A stretch of DNA of 64,000 nt from Bryum argenteum (taxonomy: Eukaryota > Streptophyta > Bryopsida > Bryales > Bryaceae), in contig CM073328.1 in assembly GCA_037043015.1 (NCBI GenBank), forward strand, positions 17,333,495 to 17,397,494. The letters run 5' to 3'. The notes below the pieces were generated by a model that saw only the letters and a list, made by a program, of their open reading frames with translations, did not search any database and had not been told where the DNA came from. Below are positions 1-64,000 of this stretch, piece by piece. The number at the start of each line of letters is the position of its first letter. Position 1 is the first letter of the stretch. A program made the translations under genes and the position numbers.

Positions 1-553
1 CATTTTAGAAACTGGACAGGTTCTAACTTTACTGGTCCTAACTTCCTGTTAGGGAAGTAGATTAATTAACAGCCAGGAATTAACTTTTTGTTAGAGGAGA
101 TAGTACAAGAAAATGCACCCAGTGGGCAATTGCTGACTGGAACTTGCGACATTGTTAGTGTATTTTACGTGCGAAAATTCCTTCACTGGAATGAAAATTC
201 CATCAGACCAGTGGGCAATCGCCCACTGGTCCTAACTTGTTAGTGAAGTAGATAAATGAACAGATGGGAATTAACTTTTTGTTAGAAAAGTACTAGATAG
301 TACGTCAAGAAACTGATCCCAGTGGGCAATTGCCCACTGGAACTTGCGACATTTAGTGGTACTTAATGTGCAAATATTCCTATACTGGAATGAAAATTCC
401 ATCAGACCAGTAGGCAATTGCCCACTGGTCATAACTTCTTGTTGGGAAGTAGATTAATTAACAGCTGGAAATTAACTTTTTGTTAGAGGTAGATAGGACA
501 AGAAATTGCACCCAGTGGGCAATTGCCCATTGGAACTTGCGACATTGTTAGTG
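1..553. repeat. Tandem array of ~195-200 bp units with palindromic core
   Basis: About two and a half units are visible. The phrase GAACTTGCGACATT recurs near 140, 340 and 533, giving periods of about 200 and 193 bp. Each unit carries two copies of a 22-bp palindrome built on GGGCAATTGCCC with CCAGT/ACTGG arms. The copy at 319-340 is a perfect palindrome, and those at about 119, 208, 407 and 512 have one to three changes. The array starts at or before the window edge and ends just before a reading frame that opens near 579. It could be a subterminal repeat of a mobile element or a satellite fragment. The sequence alone does not decide. Confidence 0.8.
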
Positions 554-578
554 ACTTCAAGCATCTCTGTAACAGGGG

Positions 579-1788
579 ATGAAGAAGCGAAAGGAGACGG
601 AGAGGGTGCCTGACATTCCATACACAGGTGCCCTGAAGAAGTTGTTCGATGTAGTTAGAGATGTGAATGTCCGTGGAGACTGCAATGTGGGCAAGAAGTA
701 CCAATCTGGCGAGCTTTAGCCACTCCTCGGCAATGGTCGATGGAGCCGCGAGAAGATGCCCAAGGACGGTGGAGTGCGTCTACGAGTTGTGGTGAATGCA
801 GATCTTCTCTCCCATCTTCAAGTGGCGTATACGACAATGGCGTCCGTTACTGTGACGGATGTAAAAGTGCATGGTGACAACCTCATTGTATGGCTGGTCA
901 ATGCATCTGGTAGCGTTGCCAACCTCTATTTCTTCAAGGAAGACAGGTTTGAGCCGCGGCCACTTTTAGACAGCCTTTTAGTCCACGGCGAGGGAATATC
1001 CGAGTTTCACCGCGGTCCTATTCTACCCCAGGACGAAACGCGGGCTTTGAATCAGTCAGCATTACAGAGGAAGAGGACACTAGAAGCATTGCTGAGAAGA
1101 ATTGCTGAAATTAACAAGGCGGTAATCCTGAAAGCCACTGCTGAAGCCACACCTCGAAGTCGAAAAAGGCCCTCCGCACCACCGATTGCTTGTCCTCCAG
1201 CAGGCAGCCGCGAGAAGAAGGGCAAACAAAAGAGAATAGATGAGGAACAAGAAGCAGAGGCGGAACCTAAAAGGAGAAGAAGTGGCAATGGAGGATGATG
1301 AAGACGAAGTCCGTGAAGATACGACCAAGCCTCTTAGTGCTGAAGGTGATAATACGCCCGGTAGTCAATTGCCCACTGAGAATAGTGAGGAAGAGGAGGT
1401 AGAGGAGGTCGTCTCAACTAAACATTCCAAAGGCCAGAAGAAAGCAACTGCGAAAATCAAAAGGAAGTGGACCGGACCAAGCGTCATGAAGAAGTCCGAG
1501 AAGCAGGTTCGGGAAGAAAGCGGTTCATCAACGGAGGTACAAGAGGAAACTAAACCGAAGAAGCCGAAGAGGAAGACAAAGAAGAATCCAAAGAAACACC
1601 CCACGAAAGTACCCGAAGGCAAGGAGATAGATGTGAAAACTTTTCAGGAGGAGCTGATTGAGTTCAGGGACCGAGTCAAGCCCATGTACATTTGGGGACA
1701 ATCTTTCACGGCCAAAGTGGACGTGAAACGTATGAGACTCGCACCGAAGGAAATGAAGTACCGCCCATTTCACAAAGACTCACAGTAG
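579..1788 (+). pseudogene. Lys/Glu-rich nuclear-type protein, disrupted reading frame
   Basis: I do not recognise the family. From the ATG at 579 the frame reads 46 codons to a TAG at 717, then continues open in the same frame to 1298. At about 1260-1290 the coding sense moves to the overlapping frame that ends at 1788. The middle part (856-1100) looks like a small folded domain. The rest is a strongly charged tail with repeated Lys/Arg clusters (KRRR, KPKRKTKK) and acidic runs (EEEEVEE), typical of nuclear or chromatin-associated proteins. One nonsense codon plus one frame change suggests decay, or an intron I could not place. It follows the palindromic array directly. The palindrome word also appears within the frame near 1366. 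Confidence 0.45.
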
Positions 1789-1919
1789 ACACTTGTTCCA
1801 AGTCTTCTTGACGTCCCAGACACCCACGGAAGCGCACACTTACACTCATGCCCATTTGTGATGAGAAACCGAACGCATTTAAGATGCTTTGAATCTGCCG
1901 TTTTATAGCATCAATGGGC

Positions 1920-3249
1920 AGCATTCGTGGGCAGCGGCGTCCAGACTATTGGCAAGTAAGGACGTCGATTCAACTGTGAAGGACATATACAGAACCTGGA
2001 CATGCGATTTTGTATGGACGGATGACAACCTCTTATTGTCGAGCTTTCAAGAAGGGTGAACAACACAAATCTCTTCCATCGGACTCCCTGCAGTACCTCC
2101 TCCACATTCGATGCTGCGGGACCTATGGGTGCACTACGGTAACCCAACTTCCGATGGCAAATCTAAGTCAAACCGAAGGTATGTCATCTATCATTTTCTT
2201 GTTCGTTATTGGATTGATGTTTGCAATCCAAAGGGCAATTGCCCACCGGCTAAGGTGTATATCAACGTTAATAATTGAGGATCATCTTCGTTGCTATTGC
2301 TTGTGTAGGAGTTCCAATTGAAAGCGTGGGAGACTTTAAACGCAATGACAAAGAGAGGAATGCGAACAAGACCGCAAAAGAGTATCCGGGCGAGTTTCGA
2401 GTTATTTGTGCGCCTGATGTCTTTGCGCACAATCGATTATGGATGCCTTCCACCTGATACGAAAGTGGCGATCTTATTAATCCGGACACGGGGAACAAAT
2501 GGAAGGAAGATGTCAAGCCATGGGAACGCAAACACACCGTCGCGTACACGTTCAAGTGTATCCGTGGTATGGGAACGTATAGTTTGACCGAGCTCGTAGC
2601 ACGAATAACATAGGGCCTTGAGATTAACGGTGAGCAGACGCCAACGCCGGAAAATGAAGAAGTAGTTCTTCCGCCCAAAGTATACATTGGGTCCAACAGA
2701 CCTAAGAACAAATTCTGCTTTCGATGATGAAGGAGTGGATCGAGAAAGAAGCAGAAGAACGCCGTGATTCGCTGGATAAACAAGTACTACCCGGCTATGC
2801 TTTGGATAGATGATGACGTAAATCCGGAGCGTGTGGCAACGCTTCAAGACGGAGATAGGTTTCAACTCCGCCCACATGGACGAGTTAATCCGGGAGGGGT
2901 ACTAAGCTCTCCCGGCGAAGTTCATGAAAGCTGACAACCCGAGGCGCGAGCAAGAGAGCCCTCCGCTTGGGTTTTTAGCGGAGATCAGTCGTGTTCTGAA
3001 AAAGAAACCCGTTCTCCGACCCGACGTTGCACCCTGTATGGCGTATTGGAGAAAACTCGGAATTTCACGAAGTTCTCAAAGGTTATGCATGTGGAAAACT
3101 AAGACGTATGGGGTGAAGTACCTCAGGAGGATTGGCAAACCGAACTGTTATCGAACATCGCGGGTGGCATTTTAGACTTCCGTCCCATAGACGAATTCCT
3201 GGAAGAGGAGGATTTCGAGTTTGATGCTATGAGTGGGCGCGATTCTTAA
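1920..3249 (+). pseudogene. Decayed coding tract, unknown family
   Basis: No single open frame crosses this stretch, but protein-like sense can be followed through several frames. One run lies at about 1926-2060, one at 2453-2611 ending in TAG, and one continues in that same frame from 2613 to about 2920 across a double TGA at 2731. Another lies at 2924-3175, and one in a different frame at 3118-3249 ends in an acidic stretch. The codons read like ordinary globular protein, and the changes of frame and isolated stops suggest an inactivated gene rather than introns. It lies between the charged tract upstream and the tract at 3274, so the three are probably parts of one ancestral gene. No motif allowed a family assignment. 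Confidence 0.4.
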
Positions 3250-3273
3250 AATCCATCTTGGACGTGCATCAAG

Positions 3274-3655
3274 CCAGCAGATTTGTTACATCCCCCGTCA
3301 CACTGGTTGGTGATCTCGCACTGTAATAAATCAAAGGAAGTGCAACGCGCGTTGACAGCGTATTTTCCGAACTATACAGTGCAAGAATCTCAGTACATAG
3401 CGGCAACGGCGGAGAAATATTTTTTCTTGAACAGCACGATTAAGAAGGGAAATGGGGTTGTTGTCCTCGTCTATTCGAAGAACGGTTGCCAACCCTTGGC
3501 TTGGAAAGAAGTTCTCTGTAGTGAAGAGAAGTTCTCTGTAGTGAAGAGAAGTTCAAGAAGATTGGCTCTGTGCGAGAGTACCCATCTCACGAGGATGAGC
3601 TGCGCATGGAGGTCTACCTAGACTTCATTGAGCGGCTTCAAAAACTCCTCAGATG
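3274..3655 (+). pseudogene. Unknown protein segment, frameshifted by a 20-bp tandem duplication
   Basis: The frame is open from before 3283 and encodes an unrecognised folded segment with many aromatic and hydrophobic residues. At 3511-3550 a 20-bp block, GTTCTCTGTAGTGAAGAGAA, is present twice in a row. Because 20 is not a multiple of three, the second copy throws the frame. In the other frame, sense continues from the duplication to a TGA at about 3655 through a charged, helix-like stretch (EDELRMEVYLDFIERL). This is a clear, recent-looking inactivating lesion or an assembly error. Coding continues the decayed tract to the left. Confidence 0.5.
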
Positions 3656-4362
3656 ACAGCCCCTGTGAAGCTTATCTCGTATTCTGCGGGTCGAAAGGCA
3701 ATGATCACTGCAGTGGTGAGGGCTGCACACATTTTTTATTTCAGTTTGTAGATCCACTAGGCAATTGCCCACTGTCGGAGAGTCTTAACATATATCGGTT
3801 TGCAATTGCGAGTCCTATTTGTATTATTATGGTTCGAACAGTTGTAAATTTCAGGAAGCTATGGCCCAGTGGCAGGGTTTCCTACACTAACCGGTTTTTT
3901 GTTTTGGGCAGATGAATGGTTTGAAACCTATAGCTGTCGCTCTGCAGGGAGATTCGCTTGATATGTTAGCCTTCAGTTACAAGTTCGGATGTAACTTAAC
4001 AGGGTTTTTGCACCTTTTCCACCCCGGAAAATCAACGCCGATGTCTCGCATCATCATGGCCTCGAGTTGGAAATCCAAAGGTACACTGAATCCCGAGAAC
4101 TCGGATGAGAGTGCCTCACCGTTGCCACGAAGACATCACGACAAATTTCGATCTTTGTACTTTGGCTAGGGAGGACGCCGAAGTCTGCGAGGAGAGGCGA
4201 ATGTGCGGATGATGAAGTGCACCAAACATTCGAGGATATATTTTCAGACTCTGGTAGTATTTCCCACTTCATATTTTGATTTCTATAATTATGCTCTTCT
4301 GCTGCTTTAAGTTTAAGTTCTTCTGCTTACCTAAGTATACTCACTCATTCGTGTATGTAAAG
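3656..4362 (+). other. Intron- and exon-like segments between the decayed tract and the coiled-coil gene
   Basis: A possible donor lies near 3717 (GTGAGGG), and a pyrimidine-rich acceptor ends at about 3911 (TTTTTTGTTTTGGGCAG). An open segment follows to 4169, where the frame changes and stays readable to about 4255. A possible donor (GTAGTATT) comes next. The acceptor AAAG at about 4362 leads into the next long exon. The palindrome word GGCAATTGCCCACTG appears again at 3760-3774. Exon joins were judged by eye only. Confidence 0.3.
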
Positions 4363-6121
4363 GTGAAGATGGGGACGATGCGGATGAAGGTGAGGACGGC
4401 AAAGACTCTGCCGAGTATTCACCTGCGACTAAAGTGACTTCGGTCTTCGAAGGAGATCTCGCATATCCGGAGAGGTTTGCAGCATTGCTCGAGAGTTCGA
4501 AGAATATCCTGCCAGACATTGAGGATGGCCATAGGACGGCTACGGAGATGGCAGCGGCGGAAAGGTCCTCTCTGATGATGGGACGCATTCGTGGCTCAGG
4601 TGATTTTCTTCGATGTTTTCTCCCAAATGCGCCTCTGATGCTAGCACGAGCGCAGCCGGAGAACTTTGGCGTAGCGGTTTGCTCTTGTGATGATGGATAT
4701 AATCATGGAGACCCGGTAACTGAAAGTCGGGATTTTGTAGGTTCCGATTATCAGACTGCATCTCAGGAAGGTCTTGTTCGTCAGGGACGGTCTCCGGATG
4801 GCTCTGAACCGCTAATTGGTGGGGTTCCAGTCGCAGCGACGACGTCATTTGATATCCCAGTGGTCCCAACGCCGGCATGTGAGACTTCAACGGATGGAAC
4901 TCCGTCTTTTGGCTTTCCAAGGCTTCAACCTATTGAAGGGAGTTTGGTTGACCCAGTCGATCAATCGCTTGCTGAAGTCACCTCTGCCGTTCCTACAGCC
5001 GATGACGTTGCTGCCGTTCCTACGCCCACCGATGATCCTTCGCCCAGTGGCAGCAGCCATTTGAACACGTCGGGCGCTGAAGGGCACCCAAATTTGGCAG
5101 TGGTCAATTGCCCAGTGGCAGAGAATGCAGGATCGCAGGGTGAAGACCATCGTATTCCGGAGACCCAGCTCTCCATTCCACAAGGTTTTCAGGCTCCTAT
5201 CGAACAAGATTGTGCCATTGTCCAGTTGGCTCTACCTGTTGACGCCGTGAAGCAAAGACCATTACCTGCACTACGGGCAGTAAAGGAGGTGATTTCTGGC
5301 CCGAAACCTTCGAATATTGAGAATCCCATCTTAATCGATAGTGACGAGGATGATCTTCATTATAAGAAGACAGTTGTGGAATATCCCACAGACCAGTCTT
5401 CGGAGTTGTCAGAAGGTGCTGCTGATGATACAGTATCGACTGGCAGTGATAAAAAGTTGTCGCAGGATAAAGCTTTGAGGATTCAACTGAGGGCAATTAG
5501 CAAGAAGAAGCTCGCCGTGAACAGAGCTAACCGCCTGAAAAGCCGTGAGCTTGAGATGCAGAACAGGAAACTGATGAGGGAGCTTGAGTTGAAACAGAAG
5601 GAGCTCGAGGAAGCGGAAAAAACTATCAGGAGTGCTGGGTTGAGTCACGTCATCAGTAGGGGAGAGTATACTGACACCCCGTCTACTCCACTTCCGGGCC
5701 AAGCCACCACCTCCATTGCATCGGCACCAGAGTTGTCGGGGTCCGAGGTATGCCCACCGAGAATTCGACCAGCTGCAGAAGAGGTTATTCCATGTACCCA
5801 GGTGCGTTCAGTTTTTACATGTAAAATTTTCTTTATATCCTCATTGTAGCAATGTAACTTAGAAAACAACTGTGGAATGGCAGGAATCCATACTACGGGG
5901 ACGAGATGACTCACTGAATGCAGAGAATGTCCCTAAGGTTAGTTCCATTACCATATCCCTCATTTACTCGCCTTAACCACACGTTCTCATTGTTCTGAGT
6001 CATGTTGCCCACATTAAATGAAAGGGTGGGGTCTGCCTACAGAGAAATTGAAAAACTTCAACTCGATGCGTCTTATGAAGCTGCGGACAGGCCTCAGCAC
6101 TATGAAGATTGCGTATATCCA
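4363..6121 (+). CDS. Coiled-coil protein with SUMO-interaction-like motif, 3' exons
   Basis: The main exon runs from an acceptor at about 4362 to a donor after CAG at 5801 (GTGCGT). It encodes about 480 residues. An acidic start (GEDGDDADEGEDG) is followed by a long low-complexity Pro/Ser/Thr-rich middle. Next comes PILIDSDEDD near 5323-5352, which has the hydrophobic-plus-acidic layout of a SUMO-interacting motif. After it a basic, heptad-like coiled coil runs from about 5455 to 5630. A short exon probably lies at 5884-5938 before a GTTAGT donor. A last open stretch ends with TAG at 6119-6121. Function is unknown; nuclear location is an inference from composition. The word TCAATTGCCCAGTGG, related to the upstream palindrome, occurs within the exon near 5103. 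It is the best preserved part of the left block and may belong with the decayed frames upstream. Confidence 0.5.
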
Positions 6122-8440
6122 TAGCCTTTTATAGCGTACGAGCTATTCATAGCATATGTGAATAGAGGGTAGTCACTTTATAGTACCGGACTTTACCCGA
6201 TAAAACATTTTTTGCGGACTTATAATTTTATATTTTCTTTGGGTTTTTCTTTGTTAAAAAATAATGAGGAATATTTTTGAAGACATACAAGACCGTGGAA
6301 TGGGTCACATGAACCAAACATTTCCGTAAGGGAAATATGGAACATGTAGTGGACACTAATATTGATTATATTATTTGCAATGCTCAGGGCCATAGAGCTG
6401 ATGACGATGAACGGTACCATCATTGCAAGGTAAAGTAGAAAAAAAACTGTATGTAACTCTTTAAATGCAGTCTACTTTTGTAATTTTTGTGTACAAAGTT
6501 GATGAGGTTTATGATGTGATATGGTGAAAAACATTTCACTGGTGTTTGACTTGCATTGCATGACTATGGATTGCATATATGCAGCGTGTAAAACCCAGTC
6601 CTGACGTTTGGGTAATGCATAAACGTTGCAAGCGCAAGGTCATTAGATATATCTCAGACATGGAGTCATCGTCGTAGAGCTGTACATGCTTGTCAATCAT
6701 CGTACATGCAGAAGTCAACCATGAAGAGCAGTGGACATTCTTAGTGACTCCCACGATACAAAATTTAAAATAAATGTACTAATAAGTTGTAGAATCAATA
6801 AGTCAGAATATTGCGCACTCCCTTAGTATAGAACTGTAGATGTATTGTACTAGATTTAATAATATATACAAATTACATGAAATTTATCGTCTTCAGTTTA
6901 GTGTAAGAAATTTTAGATCCATTCGTCTCAAGATTTGGGTAGTGCATTACAATACGAGTATACATGTAGACCATCCGGCATTCTGCTGTATAATGTATCC
7001 CTTTGGGAATTGATTTAAATAAGAAGTTATAGAACATTCTTTGACATCATACATGCCAAAAACCGTTTATGGTACTACACTAACACTGAGGTGATTTAGA
7101 GCTACTAAAAATCTTAACTTTCTTGCTAAGTTCATGAACTACAATTTACTATGAACAAAGGTGCAAGAACTTCACTATACCCGGCCTTCGCCAGGCCCAC
7201 ATTCCCTAATAATCATTCCCGCTCTACGTCATAATGATTGAACCATCATCATTTGACAAACAATTACCACATAAGAATTGTTACAAAAGACAGGTATAGT
7301 TGGCATATTCGATTTCAGAAAAATGTATATTACGCATTTTCTTGAGAAAGAATTTACAGAAAATGGACCTATCTGTATCTTGATGAGAAGACAAGTCTCA
7401 GTGACTGCAATGGGAACCAAAAGCGAATACTACTCATGAGAGTTCCCAGAGATACTACAGTGTAATCAGTCACTTTCGGTGTTGGCCACTAGTCTCCACG
7501 TTACAGTAATTAACAACACTTTTGCTATGATTTAGTCCAATATTATAATTATAAGATTCTTCACAAGTACCATTTAAACTGTTTGTAATTGCTAAATTTC
7601 TTCTACTCCCCACATATTGCACATTGACTATTAACAGAAGATTCCTCCCTTCTTTGTAAATTTGACTCTAAATGTTAACAATGAAAGACATCCTACAAAA
7701 CTACATCCTCTCTCAATGGAATTCTCACATGAACTCTTCACAAACGCATGAATTTATAAATATTAATATTTGTAAATTGCTCAAAAAAGTACTTTTATAG
7801 CTATTAACTGATAACATAATTATATAGAGGTTAACTTTGATCTATTCTCGAGAGGTAACAATAGAGGGTAGACTGTACTATATAGTGCTGGTGTATCATA
7901 AAATAATAGTTGAGAAGAAAGGCCTATTAATACGGATTTGAAAAATACGAATTTGTGTCATACTAAGACCACAAAATCTACAGCTCACAAAGATTCAGTG
8001 AAAGACAGTGAGAATCTTCCAATAAGAAGGAAATTCACATAGCAATGTACAATTACGGAAACTATGATTTGTATAAATCTTTTCTTGAAATTGATTGGAA
8101 CTCTTCGTATGCTATGAGTATATGTCGGCAACCAATACAATAGTAATAAACTCCGACTGAACCAAGATGATATCGTTTTCAAAAGTCTGCAGATGTATCA
8201 ATGGATAAGAACTCCAGTATCCAAATCGAAGATCGGCTCTTGTACATCTGTTCGTAATGTATTTACCTCAATGGCTACAAGACAAAGATGTTTTAAGAAA
8301 AAAAACTACTCATCCCTTTCGGATATAGACACAAACTCTACACGTAACTGTAACTTAACTATAGAAACCAAGATATACTATCCATTTGTGGTGCGATTTG
8401 TTCAATGGGTGTATAAATGTGATATTGGTGGATACGTCGT
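6122..8440. other. A+T-rich intergenic spacer
   Basis: Only short frames without coding character are seen on either strand. There is no long inverted repeat, splice-flanked frame or recognisable motif. Small fragments such as AATAGAGGGTAG recur at about 6164 and 7862 but do not define an element. Confidence 0.6.
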
Positions 8441-8454
8441 CACCACGCCGTTCA

Positions 8455-8580
8455 GTCCTACGGTGGTTAAGGTGTGAGACGTTTGTAGTCGTGCTGGTCC
8501 ACGTTCGAACCCCAACGGACTCGTTTGAGCAGTACGCAACCACTAGCGTCTTACCCAGAAGCTGAGACTCAAGCACTTCG
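8455..8580 (+). repeat. Possible tRNA-derived SINE-like fragment
   Basis: The stretch GGTGGTTAAGGTGTGAGAC (8462-8480) resembles a pol III A box. ACGTTCGAACCCC (8501-8513) resembles a B box, about 40 bp downstream, which is the usual spacing for tRNA-derived SINEs. The sequence does not fold into a full cloverleaf that I can draw, so it is not called a tRNA gene. No poly(A) tail or target duplication was found. Confidence 0.3.
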
Positions 8581-8977
8581 TTGATACTATTTTCTAATTA
8601 GTCCATAATTAGTTAGATATTCCTTAAATTGGCTCTACCTTTGTAGAGTAGACATCTTTATACGGAACTAAAAGAATCAGACCTCATGTTTGAGTGCAAC
8701 TTGATACATGAAGTCAATCTTCAGAAACACATTCTGGTAGAACAATACATGAAAAACATAAGTATTAGGCTCACACCTAGAATAAAGAGGATAGGAAGTC
8801 TACTACAAAAACGTATTGTCATATTTCCATCTCACTATCAGCCCACGGTAACCTTTAAACTCATGTGGAAGTACCTTGAACTTTTACATTAAATTTTATT
8901 GCACCAATCAATGTATTATCAACTTCATCTTCTGCAATGTCATTGGAAAGAGTAGCTTTTGTACACTTTAAATGGTC

Positions 8978-9086
8978 ATATTCGTTACATTGAGACAATA
9001 TGTGCACTATATATTGAACATGTTGAACCTTTTTTCTTTATCCCCGGATCGAATATGACTCCAAATCATCTCAATGTAACGAATAT
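8978..9086. mobile_element. Small foldback MITE with perfect 18-bp inverted repeats
   Basis: An 18-bp arm at 8978-8995 (ATATTCGTTACATTGAGA) is repeated perfectly in inverse orientation at 9069-9086. Weaker complementarity continues outward for about 12 bp. The loop is about 73 bp. No protein is encoded. The size and structure fit a non-autonomous foldback element. No clear target-site duplication is visible. Confidence 0.55.
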
Positions 9087-9105
9087 CGCCTTTTAAGTTA
9101 TTTCC

Positions 9106-11361
9106 GTTGCAAGGGTGCCCAATTGCAAGAGCAGTTTTTGGGAGAACGTTTATTGGCCCCATATCAATCATGCCTGAAATTGTCTAAAGGGAGGTAGGTA
9201 CCGCGCGTTGCAAATGTTAAGTTAAACCCTACACATGGTTACTGCGAAAAGCCCAGTGGTGGAATTACAAGCGCGAACGCACATCGTCTTTATTTTTGTT
9301 TTACGGTTTCCGGTATAAATTTCCGAATCATAATAGTAACTAGATAAGTATTGACAATGTCGCATTTTATAGGGTGAGAGTTCGAACAGCTAGCAATTTT
9401 ATAACTCTTTTACTATGAATTTCAATATAAATTTAGTCCCAAATTTAAGGAATAGTCCCAATTAAGCGAATATGGTGTTACAGTGTTCTCTGGGTCCAAG
9501 ATAACAACCTACTACTAGCTAGGTTACCTTCTGAATGTGTTAGTTTTTGAGGTCAAATCGATGAAGAAGTCTTTTGGCGGTACAGAGGGTGCTGACATCG
9601 TTCCTTACTGCAAGCCTGTGTCCCTTCTTAAAATCTCATGTCCAGTGTAATTAGGGTCATTATGATGGGAGTGCTCAGTGGTCAAGTCGGTACTAGAACC
9701 ATTGTGACGTTGTGACACATGTACACACGGATGGCATTCAATTGACTACGTAAGTGCGTGCATGATTTAGGCAAGATTTTAGTGAGAGAGAAAGTAACAA
9801 AACTCAAATGGGCTCAAATGCATACTTGTAAGAACCTATTGTGTAGAGAGAAAGTGATATTTTGTAAAAGCTTGAACTCGACAAAAATTATATGAGAATA
9901 TATTATTTTCTTACTACCATACACATAATTGCGACACGACCTATTGTAGTGGCTTGAGGCTAGAGGTTGCCATCACGGTAAGAATCATTGGGTAACCAAA
10001 CATCATTTACTCTTGGATACTCATCCTCACCATCTTCACCGCTTCTTATCCATTTAGGGTGCTCCACTCCTTGTACTCACCTGCTCCATTTATCTTTTTC
10101 CATCCACTCCATCCATGGGAACCTAGTGAAGTGACATGTGATGACTAGAGGTCGCTAGTACTAGCATCTATTATTTAAGGGAGGTAGTTTGTTTTGGTTT
10201 GTTTTAATTTTTTTTGTGAGTAACATTATGATCTTAGGAACTGCCAATCGGATCAAGCTGTGCACATGAGGTGTTTTTTGGAACCGGGTAATTTTGGTTA
10301 AGTTGTGGAATACAATTGGATCACAAAACGGGTCGACCGTGTCCTGAGATATTGAATTTTGAAGTATTTATGGCCCTTAAATCACCCAAAATTACAAAAG
10401 TGACCTAATCATAAATTAATTTTTTATCTTATATTTTATTCAAAGTGACTTGCTTAAGTACAAATGTTGACAATATATTCGTGGCAACGGTGCATACCAT
10501 ACTGGTGGTTAATGGAGTACAAGAAAATTATCATATTTGCAATAAGAATCTATTACATAATTATACATCAATTTTCTGTATTTTAACTATGGTTATTTGT
10601 AAGAATAGTAAGTAGTTTGCAAGTAACCATGTATAATTTGAAGATTAAGTACAAATTTGAAATTTGAAAATACAACATTATATTCTTGTACTCTTGTAAC
10701 CATGACCATACATAGAAATTTGTTCTTGAAAAAAACTGGTTACAATCATATCAGAATATAACCTTCCATTCACTTAGGCAACGTCAAGCTTTTGTTATGA
10801 AAATGGACTGGCACTACGTAGGTTCATTATTATTGAAATTTGAAAATGGTCATCTGAAAAGAAACAAAAGTGGTAGATTAAATGGTGGATTGCGGTTGGA
10901 CTGTCTGCCATGAATTTGAGTGCACATCCTCCAAGATATTGATCATTGTTCGCAACATCAATGATATAGATCAGGAAAGAGCTACATCAACGTAAAGTGA
11001 CAGGGATGTTAATCCATGCATGCCCAAAATTAATGCTTCGCATCCCACAATGAATATTTTCAAGAAACTAGACTGAGGTGAAAGCTTAAATTTCAGTATA
11101 TTAGTTCAGACACAGTATAATTCCTCCATCAGTATAACTTTATTTCAGTATAATATAAGTTGACAGTATAATTGCCCAAATCATCGTCCCAACATGCTGT
11201 GAACAATTGATGAATCGATACAGAAACTAGAATTCCTACACTCTACGCTGTCAACTTGATATAATAAATGGATCATTTTGTACTAAAAAAAATTATAAGT
11301 TTGGATATCTGACTTGTAGAGTTTTAATCATTTGCCATCCGGAAGCCCTGATATGGTGTAC
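9106..11361. other. A+T-rich intergenic spacer
   Basis: I see no gene, conserved motif or long repeat here. From about 11200 the sequence begins to resemble the 3' flank of the small-peptide gene units (compare 32300, 36140, 49720, 54790 and 63640). Confidence 0.55.
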
Positions 11362-11696
11362 TATGGTAGAGCAGCCAAAAATGGCGCAGTGCCGAAAATG
11401 GAGCCCTAGTAATCTTCACTGTCACGTACATAATAGCTTCTCCTTACAATAGTACCATGTACACTCTGCAAAGATTGTAGGGCGTCACTTTAGGGCACCA
11501 TTTTAGGAACACCTATATTTCCATCTTTAAAGATTCATTACTCACTGTAGAAGAGTCGAAAAATGATGATTCCACTTGCTCTAGTTTTCTACTAATTTTC
11601 CCCATGCACCAAAATTGCGTGCACTCGCAACATTCCAGTAGATTTTCTGTGCTGAAAATTGCGCCATTATAGGACACCTTACCATAATGTCCAATT
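11362..11696. mobile_element. MITE family 1, copy 1
   Basis: This 335-bp element is nearly identical to 31374-31698. The ends form imperfect inverted repeats of about 27 bp, TATGGTA...AATGGCGCA on the left and the complement on the right. If TA is the target duplication, the termini are TGGTA...TACCA, which suggests a Tc1/mariner-type parent. It has no coding capacity. It lies just downstream of peptide gene copy A. Confidence 0.75.
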
Positions 11697-11939
11697 ATAC
11701 ATGAAAATATTCGTACGCACCTGTCAGAGGCCCCAGCGGAAAAAGGGTTAATACTGGTGGAGGAAGAATTATAAGCTGCCTACTCCCTTCACATTGTGCC
11801 GACCGTGAAGGTGATTTCTTCTTAGTTTGATTTATGCATTGTTTCATGGAATCTTTGAACTGGCCTGTTGCTAGGGCTATATCCGCGCTTGAATCTTTAC
11901 ATGTGCTCACACTCGTGCATGTTCTTAATTGATGGTCAC

Positions 11940-12106
11940 TCAATGAATGAGTGGACGCTTCGATGGAGGCCTCCACTTCGACGAGCTCCCGTCACCCAGG
12001 GGAGATTTCGATGGAGGTTTCCCTTGGAGGACCCACCGTCGCCCATAGGGGCCGACTGCTTCGGCGGTCTCCACTTTGATGATCCTCCGTCGCCCATCAC
12101 TCCCAT
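11940..12106 (-). pseudogene. Repeat-peptide gene, copy A (frameshifted)
   Basis: Subfamily 1 copy. The ATG at 12106 opens MGVMGDGGSSKWRPPKQS and the second unit begins normally, but one base is missing after its Lys codon (AAG then GGA instead of AAG TGG AGA). The frame therefore leaves the third unit, which is still readable in another frame at about 11960-12000, and ends at 11940. The TATA-like TATAAAT lies at about 12321-12327, about 215 bp upstream of the ATG. An upstream in-frame ATG at 12190 exists but is not shared by other copies. Confidence 0.7.
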
Positions 12107-12318
12107 TGTACTTTGCGAAGCTGTGGAGGATGATCGAGAACCGAGTGGTTGCAGGTCCGTTGCAGGTCCGTCGACCTTCCTGGTCACCAATCTCGAAGTG
12201 GACTAGGTCCGAGTGATATTGAGTTATCAAGATCACTTGCTGCAGCAAGCGCCTTGTGTCTGTGCTGATCACTGCGGTGAAATGGAATGATTGTTGTGAT
12301 AGAATCAAAGTCTGGTGC

Positions 12319-12330
12319 TAATTTATACTC
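12319..12330 (-). promoter_or_regulatory. TATA box of copy A
   Basis: On the minus strand the sequence reads GAGTATAAATTAG. The same position and context (TATAAAT followed within 10 bp by CAGA(C/G/A)TTTCATT) occurs in copies B, D, G and H. Confidence 0.6.
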
Positions 12331-14955
12331 TGAAGTTGAGGTCGTGGCATTCGAACCGTGCTCGTAAGTCGCGGACCTGAATGATGATAGTCCAACGCAC
12401 TGCCGCGCTTTGAGATCCAGATGTCTCATGAATGGCAGCGAGAGGCGACTAGAGGTGATGAAATAGGAACGACTGTCGTGTTGAGCGGCGCCTGCGAGCT
12501 ATTGAGAGTCAAGCCGATGTTTCAGAATGCTGTCAACGACGACTAAAATTTCCCGCCCGGTCGGTAGTTGGAGGAGTTTGTACGAGTAGTAAGTTGGAAT
12601 CTTGCGCTCAAGAATGATTGAAGGATGAGAAAGTTTCATGGAATGTGAGTTGGGGCAGTTACAAGGGTGTAGGAAGAGAATGTTATATTTCGTGAGAATA
12701 TGAATAATCCATGAGTATTGGGCAGTCACTAGTAAGTACTGGGTCCATATGGTCAAACACAAGTACAGAAGCTAGCTATGAAGTACGGACCTGGCTTCCA
12801 TAAATGTTTCTTGCGTATATTCAGGTTCTAGTGAAGGAGTAAGCTGCCACATGTATTCTGGATTCTGGCGAAGGAGTTTACCTTCCGTGGCGCAGTATCA
12901 GACTTTTTTTCAATCACAAACGAATTGTGTTGAAATTCCAAATGTCTGTTTCAAACGCGAAAATCTCAACCTAACAGCCGTGGTCCAGCTAAAGGTATGT
13001 CTACTCTTTCAGTGCTGCCAGTGGAAAATTGTATTTCATACTTTCTCTCTCGTCACAAACGAACGGTGTTGGAATTCCAGACGGAAAATCTCAACCGAAT
13101 TGCCATAGTCCAGCTGAAGGTACTTTCGGTAGAAATTCCTGCTCATTCAGTGCCGCCAGTGGAATTTAATTCTATTCCACACTTTCTGGAGTGAACCGAA
13201 GTATTTCGAGGAGGATCCTAATTCGTCATCTTCGACGTCAGCCATGGCAAGGTATAAGTTCGAGAAGGAGGCAGCTAGACCTGCCGAGGCACGTGATGTC
13301 GGCAACAACCAGACAGGCCCAAAAAATTCTGCTTCTTTGTATCTGAGGCGGTTGATGATAGTTTTGAGGAATTACTGGCCACAGCAGGTGTGGCAAGTCT
13401 CCGCAGGCAATTCTGTGTTTGCAAAGAATTTGACCAGGCATTCAACTTCGAGTAGTTATGGACCAATGATTCTCACACTTTCGGACGATCATTCACATTT
13501 GTCTTACCTTGGAGCGGGAGAAATTTCAGTACAGTGGAAGTTTCAATAGTACGGCATTCCGAGCTGGTATGAATCATTCGACGACGGCGCCATGTGTCTT
13601 GTGTTGTCCTGAGTGTCCTCGTCGGCACCAGTGTGGACCTCGAAGTCGATCATCCTCCACGAACACATTTCTACCCTTTGGTTGAAAGTTGGGGATTTTT
13701 GACTGCCATAAGTTTGTTTCTAGTATTTGAGATCCAAAGTGAAATTAATTAAGCTCAGTAACTTGTTGTGTTTTGGTAAGTATTTATACGTTGTGACCTT
13801 GAGTTTATGCAACCTCATGATTTATAAGATTCGATTCACATCATTTATGATAAGTTTAGTACATGATTGTGTGAGTAAGAATTTCATATGCCCTATGCCT
13901 GGAAACCCAAAAACAAGAGTTTTTCACTATCATGCACGCCATCAATCTATACTTAATTGTCCGGGTTTGTTACTTTTACCACACAAACTAGACTAAATTT
14001 GGGACCTTTGCCAAGTGATTTCATTCAACAAAAACATAGAATGAAAAATTTATGGCTCTTCATAGTTGTTGCCTTCCATCCAAAATGTTGTTTTTCTACA
14101 TTCGGTGCATTTAGGGGTTAAATTCCCATACCGAATCTCAACCATTCAACCACTTCACCTTGTCATACGCTACACATTCAACTACTTCACCTTGTCATGA
14201 TGTACATATTTAGAGAAGTTTTAGACGTTGCCTTACTCATTTCATACTTTCGATTCCATCATCTTTTCTTCTTCACTTCTTTGCAACTGTGTTATATAAT
14301 TGCAATATTCTGCATTCTTGACTATGCCATTTTGTGACATATTTGCAAATTTACCAAACAAAGGTCAATACGTATACCAAATTCTAACAACTAGAAAAAT
14401 TAAAATTCCAATTCCGTTAAAAGGACAATATTTTGGACAATAGCACACCTCAACTTGACACTATTTTGGACAATGGCACACCTCAACTTTTTGAGATAAT
14501 GAAAAAAAGAATAATTTTGGAATGTAATTTCATTAATAATTATGTACAAAAGACTCCAAACAAGGTAGGGGAGAGTGCTAAAATAGGAGTGGTGACAATA
14601 ATGGAGCAATAGCCTTCTTGACGAGAGGTACATACTAGCTTCTTTACTCAAATAGTAGCATTTACTCACGGCAAACATTGTAGGGTGCAAAAATAGGGCA
14701 CCATTTTAGAAACACCTATGAGACCGCCTTCAAAAATCCATAGCAGATTGTACTAGAAGAGTTCAAAAACCATGAATCCACTTTGAAAGTGAGTCCACAT
14801 ATACTGTAATTCTAGAGTCCACATCCATGTATGAAAATCTGGATTAGTCCACTGAAGACTCAAGTTGAAGATTGGTAGACAACTTGAGAAGTCACGGACT
14901 GCCTCCTAAGTTGGAACAGAGGCTATAGTAGAGTCCATGATACGTAGTTGCCATG
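12331..14955. other. Upstream flank of copy A and host spacer
   Basis: About 12340-13450 matches the upstream flanks of the other subfamily-1 copies (for example 33000-34070 and 55500-55990), including a G-box-type CACGTG at 13290-13295. No credible gene is seen. 14425-14485 holds two tandem copies of a phrase ending GGCACACCTCAACTT. 14640-14780 is a diverged relic of MITE family 1. 14881-14955 matches 53160-53231 and forms the left host flank of the 15-kb insertion. Confidence 0.6.
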
Positions 14956-14988
14956 CATTAGAGAAAATTTGGGGTGTGAGGAAGGCCA
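14956..14988 (+). repeat. Left terminal inverted repeat of the 15-kb element
   Basis: These 33 bp match the complement of 30039-30071 at 32 positions; the only difference is G versus A at TIR position 23. Host sequence GTTGCCATG precedes it. Confidence 0.85.
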
Positions 14989-15589
14989 GTATTTTTGGCT
15001 CGAAAATCAATAAATTTTTTTCGATAAATGCTGAAATTACATATAAATGGTACTGACCCGAGTTCACATCAAAACTGCCCGCCAATGGGGAAGAAGCGGC
15101 ATGGCCTTGGTGGCAACGTAGTGGGCCTAGTTGACCACCGGATTGAAGGATGTGGTAGTTAAGAAGGACCGGAATTCATGAGTGGCGGCCGAGGTGGCAA
15201 CGGCCGTGCTTGCCGCACGAGTACCGGCACAATGAATGCTCAATAAAATAACGATGCTTTAAACTATTTTATGCCCACCTCGTAGTACCACAACAATGTA
15301 AATGTAAACGTGAAAAAGGTTTTACTCGTTGGAAAACGGAATCCACTACCTTAAATCAACGTCTGCGGCGTTGTAGAGGGTGATGGGGAAGTCCTTTTGG
15401 GTTGACTTCACATTCCACGTGGACATGCCAATTATAATTGTGCACAAGTAGAATAGCTTCCCGCCAAATGAGTTGGCTACATTCATGTTGCTCCTAGTTT
15501 GCATGGCATAATGTTGAGCGAGTGCGAGTCAAATGCTCTCCGCCAAATGAGTTGGCCTCTTTCGTGTTTCCACCAAGTGAGTTGGTTTC

Positions 15590-15955
15590 GTTGTGGCTTA
15601 GGGATATCATGGCACTTCTGCATGTTTCCAACAGAGGTCAAGGAGTTTAGAGTAGAGTTGAGCGTAGTTTTGCTCCACATTTATGCATTAGCTTTAGTCA
15701 CATGTATTGCCTAGACTTGCTCATGTGAACAGGAAAGGTGTTCGAAGTTAGCTTAGTGGTACTACGAACAGTCATAGCAACTCTGGATGTTTCCAACAGG
15801 GGTCAAGCCGTCAAGGTTGTCAGTCTTGTTTTATAGCTTCAGGTCTTGAGCGGTGATTTACTTATGCGGTGAAAACAGAGTTCGAAGTGAGTGTAGTTGT
15901 GGCCTAGGGACGCTTATGGCACTTCTGGATGTAACCAATAGAGATCAAGGTAGTA
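15590..15955 (+). repeat. Triplicated ~150-165 bp exon-like unit
   Basis: Three head-to-tail copies share the phrase GGCACTTCTG(C/G)ATGTTTCCAAC or a decayed form, followed by AGAGGTCAAG, at about 15611, 15776 and 15914. The first two keep the element word GTTTCCAAC. The third has GTAACCAAT instead, and only the third leads into a long open frame. This looks like local duplication of a 5' exon with its acceptor site. Confidence 0.6.
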
Positions 15956-17050
15956 AGTCCTATTCAGTAGCTTTAGCTCTAGAGCGTAGATTTGCTCCTG
16001 TGGTGAGGAAAGGAGTTGGAATTGACGAACAAGTGCCGAAATCACAATTTCCAGCCTTGAGAGATTCTGGAGCCACCAACATTGACCTGTGGGTGGATGG
16101 TAATTTGTATCCATCACATCCACACACTAGAAAGCCACCTGAGTTTCATAGTGTGAAGTCACTTCTAGAATTTGTATGTCACGGAGAATCTGGCCTATTA
16201 GGATATGCTAAGAAACTTGTTAATACAAATGATGTTGTGAAGGGCTTGGAGTGTGAATTGAGGAAAACACGCGCCTCTATTGCACTCTTGAGGCATGATG
16301 TTGATGTTGCTAATGAAAGGTGTACCCTACGTTCGGAGGAACTTCTTGGAAGTAGTAGAGAAGAGATTGCAACATTGAAGAGTGAATCTGACGTTTTGAG
16401 ATTTCGATGTTCTTCGCTAGAGCAAGAATTAAAGAATAGCACAGAATCTCATGCGGTTAGCCTTGCGATGAGCATTCGATGAGGGACGACAAGCTGCAGA
16501 TGAAGAGTTGGTTAGACTAAATCAGGATCTTGAAGTAGCGAAGAAGGCGTTACTCAAGCTTCAGAGGAAGTTAGAGAGGATAGTGAACACTCCAGTAGGT
16601 ATGCAAGTTAGAGCATCAAGGGTCTCATCGATTTAGCGAAGTGTGGAGGCGCGACCAAAGCGCGTATTGCAAGGATCCGAAGCTTGTTACAACCGGGTCA
16701 TTGTTCAATCTGTGCATGTTGGAAACAAGACGTCGAATGGGAGGAAACGCTTGTGTGGTGGCAAGGATACACAAGATGAGACCGGGCAAGCACTTGGACG
16801 ATTACTATCACAAGGAGAGACATGGGCATTCTTTGTCCCGAACCGCGAAAGCTTTTTCTTGCCACTAGCATGACAAACTACTACCTCAACAGAATTGGGG
16901 AAGAATTGGGAACGTAAGGTATATTGGCGGCATGTGATATGACCGGAGTATCTCGAAGGGATATGGTGAGATTTACAAAACAATCAAGGGCGAGCGAGTG
17001 CGACTTGTTGACAAGCGCTTGAAGCCAACATTTTTACCAAACCCGCACAA
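15853..17050 (+). CDS. 5' coding tract of the element's plus-strand gene (coiled coil)
   Basis: An open frame from 15853 to 16482 encodes about 209 residues. The first half is of mixed composition. The second half (about 16215-16440) is rich in Leu, Glu, Lys and Arg with heptad spacing and is predicted coiled coil. The sense then shifts by one frame near 16470 and continues helical to a stop near 16635. It resumes in the ORF 16643-16873, and further readable sense lies at about 16870-17050 before a possible GT donor after CCCGCACAAG. It may be the N-terminal part of the transposase gene or a separate protein. The shifts mean it is decayed or has introns I have not placed. Two GTTTCCAAC motifs lie close by. 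Confidence 0.4.
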
Positions 17051-17158
17051 GGTATCGATGAATCCACCCCATTTTATGATTCTTCTTACATTGTCTTCAA
17101 AATCGATATTATTTACGATGAGTTGAAAACAAACTTCAAGTAGATCTACTTTGCCAAC

Positions 17159-17422
17159 ATGCTAACATATGTCTTCTATCAGGTAAGTTTGTTGCGACGA
17201 GAGCTGAATTCAAAGTTGATGGATCTTGTTGGTGACTACTACTACATCGAAAGTACATTGGAGATTCAATCAAATGCTCCAATGACAAGTACAAAAGAGA
17301 AGAAGAGGAAAGTAGAGATAAGTCGGGTTGTCTTGACAGCAAAGAATTCTTTGTTTGTTGATATTGAACACGTGCAAAGGACTATGGTGAAGTTGTACGG
17401 TTTTACCACGGAAGGTAATTAA
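17159..17422 (+). CDS. Internal exon upstream of the transposase core
   Basis: An open segment of about 80 residues follows a pyrimidine-containing acceptor near 17180 and ends with a probable donor after GGAAG at about 17415 (GTAATT). It contains DYYYIESTLEI and a basic patch KEKKRKVEISR. It lies between the coiled-coil tract and the catalytic core on the same strand. It probably belongs to the same transcript, as the region before the first catalytic Asp in DDE enzymes. No family motif was recognised. Confidence 0.4.
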   Translation: MLTYVFYQVSLLRRELNSKLMDLVGDYYYIESTLEIQSNAPMTSTKEKKRKVEISRVVLTAKNSLFVDIEHVQRTMVKLYGFTTEGN

Positions 17423-17548
17423 CTTCTACAGAAAATTCTGAGAATTTAGCGTGATAGAGTTGAATGAGATGTCTTGCAGAATGGTTAATGGGTTTGTAGA
17501 TATTAACTCCAACAATCTGTTTGAATTCACAGAAGTTGGAAACAAGCC

Positions 17549-19136
17549 GTGTTCGTGTTGAAGATGGATGAAGCGGAGATTATGCATGGAAGGAAGTTTG
17601 AAAGGGTTAGCATAACCCTCATGAATCGTGCGTTAGACACTAGCATTCAGAAAACTGACGATAGGTATTTCTCAGTCCAATCTGAAACAGAGATATGGCC
17701 TATTGCGTGCTTTGAGGTTGCGAAGGAGTCCCACGAAGTGCTTCAGTGGGTGTTCCAACAAACACAATTCCCTGCAGTGATCAAAGCACAAGATGAAGGT
17801 CAAGTACTTACAGTGGAGGGTGTTGGAACCTTCCAAGTCGAGTGGCATTTATCCGCGGACATGAAAACAATCAAATCTTTGTATGGGTTGAAACATGGAG
17901 CCAATGCCAAACATTCATGTATTTATTGCAATCAAGAGCGGACGAAACCTGTGGTGGGATCAGCTGGAAGTGTTACTTTGGAGGCTAAACGAAGGAAACA
18001 TACATGGCATGGAGGTTTATTTGCTAGTAACGTACACTGTCAACCATTGTCCATTAGCAGAGAGTTACGGTGGAAGCCTATTCTACCAATCCCACTTGAG
18101 AGAGTACATATCTGCAGTCTACATGCGTCGACGAGAATCATGGAGAAGATTCTTCATCTGCATTTCATTTTCATTTGGACTATGACAAATGAGGCCCGTC
18201 AAGAAGTTGCCATAGAGAACATGGAGAAGAGCTTGTCAGCAGCTGGACTTCATGGTGGCAACGTCCGCATTATGAAGGATCCAAAGCTAAGTGGTGTTTC
18301 CAGCAACATTCCTATCAAACCCTCCCTGAGTGGCGTGACTGCAGTCAGGATGTTCCAACCATCTACTTGGTCAGGACAAGATCGGGTTTGGAAGGATGTC
18401 CTCCGCTCAGAAAACAACACCCTCGACCAAGGTACGCAGTATTTGGACAGAGTCGAAATGTGGCAAGCGTTGGAAACAATATTGCCATATCTTGTGGGCC
18501 TTTCTTTAGATCAACAACAAATCGATACTTTTAGAGGAAAAATTAAGAAGTGGGGAGAGCTCTATGTGAAGTGCTTTGGAGAAAACCATGTCACTCATTA
18601 TATGGTGAGTTTCCACTTTTGCATACTTCTGTAATTTTTGGTTAATAAGCCTACTGCCATCTGGGCATATCTACATGTTTGAATTCTCCCACTAATTTCT
18701 CTTATTATTGGCTTTGCAGCATAACCTTGTGCGGCATGGTCCTTGGTTTGTGGAAACATACGGTAGCCTTGCTGTCTGGAACAATCAAGGCATGGAAAAG
18801 TCACATCATGCAGCAAAGGCGGCTAATCAACACCATACTCAGCATGGTGGTACTAAAGACAAAACAAGTGCTATTGTTCAGCAGTACCAGCACTGGTATA
18901 GAAATATTCAGCACAGGTTTGCTAAGCAAGAACAATTGCAAGCAACATGCAACGTCAGATCACAAGAAAATCAAGCAGCGTCGACAGCTCTAATGGAGAA
19001 GAAGAGGATAGCCTATAACGCAAGTAATGCAATGGAGGCAGCTAGAAAGTGGAGGGAAGATAGAGTACGAGTAGGTAATGCTTGGGTGAGAGAAGTTGAA
19101 CGCGAGGATGTTTCCAACACGCCTGTCATAGTCTAA
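17549..19136 (+). CDS. DDE transposase core (RAG1/Transib-like residue layout), two exons
   Basis: The frame is open from a splice acceptor before 17531 through 17549-18604. An intron at 18605-18719 (GTGAGT...TTTGCAG, phase 0) follows, and then an exon at 18720-19136 ending in TAA. Numbered from codon 17549, the likely catalytic residues are D7 in KMDEAE, D104 in HLSADMKT and E378 in NNQGMEKSHH. Probable zinc ligands are C124 and C127 (CIYC) and H353 and H358 (HNLVRH). The spacing D104 to C127 (23), H353 to H358 (5) and H358 to E378 (20) closely follows the RAG1 core as I know it. hAT, KDZ, Transib and related superfamilies share variants of this layout. The tail (18830-19130) is charged and helical. 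It would cut and join the element's ends. The only defects seen are upstream, so this part may still be intact. Confidence 0.7.
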
Positions 19137-19351
19137 GTACAAATAGTGGTGACGTTGAGCACTTTAGAATGTTCGCAACGTAGATAAGGTGCGTCCCTCA
19201 TTTCTGTATTACTCCATTGCCGCATCTTCACCGGGATTTGGGATCGCTTCCTATGTAATGATTGTCTTGTTGGCTGCATGTCATTATGCAATTGCTTACG
19301 ACTCACATTCACTATTCAATTCAAAATAACTCCAAAAAAATGTATCGCCAT

Positions 19352-19990
19352 TCAAATGATCTCACCTAGTTTTTCGGCGGCTACATCCTGCAACCTTGTC
19401 ATCATGTTGGAAACGTCCTTCTCCATCCAGGAAGTAAGAGGGTATCCAAATTGGGCCATCCAAGCACCACTGAACTTATCTTCGCAACGTGGGCAACCGT
19501 ATTTTTGATCCGCCAACAGTTGGGCAATGCATACGGGGTGGTACTCACACCCGCAAGAAGCAATAATCACAGCATGCGCTACAAAACCTTGTTTTTTGCA
19601 GCCCGCACACAACTTTGGTTGTGTTCTCCATATAGCAGGGACGGACGTACCTGTTGGATACATGAATGGAGCCCTCGGACGGAGCACGAAGGAAGGAGTT
19701 TTGAGCCTACGTACCTTCTCCTCAGATTCCACAACAGCAGCGTTGCACATTTCTAAAGTGCGTTTTGACAGTGCCAACGACCCCCCTTCAATAGATTTTA
19801 TTGAAGCTTTCGCGTGCTCTTCAGCCTCCGACATTGTGATTAATTTCTCCAATGTCTGTCGTTCCTGCAACAGCTTGTGCATAGACAACGCGCTCGCGCT
19901 CGTGCCTTCGCAACTTGGAGAAATAGGGTTAGAATGTATCCCTGAGGCATACCGGACCTCCAATTCTTCTCGGTCTTTAGCACAAGTTTG
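19352..19990 (-). CDS. C-terminal exon of finger gene 1: coiled coil plus C4HC3 zinc finger
   Basis: From the ATG at 19963 the frame encodes 203 residues and is open upstream to about 19990. Residues 25-90 are helical and charged. The zinc-binding array is C119-x2-C122-x14-C137-x-C139-x2-H142-x2-C145-x11-C157-x2-C160, the C4HC3 order of PHD and RING-variant fingers, followed by a conserved-looking W/FG tail. The same finger with almost the same spacing occurs at 25411-25533 on the other strand. It ends 216 bp from the end of the transposase, tail to tail. The role is unknown; such fingers bind histone tails or act as ubiquitin ligases. One GTTTCCAAC lies in the coding sequence near 19405. Confidence 0.6.
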   Translation of the reverse strand, partial: QTCAKDREELEVRYASGIHSNPISPSCEGTSASALSMHKLLQERQTLEKLITMSEAEEHAKASIKSIEGGSLALSKRTLEMCNAAVVESEEKVRRLKTPSFVLRPRAPFMYPTGTSVPAIWRTQPKLCAGCKKQGFVAHAVIIASCGCEYHPVCIAQLLADQKYGCPRCEDKFSGAWMAQFGYPLTSWMEKDVSNMMTRLQDVAAEKLGEII

Positions 19991-20089
19991 AGGTCAAATC
20001 CCGGTGTCCCGGTTTCTAACTCACAAGTGGGCCGTGGAGATGGGTGCACACAAGACAATCCTTCCAAGCAATGGACAATAACATTCATA

Positions 20090-22314
20090 CAAGCATAAAA
20101 TTCCTACTTTGAATTCAACATAGAAGTACCATCATTCAATCAACCCTCAATTTAATCCCTATAAATTGCAATTCCATGAGTGACTCAAGCCCCAAAACCC
20201 ATCAAAATTGATCCTAGGGAGCTACAATTGCATCCCTTGAGCCACTAGGGCCTTTGGGCTCAATTATGGGGTCAAATAGGACCTAAACTCAAGCAAAAGC
20301 CCCCAAAATGCATCAAACTAGACTACTACAGCACACCATTTAAGCTCAAAAATGGTAGATTCACTTGTAAATCTCCAATTCTTGGTTCCAAGGCAATCAA
20401 AACCTCTCCGCACGTTCATAACTCATTTCTACAATGCAAAATACACTTAAAACAAGATACTAGGGTTACCTAGGAGAAATTGGGCAGCGCTTCCGCGCTT
20501 GACCCAGTACTTCCCAAATTAAACCCTAATTTCAGCAATTGAACAAAAACTTTGAACCACAAAATACGAGTGAAATTTCGGCAGCGCTTCCGCACCGATT
20601 ACAAATTCCCGAATTTTTAACCTATTTTTTATAATTTCAGCCCGATTTTGGGCAGCGCTTCCGCACTACCCTTTACACACGGTGCACCCTAGCAATCAAT
20701 CACTCAAACAGCAAGGCAAGTACAGCACATACGTCTCCTTCCACGACAAACACAAGAACAAAACAAACACCAATTCAAATCACCACACACAATTTTTTGG
20801 CAAAGAGATCACCATTTTTTTAGATAAAACTCACAATTACTACTGGTTTTAAACCACACAATCTACTAATGCAAAGAGATGCATCAATCAAGCGAAGAGG
20901 GGATGGAGGGGCTCCCTCCTTAATGTCACCCTGTCTACCCTCCGTAATATCACGGAGGGGACAGGGGTTCCGTTGCTGCTGCGGCAGATGGGTCCGACTC
21001 TCCTCCGGTGTTTGGTCGTTGTCGTCTCCTCCGATACTGCTCGATACTGGCGAGGATGCCGGTGCTAGAAGCCGGGTCGCGGTGCCTCAATTGCCGGCTG
21101 GAACTGCCGGCTCCTCTGCTGCTGCCAAGGAGCTGCGTCGCTCCTCCGGCGATTGTCGATGCTGATTGGGGTCACTGGACCTCGTGGTCGCCGCTCCTCC
21201 GCTGACTGATCGCGGCTATCCTTCTCCGATCCACCTGCTGCCGGCTGGTTCTGTCGATGCGGCTGTTGAACTGTCGAGGAGCTGCTGGCCCTCGAGCTCG
21301 TCCCCAACCTCCGTCGAGTCGATGCCGTCTCACCGAGATTACCCTCGATCCGCCACCGTGGTGCGCTGATCGGCTCGCCGTCGTCGTGTTCGGCTGTCGG
21401 CGTTGATCGACGCTGGCTCCGGATTCGGAGCTACCCTGGTCGCCGGTACACCGGCGGTCTGGCTTCCGATCGATGTTCCAGCCCGCTGCTCGCCGAATCT
21501 GAACTCACAATCCTGAGCGCTGTCGGTGGGTGCTTCCGATCGCGGTTCCAGCTCGCTGCGTCGCCGAGTCCGCTCCGTCCAGATCGAGCGCCGTCGGTGG
21601 GGCCTTGCTCGTGCCGCCGCTCCTCCGCCCCGTCCAGATCGAGCGCTGTCGGTGCCCTCCTCGATGATGCAGGATCACCGTGCTCCGACGCCGTCACCGC
21701 CCATTCACGAGGCTGCCCCTCCGAAAGACTGCACCTGCGGCACTTTTCCGCCAGCGACCGCCGTTATCGAGGAACCTGCACACTCCTCTCCAAAACACCG
21801 CACGCACTTCCCACAACACGATTAGGGGTTTTCACCCAATCCGCTAGCTAGGACTCATGAATTTGCGACAACAACCTAGATCTCCAAAAAATCGCTTCCT
21901 AAAACACACACACACACAAAAAAACCAGCCTAACGGCCTCTCTTCCAACTCCCCTCCTCCCTGGCTGATCCAGGGAGGTTGAAGCAAAAAAGCTTCATCC
22001 GTCCAATTGGGCGGATTTCATCCGTCCAGTTGGACGGACTTTCATCCCTATTTTCTTCTAACTAATTAGGCAAGCTAAAGGCACCACCTTTCATATTAGG
22101 GGTTTTGTAGAAAGTAAGGGCGAAGTGGGGTAACCCGCGTCCTACCTATGAATACATAATTGCTAAAACATACTAAAACTCGCCATTTAATATATTGGCA
22201 ATTATCAAAAATACTAATTAGGTATAAATTAGAACAAGAACGGCCGCTTGTGCCAAAACCTCCTATGAGACCATGGGTATTCCGTGAATTCACGAAATGA
22301 GCTAAAAGGTTTAA
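20090..22314. other. Intron-like region of finger gene 1 with repeated motif and G+C-rich block
   Basis: The first part (20090-20860) is A+T-rich and has three copies of GGCAGCGCTTCCGC at about 20482, 20580 and 20650. The next part (20870-21850) is sharply G+C-rich, with Leu/Arg/Ser-rich frames open in several directions and no consistent protein. A stem-loop lies at 20929-20966 (CCCTGTC...CCCTCCGT paired with ACGGAGGG...GACAGGG). A short CA repeat lies near 21905, and a palindrome CCGTCCAGTTGGACGG at 22022-22037. The block looks like an insertion nested in the intron, but its ends are not evident. Confidence 0.45.
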
Positions 22315-23227
22315 TTAAACCATGGAAACTTGATAATTACGCGCTAAACTTCGCGGGGAACGCATTCCCGCTAAAGTGAACCGTTTCGCGGGTTCACAAC
22401 AAGTGACAAGTGCCTCCTTTGATTCCGCCAAGGACCTCAAAATACCCTCGTGCGCGGCAGTTGTTTTGTCCCTGAGTTGGCGATAATCCAACAATTCTGC
22501 TTCTGCCTCCGCAAGCGCTTTCGAATTGTGCCGTGTTGGAGAACCTGTCCTCGTCCTCTTACGCCCGGTGGTAGTCGTGTAGAAATGGCTCATAATAGCG
22601 CACAAGTGCGCAAGTTGCTCCCTGATCGCAACAGGTCCCAGTTTGTGGCGGTTATGTTTCTTTTGGCTTATTCGAGTGTTGCGCCTTTTGATCGCTTCTG
22701 ACACCCAGTCAATTTCCAGGTTGTGCACAAATGTGGCATAGCAAGCGCGTAAGAACCTCAAAGAAAATTGGTCATTGGAAATAGAGCCACCATACACGAG
22801 CTTGTGGTGTTCAAAAAATTGTTTTGCTTGGATTTTGTCAAGACACAAGCTGATTGGAAACCTGTATGGATCGGTGCCTGTCTTCCATTTCTCTCTGATC
22901 TCCTCCTCAGTGACTTGCGTTAGGTTTGCAACTTAATCCACGGGTGTTCCACGAGGGCACAATCCCGCAACAACCGTGAAGAATCGCGCATCGTAAACAC
23001 CGTGCCTTCCTTGAAGCACGGGGGGCGTGCAGTTATCAATCGCTTGTGTCTTCGTGAATTCCATCCAAAGGGGGATCGGCTCTTGAAACTCATCTTCTCC
23101 GGACGGTGTCTTCTCTACTCCGCCGTGGCTCTCAATCTCTTCGAGGCACATGCTTCGTTTCCACCTCCGGGGACTCTCTGTGATCTCCCGAATTCCTCCT
23201 GCAAGCACGAGCCGGTTGTCTGGACAT
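22315..23227 (-). pseudogene. N-terminal exon of finger gene 1
   Basis: One frame is open from 23208 to 22315 except for a single TAA at 22933-22935. It aligns by eye with the plus-strand gene at 24205-24911: GVYDARFF with AVYDEDFF, SLRFLRACYATF with SQTFLRACVYYF, and LGPVAIREQLAH with LGPPALKPQLAH. The proposed start is the ATG at 23225-23227, directly preceded on the minus strand by TGTTTCCAAC, as in the paralog. That start needs one frame shift within the first about 20 codons. The C-terminal part is charged and helical and probably splices to the finger exon about 2.3 kb downstream. The nonsense codon suggests this copy is inactive unless suppressed or miscalled. Confidence 0.55.
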
Positions 23228-24204
23228 GTTGGAAACAGATAGCGAGTACTACGTATTCAGTCTGAGGCTACTACGTATTCTACAACGTACTCTGAAAGGC
23301 TAGAAGAAAACTTAGAGAAAGAAAAAACATTGGTACCACTCCGTAGGAAGAGTTGGTACTTGTTGGTTTGAGGCGAATCATAACACTCAAGTTGATGATG
23401 TCAACTTCATCATGTAACTTGCTCAAAGCTTCTAATCCATCAGTTCGTTACAAGTGATGATTACTTTCCCTTTGGAATTACGTCAAAGCCTCACATCAGT
23501 TTATCACATATGATAATTACTTCGCAATGAGTAACTTGCAAGTCACTTGGTTGTTGCCATCAATGTTTTTTTCAACAATCCTTCAAAATCAATGAATTTG
23601 ATTCACTGATGATCCTAATCAAATACCCAAATATCTCACACGGCAAGTAATCGAGCACCTAAGTAATCGAGCACCTAAGTAATCGAGCACCCCGAGGTTC
23701 CCACGTGCAAAACTTTTAATTAAACTATGCACCATTGCAGTTTGTTTCCATCGACTGCGTCAGTGTCTCCCTCCGTTTCGATGGCCGCTTGTTTTTGCCA
23801 CCTCCGAGTCTCAGACGTCGATCGCTGCCGTGTGCCCGTGCCGCTGCCGTGTTAGTAGTTGCGGTGTTAGTGTCGTTTCCGTGTTAGTGCCGCTGCGGTG
23901 TAGAGCTTCGTTGCGGTGTAGATCTTCGTTGCAATTTGGTGTCGGTGCGACGCTTAGAGCTTCTGTAGTTTTCGGCAGCTTAGGGTTTGTTTGCGGTAGA
24001 TAGTTTCCAACACGTCGTGAGCGCTGCTGTATGTTTCCCTAAGTGTCGCTATGAGCTTGTGTTTAGGGGCGCTGTGAGCTTGTTTTTAGGGTCGCTGTGT
24101 CGCTGTGAGCTTGTGTCGCTGCGAGCTTGTGTCGCTGTGAGCTTGTCTTCCAGTTTAGGTTTATCGCTTGTGTGTGGTTTATCGAACTTGTAGCGGTTTC
24201 CAAC
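23228..24204. promoter_or_regulatory. Divergent intergenic region between the two finger genes
   Basis: The two paralogs point away from each other across about 980 bp. The region contains three tandem copies of AAGTAATCGAGCACC at about 23646-23690. Its right part (23815-24180) is rich in short GTGTTAGTGTCGCTG-like and GTCGCTGTGAGCTTG repeats, the latter at least four times. GTTTCCAAC occurs at 24003 and again at 24196, abutting the ATG of the plus-strand gene. No TATA box is convincing. Confidence 0.45.
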
Positions 24205-24911
24205 ATGGCCTCCGCCCCCACAGGCCGTAGCAGTAGGAGTCTCGTCAAAGGCAAAGCTGCTCTGAAAGAGAAGCGGGAGGAGTCTCCTAGCAAGAAAGAT
24301 AACTGGGTCATTCCGGTTCCCAAACAGTTGTCATGGGAGGAGCCCTTCGATTTAGAGGGGTTTCCTCCTCTCCTTACTGAGAAACTTCTTGAGTCGGCAC
24401 CGTGCTTGTTAGGAAGAGAGAATGCTGTTTACGATGAGGACTTTTTTCATCGCATTTGTGGGCTGTGCAAAGAAGGAGTCTTGCCGAAAGATGTGACCGA
24501 CGCCATGGTCCCAGTAAGTGTGTATGAGCGCTGGTGGGAGAGAGGGACGGGTGTCAACAAGTCGAGGTACTTCTTGGAGAAGTGCACGAAGGAGATGCAC
24601 AAGATCGCGTATGTGAAGATGTACCAGCGTGTTTACAACGAGCCTCCTGACAACAAAGCCTTCAGCCAGACCTTCTTACGGGCGTGCGTGTACTACTTCA
24701 ACTTCGATGGAAAGGGTGGCAAGAATCCGGTGAATTGGGCGGACAAGTCAAAAAGGTGATCACCGATCGAGATGCCCATGCGAAGAACAATCCCCTGTTG
24801 GGCCCTCCCGCATTGAAGCCGCAACTTGCACACATCATCATCGACGATCGTCTTGACTACTTGAAGGAGTCCTTAAACCGGGGATGTTGGAAAAAAGGCC
24901 GACTGTGGTGA
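24205..24911 (+). CDS. Finger gene 2, N-terminal domain
   Basis: The ATG at 24205 is chosen because it opens the longest frame and sits next to GTTTCCAAC, as in the divergent paralog. The frame runs 185 codons to 24759. It has a basic start, then a domain with RENAVYDEDFFHRICGLC and FSQTFLRACVYYFNFDGK. At about 24750 homology with finger gene 1 continues in the next frame (LLGPPALKPQLAHIIID) to 24911, so one base has been gained or lost, or a tiny intron is present. I do not recognise the domain; its reuse in two genes of one element argues for a real role, perhaps with the transposase. Confidence 0.6.
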
Positions 24912-25233
24912 GGAGAAGGGCAAGCGTGAAGTTGAAGGAGTTGCGGAAGGCAATATCCATCATGATCGTGGGCTCGCTCAAAATCACTTGAGATGAAGTG
25001 GCTCAAAGAAGGATGCACTATCAAAGTTGGAGGTGAGAAGGTGGAGATTGAAGCCGAAGATGAGAATCTAAACTCCAAGAAGGACGAATGCGCGCAAAGC
25101 TTCTAAGGACTTTCTCAAAGTCGGAAACATGGAGGAGAAAGCGCGTGTCGACAAGGAGCAACGACAAGTCAGTAGCGAAGATTGCGAAAACAACAACGAA
25201 AAATGGAGGAATGTGAGGACTGATTGATGGGAC

Positions 25234-25581
25234 ACGAAGACCATAGCCCAGGAAGAAGAGAAGCTGCGTGGTCTCAGAGAGGCGCTAAGTCAGCTACAGA
25301 AGAAATGCGTAGCCGAGAAAGCAGCTCAGTATTCTATCAAGCCCAAAAATCCTGCTGGAAATAGGATAGCAACTGAAGGACGGGCGCCAAACCTTAACAC
25401 AACCACACCATGCGGACTCTGCAATCTCCTGTTTGTTTCCAACAGCATAGTACCATTATCGTGTGGTTGTTTATTTCACCTCTGGTGTTTGTGGCCAGAA
25501 CTCATTTCAGGAGTTCGTGATTGTCCGCCGTGTGTTGGTCGTCGATGCTTTGGTTGGATTCTTGGGGGTTTGGTTTCTTAG
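25234..25581 (+). CDS. Finger gene 2, C4HC3 zinc-finger exon
   Basis: This frame has no internal ATG in position and is open from about 25234 to TAG at 25579-25581. A helical Lys/Gln/Ala-rich lead-in is followed by C-x2-C-x13-C-x-C-x2-H-x2-C-x11-C-x2-C at 25411-25533. The ligand order and near-identical spacing match the finger at 19352-19990. Both fingers have SCGC at ligands three and four. The GTTTCCAAC at 25435 falls inside the coding sequence as VSN. The segment 24912-25233 upstream contains frame breaks, so the copy may be partly decayed or contain introns. The stop itself could be the end of an intron (TTTCTTAG). Confidence 0.6.
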   Translation, partial: TKTIAQEEEKLRGLREALSQLQKKCVAEKAAQYSIKPKNPAGNRIATEGRAPNLNTTTPCGLCNLLFVSNSIVPLSCGCLFHLWCLWPELISGVRDCPPCVGRRCFGWILGGLVS

Positions 25582-27799
25582 AAATTCCCGACGGTAACCC
25601 TAAACCCGATGACAAGGCCCCGGCCCAGGTAGGAGAGCCGGTCATGGAGCGCAAGAAAGCGCCTACTGAACAAGCTTCCAGAAAGAGTGAAGCAGCCTCT
25701 AAAAAGCCGAAGCGAAACAAGACGCAAAACAGACTCCGTCGCCTAAAGCTGGTAAGGCAAATTCAACCACGTGTTTTCAATGTTGGCCCATACCAGTGCA
25801 CATGTACGTGTTCTAGAGCACGTGGTTGAATTTGCGCGATGTTGTAACCGTCATGTTGGATGTGCGATGTTGGAAACAGACGCTAAATCGATGGAGGACA
25901 AGAAGAAGGGAGAGCATACCAAGGGGTCTAAAGGTGACAACAAGACCGGCTCAAAGAAAGACAAAGTCACATCCAACGTCGTCAAAGGGGCGCAAGGCGG
26001 CGACGTTCCTTTGAAAGACAAGGTGGTAAGACAAATTCAACCACGTGTTTTACTTGACTATTTCATTGCTTGGCGGTACACATGCACATGTGTAGAGCGA
26101 GTGGTGCTTGATGCGCGATGTTGTAACCGTCCTGTTGGATGTGCGATGTTGGAAACAGAAGCTAAACCAGTGGAGGACAAGAAGAAGGGAGAGCATACGA
26201 CGGGACCTAAAGATGACAAAGAAGACCGGCTCAAAGAAAGGCAAAGTCACATCCAAATATCATCAAAGGGGGCGCAAGGCGTCCAAGTCATCCAATCTAG
26301 TAGTACTTGACGACGACGTTCTTTTGAAAGACAAGCAATTTAGGATAAAGAAGAGGCCAGCTCCTACCGTAGCTGAGGGTGAACCACCTGCTAAGGTGCT
26401 GAAGCAACATAGCACTGTATTGCCTATGGCCGGTAAGGAAACTTACACTCGTTTAATTAAGCCATGTCATTTGTTTTCCCATGGTAGTGCACATGTGTGA
26501 AGGACATGTTCCGTACTGTGTACGTTAACGCAAACTTGTTCTTGTGCAGGATGTGGTATGTTGGAAACAGAAGCTAGAGCGGTGGAGGACAAGAAGAAGG
26601 GAGAGCGTAGGAAGGGGCATGAAGATGACACCGCGACCAATTTGACGGCCAAGAAGAAGGTAGAACGTACATCTGACAGTCCTTCCCTAGTTGGCTCACC
26701 ATCATGTGACAGTGGGTCGTTAGAAAAGGTGAATTCCGTGATTGAACAAGTGTGCTCAAGCGCAGATTCCTGAGAGCTTAAGTATATTACACTGTGTCGT
26801 TTAGCCGCGCCGGACAAGGTGGAAGCAATGTTAGAATTTATGATTTTGACTTACATATTTTGTCAATGCCAAACATTTGGGTGTGGAATGAAAAATCCTT
26901 ATTTACACATTGACCTTGTTTTCGTAACCGTTGGAAACATCACAACAGAGCAAAGATGATGGAGAAAGTGAAGCTGAACCACCTACAAAAGCAGCCTCGC
27001 CAAAGCCACAGGTGACAAATAAAGATCTTCTTGGAAACCAGCCAGCATGTCATTTTACACCAATGAGATTCCCCGTTAAACCGCGTTCATCAATTCAACA
27101 CCCAGAGAAACGGGCACCACCAGTGAAACGGGCAGGTAAAAAATCAACCACTATATCGGCGGTTTTTAACGCACAACTAGCATACACAGAAGCTGTCCGC
27201 CAGGCAAATCAATACTTGTACGATAAAACAACCATATTCAATTTCGATTAACTTTTAACTTTCAAATAAAGAGGGATGAATTGCTCAAGCATGCAACATG
27301 CTCTTGTCCATGTGTTTGTTGGAATGCTACTCTGTCTCTAAACGGATGATATCTTAGTCATGCTAGTTGTGTTCTGTTCGATGAGGCAGCACACAGAAGC
27401 GATGATGTTTCCAACAGGTCTCGTTTCTCCTTCAGACCTCCACCAGATGCTTTTGAGCCACCATTGTTTATAGACGTTAAACCGCTGAGGTACTTGCCAC
27501 CTCCTAAAGACATAGTCGACCTTGATTCCGAACCGTGTTCGCGTATATGGAAGCCTGCAAGGGAGCCTGTAAGGGAGCATGAATGGGAGGAGAACTCTGA
27601 ATCACCGAAGGGAATAGTGTCTCGATTGACCAACAGCTCTCAAGCAGCATCCTCGAGCAGCAGCTATGAGACATCTGCAGCGACATCGAAGTCTGCTCAA
27701 GTACTGGGAGATGAGCTACTCGGTTCTCCAGAAAGTTCGCAAACTTCATCAGACTTCCTATCCTTCATCGAGAAAGGCTGTTTTCCACCTACTGCTTAG
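25582..27799 (+). CDS. Lys-rich tail exons downstream of finger gene 2
   Basis: After a possible acceptor at 25581 the frame reads a basic, Pro/Lys-rich segment (KKPKRNKTQNRLRRLK) to a GTAAGG donor near 25752. Lys-rich exons follow at about 25880-26026, 26159-26434 and 26571-26773, each preceded by TGTTGGAAACAG. Next come 26931-27251 (Pro/Lys/Ala-rich, ends NFD) and 27417-27799, whose frame includes FRPPPDAFEPPLFIDV and a Ser-rich end. These may be the C-terminal part of finger gene 2 or a separate Lys-rich protein. Splicing could not be resolved. No enzymatic domain is seen. Confidence 0.4.
25752..26580 (+). repeat. Triplicated intron-plus-exon unit
   Basis: Two close copies (starting 25752 and about 26027, period 275 bp) and a diverged third (from 26435) each contain a GTAAG donor, an intron and the acceptor-like TGTTGGAAACAG. 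Each then has an exon starting with a GTGGAGGACAAGAAGAAGG-like sequence encoding Lys-rich peptide. The first two introns share ATTCAACCACGTGTTTT. This is exon duplication within the gene. Confidence 0.65.
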
Positions 27800-28233
27800 G
27801 CGAAGATTGCAAATTTTATCTACAAGTTGAAAGCGCCTTAAGTTTAGAGTTGGCCAACCAGACATGTTTTACCCAGAAACATGTGTAGGAAAAAAAGAAA
27901 CATTTTTTCCTTGTTTAGATACCTGTTGGAAACATCACGTTGTAAACTCAAAACATTTATTCTACCACATATTCTAAGACCACCCTTCAATGCAAAATGC
28001 TCACAACAAAGAAGTAGTTGTTGCCACCGGATTTGTGCAGCGCTACAAAAAAAGGCATCGTTTTATAAATACCAAAAGTCCACCTTTTCGGTGATCCCTA
28101 TCACGATTTAAGGTCATTGGCCACATATATGTATAAGTCCGTCCGACCGCCTTCGTACACGTGCACTTGCATCAACAATACTAATACGATCTAATTTCCG
28201 ATAAGTCACTCTTCCTAGCAAGCAATATTTCAC

Positions 28234-29781
28234 CTAGCTAGTAACTCCTACTATTTCGAATGCCCAGGGAGGAAGGACTCTTGCTACGGGATGGACATTC
28301 TCGTGTGCTGCGATTGATGTTGACAACCGCACGCCGGGTTTCCGAGTGAATCGAAAATCCATTGGAACAATATCCCCCAACGTAATGCGGACCTCTCGAC
28401 GAATATGTGACAACGGCCATGTTTTCCCCACTTCAAACGTCGCCACATCATCACCTCCAAACAAACAAGGAAGAAGCACCAAATCCTCCTCTTGAACTTG
28501 GTCAATCATTGCCAACTTACACCATCTTGCCCTAGACGCTCTCTCCCATACTTTAAATTTGCGTACAACGTCGATCGCCCCCATGGTACTGCGTTGCGCA
28601 CAACAAACCGCGTTTAGGGTTTTAATCTCCAAATCGGTTTTCCTTGACAACCCGCTCCTCCTCCTCTCAAGCTTGATGATTAGATTTTACCGGCATTAGC
28701 AACCTCGTGCCTGAAGGTAACAGTGTGCATCAATATCGTGCACCTCACGATATCTTTGCCAAATACAATTTTTTGATGCCAACCCGGATCCATGAGGCTC
28801 AAAAATAGTTCATCAGATGGATTTTTAACGATATACAAGGTGGCTGTGCGCCTCATGTTTGCCTCCTCAGGTGCAAACAAATCGACAAAGACATGCAATG
28901 GTAAAAACCACTGCAAATGCCCCATTCGGCTTCCAGGTGGTGGGCTTTGTAACGACACGAAAATCTTGGCGCAACTTAAAGCGAACGCGCTTACGGGTGT
29001 GCGTGTCGGGGAGGGGCCACTCGAGTCGGTGAACGCCGGCAAAAGGAGTGGCTCAACTGATCCATAGAGCAGGCCTGGTGTAGGCGGAACATACACAAGA
29101 TTAGAGTAAAAAATTCCATTGTCGAGAAGCTCGCTGTAAGATCTGCCATTGCGAGTGGCTTCCCCGATGTCGCTGTGGAGAACCACAATGGGTCCGTATA
29201 GAATCGGGGTCTACCTATCCTCGAAAAATGATCAAACAAAATCTGTTTCCAACACGGAGCACATCACACAAATTAGTATAAAAAACACGTTCGGAGCGTT
29301 ACAGAAAACAATTTTCCTAACGGTGAATCACAATTGCAATGCACGAGTTCTTACAGTTGCATGGAACCCTTTCGTGTGGAATTTCAGGATCCAAGAGCAC
29401 TTGATGCCGCTGGTATGCGTGCCTAACCAACACAGACTCCATGGCAACCTTGTTGCCAACATGCTTCACCTTGAAGTCCACAATTTGGGCTTTGTAGGAC
29501 CCTCTCATGCTCTCACGTCCATACTTGCGAGCCTCTCTTGCCCATGTTCCATTTCTCCCTGGATTCAGCCTCACCCATGACAACCTCTCATAACGCGTTG
29601 GTATCCACTCTCCGGCCTCATTGTGAGTGTTAAACAGCGTAACGGCACTGATCTCGTTCTGTGGTCGCCGATTCTCCATAGTGACTAACACGACAAAAAA
29701 CACTGACAAGGAAAATTGGCTGCAAGAAGAAATATGCAAGCCTATTATTCCCGCCATTACTTTGAAATTGGCCGTCACCAT
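28234..29781 (-). pseudogene. Decayed fourth gene of the 15-kb element
   Basis: Three protein-like frames follow each other on the minus strand: 29781-29317, 29186-28680 and 28650-28234. The first has PTRYERLSWVRLNPGRNGTW and KVKHVGNKVAMES. The second has many Pro and hydrophobic residues (NLVYVPPTPGLLYGS), and the third resembles the end of a globular domain. Frame changes separate them, so the gene is decayed or has unplaced introns. I do not recognise the family. It lies between the Lys-rich exons and the right TIR. Confidence 0.35.
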
Positions 29782-30038
29782 CCGCCACTAAACCACGGTA
29801 TGCACAACATGTCATTCTCATTTGGCATCATGAGGCATACAACCGATGGTGCCGCACCAAGGACGGTGCTCTCACTCGTGCTAGCAGTACCTCCACTGGG
29901 TACGCGAATTTTATATACTTTTCACTCATTTTGCTTTGATTGGTCAACACTTGCGCAAGATATGATGTTGGCACTTTGTGTGACAAGGTGGAGGGCCTGT
30001 TTTTTGAATTAAAGTCGACGTTAATTGAAAAAGGAAGT

Positions 30039-30071
30039 TGGCCTTCCTTACACCCCAAATTTTCTCTAATG
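30039..30071 (-). repeat. Right terminal inverted repeat of the 15-kb element
   Basis: This is the complement of 14956-14988 with one mismatch. Host sequence GAAAGTTCC follows and is collinear with 53231 onward. Confidence 0.85.
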
Positions 30072-30686
30072 GAAAGTTCCAGGAGAATTTGACAGTGAGG
30101 AGCTTGGTCGACTTGGTTTCAGTCTCTCATAAAGTTGGTCAATCTGGCGGCAGAGAATCAAGAATGATAAATGATTGCTTACCGAGATGACCCACTTTAC
30201 TTTTTTTCATTGAAATTCGTTATTTTTTAAACAGTGAATGTATTTAATTGACTAGTCAGAGTTATATTTTACTTTTTGGACTTGAACGAACGTGTGTTAG
30301 AATGCAAGCTTTCATCGGATTTCTAAGAATAACCACTAATTGTTTCAGAAAAAATTAAAAAAACCCAAAACCGCCGCCTTGGGGTCCGCCTGCCACCATG
30401 TCCACTTCTACACTAAATTTGATAATTAGTGTTAGATTATTATAAGATTTGAAAATGAGATAAGTTTTTACTTTTGTTTAAAAAGATTTACCAAGAGTAT
30501 TGATTCTGATACTATATAAGGACCCCCATCTTGGCCAATATAGTGGGTAAAATTATTGAACAACCGTAAAAACTTATAACATGTTTATGTAAATTAGTGT
30601 ATCTAACACTAATTATCAAATTTAGTGTAGCTTGGAGATTACCTTTTGACATGCCGAAGAATGTAATGTCAAGTCACTGAGGTGCG
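30072..30686. repeat. Host spacer repeat (right flank of the 15-kb element)
   Basis: This segment, apart from the MITE at 30408-30630, matches 53231-53690 and 62545-62950, and part matches 48556-48650. Shared landmarks are GTTGGTCAAT(C/A)TGGCGGCA, the A-rich run, GG(G/A)(G/T)(T/C)C(C/T)GCCTGCC and TTTGACATGCC. It belongs to the upstream flank of subfamily-2 peptide genes. Confidence 0.65.
30408..30630. mobile_element. 223-bp MITE with perfect 30-bp TIRs and CTT duplication
   Basis: The left TIR at 30408-30437 begins CTACACTAAATTTGATAATT, and 30601-30630 is its exact complement. The trinucleotide CTT flanks both sides (30405-30407 and 30631-30633). The unoccupied sequence is seen in the related spacer at about 62891-62910. 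A 3-bp duplication and a CACTA-containing terminus suggest mobilisation by a CACTA-type (or Harbinger-type) transposase. It has no coding capacity. Confidence 0.8.
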
Positions 30687-30794
30687 TCATAGGCTTAGAG
30701 GCTACTAGTAACTTTTTTTTTGTTTTTTTCTCCCAAGCCACTTGTGGCTGGGGTTGTATTCTTTCTCATGCAATGAAAGTACTTTCATTTGTGT

Positions 30795-30827
<33 letters not shown>

Positions 30828-30871
30828 GAGAAAAGAAAAGAAAAAAAGAAAGAAGAAGTCATTGAGGTGCG
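30671..30871 (+). mobile_element. 5'-truncated poly(A) retroposon with 16-bp target duplication
   Basis: AAGTCACTGAGGTGCG at 30671-30686 is repeated with one change at 30856-30871. Between them is about 170 bp ending in TTGTATTCTTTCTCATGCAATG-like sequence (split here: TTGTATTC then TTTCTCATGCAATG) and a long A/G-rich tail. This is the signature of target-primed retroposition, most likely the 3' end of a LINE. Confidence 0.65.
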
Positions 30872-31373
30872 CTGATATAATCGTTGTGCAGGATCCACCT
30901 TATAAAATAGGTTAGCTCAGTATAAGAAAGTGTATTAGGCGCAAGGTTCATCTCAATCTTTTAGATCAATTTTGATATCCACGGGGTTTTTAATGATTAA
31001 GTTAGAAGTCAAATGATATCATCTTGTGAATGATGTTTACAGTAATTACAATGTCTATTATGAGTTAACCGAGGTATTCTTGAAGGACAAGGTCTAGTGA
31101 ATAGGTATTGCAAGTTGTTCGTGACACTCTGAGGGATTCAGTGCAACGCAAAGGACTTTTGAAGGACGAGGTCTAGTGAATTATAGTCCTTGAAAGTTGT
31201 CGATGAATTCAAAATTGTCGATACTTTAGAACAACGTTAGTTGAGAACAACACGACGAGGTAAGGAAAACCAATCCCACATCGTGCTCGTTGTTGAGAGA
31301 GCTTATATTGTGTCTCTAGTTTCCTACTCCACATGGAGAAGGGCAGTTCAATCACAGTACATTGGTTAGGTAT
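30872..31373. other. Spacer
   Basis: No gene is seen. A phrase like GGACGAGGTCTAGTGAAT occurs twice (about 31086 and 31159), a minor local duplication. Confidence 0.5.
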
Positions 31374-31698
31374 TATGGTAGAGCAGCCAAAAATGGCGCA
31401 GTGCCGAAAATGGAGCCCTAGTAATCTTCACTGTCACGTACATAATAGCTTCTCCTTACAATAGTACCATGTACACTCTGCAAAGATTATAGGGCGTCAC
31501 TTTAGGGCACCATTTTAGGAACACCTATATTTCCATCTTTAAAAATTCATTACTCACTGTAGAAGAGTCGAAAAATGATGATTCCACTTGCTCTAGTTTT
31601 CTACTAATTTTCCCCATGCACAAAAATTGCGTGCACTGGCAACATTCCAGTAGATTTTCTGTGCCGAAAATTGCGCCATTATAGGACACCTTACCATA
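31374..31698. mobile_element. MITE family 1, copy 2
   Basis: This copy is nearly identical to 11362-11696 apart from a few substitutions and small gaps, so the family moved recently. It abuts the 3' flank of peptide unit B. The termini are TATGGTAG...TTACCATA. Confidence 0.75.
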
Positions 31699-31699
31699 G

Positions 31700-32605
31700 T
31701 GCATTTTGTCTTTGGCCAGGAACTTCAATAATGGCTCCCAGGTACTTGGCCGTGGCACCGCTGTACTGCTTTCACCTAAAGTGCGACAACCGTAAATTCG
31801 AAGTCTTCGGCTACTATTGAGCACCTTTCTACAAAATGGTGCCTGTGCGCCATGTGACTTGTAGCTCGCACGAAAATGTAACGATTGCCAAAGTGAAAAT
31901 CTAGTCACCCAAAATGCTCACAAATGTAAGTTTTTTCTGGGGTACATTACGATAGATTAATTAGTATGATCTGGATTTAAAGGGAGTAATTATTTTTGAC
32001 GTTCGGTTGTGAAGGGCTCCAAATGATCAATAAGCCCCAGTACTTTCTCAATCGGAGACGTGCCTTACGAGTTCGCGAGATTCGCTCGAAGATCTCACTG
32101 TTTGTGCTCAGCATCAATGACCAGGTATCACAGAGCTACAGTGAGTGACACACAAAAATGCCGACCCCATGACGCACAAATGCTTTGAACGGTGTCATGA
32201 ATTCAAAATAGTCACAGCAGAACTTGATTATTGTAAAAAAAGATGTTGAAAGCTTCGGTATACAATGTAATGGCAAATCATTGTCACATCAACCTGTGAT
32301 CAATTGATGAGCACTTGGGTACTATCAAATTCTATGGTGCCAATTGTCAAATAAATAGAATGATCATTATGTACAAATGATTTGTGCGTTTGGAGCTAAT
32401 GGCTGGACAGGTGGCGAAGGAAGTCCGAGCAGCACATTCTCTTCACATTCTGCCGGCCGTGGGGGCGGTTAATTTCTTGGTTTGATGAATGTACATTGTT
32501 GCATGGAATTTTCGAGTTGGCTGTGATGCCCAGATTGTATTCGCGCTTGAATCTACACATTTGCTGGTACCCCTGAGTATTGTCTATCCATTTGACTCGA
32601 TACAT
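31700..32605. other. 3' flank of peptide unit B
   Basis: The sequence matches the 3' flanks of other subfamily-1 copies (35570-36400, 54045-55100, 63290-63930). Shared phrases include ACTTGGCCGT, GCTCACAAA and GATCATTATGTACAAA. No coding frame is convincing. Confidence 0.55.
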
Positions 32606-32764
32606 TTACTGAAGCCTAGATGGAGGCCTCCACTTGGACGAGCCTCCATCGCCCAGAGGAGATTTCGATGGAGGTCTCCACTTGGAGGATCCACCGTCGC
32701 CCATAGCAGCCGACTGCTTCGGGGGTCTCCACTTTGATGATCCTCCATCGCCCATCACTCCCAT
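32606..32764 (-). CDS. Repeat-peptide gene, copy B (intact, subfamily 1)
   Basis: The ATG at 32764 is chosen because every subfamily-1 copy has ATGGG at this place and upstream frames are not conserved. The product is 52 residues, MGVM followed by three units that each begin GDGGSSKW and continue RPPKQSAAM, RPPSKSPL and RPPSRLQ. The three units differ mainly at third codon positions, so the amino acids are conserved while DNA has drifted. The peptide is small, basic and Gly/Ser/Pro-rich with one Trp per unit. No cysteine is present and no signal peptide is seen from this start. The same frame is open upstream to an ATG at 32971, which would add 69 residues. That region carries stops or shifts in other copies and is more likely leader sequence. 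Function is unknown. Possible roles include a repeat-peptide precursor, an RNA- or protein-binding repeat, or an antimicrobial peptide; none can be chosen from sequence. Confidence 0.7.
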   Translation of the reverse strand: MGVMGDGGSSKWRPPKQSAAMGDGGSSKWRPPSKSPLGDGGSSKWRPPSRLQ

Positions 32765-32970
32765 GATGATATTCGGCAAAGCTGTTGAGTATGATCGAGA
32801 ACCGAGTGCGTGCAGATTCGTCGAGCTTTCTGGTCGCCAATCACGAAGTGGACTAGGTCCTGGTGATATCGAGTAAATATCAAGATCACTTGCTGCAGTG
32901 AGCTTCTTGTGTCTGTGCTGGTCACGGCGGTGAAATAGAATGATTGTTGTGGACAAATGAAAGTCTGGCA

Positions 32971-32982
32971 CTCATTTATACA
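32971..32982 (-). promoter_or_regulatory. TATA box of copy B
   Basis: On the minus strand GTATAAATGAG lies about 205 bp before the ATG, preceded within 8 bp by CACGACCTCAAC. The GACCTCA word recurs just upstream of TATA in copies A, H and E. Confidence 0.6.
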
Positions 32983-32984
32983 AA

Positions 32985-34823
32985 GTTGAGGTCGTGGCGA
33001 TCGGGCTGTGTTCAAATAACGCGGACATCTTGACAGTCCAACGTATTGCCGCGCTTCGAGATCCATCTCATGAATGGCAGGGAGAAACGACTCACTGCCA
33101 GAGATAGTAGATTAGGAATAATTACATGTCGTGTTGACCGGCGCCCGCGAGCAGAGGATATTCACTCCGATGTTTCAGGAGAGAGGTTGTCAATGACGAC
33201 CCAAAGTGCATGCCCCAGTTCGGAGCTGACTGAGTTTGTAGTCAGTTAGAATCTTGCACTCCAAGGAATGATTGGCGGAAAAGGAGGTTTCGTGGGAATA
33301 TGGAATGAGAACTGTCTATTAGTTACTGGAAATTCTACTAGTACGTACTTTATGAGGATGGAACAACAACTGTCATATGTCATCAGTGAGTACGAACTTA
33401 CGTCAGCCATGGAAAGGTACAAGTCAGAGGTCGACGGAGGCAAACCTTCCGAGGCACGTGGAGTCGGCAACAATGGACGAGCCCAAGATATTGTGCTTCC
33501 CTCAGAAGAAAGTCAATACTATACAGTTGTTCGTTACTTTTGGAACAAAGTGAGGTCGTTTAGGAACTTGAGCCAGTCACCCGTGGCTGCAGTCAATGGA
33601 TTTAGTTTTCATTCGCTTCGAATAAATAATGTGCATGTGGACGCAGGCACGCAGCAGTGTAGACAGATGTAGCAATCCACGCAGGCGAGTCTATGTTTGC
33701 AACTAGTTTGATCACGCAAGTAAGAGAAACCAGTGAATGCCCTTCTCATTTTCAAACGAATCTTCTAAATCTGTTCAACTTGCAGCGGAGGCATGTGATG
33801 TCGGCAACAACCGGAAATGTCCAAAAAAAAGGGGTTGAAGGCGAAGGAGAAGCAGACTTGCCGAGGCATGTGATGTCGGCAACAACCGGAAATGTCCAAA
33901 ATAGTTCTACGTCTTTCTAACTGAGGCAGTTGATGATAGTTTTGAGGAGTTGTTGGCCACAGACTTTTGTTAGTACTTAGTGACCTCGGACATGCAGATT
34001 TGGAAAGTCTCCGCAGAGATGTGGCAAGTGTCTGCAGGTGACTCTGTCTGCAAAGAAGTTGACCAGGCATTTAATTTAGTACGAGTGAACATTATCACAA
34101 TTTCAGACGATTCTTCCACATTTGCTTAATCTTAGAGCGGATGGAACTATCTGACTCGGGGTCCCGCCGAGAGATTTAATTTTATAAGGTGAGGTCAACT
34201 CAAACTTCGACTTTTGACTACTACATCAATTCGTTAAAAAGTTTGTTATAATACAAACAAATTACGCATTGATTCTTCTGGCTATGAGATACTACTGAGA
34301 AGTTTCAATAATTGAATCGGGCCTTTGACTTATAACTTTAGATTCCACGATCAAATTCAAAATATAAGAGATTGATGCGAATTTTTCACTGATCACTGCT
34401 ACATTGAGCTCCCCCAAATTAAATCTCATCACCCCAAATCGGAATCAGAAGGTAATTCTGTCGGGACAAGTATATATACTCAGCTCTCTCGAGCAGGTAC
34501 TATGACATTTTTAGTAGCAAGGTCACGACACCCTGCTAATGACGTGAATCAGGAATGTAATCAAATTAAAAATACTTACAACAAACTTCTAACAAGCTAT
34601 TAGTCCGTATTATTAATAAGACTAGCAAGTACGTCTATCTTATTTATTTTCGATGCAATTAGCGTAGCTATCTGTCGGCCAGAGTCAGAGCTAGAGCTCT
34701 CGGGGAATCAAATACTCTTTCTGCGTTAAAGGAGATAAATTCGACTTGCAACAAGCCATTCAACGGTTCTTTAAAGTCTTGTTGTCGTAGCAGGCTCGGT
34801 AAGTCGTGCGCCATTTACTCATC
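32985..34823. other. Upstream flank of B and spacer to C
   Basis: The flank is shared with copies A, G and H up to about 34070. A G-box CACGTG lies at 33456-33461. A 75-bp-period tandem pair carries GAGGCATGTGATGTCGGCAA at about 33788 and 33863. The frame at 33268-33672 falls in this repeated non-coding flank and is not supported as a gene. Confidence 0.5.
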
Positions 34824-34982
34824 TTATTCGAACTTTGAGGAAGGCTTCCATTTCGAGGAGCCACCATCGCCTATGGAAGACTTGGATGGACGCTTCCACT
34901 TGGACGAGCCACCATCGCCCTCGGTGGCCGGCTGCTTTAGGGGTTTCCATTTAGACGATCCCCCATCGCCCATCACTGCCAT
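34824..34982 (-). CDS. Repeat-peptide gene, copy C (intact, subfamily 2)
   Basis: From the ATG at 34982, in the favourable context ACCATGGC, the product is 52 residues: MAVM plus three GDGGSSKWK units, ending KPSSKFE. Arg of subfamily 1 is replaced by Lys after Trp. In this copy alone the frame extends upstream to an ATG at 35042. The added 20 residues (MKHTRKYLAPALLAVASVCT) look like a secretion signal, with a basic start, a hydrophobic stretch and small residues at the end. The extension is not preserved in E or F, so it may be chance or a new acquisition. The first unit has KPLKQPATE, so linkers vary more than the GDGGSSKW core. Confidence 0.7.
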   Translation of the reverse strand: MAVMGDGGSSKWKPLKQPATEGDGGSSKWKRPSKSSIGDGGSSKWKPSSKFE

Positions 34983-35201
34983 GGTACATACGGATGCAAC
35001 TGCTAGAAGCGCCGGGGCTAGATATTTTCGAGTATGCTTCATTGAGAACTAACAGCAATTCGAGATCAAGGAGTCTAAGGTTTCGGAGGAGCTAAGTGTG
35101 AGTTCAGTATGTCCGTGAATGCATGCAGCTTCTCTAGAGTACGCTGATCACCTCCTCGGGGCTATGAAAGGCTTGGTCTTGAGGAAGAATGATTGGTTGA
35201 T

Positions 35202-35214
35202 GCTCTTTTATGTG
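35202..35214 (-). promoter_or_regulatory. TATA box of copy C
   Basis: On the minus strand CACATAAAAGAGCA lies about 225 bp before the ATG at 34982. Upstream is CGAGGTCGTTGTGACCA, a slightly broken form of the inverted repeat GAGGTC-N5-GACCTC seen intact at copy E. Confidence 0.55.
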
Positions 35215-36408
35215 TTCTGAGTGTGGTCACAACGACCTCGAATTCTTCATTTGACGCGCACTCTGTCAGTCGAGGACCCGGCACAAGTGCTTCTCGTAGC
35301 TTGAAGGGCGTGCGGTAGTCTGGCTCAGCAGTATTTGTAGTAAGTTTCTAGTTTTCACCCACCACATTGGGAACGGCAATCAAGATCAGACATTAAATGT
35401 AATTAGTATCACCTGTTCATTTGAATCCTTGTATTAGATCAGCGTAATTCTAACGAAGTCACGCTCAAGCCACAATGACTGAAAAGCACGTGGAGCTCTG
35501 AGTAAACCCACGGACTACAAGGTCGTAAGTGCCAGATAATACAGTCATATAGTACGATATGACTGAAACTTTAACAATGGCCCCCTGGTACTTGGCCGTC
35601 GCACCGCTGTACTGCTTTCACCTTAAGTGTGATAACCGTAAATTCAAAGTATTCAGCTGCTATCGAGCACCTTACAACAAAATGGGCTCCTGTGCGTCCA
35701 TATGACTTGTAGCCCGCACGAAAATGTAATGAATGAAGTGAAATTCTGGTCACCTGATATGCTCACAAATGGACGTAATTTCTTAGTTCACAGATATTGG
35801 GTCAAAGCGGTGATTCCGTAAGTTCGTCAAAAATTTGAATCAGTAGGGAATTAGTATGCAGAGGGTGGAGAGTTCCAAATATTGTTCAGGGCTCCAAGTA
35901 TTGCTAATTTCTCAATCAGAGGCGTGCCTTGCTCGTGAGATATGCTCAAAGATAGAATTGGTTGAACATCAGATAGCTTCAGCTACAGTGAGTGACAAAC
36001 AAGAATGCCAACCCCATTATGCACAGATGTTTTGATGGGTGTCATGAACTCAAATTAATCACAGTAGAACTTACTGTAAAACAATCTGTTGAAAGCTTTT
36101 GTATACAATCTAATGCCAAATCATTGTCACAACGTCCTGAGATCAATCGATGAGTGGGTACTATCATCCTGTACTGCTAATTGTCAAAATAATTATGTAC
36201 AAACGAATAATCATGAGTTTGGAGCTTATGACTTGTGGCGAAGGAATTTCGAGCAGCCCTTTCACTTCACATTCTGGTGGCCATGAAGGCGGTTTCTTTC
36301 CTGCTTTGATATATGCATCTTTGTACAGAATGTTCGAGTCAGCCCGCTGCCTGCGCGCTTGAATCTGTACATGTGCTCAATGTTCTTGATCGGGTTGACT
36401 TGTTACAC
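35215..36408. other. Upstream flank of C and 3' flank of D
   Basis: The first part matches the upstream flanks of E and F. From about 35570 the sequence matches the 3' flank of B (31700 onward). The units therefore adjoin directly. No additional gene is seen. Confidence 0.5.
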
Positions 36409-36567
36409 TCATTGACGCTTCGATGGAGGCCTCCACTTAGAGGACCCACCGTCACCCGTGGGAGATTTAGACGGAGGCCTCCACTTGGAGGATCCCCCGT
36501 CGCCCACAGGAGCCGACTTCTTCGGGGGTCTCCACTTTGATGATCCTCCATCTCCCATCACTCCCAT
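36409..36567 (-). CDS. Repeat-peptide gene, copy D (intact, subfamily 1)
   Basis: The product from 36567 is 52 residues with three perfect GDGGSSKWRPP units and linkers KKSAPV, SKSPT and SKRQ. An in-frame upstream ATG at 36654 would add 29 residues that are unlike those of B, C or F. That supports translation from the conserved MGVM start. Silent differences separate the unit codons. Confidence 0.7.
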   Translation of the reverse strand: MGVMGDGGSSKWRPPKKSAPVGDGGSSKWRPPSKSPTGDGGSSKWRPPSKRQ

Positions 36568-36770
36568 CTTACTTCGCAAATTTTTTGAGAATGATCGAGA
36601 ACTGAGTGCTTGCTGCAGGTCCTTCGACCTTGTCGCCAATCTGTAAGTGGACACGGTCCGGGTGATATTGAGATTTGAAGATCACTTGCTGCAGAGATCG
36701 ACTTTCGTGTATGATGTTCACTACGATAGAATGAAACGATTGTTGTCAGTGGAAGAATGAAAGTCTGGTG

Positions 36771-36783
36771 CAGATTTATACAT
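36771..36783 (-). promoter_or_regulatory. TATA box of copy D
   Basis: On the minus strand ATGTATAAATCTG precedes CACCAGACTTTCATTC, the same context as in copies A and B. It lies about 210 bp before the ATG. Confidence 0.55.
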
Positions 36784-36784
36784 T

Positions 36785-37490
36785 AATTGTGATTGAAGTC
36801 GAGCTGTGTTCAAAAGACGCGGACACCGTGACAGTCCAACACACTGCCGCGCTTCAAGATCCATTTCATGAATGGCAGCGGGAGACGACTGGAATGGAAG
36901 TAGGTAGTGGAATAGGAATGGACGTCGTTTTGAACGGCGCCTGCGAGGCGAGGACGGTCATTCCGATATTTCAGGAGAAATGTTGTCAATGACGACCCAA
37001 ACTGCACGCCCCACCTGTTGGTAGTTGACATACTTCGTATCAAGCTGGAATCTTGCGGTCCAAGTATGGAGGAAGTTGGAGGCTAACTTTCGTGAGAATA
37101 TAATATATGACCATTGGGCAGTCATTAGTAGTGTGTCCATCTGGTCACATACTGTTAGTATAAAAGCTATGATTCTATGAAGTACGGTTCTGGTGCTTGG
37201 GTCCGCTTGGGTCCGCGTCCATGACTTTTTCTTACGCCGACATTTAAGAAGTGATGTAGTAAGCTTCCACATGTGTAGTGGAATCGTCATGGGGTACACA
37301 TTGTGCACTAATAGAAAGATGTCTATGGTACACCACACAAGTACATCTCAAACTCTCAAAGTAGTGTTGTCTTATTTATTCACATTTACTTAATGTTATT
37401 CATTTGTCTAACACAATTTTATTATATGAGATGTGCATTTGATACATTGATGACATTTTAGATGTACATCCCATCTAGATTGTGACAAGG
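36785..37490. other. Upstream flank of D
   Basis: The sequence matches the upstream flank of A (12340-12780), for example ACGTCGTTTTGAACGGCGCC and GGCAGTCA(C/T)TAGTA. No gene is seen. Confidence 0.5.
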
Positions 37491-37513
37491 TGAGGAAGTT
37501 GTGGATTCTATTA

Positions 37514-40500
37514 GGAGAGTGGGTTGTCTTATAAGACAACTCTGCATCAAGGTGGGTGTGAAACACCACTATGAGTGTACTTATAGGTATAGTCCTTGGT
37601 GTACCAAGGTCACATTTCTACTAGTGTGGTAAGATAATATTATTTATTTTATACTTATTTTTTAATTAAAAAAAATATATATATCATCAAACGAGAAATT
37701 TATATGTACCATGGTAAAAACTCTGCATGAAGAAGCAATTGTTAGTGCAACTCGCCTTGAAAATACTCGACATGGTATTCTCCCAAAGGGCCTTCAAGGT
37801 ACCCATTATAGCAAGGCCAAATAACCCCTCGTTATAATTAGGTGAACTATGGTGGTAGCAGTACTTTGGCATGGGTAAGGGAGCTGCTAAGATGTGAGCC
37901 ACGAGCAGCGAGCAGCGAGCTACGAGCAGGCTCACGGATTTAACTTACTGGGGAAAAGAAGAAAAGAGTCTTGGCCAATAGTGTCTATGACCGTGGATTT
38001 TTGGAATGTAAATATTATTAATAGAAGATTCAGGTTATATTTAGGGAGACCAATTTTGAGTTTGAATTAATAAAAATAATATCACCTATTACCGTGGACA
38101 AATCTAAGAACATAAAACCCTAAATCCATTAACAAACCTTGATGGTCCAGTACAATTATGCTAGAAGTGTGCAAAAGAAAGGTGTGAAGCGATATATAAT
38201 CAAATCCAATCAAATCAAATCAAATCTAACAACAAATGTCGGAAACGACGTTCAAACTCAAGAGATGCTATAATCACTACTTGTACTATGTGATTTCGAG
38301 GACTCAATCTCCTAGTCTGACCTCTCTATCCATAAACACAAGGGCCCTAGGATCACAATTAACGGCTCGACTAGGAACATATCTAACGACACCGGACTGA
38401 AACGCTTGTGCTAAATCTTCAACACACTCTGGAAGAATATATGCTTGAATCAGACTTGAGTGCGCACGACATATACATGACGACCAATCAGTTGGCAAGC
38501 TTTAATAGTAGCCCCTGTAATTAAAAAAAATGAAATTAGAAAGGAAAATGAGACTCAACACGGAATGCGAGATGGTACAAATTGCAAAACTAATCAGTCA
38601 ATGCTTACCTTATCCCGCGCTTCCATACAATGGCATGTATTGTGATGTTGAGTGTCTTATGATATTGCAATATTGCGGGTATTCGCGTCCCCCTCGGTCG
38701 AGTGAAGTTTCATATCTCAAATTGGTGTTGGGAGCTGCATGCACTTAGAAGTAGGACTTCGTAATCTCGTGGTAGACTCAATGTCCCTCTGATAGTGCCG
38801 CAATCCAATCATCGATGTACAAGGATTATGACGTCGTGAATAAAAATGGGCCTAGTACTGCATGATGCACACTCAGATTTTCTTCTGTTTATTGAGAAAC
38901 GGTTGCATACATTGAGCATCCGCCATGACTATACTGAACCCACCCTTGAGTGATGGAATCCTCTTATTTTACGAAATATGCAAGATACTATTCTGCTAAG
39001 TCATTAGTGTATGATTTTTGCTTAGATGAACTTTCAAACATGTGTAACATTGGGCCTCAACGTGCAACTTCATCGAATAATGCATAGACTCACGTAGAAA
39101 ATAGACCAGCTCATTATAGTCAATGGAACATTTTGTAGGTAGGTTTCCCCATGCATGCACACGCCCCGCGTGGGCCCATGGCCGTGGTACATTAATTTGG
39201 TGAAAATTGAGATATTCACAGAAGGTTAAATTTCATTTGAAAGCTTCTGTTCTTACAAGATGGAATTTGTACGTGCAATATTCTGTGTTCAGATTGTCAC
39301 AATTGTTACTTTCATTTTTACAAGATGGTTTTCGTAGCTGCAATATTCTTTGTTCGGATTGTCAGCATTGTTGCTTTCATTCTTCAAGCATGGTTGCCGT
39401 GTAGGTGGACATACATGAAAGTTGCGAAGTAGAATTTTTCTAGGATTTTAACACACATAATCAGAATCGAGAAAAAGAGCATATGAGATGGCGGTGACTT
39501 GATGCCTCATTTGGTTGCTACAATGAATCATATTGCCAAGATTGAATATAGATACACCATCTTCACATTCCCATGAATGTCCTTGCTTCATCATATTAAT
39601 TATACACAATTAAATTTTCTCTTTTAACAATGGCAGAATCAAGTGAGATCTTGAAATTTGAGTTAAGTTAACTTCATGGCAGAATCAAGTGGGATCTTGT
39701 AATTTGAGTAAAGATAACTAATGAGATCAATAAGAACCTTTATTTATGCAACTTTTGTGTTTGTTGAATACATCCAAACGAGTTGTCCACATTAAGGGCA
39801 TGTTCAACTTATTGCCACAGAGAAGCTGCCAAGGTGGATGAGAATCGATTGAGATGAAAGAAGATTAGAGAAGTCACCTTATATGCACATCACATAAGAT
39901 ACATACACGCCACTTTGAAGTTTAGTAAAGAACTTTCTTTGGAAAAGTCAAATGAGCCAAACATAAAATCAAAAACTTACCTTACGGATGTGACCTCCAT
40001 TCTGTTATGTTGATGTCACTTCTATAGCAGCTCTGAAATGCAAACAATTTTGACGCCAGAAAGGGCGCTCGATTCCAGTGAAGGCATCTGCGTTGAACTG
40101 TCGATGGAGTAGCCGTGGTGGGTGAGAAACGATCACAGAGCTAAACTAAAGTCAACTAGCAAGAAATTTACGATAATCTAAGTGACGACCAAGAGGAGGC
40201 GCATCGATTGCTACTTCCGACCGCCTTCATGGAGCCCAAAGTCAATGGAGATTAGTTGCACCCACTTCACCAATCCTCGATGCCCCGCCCATAGCCGCAT
40301 TCTATGTAAGCTAGCGTCCTCACACCACTCATCCCCACAATCGCACTCTCGCTGCGTTGCGATGCACCACTTCCTCGTCTTAATTGTTTAGATATCCAAC
40401 CGGTTTATCTGCGATCGTCGTAAGCTCCCGGTAGTCAGTGGCGGCGCCAGTGTGTGGTGATCTTTGGTGGCGTCGGACTTGACGTCCACGGCCGAAGCGG

Positions 40501-40530
40501 CAGGCGACATCATCCATTGGTGGTGCCTGC
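37514..40530. other. Internal non-coding part of the MULE candidate, left
   Basis: The stretch is A+T-rich with short frames only. A GAGCAGC/GAGCTAC microsatellite lies at 37895-37930. At 39230-39390 a phrase with AAGATGG(A/T)(A/T)TT(T/C)GTA...GCAATATTC and TTGTCA(C/G)(A/C)ATTGTT is present twice. Confidence 0.45.
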
Positions 40531-40740
40531 ATGGCGGCCAAGAAGAATGCGGCCGTGATGCCGTCAAAGCATCTTTGCACGAATGTGGCCAAGATGGGGC
40601 GAGCAGCGCGCGCCGAGCCAAGTGTTTGTGCTCTACGGTGGGCGGCGGACGGTGGCGAGGAGGCGGGCGTGGTGCCTCGTATTGCACTCGAATCCCTCGG
40701 AAGTGCCGCATCGCCGTCCCCAAGGGCTTCGTTTGCCAAG
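40531..40740 (+). CDS. Possible first exon, Ala/Arg-rich (uncertain)
   Basis: The ATG at 40531 opens about 70 Ala/Ser/Arg-rich codons up to GCCAAG followed by GTACGTG, a good donor. The block 40440-40760 is G+C-rich compared with its surroundings. It may be a captured host fragment (Pack-MULE style) or the 5' end of the element's own gene. Nothing further downstream could be joined with confidence. Confidence 0.25.
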
Positions 40741-40874
40741 GTACGTGCGCTCCCACTATTTATGATCGCCATTCTCGATCCATCATAATTACGGTGAACG
40801 TTGACGCACAAGTGCCTTCATTTCCGATCCTCCCAAGAAAATGTGTGTTGCGGTATTCGTGTTCCGAAGGCTGA

Positions 40875-42180
40875 ACGGAGTCTCGCTTCAACACCTCAAG
40901 CTAGCCTCGGTTAATTATGGCCGTGACGGAGTATTGTCGATTCGCAGAGTAGTTCACATTTGCAAATCAATAGTTCCGGACATTCTTGAGATGTATTCGA
41001 GAGCACGCTTTACTAACTCGATGTACTTGCATTATTTTCCATTCAATGAGCACACACCTTGAATCATCCAAATCGACTTCACAATGGCCTTCACTTTTCC
41101 TGTAATTACACCGCCATTCTTGCTTGACGTTTGGACCGCGATTATTGCATTCGTTACTCTATAAGTACTCCCGGAAAGGGATTTTATAAACATGTTAGAT
41201 GTAGTCATCAGTCATGTGGAGTGAATCACATGGTCCTTCATTCAAGACTTACATTTCCCCTCTACTTCGTGACTTAGGGGACTCAATCAAGCCCTAAACG
41301 GCACAAAGATAAGCTCGATCGACTTCTAGCTCCATGGATCGGCCACTAGCTCGATTCTCAACTGCTATCCTCAGACACGTAATCAGGAAGTTTTTGGATT
41401 CTAGCACACAAGCTTCCGACGCTTCCTCTTCATAACTTCTTCGGATTCTCCAGCGTGGTTAAAGGATCTCATGTCCGAATTTGCATTGTGGGAGTCCATG
41501 TTCGAGCTCTGTGGCATCGGCATCGCAAGGACCGTTGCTGCTCAACCACCTGCGGTCAAGTTCTCAGATCTTCCTCGCCATTGCTAAAGCTGAATTGAGT
41601 ACTCCGACCTGCGAAGTCGAACTCGGTAAGTCGACGTTTAGCAAATCATCTCCCGTAACTTCAAAGTCGCCGAGTATTAGGACCTTGGGCTCACTGCACG
41701 GACGGAATCGGCGCCTCCATCTTCTACGTAAGATAGCATCATAGTCGTCGTCAGGACCTCGGAATTACTATGTCCGGATCCTGCACCACTAACTGCCAGG
41801 GCATTGAGGCCGCAGCAAAGTATCAAGGGCGGCCCGATTCATTCGCGTTCAAAAGCATGGGTAAGTATTTCAGATCCTGAGCGGGGAGGTCGAAACCGCG
41901 CCGGTCGGTATAAGGTATTCGTGATCGACAACATATAGAGTGACCAGCTTCGTTGCGAACGGTTCATGCGGATGAAATTCGCTCGAGGTAGTAAGTCGAT
42001 ACGGTACTCATCACTCGCAAATACACCGATGCATTGGACTTGGTCACCTTCTCGCGGCGATGCGAACAGGAGGCTATGGAACATTTCAATCGACAGAAAT
42101 TGTGAGTTGAAAGAAGAGCAACACGAATCCGCAATTAAGAGCCGGGTTTGGATGTTAAGTTCGTTCATATCATCATCCGA
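40875..42180. other. Decayed or spacer sequence within the MULE candidate
   Basis: No continuous frame or motif is seen. A few short frames (for example 41839-42333 minus) lack recognisable features. Confidence 0.4.
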
Positions 42181-42204
42181 AGAAAAAAAAACCCTCGACT
42201 CCTT

Positions 42205-42900
42205 CCGCCCGCGCCCACTGTCGGAGCGGAGGCGGTGGGTGTGCGGCTCACTCCCGCAAGCGGCGTAGCTCTCTTCGCAAACACCCTCTGCAAGCACTCC
42301 TTGTACCTCTTCGCTCCATATCACCGGACGCACCCCACGCGCGAGAATAGATCTAAGGAAAAAAAATGCGAGAATAGATCTGAGGAAAAAAATAAAGCCC
42401 TCCTTCCGTCCTCGCGGCCCACCGTCGGGAGCGGGATGGTGGGTGTGTGGGACTCGAGAAGGATGCGATTTAACCTAGATGGCTAGATGTAACCTTGCCC
42501 CTACACGCGAGAATAGACCAAAGTAAAAAAAAACCCCTCCTTCTGCCCTTGCAGCCCACTGTCGGAGCAGACAGTGGGTGTGCGGACTCAGAAGGATGCG
42601 ATGTAACTTAGATGTAACCTTGCCCCCACGCGCGAGAATAGATCTAAGGAAAAAAAAATAAAACCCTCCTTCCACCCTCGCGGCCCACTGTCGGAGCAGA
42701 TAGTGGGTGTGCGGACTCAGAAGGATGCGATGTAACCTAGATGTAACCTTGCCCCCACGCGCGAGAATAGATCTAAGGAAAAAAAAAAAAAAAAAAAACC
42801 TCCTTCCGCCCTCGCGGCCCACTGTCGGAGCAGACAGTGGGTGTGCAGCCTCACTCCCGGCAGTGGCATTGCTCTCTTCTCCCGTGCAAACACCCTCTAT
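42205..42900. repeat. Tandem array of ~125-130 bp hairpin units
   Basis: CGCGAGAATAGATCTAAGG recurs at about 42340, 42507 (as a variant), 42631 and 42761, each followed by an A-run of 7 to 19. Each unit then has CCCACTGTC-GGAGCA-GACAGTGGG, a 9-bp stem hairpin, at about 42555, 42684 and 42818, with a broken form at 42215. The array ends with the leader of the transposase gene. A truncated copy of that leader (GTGTGCGGCTCACTCCCGCA) lies at about 42238, so the array arose by duplication of the gene's 5' region. Confidence 0.7.
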
Positions 42901-42908
42901 GATCCCCC

Positions 42909-45109
42909 ATGGAGGGGATTATCGACCTCAAGAAGAATCCCCACTTCAAGTTCGTGCACGAGAATAGGTTTCCGGGACAATGTGACGACAAGGTGTTCAT
43001 TTTCAAGATGTCTGTGGACCTGGAAGGGAGTGGGGTGGACCTCGTGAAGCGGCGGGAGGAAACCTCCAAGATGCATGGATTATGTTTGACAATGTCAAAC
43101 GAGTGAACGAGTGGACGACGTTGGCATGCCACGTTTACGACATTGCTTACTGCAAGGTAATGACAATTGCCTGCTGCGATATGCAATCTGAACTTCTGAA
43201 GATGCGGTTGCTCAAACTCACTTTTGGGAGAACCTTAACAAGGATATGGCTGAGAATGGCGTCCTGAATGTCAACTTCAAAGGATTCATGGCGGATAGTG
43301 CCCAAGCAAATTGGATTGCGGTTGGGAAGGTGTACATATGGATAAGGTAAACCCGATGAGCCTATGGAGGGTCGTGAATGTACCTGCTTTCATCATTGGT
43401 CTGCAAACCTTGATAAATATACCACAAAGTACATCAAACCAGAGTTGCAATATCAACATGTGCAAGCAACTTTGCCGTGATTATAGAGATGCGAAGACCC
43501 AAAGGGAGGCTGACGAGAAATACCATGCAATTCGTGCATGGTGGGCTACCTCTCGCGCTGCAAGAGAAGAATGTTTGGCATCTTTATCAGAATGGTTGGG
43601 TTTTTGGCACCATTGATATAGGCAATGGGGCGGCCAAATGATATTGGTGAGTTCAATTTCTTTTCTCCATGTTCTTTCTTCTAACAAAAACGACACATAG
43701 TCACTTGAATATGACACTCACAAATCAATTGGATTTGCAGGATTTGACATTGGAACAACGTGCACGCATGCCTTCATGTAATCTAGCAGAGTCCGTCCAT
43801 CACAAGTGGTTGATGCAGTCCAGCAATACCATGGAGTGCATTTATGAAGGAAGAATGGACGACATGGTTTGAGCGTTTATGCAGATCACCAACTATCATG
43901 AATGGCTCAAAGGTGGACAAGGAGGGAAGGGCCCTAACAAAGCAGCTCTGATGCTAAGGGCAGCAACAAACAGCGGTGATCCTAAACTCATTGCCGCTGC
44001 CATGAAGTCATTCTCCGGGGCTGGGGATCTCCCTAATCATCCAATTATTCTTGAAGGGGCTGAGATTTTTGGTTCCACAAAAAGGAAGCTCTATTTACCG
44101 GCGGGGTCTGAGTTCGATTCACATCGCCCGGATAAGGTAAACTACTCCATTCCCAAGCCAAACACTAGATCAACTAAGCAATGAATTGATGAGTCTCTCA
44201 AAAGCCCCCAATACCATGTTCCTCACACCACAAGGGTGATGGAGTCGAACTATGATCCCAAGCAATGGCACATTGCTCGACTTCCCAAGTCTTGGGAGAG
44301 GCGGTGTCAAGCGCTTGAAGCCATATCAAGGAGGCGTGCGAAACCAAGATTTCACAAGGGCACATGGCACTTTGGACAAAGCACCAACCTACGCAGACAT
44401 GTTCAAAGAAAGATGTTAGGAAGGGTCGCAATGTTGAAGCCGAGTTCTTTTTCTGCCCAGACCACATTCATCGTTGTGTTACGGGTAGCAAAAGGCCATT
44501 TGTTTTGGAATGGCCCATCGTCCCTCTATTTTGGCGCGTAAAGTTTGGAACCAATTTGACACGGGAAGAGGTTCTGAAGCTCAAAGATGCCGGGTTCCAG
44601 TTACTACAGCAAGAAGCATTGTCACCCCGGCAAAAGTTCCAATCTCAGGTGAATATTCCTATACCACGTTTGCAATTCCATGCTCCCGACCACATGGATG
44701 CTCATCCATTACCAGGTTCGGAAAGAAGTGTTGTCGAAGTCCAGATGCCTCTAGCGCCGATCACAAGAATAGAGGGATGAATAGGGGCCACATGAACGGA
44801 TACTACATCACGGGCGTGACCGTGGTTCCGTATCCGGGGTGTGGTGTGGTCATCACCATTGTCAATGACAAAGACAAGGCATACCTTGTTTCAGTGTGCA
44901 CTATTCCACAATGTACTTGCGAAGACTTTGTAGGTATGAGCTCTAAGGCAGCGAGTAGAAAGTGGGTGCCTTGCAAGCACCTTTATTATGTTTTCCGATA
45001 CTTATGTAAGATGAACTATAAGACAGAGAAGTTCATTCACCATCCTACATATTCCTACAACAAGGTCATGCAAATTCTAGAATTTGCTAGAGTTGTAGAG
45101 AAAGAGTGA
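42909..45109 (+). pseudogene. MULE-type transposase with SWIM zinc finger, frameshifted
   Basis: Segments of one protein are readable in shifting frames. 42909-43106 is the N-terminus. The catalytic region follows at about 43264-43350 (GFMADSAQANW, second acidic residue). A tract at 43360-43620 contains YIKPELQYQH and KYHAIRAWWATS. The third acidic region is CNLAESVHHKW near 43775, then 43870-44184. 44230-45109 ends with the SWIM motif CTCEDF...WVPCKHLYYVF (C-x-C and C-x-H). MULE transposases mobilise elements with long inverted arms; SWIM domains bind DNA or protein through zinc. At least four frame changes and several stops make this copy inactive. Some breaks could be introns. Confidence 0.65.
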
Positions 45110-45555
45110 ATCCTTCAAACTACTGCAAGCCTATTCTGCAAGTTGATATATATAGACCTTAAAGTAGCAGTATAGTGAGGGCAACAATTTTGGTTATTAT
45201 TCTATTCAATTAATGACTGCAGAAATTGGCAAGTATTTCATCTTATGTCTTAACATGGTTTTGATATATTTGATATACTTGAGAACTACCTCTATGTATG
45301 AAATCTTCAATATATCGTCATTCCCCGAGCTTGTTATATATGATATACTATAACCACAGTAGTTTCTTGAAGATCCATCTATTCTCTTATGTGTAGCATA
45401 TTCACCATTATGCACTTATTTGTTTTAAGAGTTTTTTATTTCATTTTTTTCCCCATACCCTATGTGTCCTCTGTTTCTCTACTTGTATTTGCGTAGTTTG
45501 GATTTTTTCATTATTATTGTTTCTAGAAGTCTTCGTTAATATCTATTTTTTTTTC

Positions 45556-45593
<38 letters not shown>

Positions 45594-46089
45594 CTTCGAC
45601 TTGCCATTCGCTCTATTTGATATCCTTTGTTTCTGTTTATCTTTAATCTTTGGTTTCCAAGTTTTTATTCCAAATTTTTCTGACACATATCTTATGTGTG
45701 TGTTTCTATTTGTTTTTATTAATATTTTTTCTCTTTGATATTTCTTGTGGTCCCTTTTTCTTATTTGTACGTTTTATTTCCTTTGGCTTTCATAAGTGTG
45801 TTTATAAAGGATTCCTAAATTATCAATTTATATACCCTATTACCATTGGATTTCAATATTCCACGCTTATAGGCCCCCTTTCTCACAGACTAATTTCTCG
45901 TTTCAATTTCTACAAAGTCGTTCATTTCTCACTACTTTAAGGGAACTTACGAACAATTTCCATGTGAACAGTGACTTGCTCACATGTTCGTGCTCGTTGC
46001 TCACATGTTCTTGCTCGCCGCTCACATGTTCCCGCTCGTTGCTCGTGGCTCGTGGCTCGTGGCTCACATCTAAGCAACATCCGCATGGG
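45110..46089. other. 3' region of the MULE candidate
   Basis: A+T-rich, with a run of about 34 T at 45559-45592. A purine-pyrimidine-biased repeat of GCTCGTTGCTCACATGTTC-type units lies at 45970-46070. No gene is seen; the frame 45517-45738 is a poly(T) artefact. Confidence 0.5.
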
Positions 46090-46669
46090 TAATAGAATCC
46101 ACAACTTCCTCATCTTATGAGACATTTTGTAGCCAAGGTAGAATTAAATTGGAATGGGTTAGAGTCCAAGACTCATGATCAAAACTTATAACGCAGTCTA
46201 GTTGGTTAGTACTCTATAGTCCTCTTGTTAATTTTGTGTCCTAAGTTGTAGAGAAATATTGCAATTAATGTGTCTCCAAGCTTTTTGAAATTTTTTTGGC
46301 ATTGGTGATCTTAGAATTATTGAAAGCAGTGCAGTCCAGATTCTAATTTTTCAGTAGTGAACACCATATTCGTTAAATTGGCCCAATTCCCGTTGTATTT
46401 GGCCACACACTATTCAAATAAATAGAGTAAAGTGAAACATAGAGGGGGTCTCAAATACTATGGGTATGGAAAATAGTAATAATTTCAACAATTGCTAAAT
46501 GTGATGGTTGACTGTGCGACGTGGCGATTATATGTTGAAAATGCAAATACAATGTGTGATATAATATGGAGAAGATAAAGATTTTTTTTAATAAAGAAAA
46601 GAGGTAAAGAAATACTGTATAGGCAAAGGATATGTCTGAAAATGCAAATACAAAAGATATGTTCATGTA

Positions 46670-46775
46670 TGTCTAATATACAGGAACATATGCAGATTGT
46701 ACATATAGGATATGCAGATTGTACATATGTCTAATATGTCTAATATACAGGAACATATGCATATTGTACATATAA
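46670..46775. repeat. Short tandem repeat
   Basis: Imperfect copies of ATATGCAGATTGTACATAT and GTCTAATATACAGGAACAT alternate three to four times. Confidence 0.6.
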
Positions 46776-47171
46776 GAGTCTGTCCCCATGCTTGAACTGA
46801 CCTGTATTTATTTGAAGGTGAGGGTGGCTTGCATGTAATTTGGACACACTTGACCCGTATTAATAAAAGCGGTTCGTTTTTTTAGATGACGGGTCTACTA
46901 AGAAGGCTTGGCAAGCCCACTTAATAATACGGGTGACCCTCATTTCTTATCTTGGATTATTCTTCCCTCAATTTAGGATGCTTTTTGGAATTCCTTTGTT
47001 TGAGAAGTTTGCATTAGTTGTTTTCTGTCATTTATCTAAATCGAATGGAGGATTATCACGGCACGGTCCTCACATGAGGACAACCCATCATTTCTCCTCC
47101 CTAATTTTAAAAGAAGGTTTGCTACAGGACAAACCTTGAAATATGACGGGTCGATTCAAGCATGGAGACTC
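46776..47171. mobile_element. Foldback element, ~396 bp
   Basis: The left end has GAGTCT...CCATGCTTGAA at 46776-46798. The right end (47151-47171) is its complement, TTCAAGCATGGAGACTC. An inner inverted pair, ACCCGTATTA and TAATACGGGT, lies near 46855 and 46925. No protein is encoded. No clear target duplication is seen. Confidence 0.5.
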
Positions 47172-47712
47172 GCCCTAAGTACCATCTGATATTCCATCTT
47201 GACTCTTGATGGCCCCAAGTAAAAAGTGCAATTTCGTACTATCTGAGAGTGGACCAACAATATCGAGGTGGAGTCCGACAATCGTCATTCGACGACGTCA
47301 GCCATGAATTAGCTAAACAGCCGTGTGAGTAGGGTATTGAAACATTCGACGACCGCGACATATTTTTATTGTGGTGTCCTGATCGAGTGTCCTCGCCTGT
47401 GCCGTGGATCTCGAAGCTACTGATCTTCCATGAGCCGTTCTGAAAGTCAGCGCACCCACTTCTCGATCTCAGTATATTAATCGCTGACCTTCTATTAAAG
47501 TATGTTCACGGTCAGCGATTGGGACTAAGTACTGTACTTTTGATGCAATTAGCATAGATGTCGGCCAACGCAAGGGCTAGCTCGGACACTCAAATGCTAC
47601 CGGTTCTTTTGTTGACGAATGAATCCATTCGACTTTGGGAATTTATCGCTGTCTACGCAGACTTTGGAATTTTATCATCTTCTCCATCGATTTCACGTTC
47701 TCATACACCATC
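47172..47712. other. 3' flank of peptide unit E
   Basis: The flank resembles the 3' flanks of F (52320-52500) and C (34630-34820), for example GGACACTCAAATGCT. No gene is seen. Confidence 0.5.
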
Positions 47713-47814
47713 TCAATCACACTTTGACGGAGGTCTCCATTTCGAGGAGCCACCATCGCCAAGGGTATCCGACTGCTTCGGAGGTTTCCACTTGGATGAT
47801 CCTCCATCGCCCAT
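47713..47814 (-). CDS. Repeat-peptide gene, copy E (two units, subfamily 2)
   Basis: The first Met of the usual MAVM start is lost (ACG replaces ATG). The next Met at 47814 gives a 33-residue product with two units, GDGGSSKWKPPKQSDTL and GDGGSSKWRPPSKCD, ending TGA. The frame is closed upstream by TAG. The unit number has dropped to two, and the C-terminal Cys is unusual for the family. It may be a functional short form or a decaying copy. Confidence 0.55.
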   Translation of the reverse strand: MGDGGSSKWKPPKQSDTLGDGGSSKWRPPSKCD

Positions 47815-48021
47815 CACTGCCGTGACGATGTATTCGGAATCAAGTGCCAGCAGCTAGTGACAAGGCTTTGATCAGGCAGCGGACTTAGAGATCGGGGGAA
47901 AGGCCTCTGAGGAGCTCGGTAATCGTACAAGCTCGATGTCTCAGTTGCTGAAGGTTATTCAGTGTAGTGTTTGCTGATCACCACTAGCTTGCTGTTGAGG
48001 AAGAATGAATGGTCGTTGCTC

Positions 48022-48068
48022 TTTTTTTATATGTTGTGCGTGAGGTCACAACGACCTCGTTCTGTTCA
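48022..48068 (-). promoter_or_regulatory. TATA box and inverted repeat of copy E
   Basis: On the minus strand ATATAAAAAAAGAGC (about 48019-48033) is preceded about 11 bp upstream by GAGGTCGTTGTGACCTC (about 48051-48067). That is a perfect GAGGTC-N5-GACCTC inverted repeat. Copies C and F carry one-arm-mutated versions at the same place, which suggests a dimeric regulator site. Confidence 0.5.
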
Positions 48069-48165
48069 ATTGACGCGCACTTTGTTAGCCAAGGACCCGA
48101 CCTCGTCCTGTTCAATTGACGCGCACTTTGTTAGCCAATGGTCCCGAAGAAGGTCCCGAAGAAGT
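48060..48165. repeat. Tandem duplications in the upstream region of E
   Basis: A block of about 46-49 bp with TCCTGTTCAATTGACGCGCA (T for C in one copy) is present twice (from about 48064 and 48110). It is followed by GGTCCCGAAGAA twice. Confidence 0.65.
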
Positions 48166-50044
48166 GAAACTCCAACCCGGGTGAATTGTACTCCAACCAA
48201 TTGGATGTAGGCCAGATGTCATCACTACTAATGGCGGGACTTCTAATCTCCGCACGCCGGCGCGGGGAATGGATCCCAAGATCTCTTCATTGGGGGCCAT
48301 GAGCCCTATCCGCCACTCCGAGATTTGTGGTTCCTGCCGAAGTCCCCACACGCTGCTCACAGCTTTAAGTTCCAAAGGGAGGGTGGTAGTTTGGCTGGCG
48401 GATATTCGATTGAATGTCGTCTTGAAGGGCGCCGTCGAGCGCACGGGCACTCGTATCAGACAAAACGGTTGGTCGTGTAAGCAGAGAATAAGGAATGATT
48501 GGTTGCCGGAGCAACTGCCCCCACATGTGGTCACTCGTGAAGTCAATACCGCCTCGGTGGGGTCCGCCTGCCCACACCCTTTGCTACCACGCCCAATTCT
48601 GGCTTGGAGATTGCGTTTTGACATGCCCAAGAATGCACTGTAGAATGACTGACTGTGCTCATGAGATCACCCAGGTCCTGAGTTTATTCGTTGCCATACA
48701 TGCGGCACATTCATTGTAACTTACTTTAAATTCTTTTCCTTTACTCAATGTATTGTTGACTGAAAAATTCATCTGTACCAAAGCAGAACCTCTGCTTGGA
48801 GAAATAACTTACTTTGCTTCTTTCATTTATCACCCTGGAAAGTGATTTTACCAGGCAGGGTCCACCTTCATAATATTGAATAGTTCAGGTTTAGTTAGTG
48901 AAGTGCGCGCGAGCCTTTATTCCAATCGATCTTTGACCGAAGGGTTTATATTGTGCTCGTGTCCGTTTCACTGACAGTCATGCGCAATGCATCTTATTAG
49001 AGTATGATGAGAATCTGCAGAAGCAAATAAGTCACGAATAGAATAATATCGATCGATTTAATGAGTTAAGCATTCTCACTCGATTTAATGAGTTGAGCAT
49101 TCTCATTCTACATTAGTACATGTTGGAATAGTAGAATCATTCATACCTTACGGTCACCAACTTGCCTGAATTGGGATTTGGAGATAAATATACTTGAATT
49201 TTGAAGAAGGCTTTAATTAGGGTCCCTTTACAGTATGGACCAAGAAACTTAAAATCATTTTCATGGTCATGGCTCTTGGCTAAGAGCCGTGACTATGTGG
49301 CTTGGTCACTCATGTTGTGTAAAGTGGATTTAGACCGGGACAAGTTCAATCTAAATTTTCTAATAAAAATCTTCATCATTCTCTCTTTAACAATTTAACC
49401 CTCCCCTTTTTCTTCAAGATTCTTGTAAAAAAATAAAAAAAATAAAAAAATAAAAAAATAAAGCCAATCAATGATTTTTGAGCCTCATGGTTTACTTGAT
49501 TGAAATTGAGTTGAAACATTTGCTTCGACTCAACTATAATAAAGAATACCATAAACATTAACTATTCCGGAAAATTTAGTACACTTGGGGTCTTGGGGAC
49601 CTTAAAGGGTGTGGTCATTCTCCTTTGTTCAAGGTACACAGTAGAGGTTACTTCTTCAACGACGAATCGTTGACTTTTTTTAATACAAATTGCCGAATCA
49701 TTGTCATAACATTCCTAATCAATTGATAAGTGGGCACAACAACTAGAATTACCCTACTGTCTGCTGTCAAATGTCGAAATACTGGATCATTATGTACAAA
49801 AAGAACTTGAACAGCTTGAAGCTCATGACCTAAATTAGTGGTAGTTAGCTAGTGCTTGAAATTCGAGCCGCACATCCATACCACATTCTGCCGATCCTGA
49901 TGGCGATTCATTTCTTGGCTTGATTACTGCGCCGTTGAATCGGCTGGACTGCTGACCGGCTTGAATCCGCACTTGAATCTGTTCATGTGACGAAATTCGT
50001 GAATGTTCTCAATCAGGTATCTCTGCCACATCAACTTGTTCCTT
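48166..50044. other. Upstream flank of E, spacer and 3' flank of G
   Basis: 48556-48650 is a copy of the host spacer repeat. 49053-49110 has a 28-bp-period direct repeat (CGATTTAATGAGTT). 49420-49465 is A-rich. From about 49690 the sequence matches the 3' flank of subfamily-1 copies. No gene is supported. Confidence 0.5.
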
Positions 50045-50200
50045 TCATTGACGCTTCGAAGGAGGCCTCCACTTCGAGGATCCACCGTCGCCCAGGGGAG
50101 ACCTCGATGGAGGTCTCCACTTGGATCCACCGTTGCCCACTGGAGCCGACTGCTTCGGGGGTCTCCACTTTGATGACCCTCCATCGCCCATCACTCCCAT
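50045..50200 (-). CDS. Repeat-peptide gene, copy G (intact, subfamily 1)
   Basis: The ATG at 50200 (ACCATGGG) gives a 51-residue product of three units. The second unit has lost one Ser and has Asn for Asp (GNGGSKWRPP), an in-frame three-base loss that keeps the frame. The last unit ends SKRQ. The leader upstream of the ATG differs from copy B by one-base gaps, which supports the view that the leader is untranslated while the repeat region is coding. Confidence 0.7.
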   Translation of the reverse strand: MGVMGDGGSSKWRPPKQSAPVGNGGSKWRPPSRSPLGDGGSSKWRPPSKRQ

Positions 50201-50399
50201 GGTATTTTGCAAAGCTGTTGAGGATGATCGAGAACCGAGTGGTTGCAGGTCCGTCGACCTTCTTGGCCACCAATCTCGAGGTGGACTAGGTCCGTGTGAT
50301 ATTGAGTTATCAAGAACTCTTGCTGCAGTGAGCGATTGCGAGTGTGCTGATCACTGCGGTAAATTGGAATGATTGCTGTGGAAGAATGAATCTCTGGCG

Positions 50400-50411
50400 C
50401 TGATTTATAGC
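50400..50411 (-). promoter_or_regulatory. TATA box of copy G
   Basis: On the minus strand GCTATAAATCAGC is followed by GCCAGAGATTCATTC, as in the other subfamily-1 promoters. It lies about 205 bp before the ATG. Confidence 0.55.
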
Positions 50412-52521
50412 CCGTAGTTGAGCTCAAAATACGCTGACCCGATGATAGTCCAACGTAAGGCCGCGCTTTGAGATCCATCTCATGAATGGCAGTGAGAGAC
50501 GACTGGAGGTAGTGGAGTATGAATTTTCAAATGGGCGTCGTGTTGAACGGCGCCGGCGTGCCAAGGGCAGTCACTCCTAAGTTTCAGTAATACTGTTGTC
50601 TGAAGTCCGTACTGGACGCCCCAGGCAGTTGATAGTTGGCATAGTTTGTAGTAAGTAAAGATTAGTAGGAATCTTGTGCTCCAAGGATGATTGGAAGATG
50701 TTCAATCTCGTGAGAATATAACCTCATGAGAGTCACCAGTAGTGGGTACACGCAAGTATCGAAGATTTGAAGTACATGGGTCCACCACCACGCATATTTC
50801 TTTGGCGCTTCCAGGAAGTGAAACATCACACTGCCACATGACTTCTGTTGTTGATCTGAATGGTGAAGGAATTCACGTTCCATGGCGGTAACAGTTACAG
50901 TAGGTCTATTCGTGGCAGTTCCCCGCCAGCCATTCTGTGCCCGCAACGAATTTGACCAGGCAGGTCTGAGTAACCGGCGAATGTTTCTCATTGACGTACA
51001 CCTCCGGACGAATATTACATATTTGCCTAAAAAAGAAACTAACTATCTACCTTTACAATAGGATTTCCACTTATCGATCTAAAGACGCTGTGTACGTCAA
51101 TTCGTCCTTTCACCTTCTGTCATGTAATGTGAACCAAACTCACTGACACATCCACCAGAAAGTACTGTGCAGCGCCAGATTTTTTTATTCTCGGCAGCAA
51201 TCATTCTTAGATTAGTGATACTTAGCCACTCAGTGATTAGTGATGTATATCCATCTTACTTACTGCGAGTCGATAGACAGCACGAGTCTTTGGAATCACA
51301 CCACTTGCTAAGGTTGTAAATCTTGTAACTTGTTCGACGTGAGGGTAAACGTTGAGAAAACTCTGCACACGCGGCAGAAGAGTTGATTGCAACTTAATGC
51401 TGTCCGTGCGAGCTGGTACTTCATGACTGAAGATTGTGATTGTACTAGCTGCAGAACTTCAAGAGTGAATTCAAGGCATGGATTCCCTTTATGAGCTCCA
51501 GGCTCCTCACGAAATTCTTAGTACAGATTCCTAACGAAAGAAATACTAAAATATAAACTTGTACCTTCGCCATTTCCCATACATTTGACCATCAGTCTCT
51601 ATTCCTTGACGTTGAATGTCATAGATCCTATTCATAAAAATAATGAAAAAAATCCTATTTTTAATTACAGAAGCTTGTGAAAAATTCATTGGTCACGCAT
51701 GGATCAATAAATGTTGCGACATTCACTTTGTGAGACTTACTAAATTCAATTTTGAAGCATTTTAATGTTTGCTTGCATGAAAAAAATTTACTCCAGCCTC
51801 GAATTATCTCAGCATCGTTGTGCACCATTGAATCTGGTCACGATCACAGAGGTTCGAATTACAAAAAAAATAAAATTCTATGACTCAACACTTCACTGAT
51901 GTTCAGCGAACTCAACATTTTGATTCCTACAGTAGTTCTTTCAAGCATTTGCCGTGATACATTCAAAATGCACATTATCATGGCTATGAAACTCTGATAT
52001 TTCATGAAGTGCGAAAAGTCTTCCGATTTATCTTTTGAGTCCACCTCCATGATCTATTTACAGGGCATGCAGGCATGAGCTATCGACACTGATCGATGAT
52101 AAATTGATCTCACACGAAACCAGATTCAGGAAGTGATCCCACGAAGTAATCCAAAAGTATAAATTGATCAGCTCTTACACGCTCAGGTTTGTGAAAATAT
52201 TGTAGTAATAATGTTGTCAAATTGTGGTCACAACAGCTTGATAAAGACGTGTGAATAAAATCAACAACTTAAGAATCACAAATGTAACTACTCTACACTG
52301 TACAATTTAATTTCAACGAAGTAACAGTTCGTCAGCAATTGGGACTATCTATTGTAGCAATTTGCTCAACTGTCGGCAGCGAAAGAGCTTGCTCGGACAC
52401 TCAAATGCTCTCAATCCTTCGGATAAGAGATGAATCAGCTGAAATGCTCGAGGTGGTGTTGTCTTAGCATGTCCGGAAGTCGTTCAGCTCTCCCATCATT
52501 TGCACATTCTCCAACACCATC
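50412..52521. other. Upstream flank of G and spacer
   Basis: 50412-51000 matches other subfamily-1 upstream flanks, including a TTTGACCAGGCA phrase near 50950. 51000-52300 is A+T-rich with nothing recognisable. 52320-52520 is the 3' flank of F. Confidence 0.5.
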
Positions 52522-52731
52522 TCATTTGCACTTTGATGGAGGACTCCATTTCGAGGAGCCACCATCGCCCAGCGGAGACTTGGATGGAGGTCACCACTTG
52601 GACAAGCCACCATCGCGAAGGGTAGCCGACTGCTTCGGAGGTTTCCACTTGGATGATCCTCCATCGCCCAGGGTAGCCGATTGCTTCGGAGGTTTCCACT
52701 TCGATGATCCTCCATCGCCCATCACTGCCAT
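52522..52731 (-). pseudogene. Repeat-peptide gene, copy F (four units, nonsense codon)
   Basis: From the ATG at 52731 (ACCATGGC) the frame has two perfect units, GDGGSSKWKPPKQSATL each. The third begins RDGGLSKW and stops at TGA (52591), where the sister units have AGA. Past the stop the frame continues through the rest of unit three and a fourth unit ending in TGA at 52522. Two of the first three units are also nearly identical in DNA, a recent unit duplication. The truncated product would be 46 residues. Readers of the sequence should treat it as either a pseudogene or a two-and-a-half-unit variant. Confidence 0.65.
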
Positions 52732-52909
52732 GGTATATTCGAGAAGTTTTCGACAAAGCTTCAATCGAGTACAGCAATTCGAATTCAAGGAGAAGGAGTT
52801 GTGTGAGAATTCAGTGTGTCCGTTGATGCAGGTTGTGTAGTGTATGCTGATCAGGTGCCACTTGGGTGCTGTGAAAAGATTGGTGGTGAGGAAGAATGAA
52901 TGGTCGATG

Positions 52910-52945
52910 CCCTTTTATATGTCTTGAGTGACATCACAACGACCT
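52910..52945 (-). promoter_or_regulatory. TATA box of copy F
   Basis: On the minus strand ACATATAAAAGGGC lies about 185 bp before the ATG and is preceded by CGAGGTCGTTGTGATGTCAC. GTGATGTCAC there is itself a palindrome. Confidence 0.55.
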
Positions 52946-53159
52946 CGATTTGTTCAAATGACGCGCTTTTTGTTAGCCGGGGTCCCGACGCACTACTCGT
53001 AGCCACACATTCTAAAGAGAGATTAGTGGTTGTCTGGCTTGGCGGCATTTTGAATTGATGTCGTGTTGAACTGCGCCGTCGAGAACAAGAGCACTCGCAC
53101 GATGTATGTGCACATGCGATTGTCGTCTAGTAACGACCCACATTAAGTCCAAGTTTTAG

Positions 53160-53720
53160 TACTTGGAGAAGTGACCGCCTCCCGAGGTGGAACAGCAGCT
53201 ATTGTACAGTGTGTGATGCGGGGTTGCCACGAAAGATCCAGCCAGGAGAATTCGAGAGTGAGGAGCTCGGTCTACTTGGAATCAGACAAAAGGTTGGTCA
53301 ATATGGCGGCATGTATGCAGAGAATCAGCAATGATTGGCTTCCCAGGTGACCACTTTCCTTCTATATCTATTTCTGAAATCTTTTTTGAAACACTGAATA
53401 TATATAATATTGGGATGGTCCATTTTCTTTTTGTGGTTTCGAGGTGAACGAAAGTGTGTTCAGTCTTGGCTTAATTTTTATTTTGTCCAGAACAGTGTAT
53501 GCAATCGCAATTCCTCATCGGATTGCTCAGAACTACCTCTAATTATTTCGGAAAAAAAAAAAAAAAAACTCCAAACCGCCTTCTTGGGATCCGCCTGCCC
53601 ACACTACTTGCCACCATGTCCACTCATGTAGAATCTTGCCTTTGACATGCCAAAGAATGTATTGAACAGTTGCTCATGAATTACTTAGGCAGGGGCCACC
53701 CTCACAATATTGAATGGTTC
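53160..53720. repeat. Host spacer repeat: empty site of the 15-kb element
   Basis: 53160-53231 corresponds to 14881-14955 and 53231-53690 to the DNA right of 30071. The segment shows what the insertion site looked like before the 15-kb element arrived. The MITE at 30408-30630 is also absent here. A run of about 16 A lies near 53555. Confidence 0.75.
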
Positions 53721-55115
53721 AGTATTATCGAGGAAAGCTGCCTCTGGACATTCTAATCTTATTTAATTCTATCCAATTGTGGAGGAGTCTATATTCCATT
53801 TGAATAAAGTTCAAAATCCCGATGCTAATGGAGGTGTTTATTGCAACACATGGGACTTTCAGAGGACTTGGTCGCGTGCTTACGTCGGCAATGTTCGAAT
53901 AACACGACAAAGTAGACCCAGATCTGCTTGTGGTTGATACCTGAAGTACTGTGAATTCCTGCCTCCACTATTGGAAAGGGCAGTTCTCAGACATGAGTTC
54001 GTTAGTTACGAGTAGTATATGCCCACAGCCAGACTCTTCAACGATGGCACCCTGGTACTTGGCCGTGACACTACTGTACATACTTCTTTTACCTGATGAG
54101 TAAAACCAGCTGCATTCAATATCTTCGGCTTGTGGCTGCGACTGGTTTGTAGCCGACACAACGAGGTAAATGCTTGTCACTTCAAATGCTCACAAACGTA
54201 CGTATCTTCTGAGTCCATTAGAAAAGTATCCAGGTAAGCTCAGTCCTGAATTCAACAGGTCGTCGGTGGTGACTGATCAATTTACTCAATACTTTCATTA
54301 TTAATGATTTGAATTCTGGTGGAGTATGATGGGAGTACGTGGAAGTGCCCGTCGCTCAAGGTGGTACCAGAACTGTTGTCACTCAGTCACATGGCTCCAA
54401 GTGCCATTCATTTGGCTTTGTGCGTGATCTGGAGGAAAGTTGAGGTTTATGGTAACTTTATTTCCTTTCCCGGGGTGGATTGAAGTTGAGGTTTCTTTTT
54501 GTTTTTAACGCAAATGAAAGGATTTCGTTGAGAGGAATAATTACAATCTCTCATCGGATTTCGTTGAAAGGAATAATAGACTTCCTCATGTACATTGTCA
54601 ACATCAATGTTAGTGACAGAGATCGAACAGCTATATACAGGTAGTGACAAACAAGAATATTAACAACTTGGATGCACAAATGTAGTGATGGATATCATGA
54701 TTTCAAAACGAGCACAGTAGAAGTCACCTCTTGAACAATGTAACCGATTTTTTTACGAAAAATAAAAGTTGCCGAATCATTGCCACAACATCCTTCACTC
54801 AGTTGATGAGTGGGTAAAGAAATAGGATAAAACTCTACTGTATGCTGTCAACTGTGAAACTAATGAATCTTTAGTTATGTACAAAAGAATTGTGAGTTTG
54901 CAGCTCATGACTTGAAATAGTGGTAGCGAGTGCATTTCGAGCAGCACTTGCACTTCACTTTCTGACGGCTCTGAAGGCGGTTCATTTCTTGGCTTGATAA
55001 ATGCGTCTTTGTATGATATCTTCGAAGTTGGCCTGCTGCCCGGCCTCGACTCTTTACATGAGCTGATACTCCTGCATGTTCTCGATCAGTTTTCTATCAC
55101 ATCAACTCGTTCCAC
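53721..55115. other. 3' flank of unit H
   Basis: The region from about 54045 matches the 3' flanks of B and D. At about 54525-54580 the phrase GGATTTCGTTGA(G/A)AGGAATAAT occurs twice. No gene is seen. Confidence 0.5.
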
Positions 55116-55274
55116 TCATTGACGCTTCGATGGAAGCCTCCACTTCGACGAGCCATCGTCGCCCAGGGGGGATTTCGATGGAGGTCTCCACTTGGAGGAC
55201 CCACCGTCGCCGAGAGCGGCCGACTGCTTCGGCGGTCGCCATTTTGATGATCCTCCATCGCCCATCACTCCCAT
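55116..55274 (-). CDS. Repeat-peptide gene, copy H (intact, subfamily 1)
   Basis: The ATG at 55274 opens a 52-residue product with three units. The third has two replacements (GDDGSSKWRLPSKRQ). A frame extending upstream to 55325 is closed by TGA further on and is not shared with other copies. This is the last complete copy before the copia insertion, which lies about 730 bp upstream of its ATG, beyond the TATA box. Confidence 0.7.
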   Translation of the reverse strand: MGVMGDGGSSKWRPPKQSAALGDGGSSKWRPPSKSPLGDDGSSKWRLPSKRQ

Positions 55275-55487
55275 GATGATATTCTGGAAAGCTGTTGAGT
55301 ATGATCGCGAAGCGACTGCTTGCAAGTCCGCTGACCTTCCTGGCAGTCAATCTCGAAGTGGACTAGGTCCAGGTGATATCGAGTAAATATCAAGATCACT
55401 TTCTGCAGTGAGCTTCTTGTGTCTGTGCTGGTCAGTGGTCACTGCGGTGAAATGGAATGATTGTTGTGGACTAATGAAATTCTGGCA

Positions 55488-55499
55488 CTCATTTATACA
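55488..55499 (-). promoter_or_regulatory. TATA box of copy H
   Basis: On the minus strand TGTATAAATGAGTG, preceded by CACGACCTCAACTC, is almost identical to the promoter of copy B. Confidence 0.6.
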
Positions 55500-55999
55500 G
55501 AGTTGAGGTCGTGGCGATCGAGCTGTGTTCAAATAACGCGGACATCGTGACAGTCCAACGTATGGCCGCGCTTCGAGATCCATCTCATGAATGGCAGGGA
55601 GAAACGACTCACTGGAGGTAGTAGAATAGGAATTATGGTTACATGTCGTGTTGACCGGCGCCGGCGAGCTGAGGATATTCACTCCGATGTTTCAGGAGAG
55701 AGGTTGTCAATGTCGACCCAAAGTGCATGCCCCAGTTCGGAGTTGACTGGGTTTTTACTTAGTTAGAATCTTGCGCTCCAAGGAATGATTGGCGGAAAAG
55801 GAGGTTTCGTGGGAATATGGAATGAGAACTGGGCAGTCTGGAAATTCTATTTTGTACTTTATGAGAGTGGAACACAACTTATCAAGGTGGACCCCGACAC
55901 ATGGCATGAGTGAGTACTATCTCGACGTCAGCCATGGAAAGGTACAAGTCAGAGAAGGAGGCAAGTTTGCCTAGCCAGGTGAAGTCGGCAACTCCAAAC
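55500..55999. other. Upstream flank of H
   Basis: The flank closely matches 33000-33480 of unit B (for example AAGGAATGATTGGCGGAAAA) and is cut at 55999 by the LTR of the copia element. Unit-like sequence resumes at about 62190. Confidence 0.6.
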
Positions 56000-56235
56000 T
56001 GTTGGAATCTATTCCAATAAGAGTGATCGTACCTGAGTGTTAGTACTATTGCCGTTATGATATACAACAGACAGACAGAGTGGGCCGTAGACAGAGTGGG
56101 CCGTATGCTTGTTATGGTCATGAGTGAACCAAAGGAAGTGGGCCGTATCCACCTCCCCAATATATATACCTGTATTGGTCCCCTGAAAATTAAGTTAAAT
56201 CTGCACTGTTCATTCTACTTCTTGAATTCACTTCA
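56000..56235 (+). repeat. 5' LTR
   Basis: The 236-bp segment starts TGTTGGAATC and ends TTCA, so it has TG...CA termini. It contains AATATATATACC as a possible TATA region and a short internal duplication of GACAGAGTGGGCCGTA. The end is fixed by the adjoining primer-binding site. Confidence 0.75.
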
Positions 56236-56247
56236 TGGTATCAGAGC
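56236..56247 (+). promoter_or_regulatory. Primer-binding site (initiator Met tRNA)
   Basis: TGGTATCAGAGC is the standard complement to plant initiator methionine tRNA used by most plant copia elements, and it follows the LTR directly. Confidence 0.9.
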
Positions 56248-56336
56248 GAGGTTCCAAGAAATAGAAAAGCTGTCTAAGTCCTTGTGTTGTTAGCAAGAAT
56301 TCGAGCTTCTGAAAGTGGCAGTAGATTCATAGTAGC

Positions 56337-58514
56337 ATGGCTTCCAAGGAGATCACCGTAGTGAGCGATACGTCGAAACTTGAAGGATATCCAAACTACC
56401 CTGTTTGGTCATTCAAGGTTCGAAATATACTCAGCAGGGATGATTCCTGGAGGGTTGTCGATCCCCCACCGGGCACAGTTGCACCGACAGAGCAGGCCGA
56501 CATTGACGCACTGCAGGTGATCAAGAGTCGAGCACTCACAACTATTGCTCTCTCAGTTAGAGACCATGTGATTCCACATATCATCCACATCACTGAGCCA
56601 GATCAAATGTGGAAGGCATTACGCGATCTCTACGCCAGCGGGACCAACAGCCGCAAGATCATGCTCCGCCGTCGACTCGCGAACCTGAAGATGGACACAA
56701 ACGAATCAATGTCTGACTTCCTGCAGAAGGTCAAGGAGTTGGTGAATGACTTTGCGGGCATTGGAGAAAAGATCGCTGACCCCGAATTGGTGGAACACAT
56801 GCTTATGGCTCTACCACCTGCAAGCTATCACGGCATCGTAAACACTCTGATGTACCAGCAAGTACTTCCAACGCCGGCTGAACTGAATGTCATCCTGCTC
56901 CAAGATGAAGTGCGCCGGGAGGTCTGGGAAAGCAAGCATGAGGCTCTTTACGTCAAGAGCGGCAACAAGACCCCAAGCAGCCGCAAGACAAGTGGGGGAG
57001 GAGGTGATCAACGTCAGACTGGGCCAGCAAGCAGTGATGTTCGTCAGACCAGCTCCGGAGGCCATGACAATCGCCAGAAAGGAAAGAAGCACAATGAATG
57101 TCATTACTGTAGAGCACTTGATCATTGGATGAAGCACTGTCCGATTTTGGCTGCGTTTGTCAAGAATCGCAAGTCACGCCAACAAGAGAAGGCCACCGTT
57201 AACCTTGTAAACAATTTTGAGAGCAGCAGTAGCGAGGACGAGTTTGTAGAAACTCAGACCACTCTCGCTGTCAATTTGACGGAGCTTAATCTAGCTGATC
57301 ACTCTCAGTATAGCGACTGGTATGTAGATAGCGGTGCATCGAAGCACGTTACAGGAAGTAAGAGCCTACTCAGAAACGTAGAAGGAGGCTCCGGATCCAA
57401 AGTGAGCACTGCTGGCGGTGACTTTCTAAATGTAGCAGGCAAAGGGAAACTTGATCTTCCCACCGCATCTGGAGAAATACAGTTTGATGAAGTTCTCTAT
57501 GTGCCTGGCATTGCAAAGAACTTACTATCCGTTGGCTCAATCACAGACGGAAAAGGCAAACCCAAGGTGCTTTTCGACTCAAACCATGTTTGGATACTAC
57601 GCGATTTTCCTTCGCCAGAAAATCACCACATTCTCTCTATCGGAAAGAGAGACAAACGAAACGGGCTCTACAAGTTCCGACCACCACGACTGGCGGTCAA
57701 CAGTGCAGAGCATCTCTCCAAAACAACACTCACCTCACTGTGGCATGCGAGATTCTCCCACGCCAGTCCAAAGGTACTCACCTTCATGGCAACGCATAAC
57801 AAGGTTGAAGGCCTACCTACATTGAGCTCTCAGATGCCCTTCTGCGAAGCATGCTGCGCAGGCAAGCAGTCTCGGGCTTCAAAGCCCCGCTCTCAACCGC
57901 ATCGTAGCACTGGAGGGCACAACCTGCTGAGCGGCACTGGCTCGAGCCGCACGAGAGCTCCACTCGAACTTCTGCATTCCGACATCTGCGGGCCATTTGC
58001 AACGAAATCCCTGTCAGGTTCACAGTACATCCTCTCTATAATTGACGATTTTAGCAGATTTGCCTGGATATTCTTCCTTAAGCAGAAGTCTGAAACGTTA
58101 GCAAAGTTCAAAAGCTTTAAAACCATGATAGAGCTTCAGAGCCCTTACAAGATTAAAGCTATTCGATCAGATAATGGTGGTGAGTACATCTCCCACGCGT
58201 TTGTAAATTTTTGTGAGGACTTCGGAATCATGCGCCAGTTGACCCAAACTTACACTCCTCACCAAAATGGGGTCGCTGAGAGGAAGAACAGGACGCTCCT
58301 CAACAAGGCTCGGTGCATGGCCTTTGCGAGCATGGTTCCACCGCACTTGTGGACTGAAGCTGTTGCTACTGCCAACTACGTTACAAACAGGACTTCAACC
58401 CGTGCAAACGGCGGCATCACACCTTTTGAAAGGTTCACAGGCAAGCGTCCTCAAGTCAACCACCTCAAAGTCTTGGTGCGGGGAGCTACGTGTTGGATAC
58501 CTCACCAAGCTTGA
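56337..58514 (+). CDS. gag-protease-integrase part of copia polyprotein
   Basis: The ATG at 56337 opens 725 codons. Residues 1-230 are the capsid-like gag region. A C-x2-C-x4-H-x4-C zinc knuckle starts at residue 255. The protease active site DSG is at 331-333. The integrase zinc region is WHARFSH from about 469, with CEACC further on. The integrase core has LLHSDICGP, RSDNGGEY and HQNGVAERKN, giving the D, D and E. The frame ends by frameshift inside the integrase C-terminal part, where sense continues from 58490. Gag packages RNA, protease cleaves the polyprotein, and integrase inserts the cDNA. Confidence 0.85.
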   Translation: MASKEITVVSDTSKLEGYPNYPVWSFKVRNILSRDDSWRVVDPPPGTVAPTEQADIDALQVIKSRALTTIALSVRDHVIPHIIHITEPDQMWKALRDLYASGTNSRKIMLRRRLANLKMDTNESMSDFLQKVKELVNDFAGIGEKIADPELVEHMLMALPPASYHGIVNTLMYQQVLPTPAELNVILLQDEVRREVWESKHEALYVKSGNKTPSSRKTSGGGGDQRQTGPASSDVRQTSSGGHDNRQKGKKHNECHYCRALDHWMKHCPILAAFVKNRKSRQQEKATVNLVNNFESSSSEDEFVETQTTLAVNLTELNLADHSQYSDWYVDSGASKHVTGSKSLLRNVEGGSGSKVSTAGGDFLNVAGKGKLDLPTASGEIQFDEVLYVPGIAKNLLSVGSITDGKGKPKVLFDSNHVWILRDFPSPENHHILSIGKRDKRNGLYKFRPPRLAVNSAEHLSKTTLTSLWHARFSHASPKVLTFMATHNKVEGLPTLSSQMPFCEACCAGKQSRASKPRSQPHRSTGGHNLLSGTGSSRTRAPLELLHSDICGPFATKSLSGSQYILSIIDDFSRFAWIFFLKQKSETLAKFKSFKTMIELQSPYKIKAIRSDNGGEYISHAFVNFCEDFGIMRQLTQTYTPHQNGVAERKNRTLLNKARCMAFASMVPPHLWTEAVATANYVTNRTSTRANGGITPFERFTGKRPQVNHLKVLVRGATCWIPHQA

Positions 58515-59290
58515 AGAAATGGGCTCCCAGGGCATACGAATGCATATTCATGGGCTATGATGCTACTTCGCGTGGTTATCGTCATTATCATCGCTCTTCT
58601 CGAAGAATCTTGATCTCCAAAGACGTCAAATTTGACGAGTACTCCTTTCTCTGTAAGAATCCTGGTGGTTCTTTACCTCAAGAATCACCGCAAGTTCCAC
58701 CGAACTACCAGGACTGGGAGTTTCTCATTGAAGCTGCGACTCAATGTGCTAGTGATCCTGCTCCGTATCGTGGAGCGCCTACCTTACTACCGGTTGCGTC
58801 CATGCGCACAGTCCAAAAAATCTTGTTACTCCTGCTCGCACGGAAATGACCTCGAATCAGCTGCCCTCCATCCCTGCTGACTCTAGCTCCTCGTCACCAC
58901 TGGTCCCGGTCAAGGAACCAACAAACTCTTCAGACGGCAGACTTTCCGTTTCCAACGCTCTCGGTAGCAATTCCAACTTGCTTGTTCCAGCTAAAGAACT
59001 TCTGCAGGACATCGAGGCCTCACCTTCACATGTCCCTACCCTACGCGTCTACCAACGTCGTCCTCCGTTGAGCTCTTCTACAATTCCTGCAGCTCATTCT
59101 GATCCCTTCCTGATCACTACTCGAAGTGGACGACCTGCTCGACCACCCAGTCGCTTGACCGACTACCACCTCCATCTCACGGAAGCTGCATCTTCAGTGG
59201 ATCTCCCTGGTTCAGTTGAATCCGCCCTTCTTCATCCTGGATGGAGAGCAGCCATGGAGTCAAAACTTGACTCTATGGGCAATGGTAAGC
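58490..59290 (+). pseudogene. Integrase C-terminus and linker of copia polyprotein, frameshifted
   Basis: The frame 58490-58849 carries the conserved end of copia integrase (KKWAPRAYECIFMGYD) and then drifts. Sense resumes in another frame at 58846-59290, a Ser/Pro-rich linker ending in TTRSGRPARPP and WRAAMESKLDSM, where the reverse transcriptase domain normally starts. Two frameshifts and the insertion after 59280 show that the polyprotein cannot be made from this copy. Confidence 0.75.
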
Positions 59291-59716
59291 TTGGGGTATC
59301 ACTTTTTGGACACACTAATTAGGTTATTTTTATTGAAAGCCTCCAAAGTTTGTCTAATTTAGTCATTTTAATCAAGTAAAAAGACCCTAAAATAGAAAAT
59401 AAAATATCATGCACCTCACTGAAATCAAAGTATATATGCCTATAGATTTTCTTTTAGATTTTTTATTTTTTTTGGATCCATTCATAGATGAGGGAAAAAG
59501 TGCTGAATTTGGGGATTTGCAGGCATTATAGTGCACAATGAATTAATTTTTTTATTATTAAATAAATTATTTTGTATTCTATACAAGAAGATGTAGGTCA
59601 TATTCAAAAATCATATTAAAATAAAATTGGTTGATATTCCATTTGCTTGATTCTATGGATTTTAGGTTATTGGGACATGACTTACTTTTTCAACTAAAAA
59701 ATCAAATAAAATTACT

Positions 59717-59770
<54 letters not shown>

Positions 59771-59912
59771 TTATAAGTATAGACAACTAAAACCACATCT
59801 AATGAAGTCTTATTCTATTAGAGTTTAAAAATGGATATGTTTGTCACACCAGCATAGAGTGCAATTGTTCATGGGACAACCTTTTTGAGTACCCCAACCA
59901 GACCATCACCCC
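59281..59912. mobile_element. ~630-bp A+T-rich insertion in the reverse transcriptase region
   Basis: The polyprotein breaks after LDSM (59278) and resumes at HKNDTWDM (about 59917). The intervening A+T-rich DNA holds about 50 consecutive T at 59720-59767. Its ends show short inverted similarity (CTTGGGGTA near 59290, TACCCCAA at 59890-59897). A target duplication could not be fixed. It may be a MITE carrying an expanded T-run. Confidence 0.5.
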
Positions 59913-59916
59913 TATC

Positions 59917-61398
59917 CACAAGAATGATACCTGGGACATGCTACCTCTGCCACCCAACCGAACTGCCATCTCCACCAAATGGGTGTTTCGTGTCAAAACC
60001 AATTCTGATGGCTCAATTTCGAAATTGAAGGCACGACTCGTGGCGAAGGGGTTCCAACAACGTGAGGGCTTGGATTACAAAGAAACTTTTGTTCCCGTCG
60101 TGAAGTGGAACACTCTCAGGAGTGTTATAGCTCTTGCTGCACACCATAGCTGGGACATGTATCATCTCGACGTGAAGACCGCTTTTCTAAACGGAACTAT
60201 TGATGAGGACATTTATGTCACCCCCCCTCCAGGCTTTGCTGCTCCTGGCTCAAACCTGGTTTGCAAGCTAAAACGAGCATTGTACGGGCTCAAACAAGCC
60301 CCTCGTGCTTGGTACACCAAGATGGACTCCTATCTGGCAAGTCAAGGCCTTCGTCGATCATCTGCAGACACGAATCTCTACTTTCTGGCTGAAGGTGACA
60401 AGCTTACCCTGCTCTTGCTATATGTAGACGACGTCTACATAACAGGGAGTAACTTCGCTCACATTGCCAAGCTTCGATCCGAGATCAAGGGAGCTTTCGA
60501 GATGTCGGATTTGGGTCTGCTCACCTACTCACTTGGTCTGGAGTTCATCTCCTGCTCCGATGGCATCCTTGTCACTCAGCGCCAATACATTATGGACACA
60601 CTACGTGAATTCGGCCTCGATCAATGCAAGCCCGCAGCAACTCCAATGCTTGAAAAGCTGCATCTGGTCCCTGATATGCAAGCTCCAACAGCTGACCTAG
60701 GCCTCTATCAAAGAATGGTGGGAAAATTGATTTTCCTCACCCACACTCGTCCAGACATAGGATATGCTGTTAGCGTCCTTAGCAGGTTTATGGCGAATCC
60801 CCAAATTCCACACGCCCAAGCCGTGAAGCACCTATACCGATACTTGCAAGGCACAGCAGATCTTGCCTTATTGTACCGGAAGGGGGAGAGTGATAACCTG
60901 CTTGGGTATACTGATGCCGACTGGGCTGCAGATGCCCATGACCGACGCTCCACAACTGGCTTTGTCTTCTATCTCGGGAGCACACCAGTCACGTGGTGCA
61001 GCAAGAAGCAGCCTACTGTCGCATTATCTTCGACTGAGAGCGAATACATGGCCACAACCGAAGGGGCGAAGGAAGCTGTGTGGCTTAGACGCTTGCTCTG
61101 TGAATTGAACTTGCAGGACAAAAGCACGCCAACAAAGATACTTGGTGACAATCAGGGGTGCTTAAATCTCGTGCATAACCCTATTTTCCACGGCCGGACC
61201 AAGCATATCGAAGTGCGACACCACTTTGTTCGCGAGAAGGTCGCCTCAGGCGAGATCATTCTCGGATACGTGCCTACCACGGAACAAGTCGCAGACATCT
61301 TGACGAAGGCCACAGGAAGGACAATATTCGAAACTCTGAGAAGCAAGCTTGGACTAGTCCACATCAACCGAGAGCAAGACAACAAGCAGCAGCAATGA
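59917..61398 (+). CDS. Reverse transcriptase and RNase H of copia polyprotein
   Basis: The frame is open from about 59917 (ATG at 59938) to TGA at 61398. Landmarks from the ATG are STKWVFRVK near residue 12, LVAKGFQQREG, LYGLKQAPRAWY, the catalytic YVDD near residue 161, and SLGLEF. The RNase H part has YTDADWA, SSTESEY and KHIEVRHHF. The domain is full length and uninterrupted. It copies the element RNA into DNA. It ends without a polypurine tract that I can identify. Confidence 0.85.
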   Translation, partial: HKNDTWDMLPLPPNRTAISTKWVFRVKTNSDGSISKLKARLVAKGFQQREGLDYKETFVPVVKWNTLRSVIALAAHHSWDMYHLDVKTAFLNGTIDEDIYVTPPPGFAAPGSNLVCKLKRALYGLKQAPRAWYTKMDSYLASQGLRRSSADTNLYFLAEGDKLTLLLLYVDDVYITGSNFAHIAKLRSEIKGAFEMSDLGLLTYSLGLEFISCSDGILVTQRQYIMDTLREFGLDQCKPAATPMLEKLHLVPDMQAPTADLGLYQRMVGKLIFLTHTRPDIGYAVSVLSRFMANPQIPHAQAVKHLYRYLQGTADLALLYRKGESDNLLGYTDADWAADAHDRRSTTGFVFYLGSTPVTWCSKKQPTVALSSTESEYMATTEGAKEAVWLRRLLCELNLQDKSTPTKILGDNQGCLNLVHNPIFHGRTKHIEVRHHFVREKVASGEIILGYVPTTEQVADILTKATGRTIFETLRSKLGLVHINREQDNKQQQ

Positions 61399-61535
61399 CA
61401 AAAGGTATTGAAGAATGATCATCTTTTCATTGCAAATTGGCCGAAGCTGTGAAGCTGGACAATAGTCTACAAGGGTGCAATCAATCTACAGAGCACTAGA
61501 ACAACTGGCGGCTCTTCCTCCTAATTCTTTCAGGC

Positions 61536-62110
61536 TCATGACCGTGACTGATCATGCAAACACCATGGAAGACTCGTGAGGACAGGCAAATCGTCATCTA
61601 CGACTACGTCATCAGTAGGCAGCAGGCAAACTTCAAAATCCGGCGTGCCTTCTAGGTTCTCAACCTCCGCTCCGCCAGTCGAGTCGGACGTCAAGATCGT
61701 GTGAGCCGGCCCCTCCCTTTCCGTGCGCACTTTCTCCACCAGCAATGAACTCAGAAAGCAGTGCTCGAAGAAATTGACCAACCACTCCGCCTTCTGTTGC
61801 AGCCAATGTCCAAAAACTCAGCATCCGAGCAACACAACCTGCCAGGCAGACAATCTATCAAAAAGATCGGCATATTTTTCCCTCAACGAATTCCCGATGA
61901 ACTTCACCATCTTCACCTTATTAGAACGCTCAGTCCAGGCGAATAACTCAGCGAATTCCCGATGAACTTCACCATCTTCACCTTATTAGAACGCTCAGTC
62001 CAGGCGAATAACAAAGCGAAAAGATTGTGCGTTTCTTTTAGAAGAAAGTCAATTGTTCGGTAGTGAAACATATTAAGGGATTTCAGACATTCCCCGGAAA
62101 GGGATTTCAC
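61536..62110 (-). pseudogene. Antisense coding tract 3' of the copia element
   Basis: On the minus strand one protein can be read from 62110 to 61536. The first part includes LLFAWTERSNKVKMVKFIGN. A 65-bp tandem duplication then throws the frame. The same sense continues through REKYADLFDRLSAW, one TGA, and the ORF 61781-61536 with a Glu/Asp-rich end. I do not recognise it. It may be a captured host gene fragment or an antisense ORF of the retrotransposon, as some plant LTR elements carry extra genes before the 3' LTR. Confidence 0.4.
61887..62016. repeat. 65-bp tandem duplication
   Basis: The block starting CGAATTCCCGATGAACTTCA at 61887 is repeated from 61952 with almost no change. The young age of the duplication fits a recent break in the antisense reading frame. 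Confidence 0.85.
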
Positions 62111-63939
62111 GGAATTTCAGTCATTTTAATAACACGTGGTTGAAGTTAAATGAGGACGAATTTTTATCAGCTTTGACATAAATAAAATCAACGAGACCGC
62201 AGCAGTGTAGACAGATGTAGCCAAATCCCCGCAGGCGAGTCTGAGTCTGCAACGAGTTTGACCACGCAAAGTGGACTCATGATTTGCTACTTGTAATTTG
62301 CTATGAATTTTGGAAGGCAGTCTTATAGGTGTTTCTAAGATAGTGCGTGAATTTTGCACCCTATAATGTTCGTCATGAGTACACGCTACTGTTGAGTGAA
62401 AAAGCTATTATGTACCTCTTAGTCAAGAAGCCTAATGCTTCACTATTGGTACTGCTCCACTTTAAATTTGAGCACTTTCTCTAACCAATTGTATACTCAC
62501 ACTGAGTCCGTATTAAGAGAATCTGACAATAATAAAGAGATTAGTCTACCGGACAAAAGGTTGGTCAAGATGAAAATGGCGGCATGTCGGCATGTCTGGA
62601 GAGAATCGGCAATGATTGGCAACCGTGACCCAGTTTGCGTATATTTATTTAGGGTATATCACGGTTGCCAATCATTCCCGATTATACACTGTACAGTACA
62701 ATGATCATCTAAAATATTAGACCACCCATTTTATAATTTGTGAAATCGACGTAAACAAAAGTGTAATTCATTGCAAGCCCTCATCGAATTGCTCAAAACC
62801 AACTCAATTTGGTTTGGAAAAGAGAATCAAGAAATAATAAACGCCTACAGGCCTACTTGGGGTCTGCCTGCCCACACTACTTGCCACCATGTCCACTCCT
62901 GGCTTGGAGAATCTTGCCTTTGACATGCCCAAGAATGTACTGTACAATGAGTGAATGTCAAGTAAAGCAGGACTGGTGCCTGGGGGCTGCCTGCCTGCGC
63001 GCCTCCATTCCGATCTTTTTATTCTATCCGATTGTGGAGGAGTCTGTACCCTTTAGGAATAAACTGATATCATTCTTCGAATATTTAATGTTCCAAGAAT
63101 TCAATTTCCTGACTCTAGTGGAGGTGTTTATAACCCACATGATTATTGCACACACAGGACCTTGGTCGAGTGATTACGTGTTATATGACGTCAGCAATTT
63201 CAATACAACACTACATTTGAAGTATACTCAGATGGCCAGATCACACGTGGTTGGTTTAACAGTCAGTAGTAAATTCCTGCCTCTAGTCATTTCAGATGCG
63301 CACAATCGTAAGTATCTTCTGTTTATTAAAAAAAAAACCTCTATTCAAGTGCGTTCAGTCCTGAATCCAAATTGATCAAGAGGTATTGGGTGGTAGGAGT
63401 TATTATTACTCTTCATCACTGAAAGCCGGTGGTCATTTTCATTAATAGTAGGAGTACCAGTAGATACGATGAGACCAGAAACTAAGGAGCTTCAGCCAGA
63501 AAGTTAACCTCGGGCATATGACACAAAATTTTGATAGGTGCCATGAATTTCCAATGTGAACTGTAAAAGTTACATCTTGAACAACGAATCGAGAAGACTT
63601 TTTATTGCATAAAAAATGTCGAGTATTGTCACAACATCCTGTAATTGAACGATGAGTGGGTACAGAAACTGGATGTTTTCAACTTTCAAATAAATGGATC
63701 ATTATGTACGAAAGAATTGTGAGTTTGAAGCTCATGACTTGAAATAATGGTAGCTAGTGTCAAAATTCGAGCAGCACATGTACTTCATACTCGGCGGTTC
63801 ATTTCGTGCTTTGATTGATGCATCCTTGCATGAAGTATTCGACTTGGCCTGCTGCCGGGCTTGAATCTACTCAATTTTGTGCTGATACCCCTCAATGTAA
63901 TCAACTGAATCAATTGTCTGTCCATTTGCTTCGTCACAG
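62111..63939. other. Host unit flanks and spacer
   Basis: 62190-62275 matches 33650-33725 (GCAGTGTAGACAGATGTAGC). 62295-62380 is an inverted relic related to 14640-14760 of MITE family 1. 62545-62990 is the host spacer repeat. From 63400 the sequence matches subfamily-1 3' flanks leading into copy I. The 188-codon frame at 62809-63375 crosses these repeats and is not supported. Confidence 0.5.
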
Positions 63940-64000
63940 TCATTGACGCTTCGATGGAGGCCTCCACTTCGACGAGCCACCGTCGCCCATGGGAGATTTT
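63940..64000 (-). CDS. Repeat-peptide gene, copy I (partial, window edge)
   Basis: Only the last unit is inside the window: KSPMGDGGSSKWRPPSKRQ and TGA at 63940-63942. The Arg after Trp and the SKRQ end assign it to subfamily 1. The ATG, other units and promoter lie beyond 64000. Confidence 0.65.
   Translation of the reverse strand, partial: KSPMGDGGSSKWRPPSKRQ

Follow-up and report, generated by a model that had tools for sequence, protein, structure and literature searches.

The element and its genes

The window analysed here is a 64,000-nucleotide stretch of the Bryum argenteum genome. It contains an element bounded by terminal inverted repeats (TIRs), which carries a transposase gene in three parts, two RING-like finger genes and further open reading frames (ORFs):

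14956..30071, + strand: whole element, window copy; TIR-bounded, 15,116 bp including a nested 2,411 bp; 11 family copies compared
14956..14988, + strand: left TIR, CATTAGAGAAAATTTGGGGTGTGAGG..., with a 32-bp core identical at seven left ends
30039..30071, - strand: right TIR, a TGTAAGG variant, inverted-repeat match to the left TIR
15853..16482, + strand: N-terminal coiled-coil part of the transposase, assigned to this gene through the layout of the full-length relatives P0045 and P0048
17549..18604, + strand: transposase catalytic exon, with KMDE (first D), LSADMK (second D), CIYC and HICSLHA
18720..19136, + strand: transposase C-terminal exon, with HNLVRH and GMEKSH (H-x4-H and third acidic residue)
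19352..23248, - strand: finger gene 1, split by the nested insertion; extent from copy alignment, upper end approximate
19988..22398, no strand: nested insertion, absent from four unnested copies, adjoining ACAAG repeats
24127..25829, + strand: finger gene 2, related to finger gene 1 and pointing away from it; extent approximate
28234..29781, - strand: further ORFs near the right end, a possible third gene; sub-threshold Pfam match only
53161..53408, + strand: paralogous empty site of the window insertion, 72% identity across the junction

The 33-bp inverted repeats, which differ by one mismatch between 14956-14988 and 30039-30071, were confirmed, and ORF comparison bore out the transposase and the two related, divergently oriented finger genes proposed in an earlier note on this DNA; additional ORFs are also present. 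The length of 15.1 kb given there holds for the window copy but not for the family, whose unnested copies measure about 12.7 kb, because 2.4 kb is nested inside the window copy. The latter aligns to the unnested copies in two blocks (element positions 1-5032 and 7444-15116), and the 2,411-bp insertion between these blocks, beside the ACAAG repeats, is missing from copy c3_283. The insertion has a G+C content of 50%, against 46%, and clear coding content was not seen in it. Elsewhere in the window, ORFs of a Copia-type retrotransposon, with parts of an integrase and a reverse transcriptase recognised by eye, adjoin the paralogous spacer at 56337-61398, and a 199-aa ORF at 44510-45109 has a C-x-C...C-x-H pattern that resembles the SWIM motif.

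The ORF of the catalytic exon extends to 18634, into an intron, and the exon end was set by the GT-AG splice in copy c9_28. In many relatives the reading changes directly behind these shared THYM residues, an indication that the intron is old. It is absent from P0045 and P0048. The N-terminal coiled-coil ORF is shorter in the window copy than in copies c8_71 and c10_112, where it spans 334 and 338 residues, respectively, from stop to stop. In P0048 the motif residues are D411, D508, C528, C531, H761, H766 and E785. Across 50 aligned rows, the first D is kept in 43 (with six gaps), the second D in all 50, and the two cysteines in 47 and 48. The stretch with H-x4-H and E is present in few sequences (the window-family copy, P0045 and P0048), and the gene calls of most other relatives end at the intron, ahead of this stretch.

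Pfam analysis of the spliced 527-aa transposase gave no family at E<=5, Transposase_21 (PF02992) included. No transposase domain was found in Pfam scans of nine window ORFs and five relatives, or among the matches listed for 18 relatives (25 of 43 weak families). The catalytic exon of the window had no match in PDB or phage records, while three pattern matches in viral contigs and 21 in a prokaryote genome collection included no confirmed relative. Dozens of relatives are present in public sequence sets without a Pfam label, fern proteins (Adiantum) among them. The annotated Adiantum nelumboides proteins P0085-P0088 feature transposase pieces beside unrelated domains and are probably gene-model chimaeras.

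RING-like finger genes are carried across the group

The divergent finger genes are a genuine related pair: in unnested copies they form ORFs of 492 and 460 aa (stop to stop), whose products are 22% identical over 391 residues (E 1e-21). The 492-aa ORF of finger gene 1 is present in both c9_28 and c3_283. Both proteins end in a RING-like C-x2-C...C-x-C-x2-H-x2-C...C-x2-C pattern, and sub-threshold Pfam RING matches were obtained for the first protein only. At least 92 genome stretches match the 492-aa protein (87 of 174 candidates scored), and at least 55 of the listed matches lie inside the 20 TIR-bounded elements described below, which make up 0.145% of the genome. Of the 37 listed matches outside these elements, at least 17 have a listed transposase stretch no more than 20 kb away, a count based on 45 of 73 such stretches. 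At least 16 of the 20 elements contain a finger-gene match; c8_96, c1_210, c2_2589 and f3_C2_1612, which are short or deleted, have none. In families 2-5, every one of the eight elements larger than 10 kb carries matches, ranging from at least one to at least seven each at 24-43% identity. The RING-like genes therefore belong to the whole group, as they are present in elements of all five TIR families. Judging by their conservation, the RING-type proteins probably play an accessory part in DNA binding or assembly.

Copies and families in the genome

A genome search (258,844,377 bases) with the 32-bp TIR core, allowing up to three mismatches, gave 24 matches (12 on each strand) and none on either strand for a reversed control, while the left 201 bp and right 300 bp of the element gave 30 and 26 matches, respectively. 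These counts identify a repeat family. The search for other copies suggested in the earlier note brought the set to 11 copies with differing flanks, the window copy included, 10 of which have both TIRs. Four of them, free of large insertions, measure 12,652, 12,701, 12,707 and 12,713 bp, the 12,707-bp length being nominal as the left TIR of that copy is lost. Besides these and the window copy, one is deleted (8,175 bp), three are interrupted by further DNA (20.4, 30.6 and 39.7 kb) and two are short (2,744 and 708 bp). The short copies, c1_210 and c2_2589, are more diverged (75-87% identical to the window copy) and were kept outside the comparison of the nine remaining copies, in which pairwise substitution identity is 96.8-98.2%, a pattern as might be left after a single burst. 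Frames are broken in element copies and, in five regions compared between copies, minority bases are spread about equally over the three codon positions, so the copies are decaying neutrally.

A looser 20-bp TIR pattern gave 67 matches (20 in the control) and revealed four further families. Because the control also gives 20 matches, unpaired ends found with this pattern may be due to chance. In total, 20 TIR-bounded copies were compared in five families defined by their TIR sequences, where family 1 includes the window copy. The termini are CATTAG..CTAATG: CATTAG is found at 19 of 20 left ends and CTAATG at 18 of 20 right ends, with the two others off by one base. Family 2 has the ends CATTAGAAATAA and CATTAGAAGAAT, with TIR pairs 18.6, 30.5, 31.5, 42.6 and 47.5 kb apart, and its members, which are either very large elements or heavily nested ones, have three to seven finger-gene matches each:

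C1:10608591-10627204
C2:2200987-2231491
C3:10872113-10919572
C10:6738417-6769919
C1:40628564-40671171

Families 3-5 are represented by TIR pairs at 12.2, 11.6 and 10.9 kb, plus a short copy of 1.6 kb. Left outside the 20 pairs were two ends 110 kb apart (C1:5353675/5464450), single ends such as C1:28257849 and C1:31015120, and weak matches. A search of one copy for subterminal direct repeats gave nothing convincing.

Insertion occurs without target site duplication

The internal empty site proposed in the earlier note is real. The joined flanks of the window element align to 53161-53408 at 72% identity (189/262) with the junction spanned, and the junction itself reads CCATG/GAAAG (the slash marks the insertion point) versus CCAC-GAAAG in the paralogue, which has one base fewer at this level of identity. 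Both observations on which that note had staked its reading were therefore made: TIR-bounded copies exist elsewhere, and the flank homology to 53 kb crosses the junction. The host spacer is itself repeated within the window, since three further stretches (11453-11577, 31465-31589 and 62267-62388) are 72-77% similar to the left flank at 14656-14785.

The earlier note had remarked on the lack of a clear target site duplication (TSD) at the window copy, but had not recognised a true 0-bp insertion in it; the lack proved to be general. Paralogous empty sites, identified as genome stretches that match the joined flanks of an insertion, were compared for nine further insertions (six of family 1, two of family 2 and one of family 3), and all nine comparisons were seamless, with a TSD of 0 bp. 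For example, the flanks of c2_2587 (...CTACCAAG/GAGGATGG...) and f2_C1_106 (...AAATGTAG/CTTTATTT...) read identically in their empty sites, the left-side similarity of the former extending over only about 28 bp. Within 24-25 bp on each side, eight of the nine sites have no indels; at the ninth, c9_28, a T run a few bases from the junction is one T different in length. At c1_210 and c4_192 there are mismatches at the joint, with length unchanged. The site of c9_28 belongs to a repeat of the host, a useful source of empty sites, which matches at least 46 listed stretches (including L067-L072); six of these stretches were retrieved. For each of the three sites of families 2 and 3, a single stretch was taken, from 8, 2 and 6 listed, respectively, with the best 40 of 574 candidates scored.

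Across the 20 copies, the bases shared by the two flanks number none in 12, one in seven and four in one. The last is c10_112, which has ATAG on both sides and for which no empty site was found in the genome. At the second flanking base, counted away from the element, T was weakly preferred (23 of 39 ends, excluding the left end of c3_283, where the TIR is lost; uncorrected p 5.5e-4), with T on both sides at 6 of 19 sites.

The predicted transposase fold resembles RAG1

The predicted model of a close relative, a protein other than that of the window, has the catalytic and zinc residues of the RAG1 set and matches the RAG1-type core fold, with low Foldseek TM-scores (0.31 by query and 0.42 by target) and with residues 780-825, which include the third acidic residue, below pLDDT 50. 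Comparison with RAG1 by hhalign gave a probability of 1.3-1.8% and E 0.028-0.042, where 2 of 128 column-shuffled controls scored higher, and phmmer gave E 0.42. A profile of 50 relatives had no PDB match, a profile of 18 relatives retrieved only a coiled coil and a ribosome factor from PDB, and P0048 alone gave no RAG1 match. Taken by themselves, these sequence comparisons speak weakly for RAG1 kinship. When the predicted fold is read together with the motifs, the transposase falls next to RAG1/Transib and the CMCT clade. The PDB rows listed for the fold search included no CACTA, Chapaev, Mirage or Plavaka transposase, and no solved structures of these enzymes are known to us; the fold may therefore also fit one of these families. 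No RAG2-like kelch protein was noticed among the element ORFs.

Interpretation and alternative explanations

The window element is very probably a decayed member of a multi-family transposon group with a RAG1/Transib/CACTA (CMCT)-type transposase that makes no TSD; free of nested DNA, this large DNA transposon measures about 12.7 kb. The transposase would pair both TIRs and, as the element ends are exact, cleavage would fall precisely at CATTAG. Both ends may then be joined to directly opposed target phosphates, and such opposed joints would leave no gap to fill and hence no duplication. The length of a TSD reflects the spacing of the two active-site joins on the target, and it serves as a stable hallmark by which transposase superfamilies are told apart; a RAG1-type enzyme with 0-bp spacing would mean that, within a single fold, the joining geometry can shrink until the joint is blunt. 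The group may also be under-counted in plants, as annotation that requires a TSD easily misses large elements that have none.

It is hardly credible that duplications were once present and have since decayed. The copies are not young, given the pairwise identities of the nine, but the inferred change of about 1.3% per copy would leave a 5-bp duplication intact in most of them, and the empty sites hold the flanking bases once, which rules out this explanation at the nine compared sites. The absence of duplications there would equally be expected if the element were excised bluntly and precisely, like V(D)J signal ends, and then taken up by end joining wherever a double-strand break happened to occur, and RAG1-type enzymes make precise ends. 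Bases are usually lost or gained in end joining, however, and eight of nine sites are free of indels. The weak target preference is a further point for concerted strand transfer, so we regard capture as improbable. Concerted strand transfer with zero stagger is preferred over end joining because all nine joints are seamless, where end joining usually trims.

Two further alternatives concern the identity of the element. A drifted but otherwise ordinary CACTA/EnSpm element would account for the large size, the accessory protein genes and the resemblance of the CATTAGAGAAAA ends to CACTACAAGAAAA, all of which are CACTA-like features, and the fold search was blind to this candidate, as its listed PDB rows contain no CACTA transposase. 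We give this little credence, given that Pfam returns nothing at E<=5, Transposase_21 included, and that the constant 3-bp TSD is absent. We lean slightly towards identifying the element with Lanisha, a proposed superfamily (Repbase Reports 2020) whose authors, Maumus, McDaniel and Carey, work on a moss; the fern relatives of the transposase and the genome size of 258.8 Mb would fit a land plant, perhaps a moss. This identification concerns the name and leaves the mechanism unaffected. Against it, the accessible part of PMC12730594 gives TSDs of 2 to 5 bp for CMCT lineages, Lanisha included, whereas the elements here make none. If the element is Lanisha, what the window contributes is additional copies and, perhaps, the first demonstration of 0-bp insertion by this superfamily. 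A more far-reaching proposal, which we advance tentatively and consider rather doubtful, is that the transposon of the window represents a distinct superfamily in which a RAG1-fold transposase, aided by a family of RING-type helpers kept in all its lineages in place of RAG2, would carry out concerted transfer to opposed phosphates and thereby seamless insertion, so that excision could put the target back exactly as it was.

Comparison with known systems

The earlier note had called the family new or little-described. This fits the lack of any matching Pfam model, but the predicted fold and motifs lie beside RAG1/Transib and the CMCT clade, where the little-described Lanisha sits. CACTA elements are also large. 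Like CACTA/EnSpm, Mirage, Chapaev, Plavaka and ESTA, the elements combine C(2)C and H(3-4)H motifs with CA..TG ends, but the TSDs of those lineages are 2-5 bp, compared with 0 here. The DDE residues, and the C(2)C and H(3-4)H motifs that lie after the second D and before E, agree with the CMCT pattern, as do the CATTAG..CTAATG ends with the 5'-CA..TG-3' termini of most CMCT lineages. With 0 bp at 9 of 9 empty sites, the element falls outside the described CMCT range of 2-5-bp TSDs because it makes no target duplication. CACTA/EnSpm in particular has a 3-bp TSD and CACTA ends, versus 0 bp and CATTAG. The Pfam families named for the clade in the accessible part of PMC3985635 (Transposase_21, DUF1258 and DUF1280) gave no match to the spliced transposase at E<=5, and a remote link is possible. 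According to the accessible text of PMC12730594, Lanisha is a proposed cut-and-paste superfamily with an EnSpm-like transposase; it has C(2)C and H(3-4)H motifs in common with these elements and is placed in a clade with 2-5-bp TSDs, in contrast to 0 bp here. Lanisha may be the group described here.

Relative to Transib, ProtoRAG and RAG1, the elements differ in having a TSD of 0 instead of 5 bp, no Pfam match, sequence similarity that is weak at best, and CATTAG ends as opposed to the RAG heptamer CACAGTG. RAGL transposons carry RAG2L, in place of which RING-type genes are found here. TSDs of 5 bp are described for RAGL and Transib elements in the accessible part of PMC7204232, and for a RAGL element in PMC9435367. 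The latter also describes 39 plant proteins that are Transib-like, and the presence of RAG1-type proteins in plants is therefore not new as such.

A literature search in which most subscription journals and, apparently, Repbase Reports were outside coverage listed no description of a RAG1-type transposon without a TSD, and 0-bp insertion of this kind appears new. Almost all transposons of this sort duplicate a few target bases, and the only TSD-less precedent found was Spy, a member of another superfamily. The accessible portions of the sources describe Spy (PHIS) as lacking a TSD and preferring AAATTT (PMC4482050), and PHIS as a group with no or short TSDs (PMC10045372). Spy shares TSD-less insertion with these elements but has a PIF/Harbinger-type transposase and inserts at AAATTT, whereas the transposase here has a RAG1-like predicted fold and AAA/TTT is seen at 0 of 20 copies. 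If the present reading is true, 0-bp insertion by a RAG1-type enzyme would be a second case, unrelated to Spy.
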